Of a stretch of 60,152 nucleotides of DNA, positions 1-60,152 are shown piece after piece (within the stretch, counting starts at the first letter, position 1; each line of letters begins with the position of its first letter). Under the pieces are notes generated by a model, which searched no databases, had not been told where the DNA came from, and worked only from the letters and a program-made list of their open reading frames with translations. This DNA is from a virus. The DNA lies in the IMG/VR virus record IMGVR_UViG_3300044631_002033, positions 1 through 60,152 of that record; one strand, given 5' to 3'. Made by a program: the position numbers and the translations under genes.

Positions 1-42
1 CAGTTGTGGAAACAGTCATCAGGTGTCTGTGTGTATGAGAGT

Positions 43-48
43 ATTATA
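43..48 (-). promoter_or_regulatory. -10 box of a TATRAT-N4-TCAT promoter
   Basis: The minus strand reads TATAAT, then ACTC, then TCATACAC, directly after the stop codon of the first gene. The same TATRAT-N4-TCAT arrangement occurs five more times in the window. It would drive a gene leaving the left edge, whose possible ATG is at 19-17. No good -35 box is seen. Confidence 0.45.
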
Positions 49-333
49 TCAAATGGAATGAGGATAAGTTATTTCGGTAAAAGGAAGAGTTTCCAGTTCT
101 TCATCAGTAAATTGAATGCCATCATCAAGTCGTGCTTCATTTTTATAGAGATAGAACTGCTTGAAATTCACAACAGTTCCTCTCAAATCACCATCTCCAT
201 CTACTTGATAAACAAGAACATCACAATACTTATTCCTATCATAAGTCAGGATTGTTGCCTTACGAATAGGTGCTTTTTCTCCCTCAACATCACCATAAGA
301 TGGAATAGGATAATCAGTAAAGGCATCAAGCAT
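49..333 (-). CDS. Small hypothetical protein (94 aa)
   Basis: I do not recognise this protein. The reading frame is open further upstream, but the ATG at 333 has a clear Shine-Dalgarno (AAGGA) about nine bases before it, so I start there (MLDAFTDYP). The product is acidic with a hydrophobic, aromatic centre and no visible membrane segment or signal peptide. It sits directly behind a TATGAT-N4-TCAT promoter (359-364) and is probably expressed early from its own promoter. The start could be 13 codons further upstream. Confidence 0.7.
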   Translation of the reverse strand: MLDAFTDYPIPSYGDVEGEKAPIRKATILTYDRNKYCDVLVYQVDGDGDLRGTVVNFKQFYLYKNEARLDDGIQFTDEELETLPFTEITYPHSI

Positions 334-350
334 TTGGAGTTCCTTTGTGT

Positions 351-414
351 ATGAGAGTATCATACCACCCACAGAGGCACCCAGAGCATCCCCTGTGCCA
401 GTTCATCAAGTGTC
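351..414 (-). promoter_or_regulatory. Promoter cassette, copy 1
   Basis: The 24-base element at 391-414 (minus strand: GACACTTG, then YGAACTGGCACAGGG) is repeated with one mismatch at 2579-2602. It is followed by a GC-rich spacer and by TATGAT-N4-TCATACAC (-10 at 359-364). The order repeated element, GC-rich stretch, -10 box, gene is the same as in copies at 2539-2602 and 8788-8853. It resembles the mobile promoter/stem-loop cassettes known in T4-type phages. In this copy the stem-loop is not obvious. Confidence 0.5.
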
Positions 415-558
415 CTCACCCAAGTTCTTATAAATCGCATCCATCCATATCTTATCAAAATATTTCCTGTCTTCATCAGTAATCATATTTGCTCTCATAT
501 ACTCTTCAAGTGTGATGTTATTATCATCCAAGAACTTTTGGAGTTCTTCAATAGTCAT
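406..558 (-). CDS. Small acidic hypothetical protein (50 aa)
   Basis: Unrecognised. It starts MTIEELQKFLDDN at 558, inside the last codons of the upstream gene (11-base overlap), which suggests translational coupling. The product looks helical and acidic (EELQKFLDD, EEYM, DEDRKYFDKIW). Its TGA stop lies inside the conserved CACTTGATGAAC element of the promoter cassette that follows. Confidence 0.65.
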   Translation of the reverse strand: MTIEELQKFLDDNNITLEEYMRANMITDEDRKYFDKIWMDAIYKNLGEDT

Positions 559-808
559 CCAAAGAAACCTCAAAGGTAATTCTAGCACCAGTAGTATTGA
601 TATACTTATGTCCCATTTCCATATTCATACTTACCACCTGTGCCTCACCATTTTTGATTTTTTCTGCTACTTGTTGAAAAGATGCTTTCAAGTCATCAAG
701 GTCATAAGATTTAAGTTTTGATAGTTTTGGTTTCTCTACTGGTTTTGGAGGTTCTGGTGGTTTTGGATTGTAGAGTTCATTATATTTTTCTATGAGTGGG
801 TTAGTCAT
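548..808 (-). CDS. Small hypothetical protein with Pro/Lys-rich N-terminus (86 aa)
   Basis: Unrecognised. Residues 13-30 are a Pro-Lys-Glu linker (NPKPPEPPKPVEKPK). A predicted helix follows (LDDLKASFQQVAEKIKNGE) and then a beta-rich tail. The start ATG overlaps the stop of the upstream gene as ATGA, typical of coupled phage genes. It belongs to a run of tiny overlapping genes from 406 to 2524. Confidence 0.65.
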   Translation of the reverse strand: MTNPLIEKYNELYNPKPPEPPKPVEKPKLSKLKSYDLDDLKASFQQVAEKIKNGEAQVVSMNMEMGHKYINTTGARITFEVSLDDY

Positions 809-1008
809 CCTCCCAAATCTCCACTCACTACAATAGGTTCTACATCACCACAGACAACTTCTGCGTTCATTTGTTCCATAATAATAGACACCTTATCCAT
901 AACTCTTTCTCTGGTTTCTTGTGTCCAAATGCTATTTCCAACGACACTCAAACTTTTATAAAGAGTATTATGGATTACCATAAGGTCTGCTGCTGATAGT
1001 TTAGTCAT
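805..1008 (-). CDS. Small hypothetical protein (67 aa)
   Basis: Unrecognised. Starts MTKLSAADLMVIHNTLYKSL and looks largely helical. It has ATGA overlaps with the genes on both sides (808 and 1008), so translation is probably coupled along the series. Confidence 0.65.
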   Translation of the reverse strand: MTKLSAADLMVIHNTLYKSLSVVGNSIWTQETRERVMDKVSIIMEQMNAEVVCGDVEPIVVSGDLGG

Positions 1009-1139
1009 TCCTCATCCCCAATATTTCCCCAACGATGAAGTGCTTCACGAATAGTATTTCTAACTTCGGGATAAAGATTGTAATACCCTCCAATCTCATC
1101 CCAAAGTTCATCAATTTGTTCGTCGGTTGGTTCAGTCAT
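1005..1139 (-). CDS. Very small conserved-type protein (44 aa)
   Basis: The 45-codon frame reads MTEPTDEQIDELWDEIGG and ends REALHRWGNIGDEE. The style (T-D-E-Q-I-D-E-L-W ... R-E-A-L-x-R-W-G) resembles short proteins often found in phage early regions, but I cannot name a function. It overlaps the next gene by ATGA. The 30 bases around its start (1129-1158) are repeated exactly at the start of the gene beginning at 1448. A TTG at 1145, better spaced from the AAGGAG Shine-Dalgarno, is an alternative start. Confidence 0.6.
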   Translation of the reverse strand: MTEPTDEQIDELWDEIGGYYNLYPEVRNTIREALHRWGNIGDEE

Positions 1140-1158
1140 AATCAATAATCAACTCCTT
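1129..1158 (-). repeat. Duplicated ribosome-binding/start cassette, copy 1
   Basis: On the minus strand: AAGGAGTTGATTATTG, then ATTATGACTGAACC. It contains a Shine-Dalgarno, in-frame TTG and ATG starts and codons for MTEP. An exact copy lies at 1438-1467, and a shorter part (start codon and MTEP) at 1693-1703. Confidence 0.85.
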
Positions 1159-1181
1159 CTGTTTTTTCAATTTCAGTCATT

Positions 1182-1448
1182 TTACTTTACCTCACCTTTT
1201 CGTAAGTCAATAAACACAAATTTATCATTTATTTGATGAATTATAAACCACGAAGAGTTTTCATCATCAATCATAGTTTTTACTTCATCAAGAGTATCAT
1301 ACAACTTCAAAAACTCCCAATCACTCCATTTACCAGTAAGTTCGTGATGAGTTCCTTCATCAATCCAAAATTGAAAAGAATACTGAAAGTCAGTATCACT
1401 TATATTACGAATTTTATGAGTATCGGTTAGGTATAGTGGTTCAGTCAT
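1182..1448 (-). CDS. Small hypothetical protein (88 aa)
   Basis: Unrecognised. It begins MTEPLYLTDTHKIRN and has an aromatic-rich centre (FQYSFQFWIDEG, KWSDWEFLKLYD). The translation signal is the 30-base repeat shared with the gene starting at 1139. AAGGAG is 13 bases from this ATG but only seven from an in-frame TTG at 1454, so the protein may carry two more residues. Confidence 0.65.
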   Translation of the reverse strand: MTEPLYLTDTHKIRNISDTDFQYSFQFWIDEGTHHELTGKWSDWEFLKLYDTLDEVKTMIDDENSSWFIIHQINDKFVFIDLRKGEVK

Positions 1449-1467
1449 AATCAATAATCAACTCCTT
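1438..1467 (-). repeat. Duplicated ribosome-binding/start cassette, copy 2
   Basis: Exact 30-base match to 1129-1158, including Shine-Dalgarno, start codon and first four codons (MTEP). Confidence 0.85.
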
Positions 1468-1487
1468 GGTATTAATGTTGAAGGATT

Positions 1488-1703
1488 TCATTTCACATCC
1501 ACCCAATCATCATAATAATATCCATAAGAACCTCCACCACTATGATTTTTACATAGAATATTACTACAAGAAAACCAATAGTCAAAGTTTTTACTTTCTG
1601 GTCGCACTTCCAAAAGAGATTGATTACACAGGTATTCTAACACAGGATTTTCACAATCGGTGCATTTACCAACAACACCCAAACAATCTGGTGGTTCAGT
1701 CAT
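1488..1703 (-). CDS. Small cysteine-rich, possibly zinc-binding protein (71 aa)
   Basis: Starts MTEPPDCLGVVGKCTDC. Cysteines occur as C-x6-C-x2-C near the start and C-x4-C in the centre (CSNILC), a spacing that could bind zinc, though I cannot assign a family. A Gly/Tyr-rich stretch (SGGGSYGYYYDD) is near the end. The first codons are shared with the two neighbours that use the MTEP start cassette. The start lies inside the last codons of the gene at 1696-1833. Confidence 0.65.
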   Translation of the reverse strand: MTEPPDCLGVVGKCTDCENPVLEYLCNQSLLEVRPESKNFDYWFSCSNILCKNHSGGGSYGYYYDDWVDVK

Positions 1704-1833
1704 TTTTCTTATAAAACTCTATTTTGAGTTGAGTAATGAGTAAATCAACTTTATCTTCAATACGAGTAAGTCGTTCCTCAATTGTGTCTATAAGATATTC
1801 ATCAATTGCTTGTTTTTTTATTTCGTAAATCAT
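1696..1833 (-). CDS. Very small helical protein (45 aa)
   Basis: The 46-codon frame starts MIYEIKKQAIDEYLID and ends LKIEFYKKND. Leucine/isoleucine spacing (IEERLTRIEDKVDLLITQL) suggests one long amphipathic or coiled-coil helix. ATGA overlap with the CpeT-like gene upstream (1830-1833) and an 8-base overlap with the gene downstream support it as a real coupled gene. Function unknown. Confidence 0.6.
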   Translation of the reverse strand: MIYEIKKQAIDEYLIDTIEERLTRIEDKVDLLITQLKIEFYKKND

Positions 1834-2288
1834 AGTTTTATAAAGTGAAATTCACCATCTTGTTTTGTTTTACCCCAGAGAAATTCATTTGAATCTATAT
1901 CATATCCAGCATCTCTGGAATAGTAATTAATACCATCAAACTTCAAAAATGTGGAGACATAAGCATTTCTCTTGGGTATGATACAATTATCATTTATACC
2001 AATCCAAGAGTTATTTACATACTCAAAAACAATCTCACAAGATTTGGTATTTGTAAGATTATTATAAGGTGTCATAATAACATTCTCACCAGACACGGAT
2101 AATTCCAATGTTGTTGCCCGATAAGGTTTTTCTTCCCCATCAATATCATACCAACTCTTTGAGTATAACATTCCGTCAGGAAGTTCTTCAAATTTAATAT
2201 GAATATGTGCCCAAAGTGGTGGACTGTTAAATGCTTGCTGTTGGTTAGAATAATTACCAATCAATTTTACTTTGAAATCTTCAATCAT
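1830..2288 (-). CDS. cpeT: CpeT-like phycobiliprotein bilin lyase
   Basis: CpeT/CpcT proteins attach phycobilin chromophores to phycobiliproteins; cyanophage versions are auxiliary metabolic genes thought to adjust the host antenna during infection. Family hallmarks seen here are the N-terminal GNYSNQQQAF, a WAHIHIKFEELPDG strand pair, the PYR triplet (EKPYRATTLEL), and the C-terminal YYSRDAGYDIDSNEFLWG followed by EFHF. At 152 aa it is shorter than host CpeT (about 190-200) but close to phage forms, and the middle is diverged. It lies in the early small-gene operon, coupled by ATGA overlaps on both sides. Confidence 0.8.
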   Translation of the reverse strand: MIEDFKVKLIGNYSNQQQAFNSPPLWAHIHIKFEELPDGMLYSKSWYDIDGEEKPYRATTLELSVSGENVIMTPYNNLTNTKSCEIVFEYVNNSWIGINDNCIIPKRNAYVSTFLKFDGINYYSRDAGYDIDSNEFLWGKTKQDGEFHFIKL

Positions 2289-2524
2289 TCTTCATCCTCC
2301 CAATCAATCTCAACGGTTTCAAACTGCTCTACATTAGTGTAAGGCATAGGATTTGCAGGTCCTCCCATCTCATAATGGATTTTATCAAACAATTCATTAA
2401 GCACTAAACTCTCAAATCCTTCTTGGTCTGGATAACACTCCCAGTCCTCAAACATTTCAGTTGTGGGAGAAACCGTGAGAGTTCGGGTGTAAGTAACTGT
2501 GATTGCTTTGAGTTGAATACGCAT
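2285..2524 (-). CDS. Hypothetical protein, first gene of the cpeT operon (79 aa)
   Basis: Unrecognised. MRIQLKAITVTYTRTLTV suggests a beta strand pair; the rest is acidic and ends EIDWEDEE. It is the promoter-proximal gene of the run 406-2524 and sits about 20 bases after the -10 box at 2547-2552. ATGA overlap with cpeT. Confidence 0.65.
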   Translation of the reverse strand: MRIQLKAITVTYTRTLTVSPTTEMFEDWECYPDQEGFESLVLNELFDKIHYEMGGPANPMPYTNVEQFETVEIDWEDEE

Positions 2525-2538
2525 TTGTTTGGTTGCTT

Positions 2539-2602
2539 ATGAAGTCATTATAAGGCAAAAAGGGGTCTTGTGGAGACCCCCTGTGCCAGTTCGTCAAGTG
2601 TC
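2539..2602 (-). promoter_or_regulatory. Promoter/stem-loop cassette, copy 2
   Basis: Minus-strand order: conserved 24-mer (2602-2579), terminator stem-loop (2580-2562) with T-run, then TATAAT (2552-2547), GACT, TCAT. It separates the homing endonuclease gene from the cpeT operon: it ends one transcript and starts the next. The same order and much of the sequence recur at 8788-8853. Confidence 0.7.
2556..2580 (-). terminator. Rho-independent terminator after the endonuclease gene
   Basis: The minus strand reads GGGGTCT-CCACA-AGACCCC followed by TTTTTG: a perfect 7-bp stem, 5-base loop and T-run. Confidence 0.8.
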
Positions 2603-2603
2603 T

Positions 2604-3332
2604 TTATGATATTCTTACTCTTTTGGAAGTGTCTATTCCTCTTTTTCTTTGATAACAAGCAAGTGCCCCAGCATTAGAAATGAAACCAGTTTCAAGACAT
2701 TTCCATTTTTGTGAGGCAACTTTTTTAGAATTCTCACTCATTTGTTCTCTGGTAAGTGCGTGAACCCCAACTTTCATTTCATATGCTTTTTTTCCACCAT
2801 TAAACCCATTTTCACTCAATTGTTTTTTTGTATAAGAAAAAATACCAACACCAAGTTCTTTTGATTTTTTACCATTTTCACTCCTTTGTTCTTTTGTAAA
2901 ACCATAAAGTCCAGCACCAAGTTTTTTTGCTATTTCGGTTGCTTTTTTACCATATTCACTCCTTTGTTCGTAAGTAAGTGAATGAATACCTACACCAAGT
3001 TCTTTTGTCTTATTTCCCAATTCTTTTGCTTTTTCTGTCGTCATTCCATTATGAAATTTTGAAGAAGTTTGATATGCTTTATTCGCAAAGTGTGGATTTT
3101 CAACTACTTTATAGTATTCTTGTAAAGTAATCTCATCAATATATGCTTCTTCTCTTGTATTATAATCGTCCTTAAGTATTATCTTTTGAGTTGGTTTAAA
3201 GTTTTTATCACTAAAAGAACCAAAATACTTTATATCTTCTTCTGGTAAGCATTTACAGGTTCTTGAACCAAAATATCCTCTACCCCATTCCTCATAGGAA
3301 TAATAAACATAGTGATACTCTTTGAGTTCCAT
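2604..3332 (-). CDS. Free-standing GIY-YIG-type homing endonuclease (A)
   Basis: The N-terminal 100 residues look like a diverged GIY-YIG nuclease (YHYVYYSYEEWGRGYFGSRTC, here the Y-x-Y ... Y-F-G core, then EEAYIDEITLQEYY). Residues from about 105 to 215 hold four imperfect repeats of about 24 residues, each with a core like LTYEQRSEYGKKA or FTKEQRSENGKKS, probably DNA-binding modules like those in other phage homing enzymes. A basic tail follows. It has its own terminator and a late promoter inside a nested stem-loop module (3339-3424), an arrangement shared with three other endonucleases here. Homing enzymes spread themselves by cutting related genomes. Confidence 0.75.
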   Translation of the reverse strand: MELKEYHYVYYSYEEWGRGYFGSRTCKCLPEEDIKYFGSFSDKNFKPTQKIILKDDYNTREEAYIDEITLQEYYKVVENPHFANKAYQTSSKFHNGMTTEKAKELGNKTKELGVGIHSLTYEQRSEYGKKATEIAKKLGAGLYGFTKEQRSENGKKSKELGVGIFSYTKKQLSENGFNGGKKAYEMKVGVHALTREQMSENSKKVASQKWKCLETGFISNAGALACYQRKRGIDTSKRVRIS

Positions 3333-3338
3333 AGTTCT

Positions 3339-3424
3339 GCTTTATGTTGTGCCGCAATAGTATTTATACAAGAAAAGGTGCCCGAAAGCACCCAATCTCT
3401 GCTATGGTTGCGACACACATAAGC
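3339..3424 (-). promoter_or_regulatory. Endonuclease control module A (outer stem, terminator hairpin, late promoter)
   Basis: Outer arms 3408-3424 and 3339-3357 pair with small bulges (GCTTATGTGTGTCGCAA against its near complement). Between them are the hairpin GGTGC-TTTCGG-GCACC (3377-3392) with a TTTTC tail, and a perfect late promoter TATAAATA (3361-3368). The leader AAAGCAGAACT leads to the ATG at 3332. RNA started at the late promoter keeps only the downstream arm. Confidence 0.75.
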
Positions 3425-3432
3425 ATCTTTAT

Positions 3433-3693
3433 TTATTTAAGTTCTTCTTCTTGTCTTTCAATTTCAAAAGTTTCGTTGAGAAACTCAATTGCGTATTTTC
3501 CCACTACGAATGCATCTTTATCCTCAAAGAACCTATCACCAATGGTTCTCATATCATAACACTCTTTGCCTTTATCAAAGAAAGCAATCACATAACAGTT
3601 CTCTTGTCCTGAACCATTAGATTGATACCACTTGACGAGTTCATACTTGTTGTTACAGGTGCTCCAACGGAACTCTATGTTACGAAATCTCAT
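3433..3693 (-). CDS. Hypothetical protein (86 aa)
   Basis: Unrecognised. Compact, charged, probably alpha/beta (FRNIEFRWSTCNNKYELVKWY, then AIEFLNETFEIERQEEELK). Its TAA stop lies inside a late-promoter-like AATAAATA (3430-3437). The start overlaps the end of the next upstream gene by 14 bases. Confidence 0.65.
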   Translation of the reverse strand: MRFRNIEFRWSTCNNKYELVKWYQSNGSGQENCYVIAFFDKGKECYDMRTIGDRFFEDKDAFVVGKYAIEFLNETFEIERQEEELK

Positions 3694-3880
3694 TGTTCTC
3701 CAACATAGTTTTAATTTGTTTGAGGTCTTCTATTCGTTGTTTAGTAAGGTCGTATTGTTCAGTATACCAATCAAGGTCATTCACTTCGTGATTGAGTTCT
3801 TCACGAATGTCCCATTCATAACATTGAAGGTCTCCTTCTTGGTCTTGTATGAGGTAATTGAGAGTATCAAGGAGTGACAT
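3680..3880 (-). CDS. Small coiled-coil hypothetical protein (66 aa)
   Basis: Unrecognised. MSLLDTLNYLIQDQEGDL, then a heptad-rich acidic helix (LTKQRIEDLKQIKTMLENN). Overlaps genes on both sides by 14 bases. Confidence 0.65.
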   Translation of the reverse strand: MSLLDTLNYLIQDQEGDLQCYEWDIREELNHEVNDLDWYTEQYDLTKQRIEDLKQIKTMLENNEIS

Positions 3881-4148
3881 TTTCAGGAACAGGAGGAGGA
3901 GGCAGTTGAGGTGGGGGGGTTTGAGACGTTTGAGGAAGTTGAGGTTGGGGGGTAGGAAGAATTACAGGTTCTGGAGCAACTTGTGGTTGTTGTGCTTGGT
4001 CAAGTTTCTTTTCCAACTCCATCACCTTTTGGTCTAATGGACTCAAAGGAACTTCTTTTTGAGAATCTGACAGTTTCCAACCAGTAGCACCAGCAGCAAA
4101 GATACTTGCAAGAGCAGCAAAAACAGAAACAGTTTTAGAAAAACTCAT
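3867..4148 (-). CDS. Small membrane-anchored, proline-rich protein (93 aa)
   Basis: Residues 1-25 form a hydrophobic segment (VSVFAALASIFAAGATGW) that could be a membrane anchor or uncleaved signal. A short coiled-coil helix follows (DQKVMELEKKLDQAQ). The last 40 residues are Pro/Gln-rich with PTPQPQLPQ and PPPQLPPPPVP. Such a protein could span the host membrane or periplasm, but no family is recognised. It is in a tight run (3680-4737). Confidence 0.65.
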   Translation of the reverse strand: MSFSKTVSVFAALASIFAAGATGWKLSDSQKEVPLSPLDQKVMELEKKLDQAQQPQVAPEPVILPTPQPQLPQTSQTPPPQLPPPPVPENVTP

Positions 4149-4360
4149 TCAATAACCTCCCAATGTGCGTCAGATTTGTCACCAAAACGGTTAGTGCCAG
4201 TACGAGTGCTAACCCAAAAAAAGTATTTACGATTTTCAGAAGCAAGGAATAATTCACCACCAGTGTCCTGCTCTACAATACAAACAGGATTGTTGTCCAT
4301 AATGTTTGCTAACCTATTCTTGGATTTGCTGGACTTTGGTTTGACTGTTACTTTTCTCAT
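4145..4360 (-). CDS. Small basic-then-mixed hypothetical protein (71 aa)
   Basis: Unrecognised. Starts MRKVTVKPKSSKSKNRLANI with a strongly basic N-terminus; the rest contains FLASENRKYFFWVST. An in-frame ATG at 4372 is also possible. It overlaps its upstream neighbour by 47 bases in another frame and its downstream neighbour by ATGA. Confidence 0.6.
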   Translation of the reverse strand: MRKVTVKPKSSKSKNRLANIMDNNPVCIVEQDTGGELFLASENRKYFFWVSTRTGTNRFGDKSDAHWEVIE

Positions 4361-4577
4361 TTTGAATCTCAAGTTTCAGTTTACGAATGGTAGGAAAGAA
4401 ATAAGCAAAATCTCTTGTTTCAGTGATAGGTTTGGTTTCACCACATACACCACATTTTGCTTCATAAACAGAGGAGCATCCTACAGAATATACTCCATAC
4501 TTTTTCCCACAGTCAAAGCAGGTATTGGCAGCATTCTCAAGTTTCTTCAGGAGTGCTTTCTTTTCTTTGAGGTTCAT
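4314..4577 (-). CDS. Zinc-ribbon-like small protein (87 aa)
   Basis: Residues 18-50 carry two Cys pairs (CFDCGKKYG and CGVCGETKP), a classic zinc-ribbon spacing, followed by a basic helix (IRKLKLEIQNEKSNSQTK). I start at the ATG at 4577 (MNLKEKKALLKKLE); the longer open frame upstream overlaps the real gene 4537-4737 too deeply. Function unknown. Confidence 0.6.
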   Translation of the reverse strand: MNLKEKKALLKKLENAANTCFDCGKKYGVYSVGCSSVYEAKCGVCGETKPITETRDFAYFFPTIRKLKLEIQNEKSNSQTKVQQIQE

Positions 4578-4737
4578 AACGCAGTTCAACTCCGTATTTG
4601 TTTTTGAGGTTGTCTGTGAGGTAATCATACAGTAGGTAGGCAAACCCGTAGTAGGGTCTTGTGCCAGTTTCGATACTGGTACTCGTTGCGACCGTCCAAA
4701 AAATATCAAGTTCGTGTTTTGGTGGAAGAGGTTTCAT
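4537..4737 (-). CDS. Hypothetical protein (66 aa)
   Basis: Unrecognised. Starts MKPLPPKHELDIFWTVATST and contains PYYGFAYLLYDYLTDNLKNKYG. It is the first gene after endonuclease B; a TATAAT at about 4760 just after the endonuclease stop may be its promoter, but no good -35 box is visible. Confidence 0.6.
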   Translation of the reverse strand: MKPLPPKHELDIFWTVATSTSIETGTRPYYGFAYLLYDYLTDNLKNKYGVELRYEPQRKESTPEET

Positions 4738-4765
4738 AAATTTTAAAATTACACCTATTATTATA

Positions 4766-5533
4766 TCATAAAATTTGACGAACTTTCCATCCTTTATGTT
4801 GTTTTAACTTTCCCCTTAACACTTTTGAAAGGCAAGAAGAATCTAATCCATATTTTTTACCAAATTTCATCAAAGTAGTAAATTCCTCTATAATTTCTCC
4901 ATTAGGTGAAGTAAAAAGAAAATGTCTTCTCTGCAAATTTGAAATTGTGTTTCTATGTTCTTCACTTAAAATTTTATTTTTCATTTTTCTTTTTGTTTCT
5001 TCACTTATTTTTTTCCCAATATTTGCTTGTCTTATTTTTTCTTTAGTTTCTTCAGTATGCAATCTACCCTTACTACATTTACTTATTTTTTCTCTTGTTT
5101 CTTTGGATATATTTTTTTTAGATTCTCTCATTTTTCTTTTAGTTTCTTCCGTATGAAATTTACCAGTCATAGATTTACTTTTTTTTATTCTAGTTTTTAA
5201 GGAATAAACTCTATTTTTTGATGATTCACTTATTTTTTTTAATGCTTCTTCAGAAAAATTTGAAGAACCTTGCCCACCATCAGTCCTATTGAGTAAAATA
5301 CCAGTTTTCAAATTTTTCCTACCAAAAATCGCAATCATATAAATTTCGTGTCTAAATGCTTCTTCTTCGGTTAAATTTTGCTTTAATAATATTACTCTTG
5401 ATTTATCTTTAGGTGGTTTTATGTCAGTTTTTTTCCTACTATAATATCTTCTTCCACTACCTTTACCTATGTAATAAGGAGTCCTATCTTCTCTTAAATA
5501 CGCATAGGTATAAAATCTTTTAGGATTTACCAT
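4766..5533 (-). CDS. GIY-YIG homing endonuclease with NUMOD3-type repeats (B)
   Basis: Residues 6-100 are a GIY-YIG nuclease: YTYAYLRED, YYIGKGSGRR with the catalytic Arg, the conserved RHEIYMIAIFGR, and LLNRTDGGQG. Residues 105-205 carry several short basic repeats (HTEETKRKMRESK, SKETREKISKCSKG, SEETKRKMKNKILSEEHR), the NUMOD3 style of DNA-binding module. The end (GLDSSCLSKVLRGKLKQHKGW) is a helix-turn-helix-like module also present in the HNH enzyme at 34448. Free-standing, preceded by control module B. Confidence 0.9.
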   Translation of the reverse strand: MVNPKRFYTYAYLREDRTPYYIGKGSGRRYYSRKKTDIKPPKDKSRVILLKQNLTEEEAFRHEIYMIAIFGRKNLKTGILLNRTDGGQGSSNFSEEALKKISESSKNRVYSLKTRIKKSKSMTGKFHTEETKRKMRESKKNISKETREKISKCSKGRLHTEETKEKIRQANIGKKISEETKRKMKNKILSEEHRNTISNLQRRHFLFTSPNGEIIEEFTTLMKFGKKYGLDSSCLSKVLRGKLKQHKGWKVRQIL

Positions 5534-5543
5534 AACTGCTCTT

Positions 5544-5620
5544 AACTTGGTGGTTATTAGTATTTATACAGGAAAAGCACTCGAAAGTGCTTTATCCCAA
5601 CCCGAAAAGAACCACCAAGT
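5544..5620 (-). promoter_or_regulatory. Endonuclease control module B
   Basis: Outer arms 5610-5620 (ACTTGGTGGTT) and 5544-5555 (AACCACCAAGTT) form 11 perfect pairs. Inside is AAAGCACT-TTCG-AGTGCTTT (5574-5593), an 8-bp stem on a TTCG loop, and the late promoter TATAAATA (5561-5568). The leader AAGAGCAGTT precedes the ATG at 5533. A second late-like box GATAAATA lies upstream at 5631-5638. Confidence 0.85.
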
Positions 5621-5636
5621 CAGGCATTTTTATTTA

Positions 5637-5984
5637 TCAGGTAAAGTCTTCATCATTTAACTCCACATCTTTTACAAGGTCTTTAAGGTCATTAAAAAAA
5701 TCTTCAGTCAACGGTATTAGTTTCTCTTCACCTCTATCAATTCTATCACACATTTCCATCAGATATTCCAGAAACTCTTTTGGATATGTTTCATCCATAT
5801 TGATGCTACACCAGAACCATTCGTAACACTCTTGAAATGGATCATCAGTTTTCAGTAGAGCATAATCCTTATAATTTCCACCGATAAGGTCTTTCCACAT
5901 TTTGAAATTGTTTCCAATCTCATGCCAACCAGTTTGCAGGCAGTGACCGAAATAATACTCAAACCAGTTCAGTTTCTTCTTCAT
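5637..5984 (-). CDS. Hypothetical protein (115 aa)
   Basis: Unrecognised, aromatic-rich N-terminus (MKKKLNWFEYYFGHCLQTGWHEIGNNFKMW cut here into MKKKLNWFEYYFGHC and following), acidic C-terminus (DLKDLVKDVELNDED). The stop TGA overlaps a GATAAATA late-like box. It overlaps the upstream gene by 26 bases. Confidence 0.65.
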   Translation of the reverse strand: MKKKLNWFEYYFGHCLQTGWHEIGNNFKMWKDLIGGNYKDYALLKTDDPFQECYEWFWCSINMDETYPKEFLEYLMEMCDRIDRGEEKLIPLTEDFFNDLKDLVKDVELNDEDFT

Positions 5985-6249
5985 CTACCTCTTCCAGTCG
6001 TTCCCAATTCCAAGTGTACTCAATAAATCCAATATCAAATCCAAACTTATATGCCCAGAACATAATACTCAAAAGACTACCAGTTCCAGATTTGATTTGA
6101 ATATATGGACAACCAGGATAATCATTCCAAGAAATCGATGCCTGAAGAAGTGCCCAACGGTCTGTAAATAGAAATTGAACATACCACTCGTGTCCAAAGT
6201 CTTCACGATAAGACCATTTAGCAACTTGAAAAAATTTAATTGGTTTCAT
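5959..6249 (-). CDS. Hypothetical protein (96 aa)
   Basis: Unrecognised. Starts MKPIKFFQVAKWSYRED at 6249, overlapping the end of the upstream gene by 14 bases; the open frame extends nine codons further. Many Trp/Tyr/Phe (HEWYVQFLFTDRWALLQ) and an acidic tail (LEEVDEEETELV). Confidence 0.65.
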   Translation of the reverse strand: MKPIKFFQVAKWSYREDFGHEWYVQFLFTDRWALLQASISWNDYPGCPYIQIKSGTGSLLSIMFWAYKFGFDIGFIEYTWNWERLEEVDEEETELV

Positions 6250-6421
6250 TATTGTCCTCAAAGTCAAACCATTCATATAGAGAGTTTACCACACCATCTA
6301 CCACACAATCAACCACAGCATCTTCGTGTGGATTCTCTACATGTTTGTGAGCACGATCATATCCAAATCGGACACCTTCTTCCAGTGCCATCTCAAGAAC
6401 TTTACGAAAATTGGGTTTCAT
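6236..6421 (-). CDS. Hypothetical protein (61 aa)
   Basis: Unrecognised. MKPNFRKVLEMALEEGVRFG, then a helix and acidic end. Its ATG overlaps the upstream stop as TGATG, indicating coupling. Confidence 0.65.
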   Translation of the reverse strand: MKPNFRKVLEMALEEGVRFGYDRAHKHVENPHEDAVVDCVVDGVVNSLYEWFDFEDNNETN

Positions 6422-6729
6422 CAATCTCTTCTCATATCATCATCAGTTCTAAAAAAATCTGCGATATCATCTGCACCATCGAACCTTGTACGGTGCTCTG
6501 ATGGGTCAGGATGCCCTAAATCCATAATATTTAAAAATTCATCCAGACTTCCTTCTTTCATATTGGGATTTGATGCCTTTCGTCTTGCCTGACGGAGTAT
6601 TGTAGCGGCAGAACGATTTGCTTTCGCAAGTTTTTCTGCCCAGATCATATCTTCTAAACTCACCTCATCGCCTGTTGCAATCCTATCACAGATTGCTTCA
6701 AGACGCAGGCGATATTGTGTAGAGAGCAT
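6421..6729 (-). CDS. Conserved T4-like cyanophage protein (102 aa)
   Basis: The sequence (MLSTQYRLRLEAICDRI, LEDMIWAEKLAKANRSAATI, HRTRFDGADDIADFF) matches from memory a protein widely conserved in marine T4-like cyanophages near UvsW, always hypothetical. Helical N-terminus and an acidic C-terminal motif. Function unknown. It leads a three-gene coupled set (5637-6729) and is about 20 bases after gene 6750-6980. Confidence 0.75.
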   Translation of the reverse strand: MLSTQYRLRLEAICDRIATGDEVSLEDMIWAEKLAKANRSAATILRQARRKASNPNMKEGSLDEFLNIMDLGHPDPSEHRTRFDGADDIADFFRTDDDMRRD

Positions 6730-6749
6730 AAGAATTACCAGATGTAGTG

Positions 6750-6980
6750 TTATTTATTTTTATATTCGTCCATTAACTCTTTTGCAAGTTTCATAGAACG
6801 GCGATGCATTGAATATTTTGCCCATGGAGTTGTGGGATTGTGAATTAACCACCATTGAAAAATCAAACACTTATTCTTGATAATTATTGTAAGGTAATAA
6901 AAGGCAGTAGCGACACTATCATCCGTTGCGATGAAGTATGCTACTACCACAAATACAATAAACCAAGCGTAATAGGTCAT
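6750..6980 (-). CDS. Conserved cyanophage membrane protein (76 aa)
   Basis: MTYYAWFIVFVVVAYFIATDDS is one transmembrane segment (residues 4-19), followed by a second mildly hydrophobic part (TAFYYLTIIIKN), then the typical WWLIHNPTTPWAKY and a basic tail. I recognise the pattern from T4-like cyanophages, where it is always of unknown function. Its stop codon lies in AATAAATA (6751-6758). Confidence 0.75.
   Translation of the reverse strand: MTYYAWFIVFVVVAYFIATDDSVATAFYYLTIIIKNKCLIFQWWLIHNPTTPWAKYSMHRRSMKLAKELMDEYKNK
6751..6758 (-). promoter_or_regulatory. Late promoter candidate AATAAATA
   Basis: Matches NATAAATA, about 22 bases before the start of the gene at 6729, and overlaps the stop codon of the upstream gene. 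Confidence 0.5.
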
Positions 6981-7147
6981 CGTCTTATTGTTTTTAGATA
7001 TTCTAACACATGCTCACGAACCGACATGAGTTCATTGTAACATTTTTGGTTATGAGCACATTGACGAAGTTCATGGTCTGGTTTGTGTACGCTCTCAATA
7101 AACAGATCGAGACCACGATTCCACTTAACGTCAGGTGATTCTTCCAT
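6977..7147 (-). CDS. Small hypothetical protein (56 aa)
   Basis: The 57-codon frame reads MEESPDVKWNRGLDLFIES, then DHELRQCAHNQKCYNEL and ends EYLKTIRR. It overlaps the membrane protein gene by ATGA (6977-6980), good evidence of a real coupled gene. Function unknown. Confidence 0.65.
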   Translation of the reverse strand: MEESPDVKWNRGLDLFIESVHKPDHELRQCAHNQKCYNELMSVREHVLEYLKTIRR

Positions 7148-7179
7148 AATCAGTTCTGTAGTTATACTATTTAACGTGT

Positions 7180-7401
7180 TTAAAGAAACTTGTCTAAACT
7201 GGAAACCGATGCTCCTTTTGCGGACTTTTGAATGTAGGTTTTTGCGGACTTATAGTTGTTTGTAATGTGAACTTGCTGTCCATTATGGAGAATAATAAAT
7301 TTTTTACCCCAAGAAACTGCTGCCCACATTCCATCCTTGGTCACATAACCGTTTGGATCTCCTGGTTTGGGATTGAGAATACCTTCGTTTTGAGTGTTCA
7401 T
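7180..7401 (-). CDS. Hypothetical protein (73 aa)
   Basis: Unrecognised. Starts MNTQNEGILNPKPGDPNGYV, beta-rich centre (MWAAVSWGKKFIILHNGQQV) and a basic/serine end. ATGA overlap with the gene upstream of it. Confidence 0.65.
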   Translation of the reverse strand: MNTQNEGILNPKPGDPNGYVTKDGMWAAVSWGKKFIILHNGQQVHITNNYKSAKTYIQKSAKGASVSSLDKFL

Positions 7402-7541
7402 AGAAAGGTAGCAGTGGCACTGATGATGCGAGCATTTGGATGTTGTGCAGAAGCAACTTGCTTTGCTTCTTGAATATTATTGGCGTAACATTCAAACCAC
7501 CAAGTTTGACCGCCGACATAGAGTTGAACTTTGTACTTCAT
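7398..7541 (-). CDS. Small conserved cyanophage protein next to UvsW (47 aa)
   Basis: The frame reads MKYKVQLYVGGQTWWFECYA, then NNIQEAKQVASAQHPNARI. Short proteins of this pattern (MKYKVQLYVGG ... A ... NP.A.V) are common in T4-like cyanophages. It lies five bases after the helicase stop and overlaps the next gene by ATGA, so it is co-transcribed with uvsW. Confidence 0.7.
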   Translation of the reverse strand: MKYKVQLYVGGQTWWFECYANNIQEAKQVASAQHPNARIISATATFL

Positions 7542-7546
7542 TGGAA

Positions 7547-8782
7547 TTAACGCTTAACGACAGAGATTGCAGGTTGACCTTGGTTGAACACGGTGTCCAC
7601 CACCGCTTGCACCTTCCTAGCGGTGCTGATGCCCACAGAAGAGTAGACAGGGATGCAGACCAACCCAAAGGACTTGGTGTAGGTTTCAACGGCACCAGGG
7701 GCGATCCTGCCGCTGCTGAGACCCTCTGCGTCGTCCTTGTGCAGACGGATCACCCGCCCGATGGTCTGAGAGATGCCGATGTAATCCATAGAGCGCATAA
7801 ACAGAACTGCCTCCAGACCAGACACATTGATGCCTTCAGACAGAATGCTGTGATGAAGAACAACAAACTTCTTAGAGTCATCCTTGCCCCAGGCAGAGAG
7901 AGTGTCAAAGAACACCTCGCGATTGACCTTACGACCATCGATCACGGCACCAGTCTTGGAAGTGATATACATCCAAGAGAATCCACGGTTTTCCAGTTGC
8001 TTACAGAAATCAGTTTGAGAAACCAGATTCTGAATCTGTTTGGTTGCCTTGGAGCAGATAAGAACCTTACCCACCTCCTGAGCATCGATGGTTTGAATCA
8101 GGTTCTCACAGTCAACATCAGCAACAATCTGACCCTTACTCAACATCTCAAACTGCTGCACAACAACCTTAGGGGGCACAATGAAACCACCCTCAACAAG
8201 TTCAGGGGCAGGGACATTACAAATCACCTGACCATATACTGCACCATCATTCATCCCAGGTTTGGAAATAGTGGCAGAATGCTTAGGAGTAGCAGTGAAG
8301 AAATAGCAGCGGTCAGCAGTAGAAGCGAAGTGCTCCGTAGCAGGGAAAAAGTGACGTTGAACACTGTTATGTGCCTCATCAAAGTAAATGGTGTCAACCT
8401 TAAGGTCTGCCTGCTGCAGACGCTGCAGAGAGTTATAGGTAGTGAAGATCAGTTGATGCTTATAAGCACGACGAGACCAGTTATGAATCTCATTGGGGCG
8501 AGTCGTGCTAAAATGATGTGTCTCTCCCGAGTGCAAATGTGCAACAGAAGCATTGGTAATAAACTCCAAAAACTCAGAAGACAATTGCTCAGCCAAAAGA
8601 ATTCTTGGGCAAACAATGACGATTGTTTGTGCTTGAGATTGAGAAAACTGACGAATAGCATCAAAAATCATTACAAGGGTCTTACCGCCGCCAGTGGGGA
8701 TAATGACCTGCCCCTTGCGGTGCTGCAGCAGGGCATCCAGAGCACGTTGCTGGTGAGGTCGGAGTTGAATCACAGGTCTCAT
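7547..8782 (-). CDS. uvsW: UvsW-like DEAH-box helicase
   Basis: Superfamily 2 helicase that in T4 unwinds R-loops and branched DNA, shutting down origin-dependent replication and driving recombination-dependent replication. Visible motifs: Q-like LRPHQQRALDALL, Walker A PTGGGKT (about residue 30), motif II DEAH, motif III TATP, motif V SEGINVSGL and motif VI QTIGRVIR. At 411 aa it lacks the N-terminal domain of T4 UvsW (about 500 aa) and starts almost at the helicase core. I start at 8782 (MRPVIQLRPHQQ), since the longer frame would begin upstream of the -10 box. The predicted leader is only 7-8 bases with no Shine-Dalgarno. Confidence 0.85.
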   Translation of the reverse strand: MRPVIQLRPHQQRALDALLQHRKGQVIIPTGGGKTLVMIFDAIRQFSQSQAQTIVIVCPRILLAEQLSSEFLEFITNASVAHLHSGETHHFSTTRPNEIHNWSRRAYKHQLIFTTYNSLQRLQQADLKVDTIYFDEAHNSVQRHFFPATEHFASTADRCYFFTATPKHSATISKPGMNDGAVYGQVICNVPAPELVEGGFIVPPKVVVQQFEMLSKGQIVADVDCENLIQTIDAQEVGKVLICSKATKQIQNLVSQTDFCKQLENRGFSWMYITSKTGAVIDGRKVNREVFFDTLSAWGKDDSKKFVVLHHSILSEGINVSGLEAVLFMRSMDYIGISQTIGRVIRLHKDDAEGLSSGRIAPGAVETYTKSFGLVCIPVYSSVGISTARKVQAVVDTVFNQGQPAISVVKR

Positions 8783-8787
8783 CGCGT

Positions 8788-8853
8788 ATGAACTTATTAT
8801 AGCAGCAAAAAGGGGTCTCATGCGGAACCCTGTGTGACGGTTCTTAAAGTGTC
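8788..8853 (-). promoter_or_regulatory. Promoter/stem-loop cassette, copy 3 (uvsW)
   Basis: Minus strand: GACACTTTAAGAACC (diverged element, 8853-8828), GGGT...ACCC stem, CCCCTTTTTGC, TATAAT (8801-8796), AAGT, TCATACGC. It aligns end to end with the copy at 2539-2602. The -10 box lies just 14 bases from the uvsW ATG. Confidence 0.65.
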
Positions 8854-8930
8854 ACTATAAAAGATCAGATCCTCATCTCCAACCCAGACAAAGGTAGTCT
8901 ACATGGATTTTATGGGTATGTCAACTTTGT

Positions 8931-8938
8931 GGTATAAT
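8931..8938 (+). promoter_or_regulatory. Extended -10 promoter of the plus-strand oxygenase
   Basis: TTGTGGTATAATG contains TG-N-TATAAT, an extended -10 box (TATAAT at 8933-8938). No clear -35 box. It is 29 bases before the ATG at 8967. Confidence 0.55.
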
Positions 8939-8966
8939 GTAAAAAATCCAAGATTTATCAACTCCA

Positions 8967-9641
8967 ATGCAAAATAATTTATTTCCAATAACGATCATCG
9001 ATAATTTTTATTCAAACCCAGATGAAGTTAGACAAATAGCTTTGGAGCAAGAATATATGCCAAGTGAAAAGGGATCTTGGCCTGGAGAAAGAAGTATTAA
9101 AAACTTAGATGATATTGATGAAAAATTATTTTTATTCTTTTCTAAAAGTATTTTGAGTTTATTTTATCCACCAGAATATCGAATAGGATTTGATATAGTG
9201 TCTTGCTTTCAAAAAGTATCACCAAGACATGAAGAAAAATATCATCCAAAAAATATGGGATGGATACACAATGATGGTTGTTTATTTGGTGGATTGATTT
9301 ATTTGACAGAAAATCCAGAAAAAGATACAGGAACTTCTATTTACACCGAAAAAAATACATATTTTAGATATGAAATGGAAGATTCTATGGTAATGAGAAA
9401 TGATTACTTAAAAAAATCCAATATAGATGATGAAAAATATTCAGAAGTACATAAAAAAACTTTTGAAGGTTATGATGAAACAGTTAAAATAGAAAATCTT
9501 TATAATCGTTGCATTCTATTTGGGGGAAATAATCATCATGCAGCACAAACTTTTGGCACTAAAGAGCGTTTAACTCAAGTATTTTTCTGTTACAGAATAG
9601 ACTCTGAGTGGCAATATCCTTTTTGTAGAAATATTTTTTAA
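8967..9641 (+). CDS. 2OG-Fe(II) oxygenase-like protein (DUF6445 type)
   Basis: Likely a non-haem iron, 2-oxoglutarate-dependent dioxygenase. The iron-binding pattern is visible: WIHNDGCLFGGLIYL (His-x-Asp), then GTSIYTEK, and the distal His in GGNNHHAAQTF followed by the 2OG-binding Arg in KERLTQVFF. The start region (TIIDNFYSNPDEVRQIAL) is typical of the family. Substrate unknown; phage members may hydroxylate virion proteins or modify nucleotides. It is the only plus-strand gene in the left half, AT-rich, with its own promoter; its stop overlaps that of the next, converging oxygenase gene. It may be a recent arrival. Confidence 0.75.
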   Translation: MQNNLFPITIIDNFYSNPDEVRQIALEQEYMPSEKGSWPGERSIKNLDDIDEKLFLFFSKSILSLFYPPEYRIGFDIVSCFQKVSPRHEEKYHPKNMGWIHNDGCLFGGLIYLTENPEKDTGTSIYTEKNTYFRYEMEDSMVMRNDYLKKSNIDDEKYSEVHKKTFEGYDETVKIENLYNRCILFGGNNHHAAQTFGTKERLTQVFFCYRIDSEWQYPFCRNIF

Positions 9642-10198
9642 CGTGGTAAAATATTAATATTAAAAGATACTATTTTTCTTTCATGTTCTGACGTATTTCT
9701 ATGCGTAAAATGGGATATCATTGATGGAAATAAAATTAAAGATCCTTCTTTTATATCCCTTAGAGATACAATTTCTAAAGAACCATCAAAAACATCAACA
9801 TGTGGAGATACAAAATTTACAGGTTTATGATAATTTTCATTATAATCTAAGTAGCATATACCACTAACTCCTATTCCATGATTATGAATATTATGGTTCA
9901 TTCCTGTTTTTTCTATTTGAAACCAACTATTTTCTACTGAAAAAGATGGAAAACTAAAATTACTTTGATAAATTTTTAGTTCTTCTGAGAAAATATTTTC
10001 TATATCTTTGTTTAATTTTCCATTTAAACCATAATTGTTGTTTTCACAATAAGTTGTCATAACATTTGCAGAAGATTCAAATTCATATGATTTCATTAAT
10101 TCATTTAATTTTTCCTTTTTACTCTTCCAATTTTCGCAAATAATATGGAAAATTGGAACACTAAAAATACCTATTATCTCTGGATTATTATTTGTCAT
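9638..10198 (-). CDS. 2OG-Fe(II) oxygenase (second, unrelated type)
   Basis: Matches the short cyanophage/marine 2OG-Fe(II) oxygenase family: EIIGIFSVPIFHI at the start, SWFQIEKTGMNHNIHNHG (metal His/Asn region), SGICYLDY, then FPSMISHFTHRNTS and ERKIVSFNI (distal His and 2OG-binding Arg). 186 aa. I start at MTNNNPEII (10198); two other in-frame ATGs (10210, 10219) overlap the upstream gene more deeply. It follows a zinc-binding gene and the fibre genes. A role in hydroxylating virion proteins is possible but unproven. Confidence 0.75.
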   Translation of the reverse strand: MTNNNPEIIGIFSVPIFHIICENWKSKKEKLNELMKSYEFESSANVMTTYCENNNYGLNGKLNKDIENIFSEELKIYQSNFSFPSFSVENSWFQIEKTGMNHNIHNHGIGVSGICYLDYNENYHKPVNFVSPHVDVFDGSLEIVSLRDIKEGSLILFPSMISHFTHRNTSEHERKIVSFNINILPR

Positions 10199-10535
10199 CT
10201 TTTTTTTCATCCATATCATTTAGAATATTGTTAAAAACTTCTTCCCATTCTTTGTCATCAAAACTCCATTTATTTAATGGGCAACTTTCTAGAACAAATT
10301 TTGCCTTTACTGATAAAAAACAACCACATTCGTAACAACGATTTTGAGAATTGTCGTATCTATCACATCCTTTACAAGTTTCTATTCTTTTATTGTAAAT
10401 ATTATCAGAGGCAATAAGGGTTTTATTTTCTTCATTATCATTATTTTGCAAATACTGAAGAAAATTGAGAGAAAATTTTGCTAGATTTTTTCCTTGCTGT
10501 AGTAATGATGGATATTTTTTATTTTCCATGGTCAT
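10188..10535 (-). CDS. Zinc-binding, CxxC-rich small protein (115 aa)
   Basis: Residues 50-92 hold RIETCKGCDRYD, RCYECGCFLSVKAKF and ESCPLNKW: five or six cysteines arranged as in a zinc-ribbon family that occurs next to fibre and oxygenase genes in T4-like cyanophages. No catalytic function is known to me. The C-terminus is acidic. An alternative start is at 10529. A late-like AATAAATA (10558-10565) lies 23 bases upstream. Confidence 0.7.
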   Translation of the reverse strand: MTMENKKYPSLLQQGKNLAKFSLNFLQYLQNNDNEENKTLIASDNIYNKRIETCKGCDRYDNSQNRCYECGCFLSVKAKFVLESCPLNKWSFDDKEWEEVFNNILNDMDEKKDDK

Positions 10536-10557
10536 AACATAATTTAATTCTTGAAGG

Positions 10558-10565
10558 TATTTATT
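10558..10565 (-). promoter_or_regulatory. Late promoter candidate AATAAATA
   Basis: NATAAATA followed by CCTTCAAG, 23 bases before the ATG at 10535; overlaps the stop of the upstream fibre gene. Confidence 0.55.
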
Positions 10566-11649
10566 ATTGGTATAAACCCCTGATAGTGCTACTATTTATT
10601 GATCCTGTCACAGTGTAGTTAGAACCAGAAACTGCTCTTCCTGCTGTTCCACCTGATCCTGAATTTGTGGTGACTCCTCCAGGTGATCCCCAGTCTCCAC
10701 CATTACCACCAGTCTCTCCAGTATTTCCTGTACCACCATAAGAAGGACATCCACCTTGAGTTCCTCCTGCCCCTCCTGCCCCATTAGTTCTTGCCTGATT
10801 ATATCCTTGACCAAATCCACCATCTCCTCCTGCACCACCTGGAGCGCCTCCAACTGCATAAGGAGTTGTTACTGTAATAACTCTTTCACATAGAGATTTT
10901 CTAAATTGACCTCTCCAATCACATCGACCTTCCCTTTGATAACAATCAATACGATACCATCCAGGATCACAATCGGGGCAACTTCTACACCTATTACCTG
11001 TTGTATATCTTTGCGTAGCTGTACTGTAACTATAACAAGTTCCAGAAGATCCAGATGAACCAGTTGAACCCTTTTCTCCACCGCCTCCACCACCGTAAAT
11101 ATTTGCGGTATTTCTTAAAAATAAAACTATATTATTTCCACCAGAAGAATTAATATAAAGAGCATTCCCACCATTACCACCACTAATGGTAGTAGAAGTT
11201 CCATTAGATCCACCTGCCCCATAAATTCCACCAGAAACATCAACAGTCAAATTATAAGTAGTTGCATCAAAAGAAGCAGCATACAAAGATATTGAATTAG
11301 ATCCACATGTTCCATTCATAAATATCCATTTTCTAATATTTTTATTCAAATTACTATTCCAAGTTTGAGCACTAATATTAAAATTAATATCAGTTCCAGT
11401 TTGTGTGATATAATAATACTTAATACTATTACGAAATTGTGATAATTTTAAATTTGTACTTGATGAAATATCAGAATTTTCTGTAGCATCAGGAACAATT
11501 GGATTTGTATTCGTTGTAGATGTATTTTTTCTCAATTCTGATGCACTAATAGAACCGGAAGCAGATTCCTTGAAATTTAATCTTAAAGAACTGAAGGAAA
11601 TAGAACCTGAGGAATAATAGGGTCCTGCTTTTGTTACTGTTGCTGTCAT
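10564..11649 (-). CDS. Glycine-rich fibre/adhesin with a cysteine-rich insert (361 aa)
   Basis: The N-terminal 75 residues (GSISFSSLRLNFKES ... STNLKLSQFRNS) resemble a module seen at the start of many cyanophage tail proteins. The middle is a beta-rich, jelly-roll-like region. From residue 140 on the chain is dominated by Gly-rich loops (IYGGGGGGEKG, GGAPGGAGGDGGFGQG), like the receptor-binding tips of some T4-type adhesins. Residues 205-254 carry seven cysteines (NRCRSCPDCDPGWYRIDC and on), an unusual insert for a virion protein. Ten bases after the next fibre gene; likely co-transcribed late. Confidence 0.7.
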   Translation of the reverse strand: MTATVTKAGPYYSSGSISFSSLRLNFKESASGSISASELRKNTSTTNTNPIVPDATENSDISSSTNLKLSQFRNSIKYYYITQTGTDINFNISAQTWNSNLNKNIRKWIFMNGTCGSNSISLYAASFDATTYNLTVDVSGGIYGAGGSNGTSTTISGGNGGNALYINSSGGNNIVLFLRNTANIYGGGGGGEKGSTGSSGSSGTCYSYSTATQRYTTGNRCRSCPDCDPGWYRIDCYQREGRCDWRGQFRKSLCERVITVTTPYAVGGAPGGAGGDGGFGQGYNQARTNGAGGAGGTQGGCPSYGGTGNTGETGGNGGDWGSPGGVTTNSGSGGTAGRAVSGSNYTVTGSINSSTIRGLYQ

Positions 11650-11658
11650 TTTTTATCC

Positions 11659-13536
11659 TCAATATAAATTTTGCCAACCAAATGTAACTCCATTATCAGT
11701 ACTTCCATATCCTTGGTGTTTTTTTGTAGTTGAATTGTATATAATTGCACCCTCAATAGTACCACCAATACCAGTATTGTTAGATAATTGATTTCTATTT
11801 GCAGTTGTTATTGTTGGTACTATAAAGTAACCACTTACGGTCGCGGCAGAACCTACTCGACCAAAATCCAAAATCGATCTTGAAAAATCTGTATTAAATC
11901 CAATAGTACTATCTCCATATAGAGAAATTCCACCACCATAAACTGAAATAAACTTATCCCAAAATTGAACTCCAGATGAAAAACTTGACAATGGATCAAC
12001 ATAAATTGAAGTTGTACCTACCCCAACAGAATCCACTAATAATGTACCACCTTGCACATCTAGTTGAACATTTGCAACAGTTGTTCCTATTCCAATACGA
12101 TTTACTAGTAATGTACCATCTCTGGCATCAATTTCTGCTAATGGGTTTGCGGTATTAATCCCAATTTGTACTATAGATAAAATTCGAGATGATTTTATGT
12201 CATTAAATGTAGAAATTCCTGAGGAATTATTTAAGTTTACGTTTGTTAAAACTGGTGGTAAAGTAAGACTTCCAGCAGTTAAGTTTCCATTAATAGTTAC
12301 ATTACTTCCAAAATTAGCGTTACCTGTAACAGTAGATGTACCAACAACGTGCAGCTTGTTTGTTGGATTTGTAATTCCTATGCCAAAATTGCCATTATAA
12401 GTTAGTGAAACTAGTTCGGCATTTGACTGACCATACAACCAAGCAAATCTACCAGTTCCTACGCCAGCAGGACCAGCGTGTAGATATGTATTAATATTTC
12501 CAGTGTCATTATTAACAATATCAAAAGTCTTTGATTCATTTCCAAATCTCAATACTGCGGTACTTTTACCAACACCAACAGATTGACCAATGCTAATTCT
12601 TGCTTGTGAAGTATCACTAATAACTTCTACAAGAGTATTATCAGATTTTCTGATTTGAAGTTCTGATGTTGGTGCTGCGGTTCCAACACCAATTCTTCCA
12701 GATTCTAATGCGGCAAATGCAGTTCCACCAGTTCCAACATGAAGTAACTTGGAAATTGTTGTGATACCTGATGGAAATGCATTAACTTCAATACTATCAG
12801 CAATAATCTTCGTTGCAGTTACAACACCAACAGTAATATTTGGAGTTCCTGTGAGTGATTGTGCAGTAGTTGCAGTGCCAGTTACATTGCCTACGACATT
12901 ACCACTAAATCCAGAAGTCGCGGTTATGACTCCAGAAACATTGATATTTGATGGAAGTATTGAGTTTGATAAAGTTCCTGAAGAAATATTCGAAGCATTA
13001 ATTTGAGTAATTCCAATACCAGAACCAACAAAAGAAGAAGCAGTTATAATTCCCGTTAATTTGATATCGCCAGTAGAGTTAATACCTACACCAGATACTG
13101 TGTCCGGATTTCCTCCCACTTGAAGGAAATAATTGGGCATTGTATTAGCAATACCGACCGTTCCGGCAGCATATATGCTCGAATATCCAGTTCCAGTATT
13201 TACATCAACCCATTGTGAAGTTGGAATATTAGTTAGCCCTTTACCATCACCATAGTAAGTTACAATTCCAGAAGATGCCGTTACAATACCAGAACTAATT
13301 CTAACAGTTCCGTCTGTTAAAGTTGTAAATGTTCCAACTCCAGTAACCTGCAAATTAGGAGTACTTACCCTTGAAGCAGTAACTAATCCAACAACTTTAA
13401 CATTACCTCGAACATCCAAGAACTCAGTGGGAATTGAAGTTCCAATTCCCACCAGACCATTAGCGTTTACGATAAAGTTATCATCGTCAACCTGAACACC
13501 ATTCCTAAGGTTAAATGACTTTCTATAATTTGCCAT
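11659..13536 (-). CDS. Tail-fibre-like structural protein with GIGT repeats (625 aa)
   Basis: Starts MANYRKSFNLRNGVQVDDDNF, a signature of cyanophage structural proteins. The body repeats short beta units of the type LVGIGTSIPTEFLDVRGN and GVVTATKIIAD (many V-G-I-G-T and S-G-I-V-T motifs), as in beta-helical or beta-prism fibre shafts. The end (GAIIYNSTTKKHQGYGS, GVTFGWQNLY) is a common fibre tip motif. No enzymatic motif. Lies between two other fibre genes; likely part of the host-recognition apparatus. Confidence 0.75.
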   Translation of the reverse strand: MANYRKSFNLRNGVQVDDDNFIVNANGLVGIGTSIPTEFLDVRGNVKVVGLVTASRVSTPNLQVTGVGTFTTLTDGTVRISSGIVTASSGIVTYYGDGKGLTNIPTSQWVDVNTGTGYSSIYAAGTVGIANTMPNYFLQVGGNPDTVSGVGINSTGDIKLTGIITASSFVGSGIGITQINASNISSGTLSNSILPSNINVSGVITATSGFSGNVVGNVTGTATTAQSLTGTPNITVGVVTATKIIADSIEVNAFPSGITTISKLLHVGTGGTAFAALESGRIGVGTAAPTSELQIRKSDNTLVEVISDTSQARISIGQSVGVGKSTAVLRFGNESKTFDIVNNDTGNINTYLHAGPAGVGTGRFAWLYGQSNAELVSLTYNGNFGIGITNPTNKLHVVGTSTVTGNANFGSNVTINGNLTAGSLTLPPVLTNVNLNNSSGISTFNDIKSSRILSIVQIGINTANPLAEIDARDGTLLVNRIGIGTTVANVQLDVQGGTLLVDSVGVGTTSIYVDPLSSFSSGVQFWDKFISVYGGGISLYGDSTIGFNTDFSRSILDFGRVGSAATVSGYFIVPTITTANRNQLSNNTGIGGTIEGAIIYNSTTKKHQGYGSTDNGVTFGWQNLY

Positions 13537-13552
13537 CTTATATGGTTTCTAG

Positions 13553-16500
13553 TTATTTATCTGTAAGTTTCTGCTCAAGGTTTTCAACCTTCGCAGAAAG
13601 TTCTTTAATTGCCTCAACCAACAGTGGAACAATCTTATGATAGTCAACTGCAAGGTATCCATTATCTCTAGTTGTAACTGCTTCTGGAAGAACCTCAAGG
13701 ATTTCTTGTGCGATTACACCAACATCATTACCTTCTTTACCAGACTTCTCATTCCAAGTATAAGTGTTACCACTGATTGAGAGAACTTTAGCAAGTGGGT
13801 CCTCAATCGCAACAATATTATCTTTTAGTCTTTGGTCGGAAGTATAGAATGCTGTGATATCACCGACAACATTCAGTGCTCCGCCAATAAGAACATTACC
13901 GTTAGTTTTTAACTCATTATCTGTATCGCAGAAAATAGATGTAAGACCAGTATTTGCTGCGTTGTAAAGAACAATATCACCACCATTATTCAATCGTAGT
14001 GCTGTTCCACCACTTCCACCATTAATTGTTAGAATTCCTGTTAGAGTTGTGTTTCCAGTAACTCCTAATGTGCTTGAAAGCGTAGTAGCACCAGTAACTC
14101 CTAAGGTTCCACCAACATTTAGATTGTTGCCAATACCAACACCACCAGAAACAATCAAATCTCCAGTTGTTGTAGAAGTTGACTGAGTTCCTTGGGTTAA
14201 TCTTACAGTATTGCTAAACGTGGATTGAGCTCTAATTCTAAGGTCTTTATTGAAATTAACTGGACCATCAAACTGAGATAATACTTGACCCGAATCACCT
14301 CCTTCAACAAGAAGTCTTTCTTTGATAGTAACCTCATCAAATACAGCACTTAATCTGGATACATCTTGACCTGTAACAGTAGGTGTTGGAATATCGTATG
14401 AAATAGTCTCTCCACTGGTCGCAGAAGTCTTTGTATTGCCATTAAAAACATCACCATTGCTGTTCATAGCAGTGTAAACAACAACGCCACAAGAGCGCTC
14501 CTGAGACTGTGATAAGAAGTCCTCTCTTTCAGTAAGAGTCTTAACTTGAACTTGTGGCAGACCAGTTGAGTAGTTTCCAGGACCATAACCAAGATATTCA
14601 AAAGTATGTCCAGATGCTCTTAGAATGGATGGTCTGCGGAATTCTATGGCAATTGGGTTAATCTTACGAATAAGTGAATTGGCATCATGATTTTCTTGAC
14701 GAGTTCCAAAAGCACCGCGAATGACATTGATTTGAGTAGTATTTGCACTACTTGTCACCCTCATAATTTCATTGTCTACTTGAATATATGAACCAAGAGG
14801 AATACGATTTGTTATTGGACCAATTGCGCTAATATTGAGTGTAGTTTCATTGGTAATTGCAGAAGTTAATGTAAAGATTTCATTATTATAGAAAGGAACT
14901 GTTCTTGTTCCAATACTTTCTCCACCAGCATCAGAAATTGCATCATTTGCCGAAAGACCGTGCTTGAGAATAAATCCATCTGTTGCTGAAATAGATTTGT
15001 TCGTAATTGCAGTAAATTGTGTTACATTGGTTCTTTCCAGAACTAGATAGTCTCCTAGATTGTTATTGCTCGAATCAATAACTCTAAACTTATTACCAGA
15101 AACCAGTCCGTGAGAAGAAGAAGTTGTGAATGTGGTAATACCTGTTGTAGAACTATAAGTCGTTCCAGTAATTCTAGATGAAGGACCAACTACAAAGGCA
15201 TATTGACTTGATAGGATTGTTGGGTCTCCAGCAGTCTTAGCAATTGCAATTTGATTCTTTGCAGAAACTGAAGTGATGCGGTAGTATCCGTCAGCAGTTG
15301 TTCCAGCCCCAGTGAACTGAACAACATCACCGATATTTGTAGAAATACCAGCGGTTGCAATTGTAACATAAGCATTTGCGGTTCCACCAATCTTCGCAGT
15401 ATCAAAATAGAGTGTTTCATCATTGGTATATCCAGAACCACCTGCCTGAATATCAACACCAACAACAACACCACTAGCAGATACTACAACCTTAGCAGTT
15501 GCACCATCCCAGTTAGATAGACCTACTTCATTGTATAATTTAACATTATAGAATGTTCCGCTAGTGTGCCCAGAACCACCGGTAAGAGTGCTATAAGTTA
15601 CAATACCAGCAAGACCATGATTCCTACCAAAGGTAATTGTTGCAATACCAGATGTTGATGGTGATAAGACTGAAGAAATAGTTAAACCAATACCAACATC
15701 CTTGAGCAATAAGTCGGCAGATTCTCTAGTAATACTCCTCTTAAGATCGTTTGTTACAACATCACCAATTGGAAAACGCTTAGCGAACGATTTTGCAGCA
15801 AATGGGTTATCATTTGCATTATCTCTATCCAGTTGTGGATAAAGATCTACTGGAAGCTGACTATACTCTAGATTTGTAAACTCTATAGGAATCGTATTAC
15901 TTGCATTCAGAACATAGAGATGATAGATACCATCCTGAGTGTTATAGATGTATGGAGAAATAACTTCATTTCTGTAAATATAGAGATTTCCTTTAAGGTC
16001 ATTTCTTTCAAATCTTGGAAGATTCATATCTCTTACATTTACATTGTTTGTAAATGTTCCTGGAGTATGTGCAACATCAAAAATATCGGTAGTTGAATAG
16101 TTGAATGTTACATCATCTGTAACTACAACTTCAAAAATACCATTATATCCAACATTATCTTCGCCAATTGAATTATCAGTGCTTGTTACTTTTCTAATAG
16201 CAACGATGTCACCAGTTTGTAAGTTATGTGGAAGTTCGGATGTGACTGTAACACGATTAGAACTTACTGAGCAATTGCTAATGAATCTTGGGTTCTTATT
16301 GTATCCATAATCAGCACTAGTAATACTAGGTCTTGTAAAATCAAAATTATCTCTAGATCCAGTTGAACTTGAAGTTTGAATTACAAATCCATTTTCAGGA
16401 TCTTTTGCGTTTGCAAGTTCTTTTGGTATAACAACTCTAAACTTATACAGTTTTTCATCAAGACTTCTTTCATCAGAAATACGATTTACATAAGCAAGGT

Positions 16501-18835
16501 CAGTCGTGGTTCCATATGTCGCCGTGCCACCTGATGCAAATGCATTGTAGATGCCGTTACCTGCATTAACATGAATAAACCAATTATTATTTTGGGCATC
16601 AAATTGAATTGGTGAACCAAGTTCTCCAGAGTTTCTATCAGAAACTCGACTTAAAATATGAAGATTAGTTCCACCATAAACTGTAATTGCTTGTGATTGA
16701 GTTGCATTTGTATATGATGATGCCAACTTAACCGTATTGTTGTCGCCGTTGTTAATTGCATAATAAATTTGGTGAGCTTCAATATTTTCTGGAAGATCTC
16801 CATCATCACTAATAATTATAACTTTTTCACCCGTTAAAAGTTTATTTGCTCCAATTGTAAATGAATTTGATGTTGGACCAGAAGTTACATCATAAGACTT
16901 GACGGAACTTGTTGTTCCCAATGCTGTAGTAAGTCCACTAGTGCTGATTAAATTATCGCACATATAGATAGACGCTGAGTAAGTTGCACCAGCACCCACC
17001 AAATATAGATTATCATTTAGTCTTGCACCAATTCGATATCCTTGTGTAAGTGAAGATGGTGCAGAGTCTGCAGATGTAAACCCATAAAGATAAAGATGAC
17101 TTGAAATGCCAACCTGAGTTGTCAATCCGACATTCAGAGATAACCACTCTATTGTGTCTTCTTGAGTAGTATCAACTGCTCTTGGGGGAATAATTGAGGT
17201 AATGAAGGCATTATTGTCTTTATTAAATGCCTCTCTTTTAAATCCAGAAGAGTTTAGAGAAATTTGACCAAAGTTTGAGTTAGAGTTGGTGATTGAACCA
17301 TCACCACCAGACTCGGCATCAAAATGTTTATTAAATCCAATCGCAAATACAGAAACGATTTGAATAAACGCATCATTGGAAATTTTAACATGACTTGTTT
17401 CCCAACCCTGACGATAAACTGCATCAGGATCTAAATGGTAAATTTGATCTGAATTTGTTTGTGAAGCACCTTCTGGAAGTGATGCACCATAAACTGGAGT
17501 TATATTAACTCCCTGATAAGTTCTTGAAGACTTGTTATATTTTACAAAAGCACGATCATCTTTTTGTAGAGATACTGCAGTAAACTGAGCAACAACGGTG
17601 CTTCGGAAACCAGATGCTTTGCTACCATCAGCATGAAGACCGTTCATACCCCATACGGAACGCATAGAGATATTAAAGATATATGGAGATGCACCAGAAA
17701 CAGTATCAGTCTCAATTGTTACTGTTGCCGATCCAGCACTTGGACTTGGATTGATGTTTGGATAAGAAGCAAGTCCAGGTAGTAAATAAGTAAACTGAGT
17801 GCTACTTAAAACATTCTGAACTTTGGTAGAAATATTATAAGGTGACGTTACTCCAGAACCTGATACACCTTTAATTTTAATTGGTGTACCAGCATTTAAC
17901 CCATGCTCCGAAGTAGTTATAACTGTAACAATAGAACTTGCAACGGATCCGTTACCAGAAATGATAGATGAAACAGTTATAGGATCGCTAGCAAATGCCC
18001 CAACAATTTCCCACTCCGAGCGTTGCTTAGCAAATCCTAGTTCATTTGTTGGGAACTTTTGATCAATATCACGAACTGAATTATAAGCATTAGATACCTT
18101 ACTATAATACATATCAAGGTCTGTAAGACCATAAGACCCAATATTGTTTACACCATCTGCAAATTCAAAACAAGTCAGTTTGTGGTGAGAGAATGATGGA
18201 GTTGATTGATAAGTCGCACCAAAATTATCTGGATTTGTATAAACCAAACCAGTTTCGTCACCATCAAATAGAGAAAATTGCCAGAAATAGCAAGCACCCG
18301 TGATTCTAAAGATTGCTGATTTTGTTACTGCCGAATCAGTTGGATTGGGAACATACTTTGGACGAATTTTAGTCTTTCTTAAATCGAGACCAACAATTGA
18401 GGTGCCTCTTGGAATAATAACTCCACCATAATAACTATTAAACTTATAGAGAATATTATCTTCTTGTGTTAAGTCAAAATTGGAATCAAGACCTAAAGAT
18501 AATACTGAAGACGCTGAAACCCCTATGCCACCTGCTCTAGAAACTGCATAAGCATCTCCACCATTATCATAAATTGCATAACCAGGTCTATTATCAATTA
18601 AATGTTCGCCAGGAAATAGTAGAATTGTAGTTTTTTCTACTAAGTCGTTATTGTTTCCTTTTACATAAGAAAATCTTGCCGACTCTAACAGTGCTCTTTG
18701 AACTGTTTTGAATGGGCGAGCAAGAGAATTACCTTCATTTTCAATAGAATCAGTCGAATCTAGGTCATTTGGATTTACATAAAGAATGCGACCTTCGGTA
18801 TTCTTTATGAAATTATCAAGTTTGTTAAGAGGCAT
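13553..18835 (-). CDS. Giant tail fibre/baseplate-attached protein with C-terminal S74 auto-protease chaperone (1760 aa)
   Basis: The N-terminus (MPLNKLDNFIKNTEGR, then LYVNPNDLDSTDS) is a conserved cyanophage structural start. Residues 40-200 look like a pectin-lyase-type beta-helix (PFKTVQRALLESARF, ILLFPGEH). The long centre is beta-rich and Ser/Thr/Gly-rich. The last 95 residues are a peptidase S74 intramolecular chaperone: SDQRLKDN supplies the Ser1666-Lys1671 dyad, followed by GVIAQEILEVLPEAV and a coiled coil (LVEAIKELSAKVENLEQ). Such domains help the trimer fold, then cut themselves off before Ser. Expect a mature protein near 1665 residues. Confidence 0.85.
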   Translation of the reverse strand: MPLNKLDNFIKNTEGRILYVNPNDLDSTDSIENEGNSLARPFKTVQRALLESARFSYVKGNNNDLVEKTTILLFPGEHLIDNRPGYAIYDNGGDAYAVSRAGGIGVSASSVLSLGLDSNFDLTQEDNILYKFNSYYGGVIIPRGTSIVGLDLRKTKIRPKYVPNPTDSAVTKSAIFRITGACYFWQFSLFDGDETGLVYTNPDNFGATYQSTPSFSHHKLTCFEFADGVNNIGSYGLTDLDMYYSKVSNAYNSVRDIDQKFPTNELGFAKQRSEWEIVGAFASDPITVSSIISGNGSVASSIVTVITTSEHGLNAGTPIKIKGVSGSGVTSPYNISTKVQNVLSSTQFTYLLPGLASYPNINPSPSAGSATVTIETDTVSGASPYIFNISMRSVWGMNGLHADGSKASGFRSTVVAQFTAVSLQKDDRAFVKYNKSSRTYQGVNITPVYGASLPEGASQTNSDQIYHLDPDAVYRQGWETSHVKISNDAFIQIVSVFAIGFNKHFDAESGGDGSITNSNSNFGQISLNSSGFKREAFNKDNNAFITSIIPPRAVDTTQEDTIEWLSLNVGLTTQVGISSHLYLYGFTSADSAPSSLTQGYRIGARLNDNLYLVGAGATYSASIYMCDNLISTSGLTTALGTTSSVKSYDVTSGPTSNSFTIGANKLLTGEKVIIISDDGDLPENIEAHQIYYAINNGDNNTVKLASSYTNATQSQAITVYGGTNLHILSRVSDRNSGELGSPIQFDAQNNNWFIHVNAGNGIYNAFASGGTATYGTTTDLAYVNRISDERSLDEKLYKFRVVIPKELANAKDPENGFVIQTSSSTGSRDNFDFTRPSITSADYGYNKNPRFISNCSVSSNRVTVTSELPHNLQTGDIVAIRKVTSTDNSIGEDNVGYNGIFEVVVTDDVTFNYSTTDIFDVAHTPGTFTNNVNVRDMNLPRFERNDLKGNLYIYRNEVISPYIYNTQDGIYHLYVLNASNTIPIEFTNLEYSQLPVDLYPQLDRDNANDNPFAAKSFAKRFPIGDVVTNDLKRSITRESADLLLKDVGIGLTISSVLSPSTSGIATITFGRNHGLAGIVTYSTLTGGSGHTSGTFYNVKLYNEVGLSNWDGATAKVVVSASGVVVGVDIQAGGSGYTNDETLYFDTAKIGGTANAYVTIATAGISTNIGDVVQFTGAGTTADGYYRITSVSAKNQIAIAKTAGDPTILSSQYAFVVGPSSRITGTTYSSTTGITTFTTSSSHGLVSGNKFRVIDSSNNNLGDYLVLERTNVTQFTAITNKSISATDGFILKHGLSANDAISDAGGESIGTRTVPFYNNEIFTLTSAITNETTLNISAIGPITNRIPLGSYIQVDNEIMRVTSSANTTQINVIRGAFGTRQENHDANSLIRKINPIAIEFRRPSILRASGHTFEYLGYGPGNYSTGLPQVQVKTLTEREDFLSQSQERSCGVVVYTAMNSNGDVFNGNTKTSATSGETISYDIPTPTVTGQDVSRLSAVFDEVTIKERLLVEGGDSGQVLSQFDGPVNFNKDLRIRAQSTFSNTVRLTQGTQSTSTTTGDLIVSGGVGIGNNLNVGGTLGVTGATTLSSTLGVTGNTTLTGILTINGGSGGTALRLNNGGDIVLYNAANTGLTSIFCDTDNELKTNGNVLIGGALNVVGDITAFYTSDQRLKDNIVAIEDPLAKVLSISGNTYTWNEKSGKEGNDVGVIAQEILEVLPEAVTTRDNGYLAVDYHKIVPLLVEAIKELSAKVENLEQKLTDK
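13554..13561 (-). promoter_or_regulatory. Late promoter candidate GATAAATA
   Basis: NATAAATA match about 18 bases before the fibre gene start at 13536; overlaps the upstream stop codon. Confidence 0.5.
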
Positions 18836-18867
18836 CGTATTACTTCTTCTAGATTATTTCTATTCTT

Positions 18868-18875
18868 TATTTATC
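18868..18875 (-). promoter_or_regulatory. Late promoter candidate GATAAATA
   Basis: NATAAATA match, 32 bases before the giant fibre gene start; overlaps the TGA of the preceding gene. Confidence 0.5.
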
Positions 18876-19176
18876 AAGTCAAATCTTCCCCATCATATTC
18901 AAATTCGAGGTCATCTGGAAGGTCTTCAGGGTTTTCTAAGTCCACTGGAAAGAAGCATGGATGTGCCTCTTCGTCTATAAGATAGAATGAGGTTTTATAT
19001 AAGTCTTCTGGTTCAAAGGTTCTCTCTTTGTCTGCTAATCTACAAAGGTCTTGATCGTATAAGTGCCCGTCTGGAAGTTCATCGAACGTGAAGGGAATAT
19101 GATTGATAAAATACATCTTCACAATCATACTGCCATTATTGTACCAGCAGTATGCGTGATCGATACGATAAGACAT
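18874..19176 (-). CDS. Acidic hypothetical protein (100 aa)
   Basis: Unrecognised. Contains FTFDELPDGHLYDQDLCRL, resembling the 'P-L-P-D-G' part of CpeT-like proteins, and an acidic end (ENPEDLPDDLEFEYDGED). At 100 aa it could be a truncated CpeT-related or unrelated protein; I cannot decide. It lies between the tRNA-Leu and the giant fibre gene, with AATAAATA (19198-19205) upstream. Confidence 0.6.
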   Translation of the reverse strand: MSYRIDHAYCWYNNGSMIVKMYFINHIPFTFDELPDGHLYDQDLCRLADKERTFEPEDLYKTSFYLIDEEAHPCFFPVDLENPEDLPDDLEFEYDGEDLT

Positions 19177-19197
19177 AGGGGTGTGCCTAATATCTTA

Positions 19198-19205
19198 TAT
19201 TTATT
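19198..19205 (-). promoter_or_regulatory. Late promoter candidate AATAAATA
   Basis: NATAAATA match located just past the 3' end of tRNA-Leu and 22 bases before the start at 19176. Confidence 0.5.
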
Positions 19206-19210
19206 TTTAA

Positions 19211-19482
19211 TACCCGTGAGTGGATTCGAACCACCGCTTGAGAGATTTTCTTACCACTACAACTTTCGTTGCCTTTTCAGTTTGTGGTCTGGACTATACC
19301 TTCACCATACCTTTCGGTTTAGGTGTTCCCCGTCTAGTCTCTACACCTTCATCTTGCGATGCTTGGCTCGGTATTGCCATTTTACAGGTTTCACCGAATT
19401 TGAGGAATTACACTCATAAGGTTTCCCAAATGAGGCTCAATTTTACATAAGTCTCTTGCCTCTTCCGCTGGGCTACACGGGC
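19211..19482 (-). tRNA. trnL: tRNA-Leu(UAA), split by a group I intron
   Basis: Exons 19482-19449 and 19249-19211 join to a 73-nt tRNA. Acceptor GCCCGTG/CACGGGT with A73, D-stem GCCC/AGGC (three pairs), anticodon stem AGAGA/TCTCT with loop CTTAAAA (anticodon UAA), T-arm GGTGG-TTCGAAT-CCACT. No encoded CCA. The variable loop is only CAAGC (five bases), although tRNA-Leu is normally class II with a long variable arm; identity is therefore inferred from the anticodon and A73 only. Its own promoter TTGACT-17-TATAAT lies just upstream (19495-19523). Confidence 0.85.
19250..19448 (-). ncRNA. Group I intron (IC3-like, 199 nt) in tRNA-Leu
   Basis: Inserted after U34 of the anticodon loop, the position used by the cyanobacterial and plastid trnL(UAA) intron. 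The 5' exon ends in U and the intron ends in G, as group I splicing requires. Core signatures like those of cyanobacterial introns are visible: TTCGGTGAAACCT (19398-19386 region), AATACCGAGCCAAGC (about 19376-19362), GACTAGACGGG and TATAGTCC. Pairings: TCGGT (19393-19397) with ACCGA (19368-19372), and P7 GACTA (19335-19339) with TAGTC (19292-19296). There is no open reading frame for a homing enzyme. It is shorter than typical host introns (about 240-290). Confidence 0.9.
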
Positions 19483-19494
19483 GTGTATGAGACC

Positions 19495-19523
19495 ATTATA
19501 ACTCAAAGAATCATAATAGTCAA
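19495..19523 (-). promoter_or_regulatory. Host-type promoter for tRNA-Leu
   Basis: TTGACT (19518-19523), 17-base spacer, TATAAT (19495-19500), then GGTC-TCATACAC. It lies between tRNA-Met and tRNA-Leu. Confidence 0.8.
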
Positions 19524-19524
19524 G

Positions 19525-19596
19525 TGCTCGTTGTCGGTTACGATCCGACCTTCTATCGTTTATGAGACGATTGCATTCCCAGATTGCTAAACGAGC
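19525..19596 (-). tRNA. tRNA-Met(CAU) or Ile2-type (CAU)
   Basis: 72 nt: acceptor GCTCGTT/AACGAGC, A73, anticodon stem ATCGT/ACGAT with loop CTCATAA (CAU), T-stem GTCGG/CCGAC. The T-loop is ATCGTAA in place of TTCGAAT, so the usual T54-A58 pair is replaced by A54-T58, and the D-arm (GCA...TGC) is weak. The gene may be unusual or decaying. It is not initiator-like (no three G-C pairs in the anticodon stem). An AUA-reading (lysidine) role cannot be excluded. Confidence 0.75.
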
Positions 19597-19621
19597 ATTC
19601 GCTATTTGCGAATAGCGAATG
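19596..19621 (-). repeat. Perfect hairpin filling the spacer between tRNA-Ile and tRNA-Met
   Basis: CATTCGCTATT-tgcg-AATAGCGAATG gives an 11-bp stem and 4-base loop that reaches the first base of tRNA-Met and the last two of tRNA-Ile. It has no T-run, so it is more likely a processing signal than a terminator. Confidence 0.8.
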
Positions 19622-19691
19622 GGGATACTGGGAGTTGAACCCAGACTAAGCCCTTATAAGGAGCCCGCTCTAACCATTAAGCTATACCCCC
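19620..19691 (-). tRNA. tRNA-Ile(UAU)
   Basis: 72 nt: acceptor GGGGGTA/TATCCCC with A73, D-arm GCTT-AATGGTTAG-AGC, anticodon stem GGCTC/GGGCT with loop CTTATAA (UAU), T-arm CTGGG-TTCAACT-CCCAG. Reads AUA, a codon common in this AT-rich phage and rare in many cyanobacterial hosts. Confidence 0.85.
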
Positions 19692-19697
19692 GTGCGT

Positions 19698-19871
19698 TCA
19701 TGATGCTTCGTTATTACACTCAGTGTGTATTCGTACAAAGTCATCATCAGCAGGTATCATAACCGCTGCCTGTCCATTCTCATTGATTATACCTAAACTT
19801 TCACCATTTTCAACTCGTTCCATAAGTTCATCAAACTTTTCTTGAAACTCTTCCACCGTAAAAACTTCCAT
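19698..19871 (-). CDS. Phd/YefM-type antitoxin-like protein (57 aa)
   Basis: MEVFTVEEFQEKFDELMERV, then ENGESLGIINENGQAAVMIP is the classic Phd/YefM pattern (beta-alpha-alpha-beta DNA-binding fold). Near-identical lone antitoxins ending in N-N-E-A-S are common in T4-like cyanophages. No toxin gene lies beside it: the downstream neighbours are tRNAs. It may neutralise a host toxin or act as a repressor. A perfect late promoter TATAAATA (19886-19893) precedes it. Too short to appear in a standard 60-codon search. Confidence 0.8.
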   Translation of the reverse strand: MEVFTVEEFQEKFDELMERVENGESLGIINENGQAAVMIPADDDFVRIHTECNNEAS

Positions 19872-19885
19872 TCGTTTCTTTTCGA

Positions 19886-19893
19886 TATTTATA
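19886..19893 (-). promoter_or_regulatory. Late promoter TATAAATA before the antitoxin gene
   Basis: Perfect T4-type late promoter, 15 bases before the ATG at 19871. Confidence 0.65.
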
Positions 19894-19901
19894 TTATCGC
19901 A

Positions 19902-20102
19902 TCACTCGCCGTAAATCGCAAGATCAGCATACTCAATCTGCTCAGGATCAAGTTGTGCGGTGACAACTTCCAGTACGTTCATAAACTCTTCAACAGTATC
20001 ACACTCCACTCGACGCTCGCTGCCGTGATCGCTGAGAAGAAGAAAGGTGCGGGTGCAGATATCAATCACAATGCCTTGGACGATCTCTTGTGCGGCGGTC
20101 AT
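19902..20102 (-). CDS. Conserved cyanophage early protein (66 aa)
   Basis: MTAAQEIVQGIVIDICTRTF, then ECDTVEEFMNVLEVV: from memory a small protein found in many T4-like cyanophages, of unknown function, probably alpha/beta. It has one of the strongest host-type promoters in the window (20128-20156), so it is likely made early. Its base composition is more GC-rich than that of neighbours. Confidence 0.75.
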   Translation of the reverse strand: MTAAQEIVQGIVIDICTRTFLLLSDHGSERRVECDTVEEFMNVLEVVTAQLDPEQIEYADLAIYGE

Positions 20103-20127
20103 GTGGTGTTCCGTTGATTACCCCCAT

Positions 20128-20156
20128 ATTATAGGGCAGATGGGTGGGGGTGTCAA
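20128..20156 (-). promoter_or_regulatory. Consensus host-type promoter
   Basis: TTGACA (20151-20156), exactly 17 bases, TATAAT (20128-20133): a perfect sigma-70 consensus. Spacer is C-rich. Confidence 0.9.
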
Positions 20157-20177
20157 GTGTGCCAATTTTAAAAGTGG

Positions 20178-20861
20178 TTAGGTTTTCATGATAAATGCTA
20201 GAGCATAGTATGGAGGTCGGTTTTCATGAAAATCACTTGCGCCCGCAGAACCAGTGGTTGTTGAATAATAAGGACCTAAATTACTACTATTTCCACCACC
20301 ACTATAATTACCACCAGTTGCATTATTGCTTTCTGTAGTATGTGTGTGTGCGGGCATTTCAGCAGTTGTCAATTGATGTGCAACTGAACCACCAGTATTT
20401 CCAGGCGCATATGCTCCACTTACAGCACCAGTATCAGCATTAAATGTGACTCCAGTAGAAGCATCACTGGTTGCACCTACAATAAATTTACTTCTTAAGT
20501 CTGGTGTTCCATTAGAACCATTGCAAAGTGCCCATCCTGTTGGGATATTTGTAATGGTTCCAGACCACATTACAATTACCCCAGATGGAACAATGGCACC
20601 TATTCCAGTAATTGCAGATGCCAAAGTTGACCCATTAACAGTCATATTAGCAGCATCACCATAATAAGTTGTAATACCAGAAGTTGCCGTTACAATGCCC
20701 GAAGATACTTTAACTGTTCCAAGAATTGATTTCTCATTAACAGTAAGATTTCTAACAGTTAAAGAATCGTAATTTAAATTGCCCTGAATATTGACGTCCT
20801 TATAAAAAGTCACATTCTCGTTAAAATGAGACTCTAAACCATAATACTTAATTTCTGCCAT
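20178..20861 (-). CDS. Tail fibre with phage collar domain
   Basis: The N-terminal 95 residues (MAEIKYYGLESHFNENV, NLNYDSLTVRNLTVNE) are a beta-rich shaft like those in neighbouring fibres. Residues about 95-150 form a phage tail collar domain (PSGVIVMWSGTITNIPTGWALCNGS, quoted here only as its core IPTGWALCNG, then TPDLRSKFIVG), and the end ENRPPYYALAFIMK is the standard C-terminal tip. I start at 20861, one base after the upstream stop; an in-frame GTG/ATG-type extension to 20873 is possible. Probable short tail fibre or baseplate-attached protein. Confidence 0.8.
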   Translation of the reverse strand: MAEIKYYGLESHFNENVTFYKDVNIQGNLNYDSLTVRNLTVNEKSILGTVKVSSGIVTATSGITTYYGDAANMTVNGSTLASAITGIGAIVPSGVIVMWSGTITNIPTGWALCNGSNGTPDLRSKFIVGATSDASTGVTFNADTGAVSGAYAPGNTGGSVAHQLTTAEMPAHTHTTESNNATGGNYSGGGNSSNLGPYYSTTTGSAGASDFHENRPPYYALAFIMKT

Positions 20862-20862
20862 T

Positions 20863-21432
20863 TTAACCACCAACTAAGTTATTAACTACACTACCAACAA
20901 TATCCCCAACCAGACCATCAATTGCATCAATACCAACAAAACTACCTTCGAAAACTTTTTTAGTAAAATCCATTCCAAGTAAAGAAATTAAATTGCCACT
21001 CATACCTTTAACATCTACTCTTTTTCCATCTAGCATTAATCTGCCAGAACCTGCTTTCAAATTAATATTTCTACCTGCCTTCAAATGAATATCTTCTTCT
21101 GCCTCAAGCATAATGTTTGTGGCATAAATGCGAACTGTTCCGTCAGCAGAGACTGAAACATTTCCATTTTTACCGATGATAACTACATCTTCTCTACCTT
21201 TTTCATTATTAGTTCCACCAGATATTTGAATTGTATGATCATTGTAGATCGAAAATAAACCACCACTACTTAGACTGATTGATGATTGATTATCTCCATT
21301 ATCAGTTACGCCATAAATCTTATAAACATCTGTTCCCGATCCACCCATTTCAGGATTTGCAGTATCAATCCTGAAGTTTGGATTAAAACTAATTAGTTGT
21401 CTCTTGTATAAGTTTTTCTTTCTTGCTGCCAT
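20863..21432 (-). CDS. Baseplate needle, gp5 C-terminal beta-helix-like protein
   Basis: 189 aa. The middle repeats short strands (GNVSVSADGTVRIYATNIML, EEDIHLKAGRNINLKAGSGR) in the style of the triple beta-helix needle of T4 gp5 and VgrG spikes. It directly follows the gp5 OB-domain gene with a one-base gap, so the single T4 gp5 polypeptide appears to be split here into a hub protein and a separate needle. The C-terminus has a hydrophobic Gly/Val region (IDGLVGDIVGSVVNNLVGG). Confidence 0.7.
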   Translation of the reverse strand: MAARKKNLYKRQLISFNPNFRIDTANPEMGGSGTDVYKIYGVTDNGDNQSSISLSSGGLFSIYNDHTIQISGGTNNEKGREDVVIIGKNGNVSVSADGTVRIYATNIMLEAEEDIHLKAGRNINLKAGSGRLMLDGKRVDVKGMSGNLISLLGMDFTKKVFEGSFVGIDAIDGLVGDIVGSVVNNLVGG

Positions 21433-21433
21433 T

Positions 21434-23347
21434 TTACACTACACAATTTACAACTGTTTCTACTTCACCAGTAAACTTCGGATCGCCAAGTAGTGGTCTA
21501 AGAATTGCCCCTGTTCCTGTATTGGATGTAACTTTGAGAGTTGGAAAAGAATCCACAACATTATTTAGAGGTTCAACCTGATAGATACGACCATCAACAA
21601 TTTGGGAATTGTAAGTGTTGCCAAGGTTATCAGTTACAATTGCGTCTTCATATCCACCACCACCATTTTCAACAAAAACATCTAGAACTGAGTATTGCGA
21701 AATATCACCAACAGAGTAATTTTCACCCTCTGATACCATATAAATGGAACTTACTTGACCATTTTTAATTTTTGTCCTGGCTACTGCACCATATCCTTGG
21801 TCTGCATCATCTACAATTTCAATGAAAGGTGGGTATTTATATCCAGAACCAGGGTTTGTAACTTGAACACCAATTACACTTGCTGTAGTGTTTCCTGAAG
21901 AATCTGTAGTCACATTACCAAAAATTGGAACTGCTGTTGCACCAGAACCCAAACCACCAAAAATATTAATCGTTGGTGGACTTGCAAAGTCTAATGCGTC
22001 AGTGAAGCATTCGACAATGTTATTCAAAGCTTGACCAGATGCTATGTAATTTGTCATTTCTTGAACAATGTCATATGCTGCCTTTGAATCAGAAGCAGGT
22101 CCATAACCAAGAACCCAATTATTTACAAGTCCCCTAAAGTTATCAGTATTTTGATTACAAGCAAATGTAACTCCAAGATCTGTAAGCAATCCTATACCAT
22201 CTCTCAGCATATTTCCAACATTAAAGTCGGAGAAGAATTGTAATAGTTTTTGAACTCCTTCTAGAGGTCCCTCAACAAATACCTCAATTGTATCGATGAT
22301 TGTGTTTAATAGAGAACCAGTAAATTGTTCTGCTGCACAAGTCACAAATCGATCAACATTCGATACAACAGAGTTCAAAATGTCAGCAACAGCAGACTTT
22401 AAGTTATCAATCACTGAACCAGCAATACAACTAAACGCTTCTTCAAGTTTCTTTACTGGAATCACCATTGCTTGCTGTGCCGCAACTCCAGCAAGGTGTG
22501 CTGCTGCTGGATTACCAGTTGCTGCCAAAACCTGAGCATAAACCAATTTGTATAATAAATTCAAACCTTTTTTTAAAATCTCAAGAAGTTTTACAGTCAA
22601 AGAATCGAAAAGACCACCAATAAATTCATTACAATAAGATACTATCTTATCAACTACCTTATCAATCTCATCTTTAATTTTATCGGCATCACCTTGAAAT
22701 TTTCCAATTTTTTTCAGAAGATTCCTTACTGTTCCTTGAATTTTATCAATCTGTTTATTTCTAACTGTATTTGCTAAATGAACAACATCCCCAATTGCAG
22801 AGTTAGTTGGAACAACTTGTTGACCAACTTGTTGAGATAACTTCTTCGCTTGCTCGTCTGTTAAATCTGCAGGTGAACGTTGAGCATCTGATGTTGGTTG
22901 AGATGCTTGACTTGGAGTTGTTTTGTTATTCTTTTCAATAAATTCATTAAACCCAGTAAAAGGAACAAATGGCGAAGTATATAGAGTATCTGGTCTTTGA
23001 GTCGTATTTGCAAACGCTGCAAGAATAACTGGTATCTGGGCATCATCACCATCTAAAAAGAAACCAACAACGACATCACCTGGTTGAAGTTGGACTCCCG
23101 TTGTACAGTTTGCAGAACCAGTTCCAGCAGTGGTGGGAAGAAGTGCCTGTGCCCAGGGTAGATCCTCATTTGAAAGTTCCGCAACACTATAAGGATGGTA
23201 ACCAAGTATTCTAACCTTATATCGATATGACCACCCACCACCTTCAACTTGCTGTTTCCAAGCATCGATGGGGGCAATTTGCCCTATCCACCAACGGAAT
23301 CCATCTCTACCAATAAAATGACTTTTAAGTAATGATTGATCTAACAT
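21434..23347 (-). CDS. 5: Baseplate hub protein with gp5-type OB domain, no lysozyme domain (637 aa)
   Basis: Residues 1-115 match the gp5 OB-fold region (FRWWIGQIAP, YKVRILGYHPYS, LPWAQALLP, GDVVVGFFLDGDDAQIPVI). T4 gp5 then has a lysozyme; here residues 170-460 are instead long helical stretches (LRNLLKKIGKFQGDADKIKDEI), and residues 470-637 are beta-rich repeats with NPGSGYKYPPFIEI and GGGGYEDAIV. Lytic activity appears to have moved to the gene at 24691. Hub operon order 27-5-needle is as expected for T4-like cyanophages. Confidence 0.8.
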   Translation of the reverse strand: MLDQSLLKSHFIGRDGFRWWIGQIAPIDAWKQQVEGGGWSYRYKVRILGYHPYSVAELSNEDLPWAQALLPTTAGTGSANCTTGVQLQPGDVVVGFFLDGDDAQIPVILAAFANTTQRPDTLYTSPFVPFTGFNEFIEKNNKTTPSQASQPTSDAQRSPADLTDEQAKKLSQQVGQQVVPTNSAIGDVVHLANTVRNKQIDKIQGTVRNLLKKIGKFQGDADKIKDEIDKVVDKIVSYCNEFIGGLFDSLTVKLLEILKKGLNLLYKLVYAQVLAATGNPAAAHLAGVAAQQAMVIPVKKLEEAFSCIAGSVIDNLKSAVADILNSVVSNVDRFVTCAAEQFTGSLLNTIIDTIEVFVEGPLEGVQKLLQFFSDFNVGNMLRDGIGLLTDLGVTFACNQNTDNFRGLVNNWVLGYGPASDSKAAYDIVQEMTNYIASGQALNNIVECFTDALDFASPPTINIFGGLGSGATAVPIFGNVTTDSSGNTTASVIGVQVTNPGSGYKYPPFIEIVDDADQGYGAVARTKIKNGQVSSIYMVSEGENYSVGDISQYSVLDVFVENGGGGYEDAIVTDNLGNTYNSQIVDGRIYQVEPLNNVVDSFPTLKVTSNTGTGAILRPLLGDPKFTGEVETVVNCVV

Positions 23348-24691
23348 TTATGCTGCTTTATTAATTCCGAAAGTATCCCTGACTAATTTCATCGATGTAT
23401 AAGAACGCTCAACATCAAAATGATGACACAATTCCTTTATCATATATAGACCGCTCGTTTCGGTGTCATATTCTGTTGTATCAGATCTAGAAATCTTAGG
23501 AAATCTACATTCAATTAAATCACCTGCTCTCAAATTAGTATTAGATGGAACTGTAATACTAAGAGTTTGTGTAACTAATGTATTGTATCGCATTAAAGAT
23601 TGTGATTGATATTTCTTTTGGTCTGAGTTAATTGAAGTTGAAACACCTTTTTCTAAAGTTCCAACGTCATAAATTGCAGTAATAATTCTAGATGGAACAT
23701 CACCAAGAGTTCTATCAGTTCCATCACCAAGTGGTGGTAATTTTAAATCTTCACCAAGGTTTTGCGACTTATTAATATAGTCATTTTGTCTAAACAATCC
23801 TTCTTCATACTTTGAAAACTTGAAGTCATAAGGATTGAAAAACATTCTGTGACTTGCATATGTTCCAAGTCGCAATTTCTCTACTAGATTTTGATTTTTG
23901 TCTGTAAGATACTTAAGAATCTTAAAGTCATTATTTACTTTCTTACCATCATTATCATAACTTACCATCGTTTGATAATAAGTATAGACTGCTTTCTTTG
24001 GATTCTTTTTTGGGTCTAGTAATGAATCAATTGCTCTAAATTGAAATCCATCACGAGTTTGATAAAATACAAAACCAGCAGTTGCATCACCTGAAGATTC
24101 TGGAACTGCTTTTGATGCCAACCATACTAAAACAGTAAATGGTTTTCTCATATTGCCAATAAAACCATACTTATTTGATGCCTTATCCAATGTTCCTACA
24201 TTATTTGCTTTGAGATAATCTGTAAGAATCTTATTTACAGATTGATCGATAGATAAACTCGTTGGATATTTTTTTGATACTCTGGATGTTTCATTTGTAA
24301 TTGCTTCTCTTGAAACTAGATGTAGAGTAAAAGTTTCTCTAAGTGATTGTGAAATTACATCAGTAATACTTGAAACATAGAGATAATCAGATGGTCTATT
24401 TGAGAAATTTAAACCAGGATTGGTTGTCGAATTACCTGCAATCTTAAGAGATACTCTTTCACCACCTCTTAGTGGTAAACCATTATAGATTGATTGTCTT
24501 TCACCATCTGGATTTTTTGCTGATGGAATCGTATTACCATCATTTACAACTTGAATTCTTGCAGTAATTGTCGGTGAGAAAATGTCCTCATAATAGTCGA
24601 TAGAAATCGCACCAGTTTTGATATCAACTGTTCTTTTACCGTCGTTTGATTGTAATATAAGTTCTTCAAATATAGACCTTTGAATAGACAT
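23348..24691 (-). CDS. 27: Baseplate hub subunit, gp27-like (447 aa)
   Basis: Similar in layout to T4-like gp27, which forms the trimeric adaptor between the baseplate and gp5: MSIQRSIFEELILQS, VDIKTGAISIDYYEDIFSPT, a central domain (FTLHLVSREAITNET), and a C-terminal beta domain (LSITVPSNTNLRAGDLIECRFP). Cyanophage gp27 is usually of this length. Lies immediately before the gp5-like gene (no gap) and overlaps the preceding gene by one base (TAATG). Confidence 0.8.
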   Translation of the reverse strand: MSIQRSIFEELILQSNDGKRTVDIKTGAISIDYYEDIFSPTITARIQVVNDGNTIPSAKNPDGERQSIYNGLPLRGGERVSLKIAGNSTTNPGLNFSNRPSDYLYVSSITDVISQSLRETFTLHLVSREAITNETSRVSKKYPTSLSIDQSVNKILTDYLKANNVGTLDKASNKYGFIGNMRKPFTVLVWLASKAVPESSGDATAGFVFYQTRDGFQFRAIDSLLDPKKNPKKAVYTYYQTMVSYDNDGKKVNNDFKILKYLTDKNQNLVEKLRLGTYASHRMFFNPYDFKFSKYEEGLFRQNDYINKSQNLGEDLKLPPLGDGTDRTLGDVPSRIITAIYDVGTLEKGVSTSINSDQKKYQSQSLMRYNTLVTQTLSITVPSNTNLRAGDLIECRFPKISRSDTTEYDTETSGLYMIKELCHHFDVERSYTSMKLVRDTFGINKAA

Positions 24692-26661
24692 TATAGGTAA
24701 GTTAAATCTAAGAGAAGTTTATTCTTCATAAAGTTATTTACCAAAGTAAATTCACTCACACCAGAAGAAAGTATATCACCACCACCAGCAGAAAATATCA
24801 TTGGTGGAGACGATGGTTTTCTATCATCAATCACTACAACTTTTCTACCTTTCTGTTCAGTTGTTAAGTTTTCTAGAAGTTTACTAAAAGTTGTAATCGA
24901 TGCAGAATCAATTTGAATTTCTTCATTACCAATTCTAACTGTTGTTGAATCGGATCCTACAAGAGGAGTTAATGGTTGTGGTGGTTGGGTTGGTTTGCCA
25001 GAAATTGCAGTAAATTGTGTACCAATCGAAAGAAATTTCAAGTAAGGTTCTGGATTAATTGGACCACCACCATCAATTCTAACTTCAAAATGAAGATGAA
25101 TACCACTAGAACGACCTGTGTTTCCAATTTCACCTATCGTTTCTCCATTATATGGAGCACCATTCTTAACTGATATTTTTGCCAAATGTGCAAAAAAGAA
25201 TTCAAGATTTCCTGAACGAATAATTACCAAGTAACCATAACCACCATCATTCCAACCAGAATAAGTAACTTTCCCAGTTTGTCCAAGTGATACATAATAA
25301 CCTTTTTGACCTGATGTTCCAATATCAATACCTTTGTGCCTTCCACCCCTTGCAAGATATTCCCCTCTTCCACCACTTCTACCAACTCTACGAGTGCCTC
25401 CGGATGGTCCAGCAACATTAATTTCATCAATTACCGATGTTGGGATTTTTCCAGGAGTTGTTGGTTTGGGTTTTGCTACTGGTGGATTTAATCCAAAATC
25501 TGGAACATTAGCAGCACTAGTGCTTTTTCCTACATAAGAACTACCTCTATTAAAACCAAACGTTTGCCCATTTCTTGTAATATCATTAGTCATATCATTA
25601 TATTTTCTTTCATGCCCTTGACTTCTGAAGTCTGGTCTATTACCAATAAACTTTGAAGCACTTTGTTGTATTGATTTATTAGTCAAAGCAGAAGTAACTT
25701 TATCTAAACCACTAACACTTGTGCCATTACCTGGATATTTTTTAATATGAGCAATTGCAGTTTCTCTATCTACAACTTTATTCCAAGCAGAATATCCACC
25801 AAATTTCGTTACTGGTTCATATTGTCCCTTCGCCAAAATTTCTTGTCTTGCAGTTCTCCCACTATATCCCATTCTATTATAAATTGATTGTGCTACATCA
25901 GCAGCACCTTGTGGATTTAAGCTTTCATAATGTGAAATTAATGAAAGTATCCAAAAATCTGGTCCACCACCAGTTGGTTGCCCACCAGGAGGAGTAGGTT
26001 GTTCGGGTTTTTTATCATAAGCACTTGGTTTTTGTGAACGAGATCCTATTGGTGGAATATCGAGAAATGGTTTGGTTAAAATTGAAAGAGCTTCCTCTAA
26101 CTGATTACCCATCGTCATAATGGTTCCAGAAAGATCATCTAATGAAGATTTCAATCTTCCAGAACTATCAGTGAAATCAAATTGCTTAAGATTTGAAAAA
26201 GCAGCATTGAACAAACCACCAATGTCAAAAATAAAATTTTGAATAGTTGATCCAAATTTAGTCATTACTGATCCAGTTTCTCCAATTCTTCTTATAAGTT
26301 GATCACCAATTGCAACCCAGGTTGGTAAATTTCTAAGTGCCCATCCAGCAGCAAGGTAACCAAGAAAACCCATAATACGACTTGTAAAACTAGTATTATC
26401 GCTTCTTTGTGCAAGTAATGCTGGACCTCTATACCTGGTAACAACAGTAGGTGCCGAAATTATCTCTTGTGTATTTTTTCTTTTAGTATCTTGAATTCTT
26501 CTTTGTTTTAAAATTTTAATACTTGATGATATAGTTTTTCTATCTCTGTCTTTTTCAGACAAAATACCAGACATTCCACGTAAAGTTCTTTGAGTTAATC
26601 CAGCAGTATATTTTACAACTCCAAGTGTTTTTGAAATAGGAACTAGTGGATTTATTGCCAT
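24691..26661 (-). CDS. Tail protein with two peptidoglycan-hydrolase domains (656 aa)
   Basis: Residues 235-360 resemble a SleB-type cell-wall hydrolase (WILSLISHYESLNPQGAADV, QSIYNRMGYSG). Residues 430-545 are an M23 endopeptidase (LysM-less, lysostaphin-like) with zinc ligands visible in RHKGIDIG (His442, Asp446) and GIHLHFEVR (His524). The N-terminal 200 residues are basic and helical with a hydrophobic stretch (MGFLGYLAAGWAL). Pro-rich linkers join the parts. Placed between gp27 and a tape-measure-like gene, it probably replaces the gp5 lysozyme as the enzyme that locally opens the cell wall at injection. Confidence 0.8.
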   Translation of the reverse strand: MAINPLVPISKTLGVVKYTAGLTQRTLRGMSGILSEKDRDRKTISSSIKILKQRRIQDTKRKNTQEIISAPTVVTRYRGPALLAQRSDNTSFTSRIMGFLGYLAAGWALRNLPTWVAIGDQLIRRIGETGSVMTKFGSTIQNFIFDIGGLFNAAFSNLKQFDFTDSSGRLKSSLDDLSGTIMTMGNQLEEALSILTKPFLDIPPIGSRSQKPSAYDKKPEQPTPPGGQPTGGGPDFWILSLISHYESLNPQGAADVAQSIYNRMGYSGRTARQEILAKGQYEPVTKFGGYSAWNKVVDRETAIAHIKKYPGNGTSVSGLDKVTSALTNKSIQQSASKFIGNRPDFRSQGHERKYNDMTNDITRNGQTFGFNRGSSYVGKSTSAANVPDFGLNPPVAKPKPTTPGKIPTSVIDEINVAGPSGGTRRVGRSGGRGEYLARGGRHKGIDIGTSGQKGYYVSLGQTGKVTYSGWNDGGYGYLVIIRSGNLEFFFAHLAKISVKNGAPYNGETIGEIGNTGRSSGIHLHFEVRIDGGGPINPEPYLKFLSIGTQFTAISGKPTQPPQPLTPLVGSDSTTVRIGNEEIQIDSASITTFSKLLENLTTEQKGRKVVVIDDRKPSSPPMIFSAGGGDILSSGVSEFTLVNNFMKNKLLLDLTYL

Positions 26662-26662
26662 C

Positions 26663-27949
26663 TTACATTACCACATTATAATTGAGTTGTGAATATAGAA
26701 CATAAAAATTATCAGGATTTGCAGAAGATATGAAAGGAATGTCTTCAGGTGAAGTCATTACAGGCGCCTGTTGTTCTTGTTGTCCAGAAACTGTAGACAT
26801 CATTACAATATCTGGTTTTGGTTCTGGTAAAGTTAAATCTTTTGCAGGTGTTGGTGGATTATATGGTTGAACTTGAAGTGGAATAGGTTTTGGTTGTGCG
26901 GAAACCTCAGGTTTTGAAACATTACTTATTGGTGTAGTAACTGGTTTGGTGGATTCGGTAGACCCAGACATCAAAGCACCCATATTATTGATAAAATTCT
27001 GGGAACCCTTTGATAACTGTTCAAATGTTTGCCCTATATTAAAATCAATTTTAGGCATTGCAAAAGTCATTCCACTTTTTTGAGTAGCATCAAAAGCAGA
27101 TTTAGCGCCAGCAGATCCAAGAAAATAACCACCAATACCACCAAAAAGAGACCCAGCAGGTCCAAAAACACTACCAGCAGCGGCACCAGTTAAAGCGCCA
27201 GTGGCAGCGCCTCCGACACCGCCAGCAACTGCTCTCTCAGGACTTTCTCCAGTAGCAATATCTATGCCAACTGCCGCTGCTGGTCCAGAAATACCTCTTA
27301 AAAGTTTTCCAAATGTAGATAGTGCCGCACCACTAACTGCTACTGCTGCCCCAGCAGCTTTAGCAGCACCCCCACCTCCTAAACTAAAAACCGACTTAAA
27401 AGCATCTGCAATTGCTTTAAAAGGTGAAGAAGCAAGTTTGAATATAATGTCCGAGACTTTCTTTGTGAGACCGGTAACAGATCTAAAAACAAATCCAAAA
27501 CCAGAACCAAGAGATGATAATGCTCCAATTACTAAACGAAGTGAATTGGCAATTAGAGATTTAGTTCCATTAATAGTTTTACCTAGTACAGAAACACTGG
27601 AACGTAACCCTACAATACCAAGTGTTGAAATTGTACCAAATAATCCCTTTAATGCTTCACTAATTCCACCAAAAGTATTTGATATTTTATTTTCAACTTT
27701 TCTAATTGGAGATGCAATTGATTCCGCAACTCTTCTTTCAATTTCAGTTTCCTTACCAACTTTAATTTGTTGTTGGGTTAATGTTCTTTCTTTCTGTTCT
27801 TCTTCCCGTAATCTAATTCTTTCAGCAACTCTATCATTTTGAAGCAATCTGCCAATATTTGTTAGACCGGCATTCAGTCCAAAAATGTCCGAACGAATAC
27901 CATCAATTTGACCTTGAATAGAAACTAAAGGTGAATTGTAGTTATCCAT
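26663..27949 (-). CDS. Tape-measure-like tail protein (428 aa)
   Basis: Helical, low-complexity composition typical of tape-measure or hub proteins: charged coiled coil (RVAERIRLREEEQKERTLTQ, residues 38-75), alternating hydrophobic helices (GTISTLGIVGLRSSVSVLGK), an Ala/Gly-rich membrane-active-looking region (residues 195-290, GGGGAAKAAGAAVAVSGAA, GGAATGALTGAAAGSVFGP), then a Pro-rich tail. It may correspond to part of T4 gp29. Starts eight bases inside the end of gp51. Confidence 0.65.
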   Translation of the reverse strand: MDNYNSPLVSIQGQIDGIRSDIFGLNAGLTNIGRLLQNDRVAERIRLREEEQKERTLTQQQIKVGKETEIERRVAESIASPIRKVENKISNTFGGISEALKGLFGTISTLGIVGLRSSVSVLGKTINGTKSLIANSLRLVIGALSSLGSGFGFVFRSVTGLTKKVSDIIFKLASSPFKAIADAFKSVFSLGGGGAAKAAGAAVAVSGAALSTFGKLLRGISGPAAAVGIDIATGESPERAVAGGVGGAATGALTGAAAGSVFGPAGSLFGGIGGYFLGSAGAKSAFDATQKSGMTFAMPKIDFNIGQTFEQLSKGSQNFINNMGALMSGSTESTKPVTTPISNVSKPEVSAQPKPIPLQVQPYNPPTPAKDLTLPEPKPDIVMMSTVSGQQEQQAPVMTSPEDIPFISSANPDNFYVLYSQLNYNVVM

Positions 27950-28115
27950 TGGTGCTTTGCTTCATATTTTCTTCTTCAATGTACTGTTGTAGTAAGGAAA
28001 CGTAAACTTCTCTCTCCCACGGAATCATATTTTCTAGTTCCGTCAAAGAGTATTTATGATGCTGAATGAGAGCAAAGTTGGTCTTATAGTATGACGCAAG
28101 ATCTTCATGCGCCAT
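27942..28115 (-). CDS. 51: Baseplate hub assembly protein, gp51-like (57 aa)
   Basis: MAHEDLASYYKTNFALIQHH, then SLTELENMIPWEREVYVSLL: a short helical protein with the W-E-R-E pattern of small tail-assembly chaperones, found after gp26 in cyanophages. It overlaps the next gene by eight bases and starts three bases after the gp26 stop. It lies in the -1 frame relative to gp26, and the last gp26 codons contain the slippery heptamer T TTT TTC, so a gp26-gp51 fusion may be made. Confidence 0.7.
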   Translation of the reverse strand: MAHEDLASYYKTNFALIQHHKYSLTELENMIPWEREVYVSLLQQYIEEENMKQSTNG

Positions 28116-28117
28116 CG

Positions 28118-28837
28118 CTAGGCGAAAAAAGATGTTAAACCCTCCAGAACAACTTCATTTTCAACACCAGTATTTGGATTTGTAACTTTAAACTTATGAG
28201 AAAGTTTGGGCATAGTCTCAAAGAACTTTTCAATCTCTTTGAATTGTGAAGAAGTTAGTTGCTCAATAAATGCAGTAAGTTCTTTCTTCGTCACATCAGA
28301 AGAAGACCAGGACTCATCTTCACTGTAAATCTGCTCAACACAAGAACAAATCATATCAAAAGTATCATCAACACTTACAGATGATTCCAGAGCAAAGTTG
28401 GTTTTAATAAACTCTTGCATTGATGGATATCTCATACGAAGAGTTAATTTTGCGTCAAGTTTAATATCGCGAGCATGTTCTTCTTTAACAATAACTTTAA
28501 TGTCGTCCAAATTGATACTTACAGGAACTTGAGTTACTCCATCATCTGGGCAAGTAATTAGAACTTCAACATCCTCACCAACAGACTTACCACGAATGTT
28601 TAGAAAAAGATACTCAATATCAAAAGTAGATAATTGATCTACTTTGATACCCTTAGACATAATACAATTTGAAATGACTGTTTTTACCGCCTCTGCAATT
28701 TGCTTTGGATCTTCACTTTCCATTGCAATTACTAGAATCTTTTCTTCTTTTACAAGAAATGGGCGATACTTAATTGTCTTTTTTATAGAAGGAATTTCCA
28801 ACTCATACGTTGGTGTAGCGATTGTTGGTAAAGGCAT
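28118..28837 (-). CDS. 26: Baseplate hub assembly/chaperone protein gp26
   Basis: T4_baseplate family (PF12322-like): MPLPTIATPTYELEIPS, KKTIKYRPFLVKEEKIL, TLRMRYPSMQEFIK and the C-terminal FKVTNPNTGVENEVVLEGL. T4 gp26 is needed for hub assembly. 239 aa, a normal length. Preceded by a late promoter (28864-28871) and followed by gp51 with a possible -1 frameshift. Confidence 0.85.
   Translation of the reverse strand: MPLPTIATPTYELEIPSIKKTIKYRPFLVKEEKILVIAMESEDPKQIAEAVKTVISNCIMSKGIKVDQLSTFDIEYLFLNIRGKSVGEDVEVLITCPDDGVTQVPVSINLDDIKVIVKEEHARDIKLDAKLTLRMRYPSMQEFIKTNFALESSVSVDDTFDMICSCVEQIYSEDESWSSSDVTKKELTAFIEQLTSSQFKEIEKFFETMPKLSHKFKVTNPNTGVENEVVLEGLTSFFA
28124..28130 (-). promoter_or_regulatory. 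Candidate -1 ribosomal frameshift site T TTT TTC
   Basis: On the minus strand gp26 ends tct-ttt-ttc-gcc-tag. The heptamer T-TTT-TTC fits X-XXY-YYZ in phase with gp26. A -1 shift continues cgc-cta-gcg-ATG in the gp51 frame. A possible short hairpin (CGCA...TGCG) lies about 12 bases downstream. Confidence 0.55.
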
Positions 28838-28863
28838 AATAACCCAAAAAATTCAGTTAAAAG

Positions 28864-28871
28864 TATTTATT
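28864..28871 (-). promoter_or_regulatory. Late promoter candidate AATAAATA before gp26
   Basis: NATAAATA match 27 bases before gp26; overlaps the stop codon of gp54. Confidence 0.55.
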
Positions 28872-29664
28872 TCCTTCCGTAAAGGTATTCGTAGAGAGTT
28901 TGATTTGATGGTGTGAGTTCTACTCCACCAGAAGGAAGTGAACCAGGAGATCTTGGAATAAGAATCGGTTTTTCTGGTTGTGGTGGTGGAGGAGATGATT
29001 GTGTGACATCATTATTGTTATTATCGCCTCTAAATTCATTTACACTATTTGACCTACCAGCAATATAGCGATCAAATTTAAAAGTTACACTAACTTTAAG
29101 AATTTCTGAGCTTACATATGATACTGAGATTGGACTTATATCAGATGGAAATAACCCAATAAATTTATATTCAATTTGCTGATCATAATCCCTATCAAAT
29201 TTAATAATTCTTGTTGAATCTGTTTTATAATTTTCAGGGTACTGCATTCTAACAAAATATCCTTGATTATTTTGATTTACTCTTTGATTATCACCTATTT
29301 CATTATTAAAAGAACCACTTGCGATAAACTCCATCCACCCTTCAAAGAATTTTACAATCTTGTAGTCACTGTCAACATAAAAATCTAATGCTATCGTGCT
29401 GTATACTCGATTAAAAGCAATGTTTTCATAAACCCCAGTATAGTTACCATCAATTAATACCGTACTCAAACTTGTTGTTGGTAATGCGGCAGAATAACAT
29501 AAAAGACCACTATTCTCAGTGACAAATAGGGGAGATATTCCTTTACGGACCAGATATGTTCTTAAAGGTGTAGGCAACCCACCAAAAATAATCTGATAAT
29601 GCGAAGTCTGTGCTAGATTTGAAACTATTGGTTTAAAATCAGATATCCTGCGGGGTTGTACCAC
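28867..29664 (-). CDS. 54: Baseplate tail-tube initiator, gp54-like (265 aa)
   Basis: Tail-tube-like fold signature: HYQIIFGGLPTPLRTYLVRKG cut to HYQIIFGGLPTPL, GLLCYSAALPTTSLSTVLID, then VYSTIALDFYVDSDYKIVKFF and ILKVSVTFKFDRYIAG. gp54 and gp48 cap the baseplate and start the tube; gp48 is on the opposite strand nearby. The C-terminus is Pro-rich. Divergent from gp4 with a 40-base gap that holds a near-late promoter TATAAATC on this strand. Confidence 0.75.
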   Translation of the reverse strand: MVQPRRISDFKPIVSNLAQTSHYQIIFGGLPTPLRTYLVRKGISPLFVTENSGLLCYSAALPTTSLSTVLIDGNYTGVYENIAFNRVYSTIALDFYVDSDYKIVKFFEGWMEFIASGSFNNEIGDNQRVNQNNQGYFVRMQYPENYKTDSTRIIKFDRDYDQQIEYKFIGLFPSDISPISVSYVSSEILKVSVTFKFDRYIAGRSNSVNEFRGDNNNNDVTQSSPPPPQPEKPILIPRSPGSLPSGGVELTPSNQTLYEYLYGRK

Positions 29665-29704
29665 TCTAAATATCCTATATGAGATTTATAGTATAGTTAT
29701 TTAG

Positions 29705-30136
29705 ATGTCGTATAAAGGAAAATATAAACCATCATTCCCACAAAAATATAAAGGTGATGCAACAAATATCATCTACCGTTCCTTATGGGAACGTAAGTTC
29801 TGCGTTTATTGTGACTTAAATGAAAACATTATTGAATGGGCATCAGAAGAAAAATGTATTCCATATCGTTCTCCCATAGACGGTAAGATACATCGATATT
29901 TTCCAGACTTTCTTATCAAAGTTAAAGAATCAAACGGCACAATCAAAAAGTATATGATTGAAATTAAACCAAAAAAGCAGACTTTACCTCCAATCAAACC
30001 TCAACGACAAACTAAAAGGTATATCAGTGAGGTTTATGAGTATGCTAAAAATCAATCAAAGTGGGAAGCAGCAAGAGAATGGTGTGCTGATAGGGGGTAT
30101 GAGTTTAAAGTTATTACTGAAAAAGAACTTTTTTAA
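29705..30136 (+). CDS. 4: Head completion protein gp4
   Basis: Strong resemblance to T4 gp4 (also called gp50): SYKGKYKPSFPQKYKGD, YRSLWERKFCVYCD, PDFLIKVKE and YMIEIKPKKQT. The PD-(D/E)xK-like strand pattern (PDFLI ... IEIKPK) suggests a nuclease-like fold; in T4 it is needed to complete heads before tail joining. First gene of the plus-strand structural operon. Confidence 0.85.
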   Translation: MSYKGKYKPSFPQKYKGDATNIIYRSLWERKFCVYCDLNENIIEWASEEKCIPYRSPIDGKIHRYFPDFLIKVKESNGTIKKYMIEIKPKKQTLPPIKPQRQTKRYISEVYEYAKNQSKWEAAREWCADRGYEFKVITEKELF

Positions 30137-30145
30137 TAATAAATA

Positions 30146-30523
30146 ATGCCTAGAAAGTCTCTTAAAGATAGAGGAAAAGTAAATCGTATCGCTCCATTAG
30201 TTAAAAAACTAATCGGAACAGAGTCTGCTGACGATTTAATGCTTGAACTAATGAGCATCTTAACAGAAACAAGAAACCCTCCAGTTGCAGGAAAGTTTTA
30301 TATTTTTGTATATAATGCTAAAACTCTAGGTGTAAGGTATGACCAAAACCCACTAGTAGCTGTAACTGATGTTTATAAATGGGGTTTCAAAGGTATTAAT
30401 TTTCACTGGGGAGAATCTAGACAATATACTTGGGATGAGGTTGCTGGTGGTTTATATGAAGTTTATCAACAAGAAATTACAGATTTGAGAAGATTGCCTT
30501 TTAGTAATATTAGAACTAAATAA
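30146..30523 (+). CDS. Conserved cyanophage protein, likely virion-related (125 aa)
   Basis: MPRKSLKDRGKVNRIAPLVK, then PVAGKFYIFVYNAKTLGVRYDQ cut to PVAGKFYIFVYNA, VTDVYKWGFKGINFHW and EVAGGLYEVYQQEI. Found beside gp4 and gp48 in T4-like cyanophages; a structural or assembly role is inferred from this position. Basic start, beta-rich middle. Confidence 0.7.
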   Translation: MPRKSLKDRGKVNRIAPLVKKLIGTESADDLMLELMSILTETRNPPVAGKFYIFVYNAKTLGVRYDQNPLVAVTDVYKWGFKGINFHWGESRQYTWDEVAGGLYEVYQQEITDLRRLPFSNIRTK

Positions 30524-30536
30524 TTAGAAAACATAA

Positions 30537-31451
30537 ATGGAAGCAAAGCCAGCTTTAAGATATCCACTTAAAAAAATTACCGATTCTGATGATTATTTAA
30601 AGATTGATATTTTGGAATATAAACCCCCTGGTTTTAGCAACCAACCAGATTCTTTTGCATTGAATACTTCAGATCAAACTTATGCAAATATAGGCGTTAA
30701 AGATATTTTAGATACAATTTTTCTTCCTATTCCAGACAATCTTCAAGATAGTAATTCTGTAAGCTGGGGTTCTGATTCATTAAATCCTATTCAAGCGGCG
30801 GCAGGTAGTCTAGGTTCAGCAGTAGTTAAAGACGCCTTTACAGGAAATACAAAAAATATTATTGATAAAGTTCTAAAAGGTGCAACAAATATAGGTGAAT
30901 TTGCTAAAACTGGATTAGGTCAAGATGTAATTGCAGCGGGTGCTGCTGGTTTTGCTGCTCAAGCATTATTAGGAGTAGATAATGTCTCATCTTTTATAAG
31001 AAGACAATCTGGTGTTGTTGCAAATCAGAATTTAGAACTTCTTTTTAGTGGAATTGCAATTAGACCAGAATTTTCATTTGCATATGATTTAGTTCCTAGG
31101 TCAAAAGACGAAAGTGAGATGGTTAAACAAATCATCAGAAGATTTAAATATCATAGTGCAGCAAAAAAGGGAAGTGCTACCTTTGGACCTGGTGCTGGGT
31201 TATTCTTAAAAGCACCAAACGTTTTCAAAATTACGTACAGAAGTGGTAATCGAGACCATCCATTCCTAAATCGTTTTAAAGTTTGTGCATTAATTGGAAT
31301 GTCTGTTGACTATGCTGCATCAGGAACATACGCAACTTACCCAGATGCAACACCAACACATATGAGAATGGGTCTTACATTTAAAGAACTCACACCAATT
31401 TACAGAGAAGATTATGAATCTGGTATCGGAAGAGATGGAGTAGGATACTAA
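30537..31451 (+). CDS. 48: Baseplate tail-tube cap protein gp48
   Basis: 304 aa. LRYPLKKITDSDDYLKIDI start, central helical insert rich in Ala/Gly (VIAAGAAGFAAQALLG) and C-terminal tube-like domain (LELLFSGIAIRPEFSF, IIRRFKYHSAAKK, YDAASG-type end with MRMGLTFKELTPIYRED). T4 gp48 sits on the baseplate hub under gp54. Confidence 0.85.
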   Translation: MEAKPALRYPLKKITDSDDYLKIDILEYKPPGFSNQPDSFALNTSDQTYANIGVKDILDTIFLPIPDNLQDSNSVSWGSDSLNPIQAAAGSLGSAVVKDAFTGNTKNIIDKVLKGATNIGEFAKTGLGQDVIAAGAAGFAAQALLGVDNVSSFIRRQSGVVANQNLELLFSGIAIRPEFSFAYDLVPRSKDESEMVKQIIRRFKYHSAAKKGSATFGPGAGLFLKAPNVFKITYRSGNRDHPFLNRFKVCALIGMSVDYAASGTYATYPDATPTHMRMGLTFKELTPIYREDYESGIGRDGVGY

Positions 31452-32101
31452 TGACTTACTTTAGAGAATTACCAAACCTAGAATATCAATCATTCTTACC
31501 TGATAGCAAATCATCAGATCAGTATTTAACTGTAAAAAATCTTTTTCGTAGAGTTAAACTTCGCGATGATTTACAAAATGTATTTACAGTTTTTGATAAG
31601 TACCAAATTGTTGATGGCGCTCGTCCAGAAACAGTTGCAGAAGAACTTTATGGAAGTACTCAATACGACTGGGTAGTCATTGTAAGTGCTGGTATTACTC
31701 GTATTAGAGATGAATGGCCACTATCAAGTAAAGATATCTATGATTATTCTTATGAAAAGTATGGTAATGATTTAAATGCAATTCACCATTATGAAACTAC
31801 CGAAGTTAAAGACTCTCAAAACAGACTAATTCTACCTGCTGGTAAAGTAGTTGATGCCAACTTTACAATTCCAAATCCAAGTCTTCCAACAGCAACATTA
31901 AATCCAGTAACTGGCGTAAGTAACTATGAATATGAGGTTGCTAAAAATGAAGAAAAAAGAACAATTTATGTTTTAAAACCAATCTATCTACAACAAATTA
32001 TCAATGATACAAGAAAAGCGATGACTTATGATAAATCATCGCAGTATGTAGATAATAGATTGATTAGAACTGAAAATACTAAAGCATCAAATCCATTTTA
32101 A
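31451..32101 (+). CDS. 53: Baseplate wedge subunit gp53
   Basis: MTYFRELPNLEYQSFLPDS, then KNLFRRVKLRDDLQNVFTVF, TVAEELYGSTQYDWVVIV and PLSSKDIYDYSYEKYG: the gp53 pattern, with a LysM-like region. It staples wedges together in T4. Starts by a one-base overlap (TAATG) with gp48 and ends tail to tail with the Mom-like gene (15-base overlap). Confidence 0.85.
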   Translation: MTYFRELPNLEYQSFLPDSKSSDQYLTVKNLFRRVKLRDDLQNVFTVFDKYQIVDGARPETVAEELYGSTQYDWVVIVSAGITRIRDEWPLSSKDIYDYSYEKYGNDLNAIHHYETTEVKDSQNRLILPAGKVVDANFTIPNPSLPTATLNPVTGVSNYEYEVAKNEEKRTIYVLKPIYLQQIINDTRKAMTYDKSSQYVDNRLIRTENTKASNPF

Positions 32102-32677
32102 TTCTAGATTCTTATCAAACATCATCACATATCGGTGCTTGCGGGAGCGGTCTTTCCATTCTCCTTCAGCACCTTTTACTTTTCCACGAGAGTGTTTAGT
32201 TCCGTCTGAATAATAGAAATCTTTTTTAGGGTCTGTGAGACCTACATACTTAAAGTTACAAGCACGATAAATTGTACCAGAATGGTAATCTGAATCAGCA
32301 TAAGAAATGATTGCTTTAACTTCAGTATCTTTCCGAAGTTGTCTAATCGCTCGTGACACAAACCAAGAAGTGATGTTATATTCGCATGACTGCGTACTAG
32401 GTTCGATGCAAAGTCTTGAGAGTTCGAAGAGTCCTTGTTGTTCATTTCGTTCTAATCCAAAAGCACCTTGTGCTATTTCTGGTACTGGTAAGTTTGTAAA
32501 AACGCAGGCACCTAATGATCCGCCAATATTCATTATATCTGTAAAAGATTTTTTATACAAAGAATAATTATATCCGCTTTTGAAATCTTTTGATATATCT
32601 TTAAGATAATGATGATTATATAATAATTCTTTTATTTCTGATTTTGGAACTTTTTGAATATAATAATCACTTTTCAT
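32087..32677 (-). CDS. Mom-like GNAT-fold DNA modification protein
   Basis: Resembles phage Mu Mom and related proteins, which convert adenine in DNA to a carbamoylated form that resists restriction. Visible: GLFELSRLCIEPSTQS, IRQLRKDTEVKAIISYAD, SGTIYRACNFKYVGLTDP, and basic RGKVKGAEGEWKDRSRKHR. The L-S-R and S-Y-A-D motifs are typical. I start at 32677 (MKSDYYIQKV), inside the last codons of endonuclease C. 196 aa. It may be early-expressed through from gp32. An acetyltransferase of other function is the alternative. Confidence 0.7.
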   Translation of the reverse strand: MKSDYYIQKVPKSEIKELLYNHHYLKDISKDFKSGYNYSLYKKSFTDIMNIGGSLGACVFTNLPVPEIAQGAFGLERNEQQGLFELSRLCIEPSTQSCEYNITSWFVSRAIRQLRKDTEVKAIISYADSDYHSGTIYRACNFKYVGLTDPKKDFYYSDGTKHSRGKVKGAEGEWKDRSRKHRYVMMFDKNLELKWI

Positions 32678-33338
32678 AAAAAACACTATACTTGTAAATA
32701 TAATATTTTGATCTACCAGTCATTTTTACAGCATCTTTTATGCAATCATATACTACACCATTATAGCATAGTTTTCTCGCTCTTGGATTTTTGCCTCCCA
32801 TTATATCTGAATTTTGAATACCATTATTCCAAGGTTTTCTTCCCTTACAAGAATCACTTATTTTTTTCCTAACTTCTGGTCTTTTAGTCGGATTTTTATC
32901 TCCAACTAATTTTCCTCTTGCCCTTAAACCTTTTTCTATATCCGATTGCTTTCTTTTTTCGGTCATAGTTTTTGGAGTTCCTCTATTTGCTTCTGCAATT
33001 TTTCTTTTATGAGATTCGGATAAAGGTTTTCCAAGTCTTGCTTTTTTTCTGTTTTGAATATCTTGTTCGGTCATTACTTTTTTAGAGCATCCTTTTCCAC
33101 CATCAGTTTTGTTATGAAGAATACCTGTTCCTAAATCTTTTCTACCAAAGATTGAAATCATATAAATTTCGTGTCTAAATGCCTCTTCTTCGGAAAGATT
33201 TTTCTTTAAGAATAAAATTCTCTTTTTTGATGGTGGATAAAAACCACTATGCTTTAAAAATGCTCTTCTACCCTTTCCTTTCCCAATATAGTAAGGAGTT
33301 CCATCTTCACGCAAGTATGCGTAAGTGTAGTATTCCAT
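32667..33338 (-). CDS. GIY-YIG homing endonuclease (C)
   Basis: YTYAYLREDGTPYYIGKGKGRR is a GIY-YIG core (cut: YTYAYLRED, PYYIGKGKGRR), then RHEIYMISIFGRKD and ILHNKTDGGKG. From residue 115 the chain has NUMOD3-like basic repeats (LSESHKRKIAEANRG, NPTKRPEVRKKISDSCKG) and ends in a DNA-binding-like module (YDCIKDAVKMTGRSKYYIYK). 223 aa. Inserted between gp32 and the Mom-like gene; preceded by control module C. Confidence 0.9.
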   Translation of the reverse strand: MEYYTYAYLREDGTPYYIGKGKGRRAFLKHSGFYPPSKKRILFLKKNLSEEEAFRHEIYMISIFGRKDLGTGILHNKTDGGKGCSKKVMTEQDIQNRKKARLGKPLSESHKRKIAEANRGTPKTMTEKRKQSDIEKGLRARGKLVGDKNPTKRPEVRKKISDSCKGRKPWNNGIQNSDIMGGKNPRARKLCYNGVVYDCIKDAVKMTGRSKYYIYKYSVFYEK

Positions 33339-33350
33339 CTGCTTCTAAAT

Positions 33351-33419
33351 TAAGGTCGCAATAGTATTTATAATAAAATAGGGTGGATTTCTCCACCCTT
33401 CTCTAAAAGTGCGACCTTA
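33351..33419 (-). promoter_or_regulatory. Endonuclease control module C
   Basis: Outer arms TAAGGTCGCA (33410-33419) and TGCGACCTTA (33351-33360) pair over 10 bases. Inside: AGGGTGGA-GAAA-TCCACCCT (33380-33399), 8-bp stem on a GNRA loop, then the late promoter TATAAATA (33365-33372). The leader ATTTAGAAGCAG runs straight into the ATG at 33338. The hairpin probably also ends the gp32 transcript. Confidence 0.85.
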
Positions 33420-33441
33420 TTAGAGCATTAATATTTAGACA

Positions 33442-34368
33442 TCAATCATCAGATGCTAATTTTGCGAAATACGACAACGCATCATCGTCCTCATCTTCCT
33501 CAACCGCAGCAGCACGGCGGGTGGGTTGAAGATTGTTGAGTTCGGTGCGAAGATCTTCATCAAGATCTTTCGCAGGACCACGGGAATAGGTCTCTTCTTC
33601 AGCAACTTCTTCATCCACACGGCGGGAACCTTTGGAACCCAACACATAGTCAAGACGCTTCTTCAATTCATCATAAGACTTGAACTGATCAGCAGCAACA
33701 AGTTCAGCAAGAGAATATTGCTTCTTCCAGATTGCTTCCATTGCATCATCGTCGTCCAGCAAAGCACCTTGTGCGGCAAACTCACTGGAATCATAGTTGC
33801 GATAACCAGCAACGTTCTTTGCCTTCAGTTTGAAGTTAGCACCTTGCCAGAAATCAAACGGATCAATTGCTTCCTCATCTTCAAACTCAGGTTGCATTGC
33901 AGCAGTCAGTTTGTCAAAGATCTTCTTACCAAACTTATACAGGAAGACCTTACCTTCGTTGGAGGGATTAGCAGGGTCCTTCACAACGTAAATGTTGGAG
34001 ATATAAGTCAGTTTACGCTTCTGCTTGCGGGCAAGTTCCTTACCAGCATCAGTGCCGTTGTTCCAGAGTTCAGAGTTCAGTTCCGACACAGGATCCTTCT
34101 GACCCAGAGTAGTCAAACTTGATTCTATATACCATCCGCCAGGACCTTGAAATGCGTGACTGTAGAGTTTCACGAATGGTAGGTCCTCACCATTCGGAGC
34201 AGGAAGAAAACGAATAACAGCGAATCCATTACCTGCTTTATCACATTCTAAACGCCATACACGTTCATCGGAGGAAGAACTTGAGGAATTCATCTTCTCA
34301 ACTTCCTTAACAAGTTTGGCGGTAAGATTACCGAGTTTGGATTGTTTTTTAAGATTTTGAAAGCTCAT
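33442..34368 (-). CDS. 32: Single-stranded DNA-binding protein gp32
   Basis: Essential T4-type SSB for replication, recombination and repair. N-terminal cooperativity arm (KKQSKLGNLTAKLVKEVEKM), OB-fold core with the aromatic/basic residues (RVWRLECDKAGNGFAVIRFL, KKIFDKLTAAMQPEFEDEEA), and the acidic C-terminal tail (EEDEDDDALSYFAKLASDD) that binds partners such as gp59. 308 aa, T4 301. A consensus host-type promoter sits 55-83 bases upstream. Confidence 0.95.
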   Translation of the reverse strand: MSFQNLKKQSKLGNLTAKLVKEVEKMNSSSSSSDERVWRLECDKAGNGFAVIRFLPAPNGEDLPFVKLYSHAFQGPGGWYIESSLTTLGQKDPVSELNSELWNNGTDAGKELARKQKRKLTYISNIYVVKDPANPSNEGKVFLYKFGKKIFDKLTAAMQPEFEDEEAIDPFDFWQGANFKLKAKNVAGYRNYDSSEFAAQGALLDDDDAMEAIWKKQYSLAELVAADQFKSYDELKKRLDYVLGSKGSRRVDEEVAEEETYSRGPAKDLDEDLRTELNNLQPTRRAAAVEEDEDDDALSYFAKLASDD

Positions 34369-34422
34369 TTTGGATTACTTTGGATAAATTGGATTTGTCG
34401 GATTTGGTTTTGCGACAACTTT

Positions 34423-34451
34423 ATTATAGAAGACCTATAAAGGGATGTCAA
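34423..34451 (-). promoter_or_regulatory. gp32 promoter
   Basis: TTGACA (34446-34451), 17-base spacer, TATAAT (34423-34428): perfect consensus. The stop codon of the HNH gene is embedded in the -35 box. Confidence 0.9.
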
Positions 34452-34948
34452 GCCCTGGTCCAACCTTTATGCTGTTTTCTGCCATACTTTCCTCTTAATG
34501 TAGAAGTCATGGCACCTTGATCTAAATTATTTTCAATACAAAATTGTTTTAAGTTTGTTGTAGTATGAATTTTTCCAGTAGGATCTTTTAACCTCCAAGT
34601 AATTGGATTTTTAATGTACTTATTTTTTCTTGATATTCTACCGTGTAAGGAGCACAAAGAAATATTTTCAGATTGAGTTCCCCATTTCAAATTATTAATA
34701 TTATTATTTTTTGGATTATCATCTAAATGAAGAACATTTGGATAATTGTTTGGATTTTCTAAAAAAGATTTTGCTACTAAACGATGAATATATGAAGAAA
34801 CCCATTTTCCTTCATCACTTTTAATAGATACAAACTTATATCCACAATTATTTTCATAAGAATTTATATAATCTTTTTTAGATAAAGAAAATACCTTTCC
34901 AGTATCTTCAATAAGATAATTAGAAAATCCTTCTATTTTATTAAACAT
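34448..34948 (-). CDS. HNH homing endonuclease with NUMOD modules (166 aa)
   Basis: NUMOD4-like start (IEGFSNYLIEDTGKVFSLSK), HNH core with RLVAKSFLENPNNYPNVLHL and DDNPKNNNINNLKWGT (His/Asn/Asn), and a C-terminal NUMOD1/HTH-like module (LKQFCIENNLDQGAMTSTLR, QHKGW) similar to the end of endonuclease B. Inserted upstream of the gp32 promoter; a hairpin with a late-promoter-like loop (34963-34984) precedes it. Confidence 0.9.
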   Translation of the reverse strand: MFNKIEGFSNYLIEDTGKVFSLSKKDYINSYENNCGYKFVSIKSDEGKWVSSYIHRLVAKSFLENPNNYPNVLHLDDNPKNNNINNLKWGTQSENISLCSLHGRISRKNKYIKNPITWRLKDPTGKIHTTTNLKQFCIENNLDQGAMTSTLRGKYGRKQHKGWTRA

Positions 34949-34962
34949 ATTAGTTAGTGTCT

Positions 34963-34984
34963 TTTACTATATTTATTTAGTAAA
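34963..34984 (-). promoter_or_regulatory. Hairpin with late-promoter loop before the HNH gene
   Basis: TTTACTA-AATAAATA-TAGTAAA: 7-bp stem whose loop is the late-promoter-like AATAAATA (34970-34977), 15 bases before the ATG at 34948. Confidence 0.6.
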
Positions 34985-35009
34985 TGACATTATTATAGCA
35001 AAGATACCC

Positions 35010-35342
35010 TCAGCGGTCAATGAATTGCTTGAGAGACTCAATGGTTTTAGTCATACTGCCAAATAATATACTCATATCAGTTTCTGGGGGAAATCCCATC
35101 AGTGCCACTGATTTGCGTAGGTTCTCTTTCATTTCAATCGCCTTTGGATCATCTGAAAGAGATAACCTAGTATACATCACTCTTTGCTTTTCTAGCAAGA
35201 GTTCAAGTTTTTCAATGTGTTCCAGTTTGGTCTCGCGGGACATTGCACCAAAAGTAAGAATACTTCCGTAAATTTCTTCTTGCAACTTGTTAATTTCTTT
35301 CAGTTCATCCTGAATAATATTGGAGTCAAAAAAGTTACTCAT
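35010..35342 (-). CDS. DUF1825-family protein (110 aa)
   Basis: MSNFFDSNIIQDELKEINKL, GAMSRETKLEHIEKLELLLEK cut to SRETKLEHIEKLELL, RVMYTRLSLSDDP: the DUF1825 pattern shared by cyanobacteria and T4-like cyanophages. All-helical, function unknown. Overlaps gp59 by eight bases (35335-35342). Confidence 0.8.
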   Translation of the reverse strand: MSNFFDSNIIQDELKEINKLQEEIYGSILTFGAMSRETKLEHIEKLELLLEKQRVMYTRLSLSDDPKAIEMKENLRKSVALMGFPPETDMSILFGSMTKTIESLKQFIDR

Positions 35343-35925
35343 CTATAATTGTCCTTAAAATCTTTTTAAACTGGAATACATCCGTATTTAGGAATGGTGT
35401 ATATTTTTTGATTTTTAAACTTACGGTTTCCCACACTGGATCTAGCAATTTCTTATCAAAATCTTTTGAGAAATGGAATATTTTTTCGTAGATTGTTAAG
35501 GTTTCTAGCGACAATTGCCCGCTTAGAAACTTTTTGAGGACTGGTGGATGCCCTTTGGAACAATTCAAGGCATCCTCTAATTTGGTCTCCAAGAAGAATT
35601 CGTTGCTTTGTTCCTTGAATAAGTAAGTCAAACTCTGTTGTCTCCGCATCCAATCTGCGTAAGTCCTTTCTCCAGAGTTGATAATTTCTCCAATCCATAT
35701 TTGATTTACGCTAGTAGATTCTACAAAGTTTGCAACCAAGAAATTAACAATCTCTTCGTCCTTATACTTTCGACTTGTTTTTTCGAACCAGTATTTATCG
35801 GTTCGACGGTTAAACGATGTTACAGACGCACGGACTTTTTTATTATATTTGAAGTAATCATATTTTGGATTACTAAAATGCGATTTCAAAGCAAGGTATT
35901 CACAATAAACTTGATATGGAGACAC
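35335..35925 (-). CDS. 59: gp59, loader of the gp41 replicative helicase
   Basis: T4 gp59 binds gp32-coated forked DNA and loads the helicase. Shared features: YQVYCEYLALKSHF start, KYDYFKYNKKVR, RRTDKYWFEKTSRKYKDEE, QIWIGEIINS and the C-terminal LKIKKYTPFLNTDVFQFKKI. There is no ATG at the start; the choices are GTG at 35925 (MSPYQVYCEY) or TTG at 35931. I prefer GTG because other gp59 proteins begin near that residue. Promoter at 35955-35983. Confidence 0.9.
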   Translation of the reverse strand: MSPYQVYCEYLALKSHFSNPKYDYFKYNKKVRASVTSFNRRTDKYWFEKTSRKYKDEEIVNFLVANFVESTSVNQIWIGEIINSGERTYADWMRRQQSLTYLFKEQSNEFFLETKLEDALNCSKGHPPVLKKFLSGQLSLETLTIYEKIFHFSKDFDKKLLDPVWETVSLKIKKYTPFLNTDVFQFKKILRTIIDE

Positions 35926-35954
35926 CTTCAATTTATTACATTACAATCGTATGT

Positions 35955-35983
35955 ATCATACCACGCTTCTGGAGTGAAGTCAA
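35955..35983 (-). promoter_or_regulatory. gp59 promoter
   Basis: TTGACT (35978-35983), 17 bases, TATGAT (35955-35960). The -35 box contains the stop codon of endonuclease D. Confidence 0.8.
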
Positions 35984-36468
35984 TCTGCCTTTTCAAGTTT
36001 TTTCTGGTGATAAAGTTCTCGTTTGCGTTGATTTAATCTATCTTTATTTTTAGCACGCCAAGCACGCTCTGTCTCACGACGCCTCTCTATTCTTTTGTCT
36101 CTCCACGCTTTCACCCTCTCTGGGTTTGCGTGGTAATATTTCTTATTATACTCACGCATATATTCTTTCTTATGCTTCTCACGCAATATAGGGTCAAGCG
36201 GCAAACTTGAGCCATTTTTTCCGCCATCGTGTATATTAATTAGTATTCCACCATCACATTTTCTACCATAGACAGAGATTAACCATTCTTCGAATATGTA
36301 GGCATCTTCTTCAATATCAAAATATTTTATAATCTTAATTCTGTCTTTATCGACAGGGCATATATCTCCGCCACCTCTAATATGAGGATTATAGCACCTT
36401 CTACCAATACCTTTACCAACATAATAAGGAGTCATATCCTCTCTCAAATAGAGATAAACGTAATACAT
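35980..36468 (-). CDS. GIY-YIG homing endonuclease (D)
   Basis: MYYVYLYLREDMTPYYVGKG, then GRRCYNPH: GIY-YIG core. FEEWLISVYGRKCDGGILIN contains the catalytic Glu and Asn regions. From residue 105 highly basic repeats (KEYMREYNKKYYHANPERVK, WRDKRIERRRETERAWRAKN) bind DNA. 162 aa. I start at 36468, which gives the same AGAGCAG leader as the other endonucleases; an ATG at 36492 would lie inside the outer stem. Between gp33 and gp59. Confidence 0.85.
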   Translation of the reverse strand: MYYVYLYLREDMTPYYVGKGIGRRCYNPHIRGGGDICPVDKDRIKIIKYFDIEEDAYIFEEWLISVYGRKCDGGILINIHDGGKNGSSLPLDPILREKHKKEYMREYNKKYYHANPERVKAWRDKRIERRRETERAWRAKNKDRLNQRKRELYHQKKLEKAD

Positions 36469-36479
36469 TTCTGCTCTTA

Positions 36480-36554
36480 ACTTAGGTGACATAAGTATTT
36501 ATACAAGAAAAGGGCATCAAGTGCCCTCCTCTACCTGAAAAGTGTCACCTAAGT
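36480..36554 (-). promoter_or_regulatory. Endonuclease control module D
   Basis: Outer arms ACTTAGGTGACA (36543-36554) and TGTCACCTAAGT (36480-36491): 12 perfect pairs. Inside: AGGGCA-CTTGA-TGCCCT (36511-36527) with TTTTCTT, then TATAAATA (36496-36503). Leader TAAGAGCAGAA, ATG 36468. Confidence 0.85.
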
Positions 36555-36577
36555 CAGGCATCATTATTTAGTTATAA

Positions 36578-36838
36578 TCACAAAGGCAATTTTGCTCTCG
36601 ATGTTTTTTTCATAAAATTAAGATTGATAGCATCATATTTCAATCTTTCTTTCAGAGGTTTTGAAATAAGTTTTGTTACTGAATCTACCTCAAGATTATT
36701 GATTTCACAATAATGACAAATAGCATCAATGTAATTCATATTTTCACTTGACACAATGTGCTCTATTTCAAGAGAAAACTTGGAAGGTGTAAGAAACTTA
36801 TTTTCTATAACTTGTTCTAATTCTTTATTTGGTTCCAT
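36578..36838 (-). CDS. 33: gp33, late transcription co-activator
   Basis: T4 gp33 links the sliding clamp to RNA polymerase at late promoters. Here MEPNKELEQVIENKFLTPSK, FSLEIEHIVSSENMNYIDAI and KPLKERLKYDAINLNFM match the cyanophage gp33 form; 86 aa. The frame is open 33 codons upstream, but ATG 36838 gives a normal length and overlaps the upstream gene by 14 bases. Its presence fits the many NATAAATA late promoters in the window. Confidence 0.85.
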   Translation of the reverse strand: MEPNKELEQVIENKFLTPSKFSLEIEHIVSSENMNYIDAICHYCEINNLEVDSVTKLISKPLKERLKYDAINLNFMKKTSRAKLPL

Positions 36839-37508
36839 ATGATTCCAGTTTATCTCTAACAAACTCTCTAATGTATTCGGTGAGTAGTTTGATGTACTTT
36901 GATTTGTCTCTTTCTTCATAGACGACGCATTCTCCATTTTCGCAAGCCATAATGATTACAAGTTTTTTAACTGAAATACCAGTCAGTTCGTAAAGCATAC
37001 ACCCATATGCCATACATTGAACAAAATAATGTTCGATCCACTCGCGTGGTTTTGGTTTTTTAGAAGTCTTGAAGTCTATGATTGCCAATTCGCCATTGTA
37101 TTCTGCAATACAATCGACGGTTCCCGCAATACCTAATTGCTTACTATATAGGGAACCTTCAAGAGCGTGAATATTATTTATATTCTTGAGAGTTGACTTA
37201 GAAATATTGAACAGAAACTCTGAGATTGGAAGAATATCCGTAGGAAGATCTTGATTTTTCAGAAAATACTCTGTAAGAGTATGCATATCCGTACCACGAC
37301 TTGTTGCAAGTTTTGTGATACGGTCTGCTTCCTTATCTCCAACTTTCTTACGCCACTTCACAAAGATTTCTTTGTTAAAATGACTTGTAACAGAAGTAAT
37401 TGAAACAAGTTTGAGTAGTTCTTCTTCCTCTGGAATTGAATAATATCGAACACCATCTATAGTCTCCCGTTCAAGTTTCGGAAGAATCAAATCAACGTGA
37501 TTGAACAT
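36825..37508 (-). CDS. PD-(D/E)xK exonuclease, MGME1-like (227 aa)
   Basis: PD-(D/E)xK core: TSRGTDMHTLTEYFL, GIAGTVDCIAEYNGELAIIDF (G-x-x-D ... I-D-F-K-T, cut after IDF), KTSKKPKPREWIEHYFVQ and YGCMLYELTGI. This family of RecB-like exonucleases occurs beside PhoH in T4-like cyanophages and probably degrades DNA for nucleotides or processes ends. One-base overlap with phoH. Confidence 0.8.
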   Translation of the reverse strand: MFNHVDLILPKLERETIDGVRYYSIPEEEELLKLVSITSVTSHFNKEIFVKWRKKVGDKEADRITKLATSRGTDMHTLTEYFLKNQDLPTDILPISEFLFNISKSTLKNINNIHALEGSLYSKQLGIAGTVDCIAEYNGELAIIDFKTSKKPKPREWIEHYFVQCMAYGCMLYELTGISVKKLVIIMACENGECVVYEERDKSKYIKLLTEYIREFVRDKLESYGTK

Positions 37509-38263
37509 TAAAAACCTGCTTCTAGTTTTGCAATAATATATTCCTTGACAAGTCCAGAACGAACAATATCATCAACACCAAACTCAATTATATCAAAAGA
37601 TGGCATTTTACGCAAGACTGTCATAAAATCTACAATACCATTTCGCTCATTGGTCTTTTGTAAATCTGATTGGGTAGCGTCACCACAGAACATAATTTTT
37701 GAGTTTTCGCCAACACGAGTGATAATGGAATCAAGCTCATGATATGACATGTTTTGGAACTCATCTACAATAATGATAGAATTATCAAGCGTGGTTCCTC
37801 TTAAGAATGAAGTACTCCAGAACTTAATTGTTTCTTGAGACTTTAAGTTGCCGTAAAGCATCTCGAACTCAGCATCAGAAGGCATTTGGAACATATACTT
37901 CACCATATTCTTATAAGGAATCTGGTAGATATCTGATTTGTCCTCATAGGAACCAGGAAGAAAACCAATTTCTCTGGTGGCAACTAAAGAACGAACGAGA
38001 TAGATTTTCTCATAAGGAGTTCTTTCATCAAGAACTTCACGAAGAGCATTATAAAGAGTGATGAAAGTCTTACCTGTTCCTGCACATCCATAAGCAACTA
38101 AATGCTTTTGTTTTGAATAAGATTCAAAAAGTTTTCTTTGATTGTCTGTGAGTGGGTCAATATCTAACAGATATTCACTTCCGAGTGCCTTCTTTCTTTT
38201 CATTTGACGGGTTGTAAGACCAACACCGATTGGTTGGTCATTCGTCCTTTTTCTTCTTGCCAT
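37508..38263 (-). CDS. phoH: PhoH-like ATPase
   Basis: Walker A GCAGTGKT (residues 57-64), Walker B IIIVDEFQNM, sensor FCGDATQSD: a PhoH-type P-loop ATPase of the AAA/helicase 1-like group. Nearly universal in T4-like cyanophages; it is not clearly tied to phosphate and may act on RNA or DNA. 251 aa. Basic start (MARRKRTNDQP). Forms an operon with the exonuclease and gp33. Confidence 0.95.
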   Translation of the reverse strand: MARRKRTNDQPIGVGLTTRQMKRKKALGSEYLLDIDPLTDNQRKLFESYSKQKHLVAYGCAGTGKTFITLYNALREVLDERTPYEKIYLVRSLVATREIGFLPGSYEDKSDIYQIPYKNMVKYMFQMPSDAEFEMLYGNLKSQETIKFWSTSFLRGTTLDNSIIIVDEFQNMSYHELDSIITRVGENSKIMFCGDATQSDLQKTNERNGIVDFMTVLRKMPSFDIIEFGVDDIVRSGLVKEYIIAKLEAGF

Positions 38264-38264
38264 A

Positions 38265-38507
38265 TTAGAGTTTCTTTACGGTTGAACCAGGTGCTTTTGA
38301 TGCTTTCTCTAGGACAGTATTCCACGAAGGGTGTTTTGAGGTTAATTTATTCCTCCACTCACCAACTTCCCCTGGTGTAGCACATCCTTGACTCCAATCT
38401 CTGGTCCAGTCAGGATTGTCCTTATACCATTGCATAATATCATTGACACTCATTTCAATGACTTTCGTTTCACCTGTTTCTTTGTTAATAAGAGGATAAA
38501 TTGCCAT
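38265..38507 (-). CDS. Conserved cyanophage protein (80 aa)
   Basis: MAIYPLINKETGETKVIEMS, then WYKDNPDWTRDWSQGCATPG, EVGEWRNKLTSKHPSWNTVL: a small protein I recognise from T4-like cyanophages upstream of phoH; the start resembles FmdB zinc ribbons without their cysteines. Function unknown. One-base gap to phoH. Confidence 0.8.
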   Translation of the reverse strand: MAIYPLINKETGETKVIEMSVNDIMQWYKDNPDWTRDWSQGCATPGEVGEWRNKLTSKHPSWNTVLEKASKAPGSTVKKL

Positions 38508-38528
38508 AAGTTATAATTTCAAGATAAT

Positions 38529-38669
38529 TTATTTATTGTTTAAGTTTAATGATACTTTATTGATATGATTTGTAAATTCTTCAATAGTTAAATCCCACTT
38601 CATTATGTTGCAAATTTTGCAACAAGGAACACAATTATCTTCCGTATAATGACCATTCTGCTTCACCAC
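38529..38669 (-). pseudogene. Remnant of an HNH endonuclease overlapping the thyX end
   Basis: In the frame one base off thyX, a stretch reads QNGHYTEDNCVPCCKICNIM, then KWDLTIEEFTNHINKV and stops. This is the C-terminal half of a phage HNH endonuclease (G-Y-T-E-D-N-x-V-P-C-C-K-x-C-N-x-M-K). No N-terminal half is present; upstream sequence is thyX in another frame. It could only start from a GTG at 38669 as a 46-residue peptide. Probably a decayed homing gene once inserted after thyX. Confidence 0.7.
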
Positions 38670-39294
38670 CTAATGCTTCATAGCAAGTGGGAAACTGTTC
38701 GGCAAAAACTGCTTTACACGCCTTAGCAATGTCCATATGCTCTTTCTGTGTTCCCGATTTTTCGCGGAGAGCAATGTATGTTATCCAGCTACGACAAGAA
38801 CCCGTCATATAAATGCGCGTAGGGGTCGCCAGAGGCAGTACAAAGCGAGCACACTCTTTGGCAATGCCGTGATCCAGAAGTTCTTTGTAGAGGCGCATAG
38901 AGTGTGCAAAATGGTCTTGGATCTTGCTCTGCAATGTCAGTTTCTCATACTCAGGAACATCATCAATCGAGTTCTGACGATTCTTAGTGTCTTGACGACG
39001 CAACTCTGGAATAGGAATATATTCAGAAATCAGAGAACTATCGGCATAACGCTGCGAAAATTCCTGGAATGTGAATGAACGATGACGCAAAATTTGAGCA
39101 GCAATACCACGGGTAGTTTCAATCTCCAAAGTCATAGTAGACTGCTCAAACACAGACCAATGATTATGCTTAATACAATAAGCAAGCAACTTGGCATAGT
39201 TCTCGTTGTCCTGATTAGCAGGATTAGAGACTCGTGCAATAAATGCCATTGTCTTTTCTGCATCTGGTGTTACGCTAATGAGTTTTACTGTCAT
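38635..39294 (-). CDS. thyX: Flavin-dependent thymidylate synthase ThyX
   Basis: Makes dTMP from dUMP with folate and FAD. The ThyX motif is RHRSFTFQEFSQRYA (RHR-x7-S), with further elements ISEYIPIPELRRQD and RFVLPLATPTRIYMTGSCRS. 219 aa, usual for phage ThyX. Start at MTVKLISVTPDAEK, ATGA overlap with the next upstream gene. The last codons overlap an HNH remnant in another frame. Confidence 0.95.
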   Translation of the reverse strand: MTVKLISVTPDAEKTMAFIARVSNPANQDNENYAKLLAYCIKHNHWSVFEQSTMTLEIETTRGIAAQILRHRSFTFQEFSQRYADSSLISEYIPIPELRRQDTKNRQNSIDDVPEYEKLTLQSKIQDHFAHSMRLYKELLDHGIAKECARFVLPLATPTRIYMTGSCRSWITYIALREKSGTQKEHMDIAKACKAVFAEQFPTCYEALGGEAEWSLYGR

Positions 39295-39464
39295 TTCTTT
39301 CCAAATCCTTTTGTTGTTTTTGCTTCTAGTTCTGCGAGTTCTTCTTTTACAAGTCGCAGTTGTTTTTTCATTTCTATAAGTTGCTCTGCTGAATATAAGT
39401 GGTCTTGTTTAGTCATTCTTTCAAGCAACTTTACAAGTTCTCTTGCTCTACTAGTCATCATCAT
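39291..39464 (-). CDS. Small conserved cyanophage coiled-coil protein (57 aa)
   Basis: Three in-frame ATGs at 39464-39456, then TSRARELVKLLERMTKQDHL, YSAEQLIEMKKQLRLVKEEL and the terminal KGFGKK. The helical, Leu-rich pattern with KGFGK end is a recurring small protein next to thyX in cyanophages. A shorter start at 39416 (MTKQDHL) is possible. ATGA overlap with thyX. Function unknown. Confidence 0.65.
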   Translation of the reverse strand: MMMTSRARELVKLLERMTKQDHLYSAEQLIEMKKQLRLVKEELAELEAKTTKGFGKK

Positions 39465-39618
39465 CCTCAAAAATTTCGTCGTAGTCTAAAATCTGTCTAT
39501 TTTTTCCATTTGGTTCTGTGTGGGGGTATGCAGAAACATCAGAATAAATCTCTGCCTTCAAAGAGTCTAGCAAAAGTTCTAGATTACGAACAATGAGTTT
39601 TAGTTTGTCTCTGTCCAT
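39451..39618 (-). CDS. Small acidic hypothetical protein (55 aa)
   Basis: MDRDKLKLIVRNLELLLDSL, then EIYSDVSAYPHTEPNGKN and the acidic end DYDEIFEDDDD. The poly-Asp codons (GATGATGATGAC) also supply the three ATG starts of the next gene. Function unknown. Confidence 0.65.
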   Translation of the reverse strand: MDRDKLKLIVRNLELLLDSLKAEIYSDVSAYPHTEPNGKNRQILDYDEIFEDDDD

Positions 39619-39648
39619 AAAATACCATTCTCTTGAGATATTTTAACA

Positions 39649-39679
39649 TAAAAAAAGGAGGGGATCAACCCTTCCTCAT
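39649..39679 (-). terminator. Rho-independent terminator
   Basis: Minus strand AGGAAGGG-TTGAT-CCCCTCCT with one mismatch, then TTTTTT. Ends the transcript of the gene at 39705-39857. Confidence 0.75.
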
Positions 39680-39704
39680 ATCAATCTTTACCATATTCAG
39701 TTCT

Positions 39705-39857
39705 TCAGTCGAATTTTGGGTCTATTCTACACTCTTTTGGTGAGATTTGTTTAATCTCCCAAATGAGATCATTACGAGTTTGTTTTGGCATCTCTGCTGT
39801 AAAAACTCGTTTGGAAATCAATTGTGCTTGCAGACAAGTTAAAATAAGTACTTCCAT
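39705..39857 (-). CDS. Small hypothetical protein (50 aa)
   Basis: 51-codon frame: MEVLILTCLQAQLISKRVFT, then KQTRNDLIWEIKQISPKEC. Supported by an upstream TATGAT-N4-TCAT promoter and a terminator directly downstream, making it a single-gene transcription unit. Function unknown. Confidence 0.65.
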   Translation of the reverse strand: MEVLILTCLQAQLISKRVFTAEMPKQTRNDLIWEIKQISPKECRIDPKFD

Positions 39858-39866
39858 AGATGAATG

Positions 39867-39880
39867 ATGAGAGTATCATA
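39867..39880 (-). promoter_or_regulatory. TATGAT-N4-TCAT promoter
   Basis: TATGAT (39875-39880), ACTC, TCAT. Same 14-base pattern as at 351-364. -35 box unclear. Confidence 0.55.
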
Positions 39881-39968
39881 CTCCCTTTCGCGGGTATTTA
39901 GTAAACTTTACTTATATAATACAATATAATTTTAGAAAACTTAATGCCTCAAAAATTTTGCCGGAAAA

Positions 39969-39989
39969 ATTTCCCCCGATCTGGGAAAT
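39969..39989 (-). terminator. Terminator hairpin
   Basis: ATTTCCC-AGATCGG-GGGAAAT followed by TTTTCC on the minus strand, starting at the stop codon of the gene at 39989-40342. Confidence 0.7.
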
Positions 39990-40342
39990 CACTTTCGCTT
40001 TTTCTTTTCAGGTGATTTATATCCCCAGAGTTTTGGGTTGATTCTACCATACCCAAAACTCATGCTCTGCAGGTTCTCACGAAATTTATCCCAGTACATA
40101 TCAAACAAACGAATTTTTGTTCCCCTAGTAAGGTCAAAACAAATTTTATTATCTACAACATATTCAATAATATATGCATCGTTCGGTGCTTCTTTAGTAC
40201 AAACATCATCATACGAACCATTTTCAATCATAATTTCACAACCGTAGCGTGACTTACAGGTTTCTCTCTCTGCTGATGTCCAATGGTCCATATGCTTTTC
40301 CCGTGTTTTATCAATAACTTGACTCACGAACGTCCTCCCCAT
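39989..40342 (-). CDS. Conserved cyanophage hypothetical protein (117 aa)
   Basis: MGRTFVSQVIDKTREKHMDH, CKSRYGCEIMIENGSYDDVC, DLTRGTKIRLFDMYWDKFRE, basic end SPEKKKRK. Seen in T4-like cyanophages but of unknown function. Overlaps the upstream DUF6433-like gene by 19 bases. Confidence 0.7.
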   Translation of the reverse strand: MGRTFVSQVIDKTREKHMDHWTSAERETCKSRYGCEIMIENGSYDDVCTKEAPNDAYIIEYVVDNKICFDLTRGTKIRLFDMYWDKFRENLQSMSFGYGRINPKLWGYKSPEKKKRK

Positions 40343-40938
40343 GAAATATCTGGATATGCTTCTACAACAACTTCTTTTGTAATCTTATACTTTTCACCAA
40401 GCTTTTTATCTTTTACAAGACAAATAATTTCTGCTTCAAGTGGATGAAGTCCTTGAAGAAGATTGATGAACATTGATTCTCTACGAATGTTGTTAAGACC
40501 ATCATTACCACCTTTGATAAAGTGATAGAAGTTCTTATATTCTTTACGAATTGTAGTGTGTCCTTGTTTATCAGTAGACCCTAGAGAGAAGGATCCAGTT
40601 TCATGCATTCTGCGAACTTCTTCTGTAATCTTTGTAGAGAGATTGCCAGAATGGACAGTTTGGTCTTCAAATGCAGAATATGGTACTGGTCCTTCAGGTA
40701 GCATTGAAATTATACTCTCATCAAAGTTCCAAATCATAATCGATTTGATTGAAAGATCCTCATATTTTTTGAAGAGTTCTACCTTTTTAGCGTTAGACCT
40801 TTGGCGCGAAATCAGGTCTAATACTTCAAAAATAAAAGGATTTTTTGGTAAATTGTCAACCGCCGTAGCTGGAGTAGTTTTCTTTGCCTGAACTACTTTT
40901 GCTTTTGTTGCTGCCTTTTTTGTTGTTGTCGTTGTCAT
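40324..40938 (-). CDS. DUF6433-like cyanophage protein (204 aa)
   Basis: Thr/Lys/Ala-rich N-terminus (MTTTTTKKAATKAKVVQAKK) then a conserved core: NPFIFEVLDLISRQRSNAKK, FYHFIKGGNDGLNNIRRESM, FINLLQGLHPLEAEIICLVK. This core occurs in almost all T4-like cyanophages. Function unknown; possibly nucleic-acid binding given the basic tail. Confidence 0.75.
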   Translation of the reverse strand: MTTTTTKKAATKAKVVQAKKTTPATAVDNLPKNPFIFEVLDLISRQRSNAKKVELFKKYEDLSIKSIMIWNFDESIISMLPEGPVPYSAFEDQTVHSGNLSTKITEEVRRMHETGSFSLGSTDKQGHTTIRKEYKNFYHFIKGGNDGLNNIRRESMFINLLQGLHPLEAEIICLVKDKKLGEKYKITKEVVVEAYPDISWGGRS

Positions 40939-40975
40939 ATGAATTCAAAATCTAAAATGATTATACAGTATTTAG

Positions 40976-41206
40976 TTATTCTTCCTCATCTTCATCTTCA
41001 TAGTCTTCAAAGTAATCAGGATTAAAACTGATTGCTAAAACTTCATCAGGGATTACATTACCTTTGCTGTCAAAGAATTCTGGATGAAGTTTTGGACGAT
41101 CCTGATAATTCATCATGTATTCTCTGGCAACCCAACCAGTTACAATCCCCACTACAAGAAACAATATGGTTAAAAAACAACCGAAAACTAGACTAGTTGC
41201 TAACAT
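40976..41206 (-). CDS. Conserved cyanophage membrane protein (76 aa)
   Basis: One transmembrane helix (VFGCFLTILFLVVGIVTGWV), then EYMMNYQDRPKLHPEFFDSK and an acidic end (DYFEDYEDEDEEE). Recognised from T4-like cyanophages; function unknown. Shine-Dalgarno GGAG eight bases before ATG. Preceded by a 190-base structured leader. Confidence 0.8.
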   Translation of the reverse strand: MLATSLVFGCFLTILFLVVGIVTGWVAREYMMNYQDRPKLHPEFFDSKGNVIPDEVLAISFNPDYFEDYEDEDEEE

Positions 41207-41397
41207 TTCTTTTTCTCCGGGAAACTACTTTTCTTTTCCTTGACATAAAGGAAAATTCAAAATAGATGGTTACTTCCCGATTCAGAAAGCAAACCATCTT
41301 TTCAAAGATGATATGGAAGGGCTGAGTTTGCTTTCTTTTACCTCCATGAAGAATAAGTTCAATACCACGATTTCTGTGGTCTTCCTTTTTATTTATG
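41207..41397 (-). promoter_or_regulatory. Structured 5' leader with alternative stems
   Basis: No convincing gene. It holds an 11-bp inverted repeat (AGAAAGCAAAC at 41336-41326 with GTTTGCTTTCT at 41294-41284 on the minus strand) enclosing a 6-7-bp hairpin (41295-41310). GATGGTT (41298-41292) can pair instead with AACCATC (41271-41265), and CGGGAA (41279-41274) with TTCCCG (41223-41218), next to the Shine-Dalgarno. TTTTCCTT-TATGTC-AAGGAAAA forms another hairpin near 41233-41254. A CATAAATA late-type box is at 41390-41397. Confidence 0.55.
41390..41397 (-). promoter_or_regulatory. Late promoter candidate CATAAATA
   Basis: NATAAATA match directly after the glutaredoxin stop, at the head of the structured leader. 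Confidence 0.5.
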
Positions 41398-41640
41398 TCA
41401 AGATTTGATGATTTGTTGTTCCTTGAGGAATTTGATTGTGTCAACGGATCCTCCTAATTTTTTATCATCACAGACAACTTGTGGAAATGTAGAGTCATTA
41501 CCAAACTCAGCATAAAACTCATCTTTGGTAAAATGCTCATTCAAATTATAAACCACAAAGTTACTTCCTGTCAACTCTAACACTTGTTTAACCTTATAGC
41601 AATAGGGGCAATTTTCTTTGGAATATACTGTGAAATTCAT
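41398..41640 (-). CDS. nrdC: Glutaredoxin
   Basis: CPYC redox site at residues 11-14 (SKENCPYCYKVKQVLEL), cis-Pro in STFPQVVCDD, then KKLGGSVDTIKFL. 80 aa. Reduces ribonucleotide reductase or other targets with glutathione. Typical cyanophage auxiliary gene. A TATAAATT late-like box (41662-41669) and a terminator lie upstream. The nrdC symbol follows T4 usage for the thioredoxin/glutaredoxin gene and is tentative. Confidence 0.9.
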   Translation of the reverse strand: MNFTVYSKENCPYCYKVKQVLELTGSNFVVYNLNEHFTKDEFYAEFGNDSTFPQVVCDDKKLGGSVDTIKFLKEQQIIKS

Positions 41641-41673
41641 AGTTTGTTATAATTTTATAATAATTTATAATAG

Positions 41674-41698
41674 AAAAAAAGGAGGGTTTAAACCCTCC
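41674..41698 (-). terminator. Strong Rho-independent terminator
   Basis: GGAGGGTTTAAACCCTCC, a perfect 18-base palindrome, followed by seven T on the minus strand. Confidence 0.85.
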
Positions 41699-41772
41699 CC
41701 ATTAACCACCAACTTACCTCTCCCACCACAGAGAGGATCTTTCATTCTCAAAGATACAAAGATTTGAAAGAC
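41674..41772 (-). ncRNA. Candidate small RNA (~100 nt)
   Basis: A consensus promoter (41779-41807) and a strong terminator (41674-41698) bracket about 100 bases. The RNA would contain CCTCTC-loop-GAGAGG (41717-41736) and the terminator hairpin. The only frame is a 26-codon ORF (MKDPLCGGRGKL) that runs through the terminator stem, so coding is unlikely. Alternatively it is an attenuated leader of glutaredoxin. Confidence 0.5.
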
Positions 41773-41778
41773 TTGAAT

Positions 41779-41807
41779 ATTATAAGGTATTTTGAGTCAG
41801 GTGTCAA
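41779..41807 (-). promoter_or_regulatory. Consensus host-type promoter
   Basis: TTGACA (41802-41807), 17 bases, TATAAT (41779-41784). The -35 box contains the stop of the gene at 41804. Confidence 0.9.
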
Positions 41808-42172
41808 GCAGGTTGAAGACTGGCAATGTACTCTTGACAAGCAACAATGTCTGCCTCCAATGCTTCAATTTGCTCTTGAATTTGAGTGTACTGTTCAGTC
41901 TCTTCTTCAAGAGTTGCAAGGTTTTCTTGAAGTTGTGAAAGATACTCATTATTATTAGCAATTCTTGCCTCGTGAGCAGCAATGTCACCCTCTACAGTAT
42001 AAGGATCTGGAACAGGATGAGTAATTGTTGCTTCAATCTCATAATCATTTCCGTGCTCTGCAATGAGAGCATCAACTTCCTCAAGAGTATACCCAGTTTG
42101 ATTATTACTATCTGTAGTCAAATAGTAAAGATGTGCCAAAGGTAATGTGAGTGTTGTCGTTTCAGTTGCCAT
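41804..42172 (-). CDS. Coiled-coil hypothetical protein (122 aa)
   Basis: Residues 1-55 are mixed (LPLAHLYYLTTDSNNQTGYT, LEEVDALIAEHGNDYEI). Residues 65-120 form a long acidic coiled coil (NEYLSQLQENLATLEEETEQ, IQEQIEALEADIVACQEYIA). No family recognised. It follows the glycan locus with its own late-like box (42191-42202). Confidence 0.7.
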   Translation of the reverse strand: MATETTTLTLPLAHLYYLTTDSNNQTGYTLEEVDALIAEHGNDYEIEATITHPVPDPYTVEGDIAAHEARIANNNEYLSQLQENLATLEEETEQYTQIQEQIEALEADIVACQEYIASLQPA

Positions 42173-42190
42173 AATTCGTAATGTTTTTTC

Positions 42191-42202
42191 TATTTATTTA
42201 TC
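42191..42202 (-). promoter_or_regulatory. Late promoter candidate(s) GATAAATAAATA
   Basis: Two overlapping NATAAATA matches 19-30 bases before the ATG at 42172. Confidence 0.5.
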
Positions 42203-42953
42203 AATAGGTTAGATGTTGAAGTGCTACTTTATGTTGTTCGGTAATTAAGAAAGGTTGTGAAGAAACTTTTTGAAAGACTTCAAAAATATCATTACGATTT
42301 GTTTTCCAGTGATGCCCACCACCATCATTTCTTTGTTGGAAACTCGTCCTTTCTTGATGCCTTGTCACCATTGTTTCAAAATCGAAACGATGTAAATGAG
42401 CAATGTATAAGTCCCGATGATAATTATTGTTTCTACCTTTGAGACTATGAAATCCCCAATTCCATTCAAGAGGAACCTTACTGATTAAGGTTTTATCTTC
42501 TGCAGCATCCTTGTACCAAAAATTTCTTTTCTCAAAAATACAATCACCAGGAGAAAGTGCTAACTCATTTTGAGTATCTTGAATCACACTATAACCACTA
42601 CAAGTCGCATACAAATCATCACCTTGAACAAAATCATTTAGAGTTTCATTCAAAGGTTTCTCAAGAGAATATAAAATCTCATCACTTTCAGCAAAAATTA
42701 CACATTCATATTCTCGAAGAAGTTCTCTTTGAAAATCTTGTGCGGTTTTAACTAACCATTCGTGGTCATTGACATATTCGTTTGAAACCAGACGAACATT
42801 CACTGGAAGATTTGATGTAGAACCATCCGTAGAAGAATGGTCTAGGACATAAATGTCTTCATTCGCAAAGTATTGTTGATAGTGTCTCAACCAAATTGGT
42901 AGAAAAATACTTTCATTTTTAACTGTGGTGAAAACAGCACACTTTTTTTTCAT
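42201..42953 (-). CDS. Glycosyltransferase, family 2/92-like (250 aa)
   Basis: KKCAVFTTVKNESIFLPIWL cut as CAVFTTVKNES, then DHSSTDGS and CVIFAESDEILY (DxD-like) are typical of GT-A transferases of the Glyco_tranf_2_4 or GT92 type; HLHRFDFETMVTRHQER is near the end. Soluble, no membrane segment. Last gene of the glycan locus; ATGA overlap with glf. Confidence 0.75.
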   Translation of the reverse strand: MKKKCAVFTTVKNESIFLPIWLRHYQQYFANEDIYVLDHSSTDGSTSNLPVNVRLVSNEYVNDHEWLVKTAQDFQRELLREYECVIFAESDEILYSLEKPLNETLNDFVQGDDLYATCSGYSVIQDTQNELALSPGDCIFEKRNFWYKDAAEDKTLISKVPLEWNWGFHSLKGRNNNYHRDLYIAHLHRFDFETMVTRHQERTSFQQRNDGGGHHWKTNRNDIFEVFQKVSSQPFLITEQHKVALQHLTY

Positions 42954-44035
42954 TTACAATCTCCAAACTTATTCATTGCGGACTTAATCACAGTGTCCAT
43001 ATCCATATACTTATACTCAGCAAGTCTACCACCAAATATAAAGTTTGTCAAAGAAGATGATTTATTTTTATAGTTTTCATAAATCATTTGATTTCTTTTA
43101 TCGTTAATTGGATAATAAGGAATCATTCCTTCTTGATATTCTTGTGGATACTCATAAGTAATCACAGTTTTTGATGATTGGGTCTTTTCAAAATGCTTGT
43201 GCTCTAGGATTCTTGTGTGAGCAACTTCACTGTCGCAATAATTAATCACAGCATTGCCTTGAAAATTGTCAGTATCTTTAATTTGATGCTCAAATCTCAA
43301 TGAACGATACTCAAGTTTCCCAAACTCGTAATCAAAGAACTCATCAATACAACCAGTATAAACAACTTGGTTTGCTAGTGAATTGAAGTGATTTCTATTC
43401 GAAAGATAATCGATATTCAACTGAACTTCAATACCATCAAGCATCTTTTGTATCATTGAAGTGTAACCACCGATGGGTATTCCCTGATAAGTATCGTTAA
43501 AATAATTATTGTTAAAAGTAAATCTTAATGGAAGTCTTTTGATAATAAAAGATGGTAATTCTGTTGCAGATTTACCCCACTGCTTTTCGGTATAACCTTT
43601 AATAAGAGTTTGATAAATGTCCTGTCCTACAAGGGATAATGCTTGCTCTTCAAGATTTGTTGGAGTTCCTTGAAACTTTTGTTGTTCTATAATTTCTTTT
43701 GCCTGGGATGGGGTTGTAACACCCCACAACTCATAGAAGGTATTCATATTAAAAGGAAGTGAATATAATTTTCCTTTTGAATATGCTTTAGGTGAATTGA
43801 TATAGTTGTTGAATTCAGTAAAACGATTGATAAAGTTCCAGACTACTTTGTTGTTTGTGTGAAAAATATGAGCACCATATTTGTGAATGTTTATTCCTTC
43901 TACATTTTCAGTATAGCAATTACCACCAATATGAGGTCTCTTATCAATCACTAAACAAGACCTGCCAGAATCAGTGGCAAGTCTTGCAAATGTGACACCA
44001 AATAATCCAGCACCAACAATTAGATAATCATACAA
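42950..44035 (-). CDS. glf: UDP-galactopyranose mutase
   Basis: Flavoenzyme that converts UDP-galactopyranose to UDP-galactofuranose. FAD motif DYLIVGAGLFGVTFA, IDKRPHIGGNCYTE, HKYGAHIFHTNN, FNMNTFYELWG, YTEKQWGKSATELP, and C-terminal FGGRLAEYKYMDMDTV. 361 aa, normal length. It implies that the neighbouring transferases build a glycan with galactofuranose, either on the virion or on the host surface. Confidence 0.95.
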   Translation of the reverse strand: MYDYLIVGAGLFGVTFARLATDSGRSCLVIDKRPHIGGNCYTENVEGINIHKYGAHIFHTNNKVVWNFINRFTEFNNYINSPKAYSKGKLYSLPFNMNTFYELWGVTTPSQAKEIIEQQKFQGTPTNLEEQALSLVGQDIYQTLIKGYTEKQWGKSATELPSFIIKRLPLRFTFNNNYFNDTYQGIPIGGYTSMIQKMLDGIEVQLNIDYLSNRNHFNSLANQVVYTGCIDEFFDYEFGKLEYRSLRFEHQIKDTDNFQGNAVINYCDSEVAHTRILEHKHFEKTQSSKTVITYEYPQEYQEGMIPYYPINDKRNQMIYENYKNKSSSLTNFIFGGRLAEYKYMDMDTVIKSAMNKFGDCK

Positions 44036-45892
44036 TCAACCTTTCCTCCAAAGTTGTTTTGAGAATTGAACCCAATCTTGAACTCTGGTGTCCCAACTGT
44101 AATACTGATTGCATACTTTTACCTGAAGAGTATTATCAAACTTACCTTCACGATACTCGGTAATCGTTCTCTTGAGTTCTCTTGCAAATCGTTCAATATG
44201 TTTTTGACGATCAGGAATAAAACCATACTGTCGTGCAAAACCTAGACCAGTTTCGGGAAGTGCAGCAAGATTACTAGAAAGAACAGAACATCCAGCACAC
44301 AATGCTTCAATCATAGAAATACAGGAGGTTTCCATAAAGTATGTTGGATAGGCAAAGATGTGAGTATTCATCAGTTGCTCTCTCACTTTAGAATTATTCG
44401 TGCGAGTATGACGAACAACTCTCTTATCCTCATTTGCAAGTTTCAAGCAATAACGAAGGAATTGTTGTTCTTGCTCATTAACGTGTGAGTATTCATAAGT
44501 TTGTAGACCTTGATGATACTGTTTGATTCTTTCGTCAGGATCAATCTCGTGGAAAACGTGAAGTTCAATATCTTCTTCTGGAATAAGTCTAAGTGATTCC
44601 AAAAGAATATCAAGACCACGAATGGGATTTGAATGAAACATCAAGTTAAGTTTGTTTCCTTCTGGTTTCTTGTGAGGTTCAAATGGTTGTGTTGCATTCT
44701 TAAGTACATAACACTTCTCTGCGGGCAGTTGGAACCTTTCCATAAACCTTTCATACTGCCAATCAGACACGAATACATATGCCTTAAAATGTTTTAAGAA
44801 CTGCTTGTCCAGTAGTGTCTCAAGACCATCTTCCATATGATGCATATGCACCCAAACTAGATTTGAACTGTCTGGGGACAAAGTATTATCACCTGGAAGA
44901 ACACACCAATGCCAATCGGCAAGATCTGGTGCAGCAGGCAAAACCAAGTCCTGCCAAGCACGACCCATAAGTTCCGTACCACCAACTCCATCAGGATTTA
45001 AAGTTGCTTCCAGAAGAGGAGGCATATTATTATGTAAATATTCTGGTTTTGTAACTACTGTTTCCGTCATTTCATAAAACTCCTGTGAAAATGTTTTCGT
45101 TATAACTCTTCTTAAATCTTCTGGAAAATTTAAAAAGTTATAGTTGTGAAATTTTTTGTTTTCGTGCTTTCTATTTAAAATATCAGTTTTGTTTTGAATA
45201 GCATCTTGAATACTTTGCTGATTATTTACTTCACCATTATTAAATTCTTGGTGTGCATAAGAGTTCAACTTATCTTGAATTTGTTTGATGCCACCAAAGA
45301 ATGTGAAGTGCCATCCAGCATTCTCAAAGAAAGGAAACTCATAAGAACGACCTCTCAAAAAGTCTGCATCAGTTTTAGATGCGGTCTCAACATTCGTGAA
45401 TACAGTTCCACCCCAAGTGCTGTTCTCGTAAGTGAAGAAATTATAATAGAAGTTATCACATCTCGCAAGAGCAAGTTTGTTCTCGGGAAGTCCATTTTGT
45501 TTGAGATGTTGAATCAATTCCTTGCGGGGAATCTCATCAGCATCACTCAACATAAACAAATCATCAGGAGAGAAGTTCTTAAGACCCTCTAGTATGTGAT
45601 TTCTTTGACCTCTCTCTAGTTTCCAGAACCCAGATTCAAAATTACATTCTTTTTTATTTGAGAAATCATAATCACTAATATCTGGTTCGTAATGAACTGA
45701 AATGATTTTAGAACGAAGTTCTTCATCAAACTCATTAATGATTTGATTAAGATAATATGGTTTTTCTTTACCAGAGTGTGTGTAATTACATTCACTAATG
45801 ATAAAATAATCTACAGTATCTCGTAAGTATTCTAATCTTAATTTAAGAATATCAAATTCATTAAAGAATGAAAATCCATCTATAACTTTCAT
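44036..45892 (-). CDS. Two-domain glycosyltransferase (GT17-like plus GT4-like, 618 aa)
   Basis: Residues 1-270 resemble GT17: VIDGFSFFNEFDILKLRLEY, SECNYTHSGKEKPYY, LSDADEIPRKELI. Residues 290-618 are a GT-B, family 4-like transferase: MFHSNPIRGLDILLESLRLI, YPTYFMETSCISMIEALCAG (E-x7-E pattern), NLAALPETGLG. Two enzyme halves in one chain suggest successive sugar additions. One-base gap to glf. Confidence 0.8.
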   Translation of the reverse strand: MKVIDGFSFFNEFDILKLRLEYLRDTVDYFIISECNYTHSGKEKPYYLNQIINEFDEELRSKIISVHYEPDISDYDFSNKKECNFESGFWKLERGQRNHILEGLKNFSPDDLFMLSDADEIPRKELIQHLKQNGLPENKLALARCDNFYYNFFTYENSTWGGTVFTNVETASKTDADFLRGRSYEFPFFENAGWHFTFFGGIKQIQDKLNSYAHQEFNNGEVNNQQSIQDAIQNKTDILNRKHENKKFHNYNFLNFPEDLRRVITKTFSQEFYEMTETVVTKPEYLHNNMPPLLEATLNPDGVGGTELMGRAWQDLVLPAAPDLADWHWCVLPGDNTLSPDSSNLVWVHMHHMEDGLETLLDKQFLKHFKAYVFVSDWQYERFMERFQLPAEKCYVLKNATQPFEPHKKPEGNKLNLMFHSNPIRGLDILLESLRLIPEEDIELHVFHEIDPDERIKQYHQGLQTYEYSHVNEQEQQFLRYCLKLANEDKRVVRHTRTNNSKVREQLMNTHIFAYPTYFMETSCISMIEALCAGCSVLSSNLAALPETGLGFARQYGFIPDRQKHIERFARELKRTITEYREGKFDNTLQVKVCNQYYSWDTRVQDWVQFSKQLWRKG

Positions 45893-46767
45893 TCAAGAAC
45901 CTCCTTTAAGAATTCTTCCATTGGTGATTTCTTAAAGATTTCAAGACCCTTTTCTGCTTGAGCATCAAGTTCTTCTGGTTTCTTGAGAAGTTTGTATGCA
46001 GTATCTACGAAACGATTGTATGTCGATTCAAATACTGTGCCTTCCATATAAGCAGGAAAATCAGTATCTGGATTTCTTTCAGTAAGAACAGGAACTTTAT
46101 TTTGAATCAAATGGGACACACGAATAATCTCAAAAATTTGATTATTCATATTATGAAGATTGATGACTAGTTTTGCTCGTTTAATATACTCATCTCTATC
46201 GTCACCATAAGTGCTTTGAATATGTACAAAGTTAAGTTTAGGATTATTCTCAAACTGCTTTAGGATATGAGTTCTTCTTTCTGTGGGGCATCCGTAGAAA
46301 AGAATGTCAATGTCTCTGTCCTGTGGTTTGTTGCGTTCAAAGTAAGTAATTTCTGGAACATAACCAACCTTACAATGCTTTATGTTCTCCACTCCTGCTT
46401 TGCGAAGAACTTCAGCATTTCTCATTGAATAGTCCCATACTTCTAAACCACGATACTTACGACACCAACGAATACACTCTGGACCATCTTTCATTTGCTC
46501 CAAAGAATAGATGATAGTATCTTTTGGAATATCGTGCCTCACCACATCTACAGGGCAGTGATGCATTCCAAAGACAATGTTTCTTCTACCAGGAACAAAA
46601 TCATTTACACTATTCGTTACATCGTGCCCCAAACATTGAAGAGAAAAAAACATTGCTGCTTCAATTTCATGAAACACTTGCGAATGAACATAAAATCCAT
46701 TGTCAGGAACAATTCGTACTAAATTAAATTTCACGGATAAACTCTCCAAAATTCTTTTTGATTTCAC
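45889..46767 (-). CDS. Glycosyltransferase family 1-like/CgeB-like protein (292 aa)
   Basis: MKSKRILESLSVKFNLVRIV, SLEQMKDGPECIRWCRKYRG, YVPEITYFERNKPQDRDIDI, LFYGCPTERRTHILKQF and LVINLHNMNNQIFEIIRVSH: the layout of GT-B proteins of the CgeB/DUF3880 kind, with a C-terminal nucleotide-sugar site. Overlaps neighbours by ATGA and by 44 bases. Confidence 0.7.
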   Translation of the reverse strand: MKSKRILESLSVKFNLVRIVPDNGFYVHSQVFHEIEAAMFFSLQCLGHDVTNSVNDFVPGRRNIVFGMHHCPVDVVRHDIPKDTIIYSLEQMKDGPECIRWCRKYRGLEVWDYSMRNAEVLRKAGVENIKHCKVGYVPEITYFERNKPQDRDIDILFYGCPTERRTHILKQFENNPKLNFVHIQSTYGDDRDEYIKRAKLVINLHNMNNQIFEIIRVSHLIQNKVPVLTERNPDTDFPAYMEGTVFESTYNRFVDTAYKLLKKPEELDAQAEKGLEIFKKSPMEEFLKEVLE

Positions 46768-48856
46768 TGATAAGATTTATATCTCTAGAAACAACTCCTA
46801 ATCCATTACAGTGACCGAAGTTTGTTTTTGGTAGATTGATTTCTTTGAAGAACCTACTCACACCAAACTTGGGGTCATCAACCATCGTATCGTGCATTAG
46901 AATTATACCATCTTCTTTAAGAAATGGTGCCCACTTCTCAAAGTCATTCTTAACTGCTTCATAGGTATGCAGACCATCAATGTGAAGAATATCAATTGGT
47001 TTCGTCCAAGTCTTTGCAACATCATCAAAGAATCCCTTGATAATTGAAACATTAGTCAATTCAAGTTCTTTGACCTTATCCATCACATACTCATAAGTAT
47101 CTCGTTCTCCAGCACAAATATCTCCTTCAAAACTATCAATACCATACACATCCCCAATTCCAGGAATTGCGAAACAGAATGTTGAGTAACCATAATCAAC
47201 ACCCAAGTCTACAGTTGTGCTTGGTTGTTTGCGACGAACAATCCAGTCAGCAAATTGTCTATGGTCTCTCCAGTTGAAATTATTCTTATTTCCAACTTCC
47301 ATCAAAATATCAAGATTATTTCTTGTGTATTCAGTCTCATCTCTTTCAACATCATCACGATACATCTCTGGGGGATAGTAGGTGAAGTATCTTTCAAGAC
47401 CTTGATTATCATACTGATGATGACGACGATAATGAAAACAATGTTGTTTTGGAATACCAGTTGCCATCCATAGTTCAAAGCAATAACGATAGTTCTGTAG
47501 TTCTCGCATCATTGCTTCTACATCCATATACTCTTCAATCTTGAGTGGATGCTTCAGTTTACGAATGTAATCGTTTCGTGCCCACCAGAAATTTCCAGCA
47601 TAGTGCTGAACCACAAAATCAAGTTTGATGTCGTGTCTTTCTACCCAATCAACACCACAGCAATCATAACCTTCATCAAGTTTTGCAACACAATCTTCCC
47701 ACTTCTCAACATTGAAGTACTGCATATAGTGCCTCCAATCTTTGATTGCACCAGGTATGTGAGTTGAATAAGAACTCATACCTTTGTTGTGGAAGTAGAA
47801 GACATAACCATCTTCATGTAGACAGTGTTCGTAAATCTTCGCAAGAGTCTGCCCTTCATAAAGATTTGGTTGCTCTCCAACAGGTTTAATATCAATAATA
47901 TTTACAAAAGGATAACGGTCTTTGATATAACCAATCACCATTTCATCATAAGAATGCCCAGTCTTGGAATTATAAAGTCCCAAAGGCAGAGTCATACACA
48001 TATTAATCTTTGCCTTATCTGCAAGACCAACAGTTTTCAACAGACTCATCTGCTCGTCGATCCACCATACCCACATATTGTTGGTGTCGGGGATAAACAT
48101 ATGGTAAAAGACATTGATAGTCTTTTCAGTTTTCTTTTCGTTTCTATAATTTAACATAGAGTTCTCCAATCTTGCATATTTTTCTCTTGGATAAGGTTGT
48201 AGATAATGATTTGTATGACTGTAATGTATCGAATCTACCTTTGGTTTATTATACAACACCCACATCTCATAAGAAAATGTGTGCCCTGCTAGTTTCTCTG
48301 TAAGACTTTCATCATAATATAAACTTCGGTTGAGAACATCAGGAAGAGTACGAATATAATTTGTCGTTGCCCACCAGAAGTTTCCAGAAAGATGTGGGTA
48401 AGGTTCTTGATTATAATTTGTTCCTACAACACTTACATCTTCTAGTTTTTTAACACAATCCTTCCATTGTTCAACCATCCAGTAATTCATATAATGTCTC
48501 CAATCCCTTGTAGGAATTGTTTGATATGAATTGATTGAATGTAATACTCCTTTTGAATGAAGGTAGAGCACATACCCATCATTATTCTTGGAGTATTCTT
48601 GAAGTTCTTTAAGTGTCTGCCCCTCGTAAAAATTATCTTCGGTGCTTCTTCTAGAAGATAGAACAGTTGCAAATGAATATTCTTTGTTGAGATAATCTCT
48701 TACCTCATCAAAATATTCATCAGGAGCAACATAACAAACATAAGTCTTTGCCACATCTGCTAGACCAACTTGTTTAATCAGTCCTAGTTGCTCATCAATA
48801 AAGTCTTTCCATAGATGATTCAGTGCTGCTAAATGATAAAAGACTGCAAGTTTCAT
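46724..48856 (-). CDS. Three-domain glycan enzyme: tandem glycosyltransferase-like domains plus SAM methyltransferase (710 aa)
   Basis: Residues 1-240 and 245-520 are homologous halves. Each has NVFYHMFIPD or LAVFYHLAAL at the start, a YEGQTLxxxxEYxxxxDGYV core, RDWRHYMNY/KDWRHYMQY and SGNFWWATTNYIR/AGNFWWARNDYIR, followed by HYxHTNHY/HYRRHHQY. Residues 540-710 are a class I methyltransferase (STTVDLGVDYGYSTFC, VYGIDSFEGD, IDILHIDGLHTYEAVKND). The duplicated half suggests ancient tandem duplication and later fusion. It probably adds and caps sugars. Confidence 0.75.
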   Translation of the reverse strand: MKLAVFYHLAALNHLWKDFIDEQLGLIKQVGLADVAKTYVCYVAPDEYFDEVRDYLNKEYSFATVLSSRRSTEDNFYEGQTLKELQEYSKNNDGYVLYLHSKGVLHSINSYQTIPTRDWRHYMNYWMVEQWKDCVKKLEDVSVVGTNYNQEPYPHLSGNFWWATTNYIRTLPDVLNRSLYYDESLTEKLAGHTFSYEMWVLYNKPKVDSIHYSHTNHYLQPYPREKYARLENSMLNYRNEKKTEKTINVFYHMFIPDTNNMWVWWIDEQMSLLKTVGLADKAKINMCMTLPLGLYNSKTGHSYDEMVIGYIKDRYPFVNIIDIKPVGEQPNLYEGQTLAKIYEHCLHEDGYVFYFHNKGMSSYSTHIPGAIKDWRHYMQYFNVEKWEDCVAKLDEGYDCCGVDWVERHDIKLDFVVQHYAGNFWWARNDYIRKLKHPLKIEEYMDVEAMMRELQNYRYCFELWMATGIPKQHCFHYRRHHQYDNQGLERYFTYYPPEMYRDDVERDETEYTRNNLDILMEVGNKNNFNWRDHRQFADWIVRRKQPSTTVDLGVDYGYSTFCFAIPGIGDVYGIDSFEGDICAGERDTYEYVMDKVKELELTNVSIIKGFFDDVAKTWTKPIDILHIDGLHTYEAVKNDFEKWAPFLKEDGIILMHDTMVDDPKFGVSRFFKEINLPKTNFGHCNGLGVVSRDINLISEIKKNFGEFIREI

Positions 48857-49548
48857 ACAACAACATTACTCTTAACATGCCCCACGATGACTTGAGGATC
48901 AAGATAAACTTGATGCCCTTGCTCTGCGACTTTCTCACAGAAGTAGAGGTCTTCACCTAATGGGAGTTCATAGACGACTCCATCGACCTCTTGAATCACC
49001 TTACCAAGACCAAACCATGGTCTCTTGAGTGATTCAAACACACCAGACTTGACACACATAAAACCAAGACCAACTCCATAAACTTCAATCGGTTCATCAA
49101 GTTGCTGAAGAAGTTGAATCTCTTCTCTCTTCATTGGTTTGAAATCATTCTTTGCACGATGCACCATTGCATCTGCTCCTTGTGCTTCAAAATACACAGC
49201 AGAAATTAAGTCCTTATTGGATGCATAAAGACGTAAGAACTGCTCTGGATTCCAGACAATATCACTATCAATCATAAAGAGTTTGTCGTATGTGTATTGC
49301 CCCTTTCCTGGTGCAGGATTAAAGACTTCTAAATTACGACTTCCAGTGATGGTTGCTTCTCTTGCATTTGTAATGATAGAAGCATACTCACTTTGAAAAA
49401 TCCAAGAAATATTATTTGCCTCAAGAGTATGAATTGTTGCCATTAGACACTTCACATACTCGGCACACATATGATGCCCTGGAGTTGTGATGACCACATT
49501 AAAGTGTGGTACTGTTGCTTGTTGCGGAGAATTAGAATAATTTAACAT
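48853..49548 (-). CDS. GT-A glycosyltransferase-like protein (231 aa)
   Basis: FNVVITTPGHHMCAEYVKCL, ITNAREATITGSRNLEVF, KLFMIDSDIVWNPEQFL (DxD), VYGVGLGFMCVKSGVFESL, LGEDLYFCEKVAEQGHQVYL. The last parts match the neighbour at 49553, so the two are paralogues. ATGA overlap with the three-domain gene. Confidence 0.75.
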   Translation of the reverse strand: MLNYSNSPQQATVPHFNVVITTPGHHMCAEYVKCLMATIHTLEANNISWIFQSEYASIITNAREATITGSRNLEVFNPAPGKGQYTYDKLFMIDSDIVWNPEQFLRLYASNKDLISAVYFEAQGADAMVHRAKNDFKPMKREEIQLLQQLDEPIEVYGVGLGFMCVKSGVFESLKRPWFGLGKVIQEVDGVVYELPLGEDLYFCEKVAEQGHQVYLDPQVIVGHVKSNVVV

Positions 49549-49552
49549 AGTC

Positions 49553-50272
49553 TTACAGAATTACCATTTTTTGATGACCGACTCGAACCTTTGGATTGCA
49601 CCAGATTTCAAAACCATACTCTCTTAAATCTTCACACATTGCAACGTCTTCGGAACACATATCCTCAAGAACAGTCCCATCATCTTTGATGAGTTGAACT
49701 TTCTTCGGTGCAAACCAAGGATAAGGAACTTTTTCGAAGACACCTTTTTTCATCAACACCCATCCAAAACCACAATATTCAACTTTAAATGGACCTGGAC
49801 GACGTTGCATTTCTTCAACGGTTTCAAAGTGATAAGAACCTTTAGTCATCAAAAGTTGCCTGTCCATATTGACAACAACAGTTGATTGATTTGCGACTGG
49901 AGTTCCGTTTGATTGAACGTACCAACCCGTTGCAACATCTTTATCCATCAACAGAAGTTCCAAAAGGTCTTCTGTCTTGAAAATAATATCACTATCAATC
50001 CACATAATATAATCATAAGGAACCTGCCCCCTAAAAGGAGTCAGCATCGTTCCTGCATAATTATCTGCCTGCAGACAATCAGTTCGTGCGTGATTCACCA
50101 TCGAACTGTATTGTTGAGAGATATAAAAATTAATTCCTTGTTGGTTTAGGTCAAACAGCAGTCTTACAAACTGCGTCATAAAGGTTCCAGAATACATTAA
50201 TCCTGGAAGACAAAATGCGATTGTTTTACCTTTAAAATTATTTTTCGGTTGATTTGTATAATTCAGGGGCAT
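49553..50272 (-). CDS. GT-A glycosyltransferase-like protein, paralogue (239 aa)
   Basis: TIAFCLPGLMYSGTFMTQFV, YDYIMWIDSDIIFKTEDLLE (DxD), YCGFGWVLMKKGVFEKVPYP, SEDVAMCEDLREYGFEIWCN, VGHQKM. Same architecture as the preceding gene. First gene of the glycan locus. A weak TATAAT (50296-50301) lies upstream without a clear -35. Confidence 0.75.
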   Translation of the reverse strand: MPLNYTNQPKNNFKGKTIAFCLPGLMYSGTFMTQFVRLLFDLNQQGINFYISQQYSSMVNHARTDCLQADNYAGTMLTPFRGQVPYDYIMWIDSDIIFKTEDLLELLLMDKDVATGWYVQSNGTPVANQSTVVVNMDRQLLMTKGSYHFETVEEMQRRPGPFKVEYCGFGWVLMKKGVFEKVPYPWFAPKKVQLIKDDGTVLEDMCSEDVAMCEDLREYGFEIWCNPKVRVGHQKMVIL

Positions 50273-50318
50273 ACAACAAAGTCAATATAGAATTCATTAT
50301 AACATATGTATGCGTCTT

Positions 50319-53300
50319 TTACCACCAAGTAATTCTTACATATCCATTACCACCATCACCACCAAGTCCAAAACGATTTTGCTCTTGAGAGTATCCACCT
50401 CCACCACCTCCACCACCTCTGGTGCCGTTGCCTCCGTTTCCTGCTGCGGATTGTGAGGTTGATGATGCTAATGTTAATTCTCCACCAGCACAAGCAGCAA
50501 CATAAGTATTGTTTGCATAGATGAGTGCTTGAATAGAATTAACAACATTAGAAGTCCTAGAAGACCAAACAATTCCATCGGTAGAAGTAAATATTCTTCC
50601 AGGACTAGATTGACCACCAGCAACATAAAGATTGCTTGCAAAATTGAGAGCATTAATTTGAGCAGTACCAAAACCAGAAGTTCTTAAAGTCCAACGAATT
50701 GCATCTGTTGAGGTATTTAAGATTCCACTAGCACCACCAGCAAGATAAGTATTATTTTCAAAAGTGAGTGCATTAATTTGATTAGTACCAAAAGCAGAAG
50801 TTCTTAAAGTCCAACGAATTGCATCTGTTGAGGTATTTAAGATTCCACTAGCACCACCAGCAAGATAAGTATTATTTCCAAAGGTAAATGTTCTAATAGT
50901 ACTACCACCAAAACCAGAAGTTCTTAAAGTCCAAGAAATTGCATCTGTTGAGGTATTTAATACACCACCTTGACCACCAGCAACATAAGTATTGTTTGCA
51001 AAGGTGAGTGCAGGAATAAAATTACCACCAAATCCAGAAGTTCTTAAAGTCCAAGCAATTGCATCTGTTGAAGTATTTAAGACTCCACTAAGACCGCCGG
51101 CAACATAAGTATTGTTTGCAAAGGTAAGTGCAGAAATATAATTAGTACCAAAACTAGAAGTTCTGCTAGTCCAAGCAATTGCATCTGTTGAGGTATTTAA
51201 TTTTCCAATATCATCACCAGCAACATAAGTATTGTTTCCAAAAGTAAGGGCATTAAATTGATTCGTAGTACCAGAAGTTCTTAAATACCAACTCGTAACT
51301 CCTTCACTCAAAGCACCTCCACCACCTCCACCAGAACCATAAGAACCCGTATAAGTTCCATCAATACCATCGGAACCACTACCACCAGTATTACTTCCAC
51401 CATTATTTGTATAAGTATTTCCATAATAATAAGAAACTGAATTACCACCAGTAAAGGAATTAAATGCTCCTCCTCCACCACCAGTCACTTGGAATGAGTT
51501 TGCTTGTATTGTGCTATTTGAACCAACACCAGAAGAAAGTCCAGCACCACCAACAAGACCAGCAGTATTATAAAGAGGATTGAGTGTGACTGCTGCTGCG
51601 GCACCTGCGGTTCCTGCTGTGGTTGCCGTATCACTTGCACCACCACCAGCAGCAGAAGTTAGTGTATAAGTCGCAGTGCCCGTTGGAGTGTTTCCAGTCC
51701 AAGTGACAGTTGTAGAAGCACCAGAAGAACCACCACCAGAAGAAGCACCACCAGCAACAAAGGTGGTTCCGTATGTGAGAGCATTAATAGTTTGTGCTTG
51801 GAACAGTGAAGTTCTTAAAGTCCAGGTGATTGTGTCTGTGGAAGATGCTAAAAATCCAGAATTTCCTGCTGTTATATAGAGGTTGTTTGTGTAGGTGAGA
51901 GCACGAATAGTACTAGTAAACCCAGCAGTTCTCAATTCCCAGGTGATTGTGTCTGTTGAAGTGTTTAAGATTCCAGAAACACCACCAGCAATATAAGTAT
52001 TGTTTACAAAAATAAGAGCATTAGCAGAACCAGCAGAAGTTCTTGAAACCCATACAATTGTGTCTGTTGATGTTCTTAGGTTTGCAGTACCAGAAGAAGC
52101 AACATAAATATTGTTTCCATAAGTGAGAGCAAGCATATTATTAGAACCAAAACCCGAAGTTCTTAAAGTCCAATTAATTGCATCAGTTGATACATTTATT
52201 GCTGGAGATCCGCCAGAAAAAGCACCCCCCAAGACATAAATATTGTTTCCAAAAGTAAGTGTTTGAATAGCATTAGAACCAACTCCAGAAGTTCTTAAAG
52301 TCCAAGTGATTGCGTCTGTTGAGGTGTTTAATCTTCCACGACCAGCAGCACCACCAGCAGCAACATAAAATGTCGAATAAGTAAGAGCATTTATAGTATC
52401 AGTAGCAAAACTAGCAGTCCTTAAAGTCCAGTTAGTACCATCAGGAGAAGTACTTAATACTGAAGATGCACCACCGGCAACATAAAGATATCCACCATAA
52501 GTAAGAGTATTAATATCACTAGTACCAAACTTAGAACCACCAGGAACAGTAAACCAGTTAATACCATCAGTACTGGTACTCATACCACGATTGTTTCCAC
52601 CACGACCACCAGCACCAGGAGTCGCAGTCATCGTAGAAGCATTTCCAAGTTCTCCACGACGAATCAACCAGGCATTATAAGCACCAGAACCTCCACCACC
52701 ACCAGAACCGATTGTTCCTGTGTATCGTCCTGATGCTCCACCACCACCACCACCGATTGCCTCAATATAAAACTGTGTTGCTGTTGGAGGAATAAAAAAT
52801 GTTTGTGCTCCTGATGTTGTGAATTCTTGAGAACCTTTGTATGTTACTGGGTCTGTGGGTATTGTAGATGTGGAGTTTATTGGTTCCCAGATTTGTTGAG
52901 TTGCTTGGGAGGTTGCGAGTACACTGTTATTACCAGCATAAATGTATTGATTATTAATGTAGTTGAGAGAATATAAATCTAATGTAGTAGATGAGGTTCT
53001 TAAAGTCCAAGCAATTGCATCTGTTGAGATGTTTAGGACTCCAGTACCACCACCAGCAAGATAAGTATTGTTTGCATAAGTAATCGCACGAATAACATTA
53101 AGACCAAAACCAGAAGTTCTTAAAGTCCAAGCAATAGTATCTGTTGAAGTATTCAAAAGCGAAGCAGTTCCACTAACAACATAAATATTGTTTGCATAAG
53201 TAAGAGAATAAAGAGTATTGGTGGTTCCAGAAGTTCTTAAAATCCAAACAATAGCATCTGTTGAGGTTCTTATATTTCCATTATCACCAGCAGCAATATA

Positions 53301-53876
53301 AACACTATTTACATAAATGAATGTATTAATAGCATTAGAACCAAAACCAGAAGTTCTTAAAGTCCAAGCAATTGCGTTTGTTGATACATTTAATCTTCCA
53401 TTTTGACCACCTACAATATAATTATTGTTTGCGTAAGTGAGTGCATAAATTTGATTAGTACCAAAACCAGAAGTTCTTGAAATCCAAGCAATTGCATCTG
53501 TTGAAGTATTTAAGGTTCCACTTTGACCACCAGCAACATAAGTATTGTTTGCAAAGGTGAGTGCATAAATGACATTAGTGGCAAAACCAGAAGTTCTTAA
53601 AGTCCAAGCAATTGCATCTGTTGAAGTATTTAAGGTTCCAGTATTACCACTAGCAATATAAGCATTGTTTGCATAAGTAAGAGAATAAATTAAAGTACCA
53701 AAACCAGAAGTTCTTAAAATCCAATAAGCAGCACCAGGATAAACTGCCAAAAACTTCCCAGCATTTCCAGTTGTACTTGGAAGTGCATTATCATCAATAT
53801 ATTGTCGATTTACAGCATCGGTCGCAGAAGATACTACACTTACATCAATAACCTTATTGCTGTCTAATGTTGCCAT
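50319..53876 (-). CDS. Giant Asp-box fibre protein 1 (1185 aa)
   Basis: Starts with a fibre attachment motif (SSATDAVNRQYIDDN). The chain has some twenty imperfect 40-residue units of the type TLRTSGFGTNxIxALTFANN-TYVAGGxSGVLNTSTDAIAW. The S-T-D-A-I-x-W core is an Asp-box, as in BNR/sialidase and Ycf48 beta-propellers. Gly-rich loop domains interrupt the units (QTFFIPPTATQFYIEAIGG, GGGGSGAYNAW) and the end is GGNGYVRITWW. At 50701-51240 the unit repeats with exact 120-base period. Probably a host-binding fibre with several propellers. Confidence 0.75.
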   Translation of the reverse strand: MATLDSNKVIDVSVVSSATDAVNRQYIDDNALPSTTGNAGKFLAVYPGAAYWILRTSGFGTLIYSLTYANNAYIASGNTGTLNTSTDAIAWTLRTSGFATNVIYALTFANNTYVAGGQSGTLNTSTDAIAWISRTSGFGTNQIYALTYANNNYIVGGQNGRLNVSTNAIAWTLRTSGFGSNAINTFIYVNSVYIAAGDNGNIRTSTDAIVWILRTSGTTNTLYSLTYANNIYVVSGTASLLNTSTDTIAWTLRTSGFGLNVIRAITYANNTYLAGGGTGVLNISTDAIAWTLRTSSTTLDLYSLNYINNQYIYAGNNSVLATSQATQQIWEPINSTSTIPTDPVTYKGSQEFTTSGAQTFFIPPTATQFYIEAIGGGGGGASGRYTGTIGSGGGGGSGAYNAWLIRRGELGNASTMTATPGAGGRGGNNRGMSTSTDGINWFTVPGGSKFGTSDINTLTYGGYLYVAGGASSVLSTSPDGTNWTLRTASFATDTINALTYSTFYVAAGGAAGRGRLNTSTDAITWTLRTSGVGSNAIQTLTFGNNIYVLGGAFSGGSPAINVSTDAINWTLRTSGFGSNNMLALTYGNNIYVASSGTANLRTSTDTIVWVSRTSAGSANALIFVNNTYIAGGVSGILNTSTDTITWELRTAGFTSTIRALTYTNNLYITAGNSGFLASSTDTITWTLRTSLFQAQTINALTYGTTFVAGGASSGGGSSGASTTVTWTGNTPTGTATYTLTSAAGGGASDTATTAGTAGAAAAVTLNPLYNTAGLVGGAGLSSGVGSNSTIQANSFQVTGGGGGAFNSFTGGNSVSYYYGNTYTNNGGSNTGGSGSDGIDGTYTGSYGSGGGGGGALSEGVTSWYLRTSGTTNQFNALTFGNNTYVAGDDIGKLNTSTDAIAWTSRTSSFGTNYISALTFANNTYVAGGLSGVLNTSTDAIAWTLRTSGFGGNFIPALTFANNTYVAGGQGGVLNTSTDAISWTLRTSGFGGSTIRTFTFGNNTYLAGGASGILNTSTDAIRWTLRTSAFGTNQINALTFENNTYLAGGASGILNTSTDAIRWTLRTSGFGTAQINALNFASNLYVAGGQSSPGRIFTSTDGIVWSSRTSNVVNSIQALIYANNTYVAACAGGELTLASSTSQSAAGNGGNGTRGGGGGGGGYSQEQNRFGLGGDGGNGYVRITWW
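50641..51240 (-). repeat. 120-bp tandem repeat array inside fibre protein 1
   Basis: The 120-base unit starts in register at 50701, 50821, 50941, 51061 and 51181. The first two units are almost identical. Encodes the 40-residue Asp-box unit. Confidence 0.9.
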
Positions 53877-53898
53877 TTACTTTTAGTCTCCTTCAAGG

Positions 53899-53906
53899 TA
53901 TTTATT
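53899..53906 (-). promoter_or_regulatory. Late promoter candidate AATAAATA
   Basis: NATAAATA then CCTTGAAGGAGA (Shine-Dalgarno), 22 bases before the ATG at 53876. Overlaps the upstream stop. Confidence 0.6.
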
Positions 53907-56541
53907 ACCACCAAGTAATCTTCACATAACCATCACCACCATTACCACCATTACCAAAAGTAGAACCGATAGAAGCACCACCACCTCCACCACCTCCACG
54001 AGCACCATTACCACCAGTTGCTGCTATTGCAGTTCCTTGTGAAGTTGCTAATATTCCACTAGCACCAGCAACAACATAAGTATTGTTTCCAAAAACACTT
54101 CCATCAATAGTATTAGCACCAAAACCAGAAGTTCTTAAAGTCCAGGTGATTGTGTCTGTTGAAGTGTTTAAGATTCCAGAAGTACCGCTAAGAACATAAT
54201 TATTATTCCCATAAGTAATATCCGTATATTGGGGGGCACTACCAGAACCACCAGTTCTTAAGGTCCAAGTGATTGCATCTGTTGAAGTAATCAATCTTCC
54301 AGTACGACCAACAACAATATAAAGATTGTTTGCATAAAGACTATCAGTAGGAGTAAAACTAGCTCCAGCAGTTCTTGCAGTCCATTGGATTCCATTTGTT
54401 GAGGTACTTAATCTTCCTGAAGTACCAATAAGATAAACATTATTACCGAACAGAAGAGTATGTAATTCATTAGAAGCGGTAAAACCAGAAGTTCTTAGGG
54501 TCCAGGAGATTGAATCTGTTGAAGATGCTAATTCACTAAAAACATTGATAGTAAAATAATTACTATTATCAAATATTAAAGATTGTATTCCATATGAGGG
54601 ATTAAGACCGGTCGTTCTTGCAGTCCAAGCGATTACATCTGTTGAGGTATATAATCTTGCACCATCACCACCACCAACATAAAGATTATTTGTATAAATA
54701 AGATCATTAAAACTACCGGTAGTACCAGTAGTTCTTAAGGTCCAAGTGATTGCATCTGTTGAAGTGTTTAAAACTCCACTAGCACCAGCAGCAACATAAA
54801 ATGTTGAATAAGTAAGAGCATTAAGACCACTAGTAGTACCAGTAGTTCTCAAAGTCCAAGACCAATTTCCAACTCCTGCACCACCACCACCTCCACCAGA
54901 ACCATAAGGAAGTCCAGAGATTACAACGGCATTTGTACCATTGGTTCCTGTATTATTTCCACCAGATGCCGATGTAGAGATTCCATAAACATTAATAACA
55001 CCACCAGAACCTCCTGCAGATGCTGTAGAACCAGCACCACTTCCACCTCCTGTTGGTTGGAATTGATTGGTTTGTGTGGTTGCTGTGAGTCCAGCACCGA
55101 TTGGTGTTTGAAGTGCTCCAGAACCTCCAGCAGTTGTATAATAAAAACTTGATTGAGATGCTACTTGTGCTGTTCCTGCGACACCTGCAGCACCTCCACC
55201 ACTTGCAGTGATGGTATAAGTTCCTCCAGGTCCAGTCCAGGATATTGTAGTTCCTGCTCCTGCCGAACCTGTGCCAGCATCTGTGGTTGCACCTGCACCA
55301 CCAACACCAGGATTAACTGTGAGATTTGAAGAAATAATATTTTTTGGAATGTACCAAGAAGTATAAGAACCTGATGAACCACCTTGTCCTGATACTTGTG
55401 AGTATGAAGTATTTAAGACTCCACTATCACCACCAGAAACATAAGTATTGTTTCCAAAGGTGAGTGCAAGAATACCATTAGAACCAAAACCAGAAGTTCT
55501 TAAAGTCCAAGTGATTGCATCTGTTGAGGTATTTAAGATTCCACTAACACCACCAGCAACATAAGTATTGTTTGCAAAGGTGAGTGCTCTAATATTAGTA
55601 GTAGCAAAACCAGAAGTTCTTAAAGTCCAAGCAATTGCATCTGTTGAAGTATTTAAGACTCCACTAGCACCACCAGCAACATAAGTATTGTTTCCATAGG
55701 TGAGTGCATTAATATCATTAGTAGCAAAACTAGAAGTTCTTAATACCCAAGTAATTGCATCTGTTGAAGTGATAAACCCCCCACTAGAACCCCCTGCAAG
55801 ATAAATACTACCATCAAAAGAAAAAGATCTAATAATACTAGTAGCAAACCCAGAAGTTCTTAAAGTCCAAGTGATTGCGTCTGTTGAAGTTCTTAAATCT
55901 CCAAATCCCCCACCAGCAAGATAAGTATTATTTAAATAAACAAGTTTGGTAGTATTATTACCAGTACCAGAAGTTCTTAAAGTCCAGGCAATTGTGTCCG
56001 TTGAAGTAATTAATACTCCACTATTACCACCAACAACATAAAATGATGAATATGTACTAGATTGGAGTGCTACACCAGCACCAGAAGTTCTTGCAGTCCA
56101 AATGATTGCGTTTGTTGAAGTTCTAATTCCACCTGGTGGTGTTGTTCCAGTTACAACATATAACCCACCATAAGTAATGGAAGACAGTGTTTCTACAGTA
56201 CCAGAAGTTCTTAAAGTCCAAGTCACACCTTGATATACTTGTGCATTAGACTGCCCCGCACCTCCTCCACCACCAGCACCAGTTGCTTCAATGTATAAGA
56301 GATTGGCATAACTTGGAACATTAAAAGTTTGACTTCCAGTTGTTGTAAACTCTTGATAGTTAGAAACATAATCCCAAGAGATATTCGTTCCATCAGTCGT
56401 GGTGAGAAACTTACCAGCATTTCCAGTTTGTGATGGTAGTGGTTGAACATTTGCATCCACATAGTCCTTGTTGACTACATCAGTTGTAGCAAAGACTGTT
56501 GTAGTAATACCTGAAATAAAATTAGAACCTGCTGTTGTCAT
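53905..56541 (-). CDS. Giant Asp-box fibre protein 2 (878 aa)
   Basis: Same architecture as its neighbour: attachment motif (TTDVVNKDYVDAN), Gly-rich entry domain (SQTFNVPSYANLLYIEATG), about 16 Asp-box units (GILNTSTDAITWTLRTSGFG), a Gly-rich central insert and the end GGDGYVKITWW. Good Shine-Dalgarno AAGGAGGT before ATG. Confidence 0.75.
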   Translation of the reverse strand: MTTAGSNFISGITTTVFATTDVVNKDYVDANVQPLPSQTGNAGKFLTTTDGTNISWDYVSNYQEFTTTGSQTFNVPSYANLLYIEATGAGGGGGAGQSNAQVYQGVTWTLRTSGTVETLSSITYGGLYVVTGTTPPGGIRTSTNAIIWTARTSGAGVALQSSTYSSFYVVGGNSGVLITSTDTIAWTLRTSGTGNNTTKLVYLNNTYLAGGGFGDLRTSTDAITWTLRTSGFATSIIRSFSFDGSIYLAGGSSGGFITSTDAITWVLRTSSFATNDINALTYGNNTYVAGGASGVLNTSTDAIAWTLRTSGFATTNIRALTFANNTYVAGGVSGILNTSTDAITWTLRTSGFGSNGILALTFGNNTYVSGGDSGVLNTSYSQVSGQGGSSGSYTSWYIPKNIISSNLTVNPGVGGAGATTDAGTGSAGAGTTISWTGPGGTYTITASGGGAAGVAGTAQVASQSSFYYTTAGGSGALQTPIGAGLTATTQTNQFQPTGGGSGAGSTASAGGSGGVINVYGISTSASGGNNTGTNGTNAVVISGLPYGSGGGGGGAGVGNWSWTLRTTGTTSGLNALTYSTFYVAAGASGVLNTSTDAITWTLRTTGTTGSFNDLIYTNNLYVGGGDGARLYTSTDVIAWTARTTGLNPSYGIQSLIFDNSNYFTINVFSELASSTDSISWTLRTSGFTASNELHTLLFGNNVYLIGTSGRLSTSTNGIQWTARTAGASFTPTDSLYANNLYIVVGRTGRLITSTDAITWTLRTGGSGSAPQYTDITYGNNNYVLSGTSGILNTSTDTITWTLRTSGFGANTIDGSVFGNNTYVVAGASGILATSQGTAIAATGGNGARGGGGGGGASIGSTFGNGGNGGDGYVKITWW

Positions 56542-56553
56542 TTGTTTACCTCC

Positions 56554-59500
56554 TTATACCCAACTGATACGAACATAACCAGCACCACCAGTTCCACCAG
56601 AACCTGCAGAGTTGCTGACTTCATCATAACCACCTCCACCACCTCCACCACCTTTGACTCCAGAACCTCCTGTGCCTGCTGATGCGATTGGAGATGTTAC
56701 GAGAATTCCACTAGAACCACCAGCAACATAAGTATTATTTCCAAAAGTAACTGAATGTACATTACCAGCAGTAAAAGCAGAAGTTCTTAATTGCCAAGTA
56801 ATTGCATCTGTTGAGACACTTAAAAATCCAGATGTGCCTGTAACATAAGTATTATTAAAGAAACCGAGTCCAAATACACTATTACCAGTAAAAATACCAG
56901 AAGTTCTCAAAGTCCAAGCAATTGCATCTGTTGAAGTTGCAGTTTCACCCCAGGTATTGATAGTGACATAGATAGAATTTCCATAAGTAAGACCATGAAT
57001 GTTGTAATTAGATGTATTATTAAGTCCAGAAGTTCTTAATTCCCAAGTAATTGCATCTGTTGAAGTGTTTATTTTTGAACCACTACTACCACCAGCAACA
57101 TAAATTCCATTTGCATAAATGATTTCATTAATGGCAAGAGTAGCAAAAGCAGAAGTTCTTATAATCCAACTAATTGAATCTGTTGAAGTATTTAATCTTC
57201 CACTATCACCACCAGCAACATAAGTATTGTTTGCAAAAGTGAGTGCTCTAATAGTAGAAGTAAAACCAGAAGTTCTTAAAGTCCAAATAATAGTATCTGT
57301 TGAGGTATTTAATCTTCCACTATCACCACTCGCAACATAAAAAGTTTCATATATGATAGAATAAATATCAGCAGTACCAAAACCAGCAGTTCTTAAAATC
57401 CAAGTAATTGCATCTGTTGAGGTATTTAAGATTCCACTAGCACCACCAGAAAGATAAGTATTATTTGCAAACGCAACTGATCTAATAATAGAAGTGCTAA
57501 AACTAGCAGTTCTTGCAGTCCAGAACAACGCATCTCTACTTGCAGCACCTCCACCACTTCCACCATTACCATAAGAAAGTCCAGAAATACTTAAAGAAGA
57601 ACTTCCTGGTATTTGATTATTTGTTGCACTAATTGTGTTTCCATAATAGTTCAGTGTTCCTCCAAGACCACCAAGAACACCACCAAATAAATTATAACCA
57701 ATTGAATAAGCACCAGCACCACCACCAGTTGTTTGATATGCAAGTGTTGCTGTTGCTGCTGCTGTTGGTGTTACACCTGGATAAAGACCAGAAGCACCAG
57801 CACCACCTGCACTTGCTCTTAAGTAATTAAGTGTTGTACTTGGAACCGTACCACCAGCACCAACAACATAAGCAGTACCAGCAGAACCACCATTTGCAGT
57901 AATTGTATAAGTTCCTGCAGGTCCCGACCAAGATACTGTGGTTCCTGCACCTGCTGTACTTGTTGTACCACCAGCACCAACAGTCACAGAAAGTGTTGAT
58001 CCAGTAATTTGAGACTTATCTAATTCCCAAGTGACTGTTGCTCCACCGCCGCCGCCAGAACCGCCAGAACCAAGACGAACTGGAGAAGCAGAAACAGCAC
58101 CAGCAGCGCCTGCAGTGATAAAAGTATTCCCAATACCAACAGAAGACGATAAAGATTGTGCGGTATTTGAAGTTCTTAAGACCCAAGTGATTGCGTCTGT
58201 TGATGATAGAACAACACCAGAATCACCATTTGCAATATAAGTCGAACCACCATAAGAAAGACCACGAAGAATTGATGTTCTACCTGAGGTTCTTAAAGTC
58301 CAAGTAATTGCATCTGTTGAAGTATTTAATATTCCAGATTCACCACAAATAGCATAAATATTATTTCCATAAGTAAGAGAAAGAATATTAACAGCTGCAG
58401 AAATTCCAGAAGTTCTTCTAGTCCAAGTAATTGCGTCTGTTGAGGTATTTAAGACTCCACTATTACCCGCAAAAATATAAGTATTATTTCCATAAATAAG
58501 AGCATTAAAATTAATAGGTGAAGTATTTGCTGTTCTTAAAGACCAATTTATAGTATCAGTAGAAGAACTTAAAACTCCAGAGTTTCCACCAGCAACATAA
58601 ACACCACCATAAACCATAGCATTAATAGTGGTATTACCAAACCCAGAAGTTCTCAGTAACCAGTTAATGCCATCTGTGGTGACTGAAATAAAACCACCAT
58701 TACCAATCGCATCAGTACATCCAGCAACAATATAATCATTACTGATTCCAATAGAGTTAATGGTTTGAATTGCAGTGTTTGTTGTACGAAGTATCCAATA
58801 TAAGGTGTCTGTTGATGTAGAAAAATAGGCACCGTTTCCAAACCCAGATAAGATGTTTTGTGTTGATGTTGCACTTACTCCAGAAGTACCAGCATAAACA
58901 TAAATATTATTCCCATATCCCAGCGTATTAATTGTTGATGATGTAAATGTTGATGACCTTAGAATCCATACAATTCCATTAGTAGAAGTTGCCGCATTAC
59001 CACCAGCACCACCAGCAACATAAACACCATCATTATAAACCAATGAGTTGATTGCGTTTGTGGTAAATGGTGCGGTTCTTATAGTCCAGTTACTTCCATC
59101 TGCGGATGTTGCTAAACGACCAGAATCACCAGAAGCAACATAAAGAGTTCCATAAGTTAATGCACGAACTGCATTCGCACCAAATCCAGGTATTTTAGCA
59201 TCCCAAGAAATTGAGTCAGTTGATGTAGAAAGTCCAAGACCTAGAGTTGTTAAAGATGTTTGAGTTGCAGTATTTAAAACTCCACTTTGACCACCAACAA
59301 TATAAGTATTGTTTGCAAAAGTAAGAGAACGAAGAGAAGCAAAATAAGAAGAAGTTCTTAAAGTCCAAACAATTGCATCTGTTGAGGTATTTAAGATTCC
59401 ACTATCACCACAAACAACATAAGTATTGTTTCCAAAGGTGAGTGCTCTAATAATATTACCACCAAAACCAGCAGTTCTTAAAGTCCAAGCAATTGCATCA

Positions 59501-60152
59501 GTAGAAGTTATTAGTGTCCCATTACTATCACCAGCAACATAAGTATTATTTGCAAAAGTAAGAGCAGTAATAGTACTAGTAAAACCAAAAGTTCTTAATA
59601 CCCAAGTAATTGCATCTGTTGAGGTATTTAATCTTCCACTAGTGCCACCAGCAACATAAGTATTGTTTCCATAAGTAAGTGCAAGAATATTATTACCAAT
59701 AAAGTTAGTAGTAGTTCTTAAAGTCCAAGCAATTGCATCTGTTGAGGTATTTAAGGTTCCACCATCACCACCAGAAACATAAGTATTGTTTCCAAAAGTA
59801 AGTGCAAAAACAGAAACAGCACCAAAACCAGAAGTTCTTAAAGTCCATTGAATGGTAGAAGTAGTATTTCCACCAGCAACATAAAGACTATTTGCATACA
59901 ATAAGGCATTAATCGTTGCATTACCAAATCCAGAAGTTCTAAATTCCCAAGAAAGTCCATCAGTAGAAGTGATAAGGTCTCTATTGAAACCATCATAGTC
60001 AGTATATCCAGCAACGATACGGTTTGAATCTCCAACTGCAAAGGAGTTAATGGTTTCTACATTTGAGTTTGTGGTTCTTAAAATCCAAACAATTTCATCT
60101 GTTGAAACTGAAAAATAAGCACCGAGTCCTGTGGAGGTTAGTGTGGTGGATG
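56554..60152 (-). CDS. Giant Asp-box fibre protein 3, 5' end beyond the window
   Basis: The frame is open from the right edge (60152) to the stop at 56554, so at least 1199 residues are present and the start is outside. It repeats the Asp-box unit more than 25 times with more variation than in paralogues 1 and 2. Two Gly-rich domains (GSGGSGGGGGATVTWELDK, YGNGGSGGGAASRD) and the end GGAGYVRISWV are present. The in-frame TTG at 59901 is not a start. Confidence 0.75.
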   Translation of the reverse strand, partial: STTLTSTGLGAYFSVSTDEIVWILRTTNSNVETINSFAVGDSNRIVAGYTDYDGFNRDLITSTDGLSWEFRTSGFGNATINALLYANSLYVAGGNTTSTIQWTLRTSGFGAVSVFALTFGNNTYVSGGDGGTLNTSTDAIAWTLRTTTNFIGNNILALTYGNNTYVAGGTSGRLNTSTDAITWVLRTFGFTSTITALTFANNTYVAGDSNGTLITSTDAIAWTLRTAGFGGNIIRALTFGNNTYVVCGDSGILNTSTDAIVWTLRTSSYFASLRSLTFANNTYIVGGQSGVLNTATQTSLTTLGLGLSTSTDSISWDAKIPGFGANAVRALTYGTLYVASGDSGRLATSADGSNWTIRTAPFTTNAINSLVYNDGVYVAGGAGGNAATSTNGIVWILRSSTFTSSTINTLGYGNNIYVYAGTSGVSATSTQNILSGFGNGAYFSTSTDTLYWILRTTNTAIQTINSIGISNDYIVAGCTDAIGNGGFISVTTDGINWLLRTSGFGNTTINAMVYGGVYVAGGNSGVLSSSTDTINWSLRTANTSPINFNALIYGNNTYIFAGNSGVLNTSTDAITWTRRTSGISAAVNILSLTYGNNIYAICGESGILNTSTDAITWTLRTSGRTSILRGLSYGGSTYIANGDSGVVLSSTDAITWVLRTSNTAQSLSSSVGIGNTFITAGAAGAVSASPVRLGSGGSGGGGGATVTWELDKSQITGSTLSVTVGAGGTTSTAGAGTTVSWSGPAGTYTITANGGSAGTAYVVGAGGTVPSTTLNYLRASAGGAGASGLYPGVTPTAAATATLAYQTTGGGAGAYSIGYNLFGGVLGGLGGTLNYYGNTISATNNQIPGSSSLSISGLSYGNGGSGGGAASRDALFWTARTASFSTSIIRSVAFANNTYLSGGASGILNTSTDAITWILRTAGFGTADIYSIIYETFYVASGDSGRLNTSTDTIIWTLRTSGFTSTIRALTFANNTYVAGGDSGRLNTSTDSISWIIRTSAFATLAINEIIYANGIYVAGGSSGSKINTSTDAITWELRTSGLNNTSNYNIHGLTYGNSIYVTINTWGETATSTDAIAWTLRTSGIFTGNSVFGLGFFNNTYVTGTSGFLSVSTDAITWQLRTSAFTAGNVHSVTFGNNTYVAGGSSGILVTSPIASAGTGGSGVKGGGGGGGGYDEVSNSAGSGGTGGAGYVRISWV

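Follow-up and report, generated by a model that had tools for sequence, protein, structure and literature searches.

The junction between gp26 and gp51 in the window, the whole 60,152-base stretch of DNA analysed (IMG/VR record IMGVR_UViG_3300044631_002033), very probably works as a programmed -1 ribosomal frameshift signal, a reading to which we assign a probability of about 0.94 on the evidence of sequence. The signal would most likely yield two tail assembly chaperones, one short (gp26) and one long (gp26-51). All features of the junction are on the minus strand, where the 3' end of gp26 reads ...CTG GAG GGT TTA ACA TCT TTT TTC GCC TAG and is followed by CG ATG GCG CAT, the beginning of gp51. 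The gp51 ATG lies 2 nt past the gp26 stop, and gp51 is in the -1 frame relative to gp26. The features are as follows, in window coordinates.

28867..29664, minus strand: tail tube protein gene, upstream of gp26 (PF23849, PHROG 45)
28118..28837, minus strand: gp26, zero frame, 239 aa with stop TAG (PF12322, PHROG 150); putative short chaperone form (TAC-N)
28140..28145, minus strand: Shine-Dalgarno (SD)-like GGAGGG, about 10 nt upstream of the heptamer; for GGAGG/GAGG frequency across groups, see below
28124..28130, minus strand: slippery heptamer T TTT TTC, in phase, one codon ahead of the gp26 stop
28087..28120, minus strand: predicted hairpin downstream of the heptamer; core stem 28115..28108 with 28098..28091, outer pairs 28120..28118 with 28089..28087
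27942..28124, minus strand: -1 frame extension after the putative slip, RLA plus gp51, 60 aa, then stop
27942..28115, minus strand: gp51 as a separate ORF, 57 aa; putative C-terminal domain of the long form (TAC-C)
26663..27949, minus strand: tape-measure-like gene, next after gp51, 428 aa (PHROG 167 and 2854, E ~2e-7 and 3e-6)

An earlier note on this DNA had described gp26 as ending tct-ttt-ttc-gcc-tag with T TTT TTC in phase, and this is what we see at 28130..28124. Its proposal that a -1 shift enters the gp51 frame also stands, but the entry lies three codons before the ATG (CGC CTA GCG) rather than two. The fusion of about 300 residues that it anticipated comes to 238 + 3 + 57 = 298 aa.

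In the mechanism that we propose, the majority of ribosomes would end gp26 at TAG (28120), and a minority would stall on T TTT TTC through the hairpin just downstream. These would slip back by one base while tRNA-Phe occupies both the P and the A site, probably aided by base pairing between 16S rRNA and the upstream GGAGG, and would continue through CGC CTA GCG into gp51 to give a gp26-gp51 protein of ~298 aa. The signal and its frame are established; the slippage itself and its rate are what we infer.

Conservation of the heptamer among relatives

Relatives were collected from IMG/VR by gp26 protein search and further scans and were joined with named phages, giving 264 loci in 123 groups at 85% amino acid identity. 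The first 80 IMG/VR loci, for which the gp26 protein was the sole query, all had the heptamer T TTT TTC in phase, and gp51 sequence followed in the -1 frame (80/80). The earlier note had made its proposal depend on the heptamer being conserved in relatives, and we found it conserved: 262 of the 264 loci, representing 121 of the 123 groups, have T TTT TTN in phase and gp51 in the -1 frame. By group, the heptamer is TTTTTTC in 111, TTTTTTT in nine and TTTTTTG in one, at a distance of 0-24 nt, mostly 3, from the gp26 stop. Past the junction, the open -1 frame codes for a conserved domain, with an extension of 57-73 aa in 119 groups. A gp51 profile matched this frame at 259 loci; it was built partly from the -1 frames of these same loci, with independent support coming from tblastn and PHROG 634.

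The heptamer persists down to 24-31% gp26 identity and across hosts from Prochlorococcus to Pelagibacter, Aeromonas, Vibrio, Rhizobium, Pseudomonas and Cronobacter. Named phages with T TTT TTN include S-PM2, P-SSM2, P-SSM4, S-CAM1, HTVC008M, phiN3, phiAS5, pf16, OC and MA01, as well as Melnitz, RHph_I1_9, Vibrio D525, Bhz51, LPCS28, Bakedbeans, IC12 and K567. A scan of viral contigs with Vibrio D525 gp26 as the query found no relatives.

Conservation of the encoded phenylalanine pair does not account for these letters. The residue ahead of FF is variable (Ser, Asn, Ala, Asp, Thr or His), and the codon that holds the first T varies with it (TCT, AGT, GCT, AAT, GAT, ACT, CAT), ending in T without exception. 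FF is coded as T TTT TTY at the junction in 120 of 121 groups vs 5 of 124 pairs elsewhere in the gp26 genes of the same groups, which rules out chance or FF codon bias as the source of the heptamer. In the window, ORFs of 150 aa or more contain 29 FF pairs, and the one at the gp26 junction is the single pair coded in this way. A second in-phase site upstream in the window, G GGT TTA, was rejected as the signal, as only a minority of groups have one.

The two exceptions are Vibrio phage K351 and Stenotrophomonas phage IME-SM1. K351 (locus ~2180-2400) has a gp51 homologue in the -1 register, without the heptamer and with a TAATG overlap; in this lineage, a start-stop overlap seems to have replaced frameshifting, and an independent gp51 start is thus possible in at least one lineage. 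In IME-SM1 (locus 2140-2330), the slippery run is one T shorter than in its relative Bhz51, and gp26 runs ~28 residues further. Because Bhz51 has the intact heptamer, this extension without frameshift may equally be a true loss or a homopolymer sequencing error.

The gp51 start and the RNA around the heptamer

A different explanation is that gp51 is made as a separate protein by termination-reinitiation or coupling at TAG CG ATG, the heptamer being a by-product of the conserved FF. It draws on the ATG placed 2 nt past the stop in the window and in most close relatives, and on the K351 overlap. Against it, FF elsewhere in gp26 is rarely written T TTT TTY, and the ATG near the gp51 start is kept in 74 of 121 groups and absent in 47. 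From the upstream stop to the conserved gp51 core, 35 of the 121 groups, S-CAM1 and LPCS28 among them, have no ATG, GTG or TTG in the -1 frame, and the full gp51 therefore cannot be made alone there. Where gp51 ATGs occupy the usual place, none of 70 is preceded by an SD-like motif at 4-18 nt, whereas such a motif precedes 52 of 117 gp26 starts and, among long ORFs of the window, 9 of 40. Finally, the gp51 ATG sits within the 5' arm of the hairpin (28087..28120), buried in a conserved structure. We consider a separately initiated gp51 highly improbable as the general explanation. In the public records of S-CAM1, Melnitz, HTVC008M, OC, phiAS5 and LPCS28, gp51 is unannotated or its start is placed inside the conserved core.

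The RNA structure predicted at the junction lends the frameshift reading further support. Mean folding energy in 40-nt windows reaches its minimum +5 nt after the heptamer, at -9.95 vs a background of -4.1 kcal/mol (sd 0.86), which is 6.8 SD below the positional background (mean shuffle z -2.7). The hairpin begins 5-8 nt past the heptamer; that of the window has -12.6 kcal/mol (z -2.3). In 69 close sequences from the window's clade, the helix is paired in 91.7% of cells, falling to 25-47% if slid by 1-3 columns. Double changes occupy 30 cells vs 11.4 in shuffles, 29 of the 30 falling at one pair (U-A, G-C, A-U) that joins the third base of an alanine codon with the second base of a later codon. 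These counts are inflated by sequence relatedness, and the slid control weighs more, as does the S-PM2 clade, where a distinct helix of 14 bp occupies this position (z -7.1). In more distant groups the hairpin is weak or different; z is below -1 in 76% of 120 groups.

Upstream, at 10 nt from the heptamer as counted by script, 44 of 121 groups have GGAGG and a further 32 have GAGG; the density of GGAGG in the gp26 body is 0.0002 per nt. The Glu codon of this element is GAG in 76 of 97 cases vs 32% overall. Because the protein also conserves Leu-Glu-Gly at this place, part of the GGAGG/GAGG conservation is protein constraint. By their presence, the covarying hairpin with its minimum at +5 nt and the SD-like element at about -10 are candidate stimulators of the slip. 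Their spacing also bears on the idea that RNA polymerase slips on the T6 run and adds a U to some transcripts, joining the frames: the six-T run is nearly invariant, as this idea would have it, but six T is short for transcriptional slippage, and an SD-like element together with a hairpin 5-8 nt downstream is what is expected of ribosomal stimulators, which makes polymerase slippage very unlikely.

At the far end of gp51, the ATG of the tape-measure-like gene lies inside gp51, with an 8-nt overlap, ATGGATAA, at window 27942-27949. Of the about 108 groups in which a next gene follows, 53 have the same overlap, and in most cases no SD motif accompanies it. We rejected the scarcity of SD motifs at this downstream gene (18 of 108) as support for coupling, its frequency being close to the window baseline of 9 of 40. 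A more speculative reading, which we regard as rather unlikely, has the hairpin both drive the slip and conceal the start of gp51, with slipped ribosomes delivering translation to the overlapping tape-measure gene. If true, one frameshift rate would set the dose of both the long chaperone and the tape measure.

Gene identity, neighbours and the T4 arrangement

The gp26 product matches Pfam T4_baseplate (PF12322, E 2e-75) and PHROG 150, and gp51 matches PHROG 634. Since gp51 also matches PHROG 150 at positions 239-278, beyond the gp26 part, some PHROG 150 members hold both parts in one protein. The gene order is tail tube, gp26, gp51, a tape-measure-like protein and then a 656-aa M23 protein. 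The interval between tube and tape measure is the usual place of tail assembly chaperones, and this order makes the comparison with tail-assembly chaperones, drawn in the earlier note, an apt one; the chaperone role is likewise inferred. HTVC008M has the same tube-to-tape-measure placement, with a small gene between. The 656-aa protein with an M23 peptidase domain, encoded directly after the tape-measure-like gene (window 24691-26661, minus strand), may be the second portion of a split tape measure.

An AlphaFold2 model of gp26 (mean pLDDT 85.9) had many phage baseplate hub proteins as matches in a comparison with viral models. Against the PDB, the predicted fold had no significant match to a solved chaperone: the two highest-probability matches listed were YqbN 3klu (0.38) and the HK97 tail assembly chaperone 2ob9 (0.35), with E above 1. 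Searching PDB sequences with a profile of gp26 produced no relevant match.

In T4, gp26 and gp51 are on opposite strands. T4 gp51 consists of a PF12322 domain (1-201, E 4e-52) followed by the domain that constitutes cyanophage gp51 (208-245), a natural fusion. T4 thus has two genes for what the other phages appear to make from one (gp26 and gp26-51). Both arrangements encode a short form and a C-terminally extended form, T4 through separate genes and the window through the putative frameshift.

In the most abundant marine myoviruses, gp26 and gp51 belong to the core tail genes, and their annotations are hub subunit and hub assembly catalyst. The sequence evidence points instead to a single gene that would have two products and encode a tail assembly chaperone. 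If they are one gene, gp51 would therefore be missed or wrongly started in many records; those affected include S-CAM1, S-SSM4, Syn10, ACG-2014d, Melnitz and HTVC008M. The same reading would explain why gp51 of cyanophages is about one fifth as long as that of T4. PMC3037559 recorded the difference, giving the cyanophage protein ~20% of the usual length with similarity in the C-terminal part, but left it unexplained and did not propose frameshifting. The recoding signal is a concrete one and spans phages of cyanobacterial, alphaproteobacterial and gammaproteobacterial hosts.

Comparison with known systems

The central idea, a frameshifted chaperone in T4 relatives, is already proposed and is of a kind known from many tailed phages. 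Vladimirov, Gautam and Davidson (Virology 566:9-15, 2022) reportedly identified the T4 chaperone genes as 26 and 51, with frameshifting kept in several T4-like groups. As cited in PMC10885494 and PMC12846349, Vladimirov et al. 2022 identified the chaperone genes of T4-like phages; the work is cited for poly-T slippery sites in the TAC-N genes of T4-like phages in PMC12846349 and, in PMC10885494, for some T4-like phages having a short gene and a separate long fusion gene. The two domains that we find in T4 gp51 agree with these T4-like chaperones. The hairpin, the SD-like element and the start-less gp51 genes may be new detail. The papers searched yielded no protein, ribosome-profiling or reporter evidence for a gp26-gp51 fusion.

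A similar case is the tail chaperone of Vandenendeviridae and Andersonviridae (PMC12846349), which also has a conserved poly-T site (GTTTTT), an open -1 frame and a downstream frame annotated separately. The phage families and the site are different, and it is likewise a proposal from sequence.

The model for gp26/gp26-51 is lambda gpG/gpGT, a short and a long chaperone made by frameshift. By analogy, coating of the tape measure protein would fall to the short form, and the long form would use its C-terminal domain to recruit tail tube subunits. The lambda heptamer is G GGA AAG, unlike T TTT TTC of gp26, and we found no sequence similarity of gp26/gp51 to gpG/gpGT.

The -1 frameshift of E. coli dnaX has an upstream SD-like element, a heptamer and a downstream hairpin. 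Although dnaX is a cellular gene with the heptamer A AAA AAG, and the roles of the stimulators were measured there and are putative for gp26/gp51, the junction of gp26 and gp51 shares this three-part layout.

Follow-up and report, generated by a model that had tools for sequence, protein, structure and literature searches.

Background

In eukaryotes, DDB1, CPSF160 and SF3B3 carry several propellers in one chain, with intertwined and discontinuous connections, and their nesting is shallow and fixed in a single architecture. To our knowledge, no protein is known in which one fold nests within itself to the depth described here, and full-text searches of the open literature found no self-nesting propellers. 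Among phage adhesins, the gp38 fibre-tip proteins of Salmonella phage S16 and E. coli phage PP01, which are of the T2 type, consist of a poly-glycine II sandwich that displays hypervariable receptor loops (PMC12892980). In this study, we report the computational characterisation of three adjacent genes in a virus record of 60,152 bases, the whole of which is referred to as the window. We consider it likely that these genes belong to a T4-like cyanophage and encode three paralogous proteins, fibres or adhesins, which carry seven-bladed propellers that are plugged into slots, nested and exchangeable, and which would act in host binding.

Methods

The window was compared with related contigs, numbered L009-L055. 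Structure prediction with AlphaFold2 (AF2) used a blade-register-correct alignment of single propellers, made up of the slot-3 propeller of window gene 2 and 101 relatives. A fold of full-length window gene 2 from 12 sequences reached a pLDDT of 34 and was set aside for the single-propeller alignment. Nesting was examined with a bracket parser, which recognises the signatures of opening and closing links from local sequence only and reads them as brackets, together with an excision check; in MAFFT alignments of nested together with flat genes, the blades fall out of register.

Results and discussion

Origin and genomic context

The record carries T4-type genes (a gp32-like SSB, a gp5-like lysozyme and a tail fibre), and its nearest annotated relatives are T4-like cyanophages, the best being S-SRM01 (78.5% over 22% of a 24 kb query). 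Reaction-centre genes of the psbA/psbD type (PF00124) were detected in all seven tested contigs that share the fibre gene cluster. These contigs are therefore cyanophages, and computation places the origin of the three-gene cluster among them. The PF00124 match in contig L046 (G007 60101-61182) lies in two pieces, interrupted by two TGA codons and one TAA codon; an intron, an insertion or a sequence error is possible.

The region directly downstream of the fibre genes (42201-50272, minus strand) holds a glycosyltransferase-like cluster, with two phrog_1574 genes, which have weaker matches to glycosyltransferase families, and one phrog_2170 gene; a 710-aa protein with a methyltransferase domain is encoded there too. 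These products could modify the sugars of the fibre or of the host surface. Upstream of gene 1, the relative L025 encodes a collagen-like tail fibre of 2078 residues ending in a Peptidase_S74 chaperone, which provides a fibre context for the genes. No match to the scaffold of the three proteins was found in a search of annotated phages, and none to the gene 2 family among 84,980 bacterial and archaeal species, searched as one genome per species. Elsewhere in the window, tRNA genes for Met(CAT) and Ile(TAT) were found at 19524-19691 (minus strand), and an ORF at 2604-3332 (minus strand) contains imperfect tandem repeats of 66-78 bp at 2806-3035.

Three Asp-box repeat proteins encoded in tandem

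The initial annotation, which was made from the sequence alone, had described giant Asp-box repeat paralogues in tandem. Three long minus-strand ORFs were indeed found, with 58 visible Asp-box blades of about 40 residues each (21 + 14 + 23 in genes 3, 2 and 1). All three encode Gly-rich fibre proteins: gene 3 (50319..53876) has a product of 1185 aa, gene 2 (53905..56541) one of 878 aa, and gene 1 (56554..60150), which continues past the window and has its 5' end cut, shows 1198 aa. Gene 1 is entire in the near-identical contig L010, where it encodes 1782 aa with 35 blades and a nesting depth of 3, and its array was confirmed in L045 over 25 blades.

The protein ends, given earlier as identical and of the YVRITWW type, are in fact YVRITWW, YVKITWW and YVRISWV, and thus similar only. 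Tandem repeat analysis (TRF) returned periods of 114-123 bp throughout, with 74-82% matches; the blades are thus similar, and the description of the units as near identical in the initial annotation was overstated. Three features had escaped that annotation, namely the grouping of blades in exact sevens, the fixed slots in the scaffold and the nesting in gene 1. The mechanism that it proposed was one of simple tandem arrays, in which slippage or unequal crossing-over multiplies blades into rows of propellers or open solenoids of drifting blade number. The tandem period of about 120 bp is in favour of such growth, as are blades that recur in identical form within some genes (blades 31 and 33 of L018).

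Predicted fold of a single propeller

Structure prediction of the repeat units, a check that the initial annotation had put forward, was run on the seven-bladed slot-3 propeller of window gene 2 (54040..54858, minus strand). The model, with a pLDDT of 93.3 and a pTM of 0.91, has 28 strands, of which the first is a strand d and the last a strand c, and is predicted to form a closed ring of seven four-stranded blades with 1+3 strand closure. In the same alignment the seven blade tryptophans are at least 90% conserved, and six of them are invariant. The best Foldseek matches were to YCF48 (E 4e-12, identity 15-18%), and the other solved neighbours included the designed proteins Tako8/Ika8 and many seven-bladed rings (Foldseek/VIA full-length matches, Z about 31). 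A profile of the gene 2 family matched solved beta-propellers at E=3e-14, so the repeat pattern is not due to chance. In Pfam, DUF6242 matched near its cut-off, and no sialidase family matched at E<1. Weak Pfam matches to HlyD_D4, NP_C_Orthomyx and POB3_N were taken as chance hits on repeats.

Regular blades carry the Asp-box S-T-[DN]-x-[IV]-x-W, as judged from 250 distinct 40-residue blades that had been selected on ST[DN], and strand placement from the AF2 model puts its S-x-D...W between strands c and d. The Asp-box is invariant, and the most variable of the 40 blade positions are 10-15 and 28-31, corresponding to the d-a and b-c loops. By strand order, these two loops would share one face of the propeller, which fits a binding face.

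Propellers occupy fixed slots in a glycine-rich scaffold

When the proteins were laid out blade by blade, the blades fell into blocks of seven, and the positions at which these blocks break the glycine-rich scaffold are few and fixed; in the relatives the same scaffold slots were found either occupied or empty. The computational comparison thus shows slots in the scaffold. In window gene 3 (21 blades, parse [7][7][7]), seven-bladed propellers fill slot 0 (52908..53723), slot 2 (51738..52556) and slot 3 (50463..51290), all on the minus strand; slot 0 is empty in L016 and L025. Gene 2 (14 blades, parse [7][7]) has seven-bladed propellers in slot 1 (55405..56220, minus strand) and in slot 3, the one modelled above, with Gly-rich scaffold between them (54859..55404, minus strand). 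The slot 3 propeller of gene 1, also of seven blades (56692..57522, minus strand), is separated from slot 1 by a further stretch of Gly-rich scaffold (57523..58083, minus strand).

The gene 2 propellers were also defined by empty-site alignment. Slot 3 of this gene is empty, with conserved flanks, in L016, L017, L018, L020, L021, L023 and L025; the scaffold there reads as an unbroken GGGGGGASV-SIAATGGNG in L017 and L018 and is similar in the other five. The same slot is filled by a propeller of ~273 residues in the window, L011, L012, L014 and L015, and a bare gene 2 scaffold with zero propellers is present in L031 (162-1127). Since slots are filled or left empty by whole propellers, the length of gene 2 products is quantised, at ~316 residues with no propeller, 591-603 with one and 878-915 with two. 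The Gly-rich domains noted in the initial annotation were confirmed by PF21722 (Gly_rich_2), which scored 40.4 bits against a gathering cut-off of 24.3 on the uninterrupted scaffold of L025 gene 3. Since their domain is broken up by propellers, the window proteins stay below this cut-off or are missing from the matches.

Nesting of propellers within propellers

Two kinds of irregular blade occur in the long arrays. "Open" blades, of about 30-40 residues, stop after strand b, lack the Asp-box and are followed by a new strand d. "Close" blades, of 51-62 residues, are extended at the end, where a second strand c precedes the Asp-box; a typical sequence is TATQxxLTSLGNGALLxASTDTITW. Read as brackets, these signatures resolve gene 1 of L010 into [d(dd(ddddddd)dd(ddddddd)ddd)dddddd], in which the outer ring contains one ring and this in turn two, with seven blades in each. 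The parser is partly curated (a few close-linker patterns were added by hand after inspection, earlier rules having missed some links), and with it seven blades were found at every level in 44 of 46 related genes, which are mutually related and do not amount to 46 independent trials, and in 145 of 159 propellers. The exceptions were confined to two genes, gene 3 of L020, which is truncated by the contig, and the divergent gene 3 of L042, in which blade detection fails. Blade totals were likewise multiples of seven in 44/46 genes, contrary to a change of propeller size by single blades.

When link types were permuted within an array, an all-seven parse was obtained in none of 5000 trials for L010 gene 1 and for L021 gene 3, in 2/5000 and 1/5000 for two other arrays, and in 197/5000 for the simple array of L025 gene 2, a protein of 902 aa that parses as [dd(7)ddddd]. 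In the excision check, a profile built from un-nested (leaf) propellers only, but relying on the same parse as the bracket test, matched 33 of 36 parent rings over at least 95% of the profile length once the insert had been excised, as against 2 of 63 tandem blocks of seven. On this computational evidence, drawn from sequence, gene 1 appears to hold three levels of propellers, the inner ones each lying in a b-c loop of the propeller around it.

In the window, the outermost slot-1 propeller of gene 1 (58084..58797, minus strand) shows six of its seven blades, the first lying beyond the window. One of its blades has an empty b-c loop (58546..58662, minus strand; GGVYVAGGNSGVLSSSTDTINW), and this loop is filled by a seven-blade propeller in L011 and L018. 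The putative second-level propeller (58864..60150, minus strand) is split by a third-level nested propeller (59266..59847, minus strand), which lies at the contig end and has five blades as assembled and seven in L010 and L045. The deepest nesting was read in L054 (2-12640) and L055, where an ORF of 4212 residues with its 5' end cut contains 91 blades that parse into 13 concentric rings; in most of these, two blades precede the insert and five follow it. Near-identical blades recur across several levels of L054 (blades 65, 70, 75, 80 and 85), which suggests recent repeated nesting.

Simple tandem growth could draw on the assembled inner propellers that depart from seven, with five blades in the window and six in L051. 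Set against it are the multiples of seven, the balanced opening and closing signatures with seven blades per level, and the end-to-end profile match that nested parents give and tandem blocks seldom do; the DNA identity steps described below, which fall at propeller edges, weigh in the same direction. We therefore regard simple tandem arrays as very unlikely. Our preferred reading, which we hold to be probable, is a recursive architecture, in which the b-c loop of a seven-bladed propeller would be a slot for a propeller of the same family, with 13 levels seen and cassettes of 0.85 kb exchanged among scaffold slots, genes and phages, so that host-recognition modules would be nested within one another.

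Reproducibility of the assembled arrays

The apparent variation and depth could in part be an artefact of metagenome assembly in repeats. Over 12-15 kb the window, L009 and L010 match at 100%; all their differences fall within gene 1, close to the ends of contigs, and could reflect either strain variation by propeller replacement or chimeric assembly, and the five-blade inner propeller of the window may be an assembly artefact. Contigs also often end in fibre genes. In both L051 and L052 the giant gene 3 is broken into two ORFs (L051 16972-17056), and its innermost ring has six blades; a frameshift, an assembly error or a split gene is possible.

Against an artefact, identical nested arrays were assembled from several different samples: L010 equals L045 over 4436 bp with 1 mismatch, the arrays are identical in L018 and L019, in L025, L026 and L027, and in L054 and L055, and they are near-identical in L017 and L030 (1 mismatch) and in L051 and L052 (2 mismatches). 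Random collapse, moreover, could not yield exact sevens across 13 levels, and the mosaics described below lie in contig interiors. We thus find it quite unlikely that part of the variation and depth is due to assembly.

Exchange of whole propellers

At the protein level, one nested propeller of L031 gene 3 and one of L046 gene 1 are 91% identical. In the DNA, the two agree at 82-100% across most of their length; identity falls to 70-77% at either end and to 35-75% beyond the propeller. Comparable pairs were found between genes 3 and 2, and also between nested propellers and propellers in scaffold positions. In the close pair L014/L015, two gene 3 propellers drop to 53-80%, whereas most flanks and the scaffold remain at 86-100%. 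Between the window and L011, with a backbone of ~80%, the propellers in gene 2 slot 3 and gene 3 slot 2 are about 88-100% identical (largely so for the latter), and those in gene 3 slots 0 and 3 are mostly at 55-80%, with slot 3 taken singly mostly at 55-70%. The steps in DNA identity are sharp at propeller edges and are bounded by single propellers; change thus proceeds by one propeller at a slot. Arrays are mostly the same in near-identical contigs of different samples, and whole-propeller swaps appear at larger distance.

Computational comparison thus shows exchange of units between slots, genes and phages. The reading in the initial annotation is supported in part, for Asp-box propellers on fibre-like proteins and for diversification by shuffling, and DNA identity profiles show swaps between slots, genes and phages; the shuffled unit, however, is the whole seven-blade propeller and not the single blade.

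Proposed mechanism and function

In the model that we propose, each protein would combine a fibre-like N-terminus with a glycine-rich scaffold, in which as many as four fixed slots receive closed seven-bladed Asp-box (Ycf48-like) propellers. A propeller would begin with strand d and finish with strand c, and the 1+3 strand pairing that closes the ring would bring its ends together, which makes it insertable into a loop. A whole propeller may then enter the b-c loop of a blade that belongs to another propeller, giving nests with a predicted depth of 3 in window gene 1 and of up to 13 in relatives. Propellers would be copied or swapped as units of about 0.85 kb, most likely by homologous recombination through conserved blade sequences, and selection would retain only sevens, as a ring must be closed in order to fold. 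Host surface structures, probably sugars, would be bound by the variable loops of one propeller face, and binding specificities would be altered or multiplied when propellers are exchanged. We infer that the three proteins are located on the virion and bind receptors.

The same architecture might instead serve structural decoration, glycan-binding camouflage or a Ycf48-like action on host photosystems. In favour of such a role, no solved fold is closer than Ycf48, psbA/psbD-type genes are present in the phages, and the annotation of a related single-propeller protein, from phage DSL-LC01, names a photosystem II assembly factor. The DSL-LC01 gene, however, lies between collagen-like genes of an actinobacterial phage, in which a photosystem role makes no sense, and identity to Ycf48 is low, as given above. 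Repeated and swapped propellers, anchored by a Gly-rich scaffold beside a collagen-like/S74 tail fibre gene, fit adhesins, as do the fibre-like N-termini and the mosaic variation. A non-receptor role therefore seems unlikely to us, and we favour receptor binding.

With such proteins, a phage could extend and reshuffle the surface by which it recognises hosts and still keep the protein intact. A closed propeller whose ends are adjacent would act as a plug-in cassette, and every plug-in may provide a new socket. The 13 concentric propellers raise a question of co-translational folding, as the outermost ring would close only after thousands of residues, and nested propellers raise one on the evolution of domain insertion. 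The propellers would also offer a natural parts list for multivalent binders, and the proposed architecture would explain giant cyanophage repeat ORFs that assemblers and annotators break or mislabel.

Comparison with known systems

Like gp38 of S16 and PP01, the proteins described here have a Gly-rich scaffold in which putative host-recognition segments lie in loops between glycine-rich motifs, a place in T4-like phages that would be the fibre tip, and variation concentrated in loops. Solved gp38 structures gave no sequence match to the window proteins. The loops of gp38 are short and hypervariable (about 6-10 residues in PP01), whereas those of the window proteins carry propellers of ~275 residues, some of them nested; by analogy, the plan resembles that of gp38 with the loops replaced by whole propellers.

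The propellers themselves are like Ycf48/HCF136 and other Asp-box propellers (BNR, sialidase-like and DUF6242) in having seven blades and an Asp-box between strands c and d. Ycf48 is a single free propeller; in the phage proteins the propeller is multiplied, inserted into slots and, as predicted, nested. Highly repetitive blades are shared with 2ymu and the designed Tako8/Ika8, in which we know of neither nesting nor a Gly-rich scaffold. The nearest precedent for nesting, DDB1/CPSF160/SF3B3, is without the recursion, slots and unit swapping that distinguish the present proteins.

Propellers of the Asp-box type also occur on other phage proteins, some of them tail proteins, as in the BNR repeat protein of S-CBWM1, the baseplate wedge initiator of S-SSM7 (BFVD) and WJZ48562 of DSL-LC01; for the BFVD phage proteins, the likeness is a match of predicted propeller folds alone. 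WJZ48562 differs in being one free-standing seven-blade propeller. The DSL-LC01 gene annotated "photosynthesis system II assembly factor" (L056 2989-3861; OQ999401 120119-120991) encodes a single seven-blade Asp-box propeller, and this annotation is probably misleading. In BFVD, very similar predicted propellers were seen in phage proteins that carry intramolecular chaperone domains and in a collagen-repeat protein of a giant virus, Hokovirus. Propellers on phage proteins are thus already known, as predictions, and it is their recursive nesting that would be the surprising feature of this locus.
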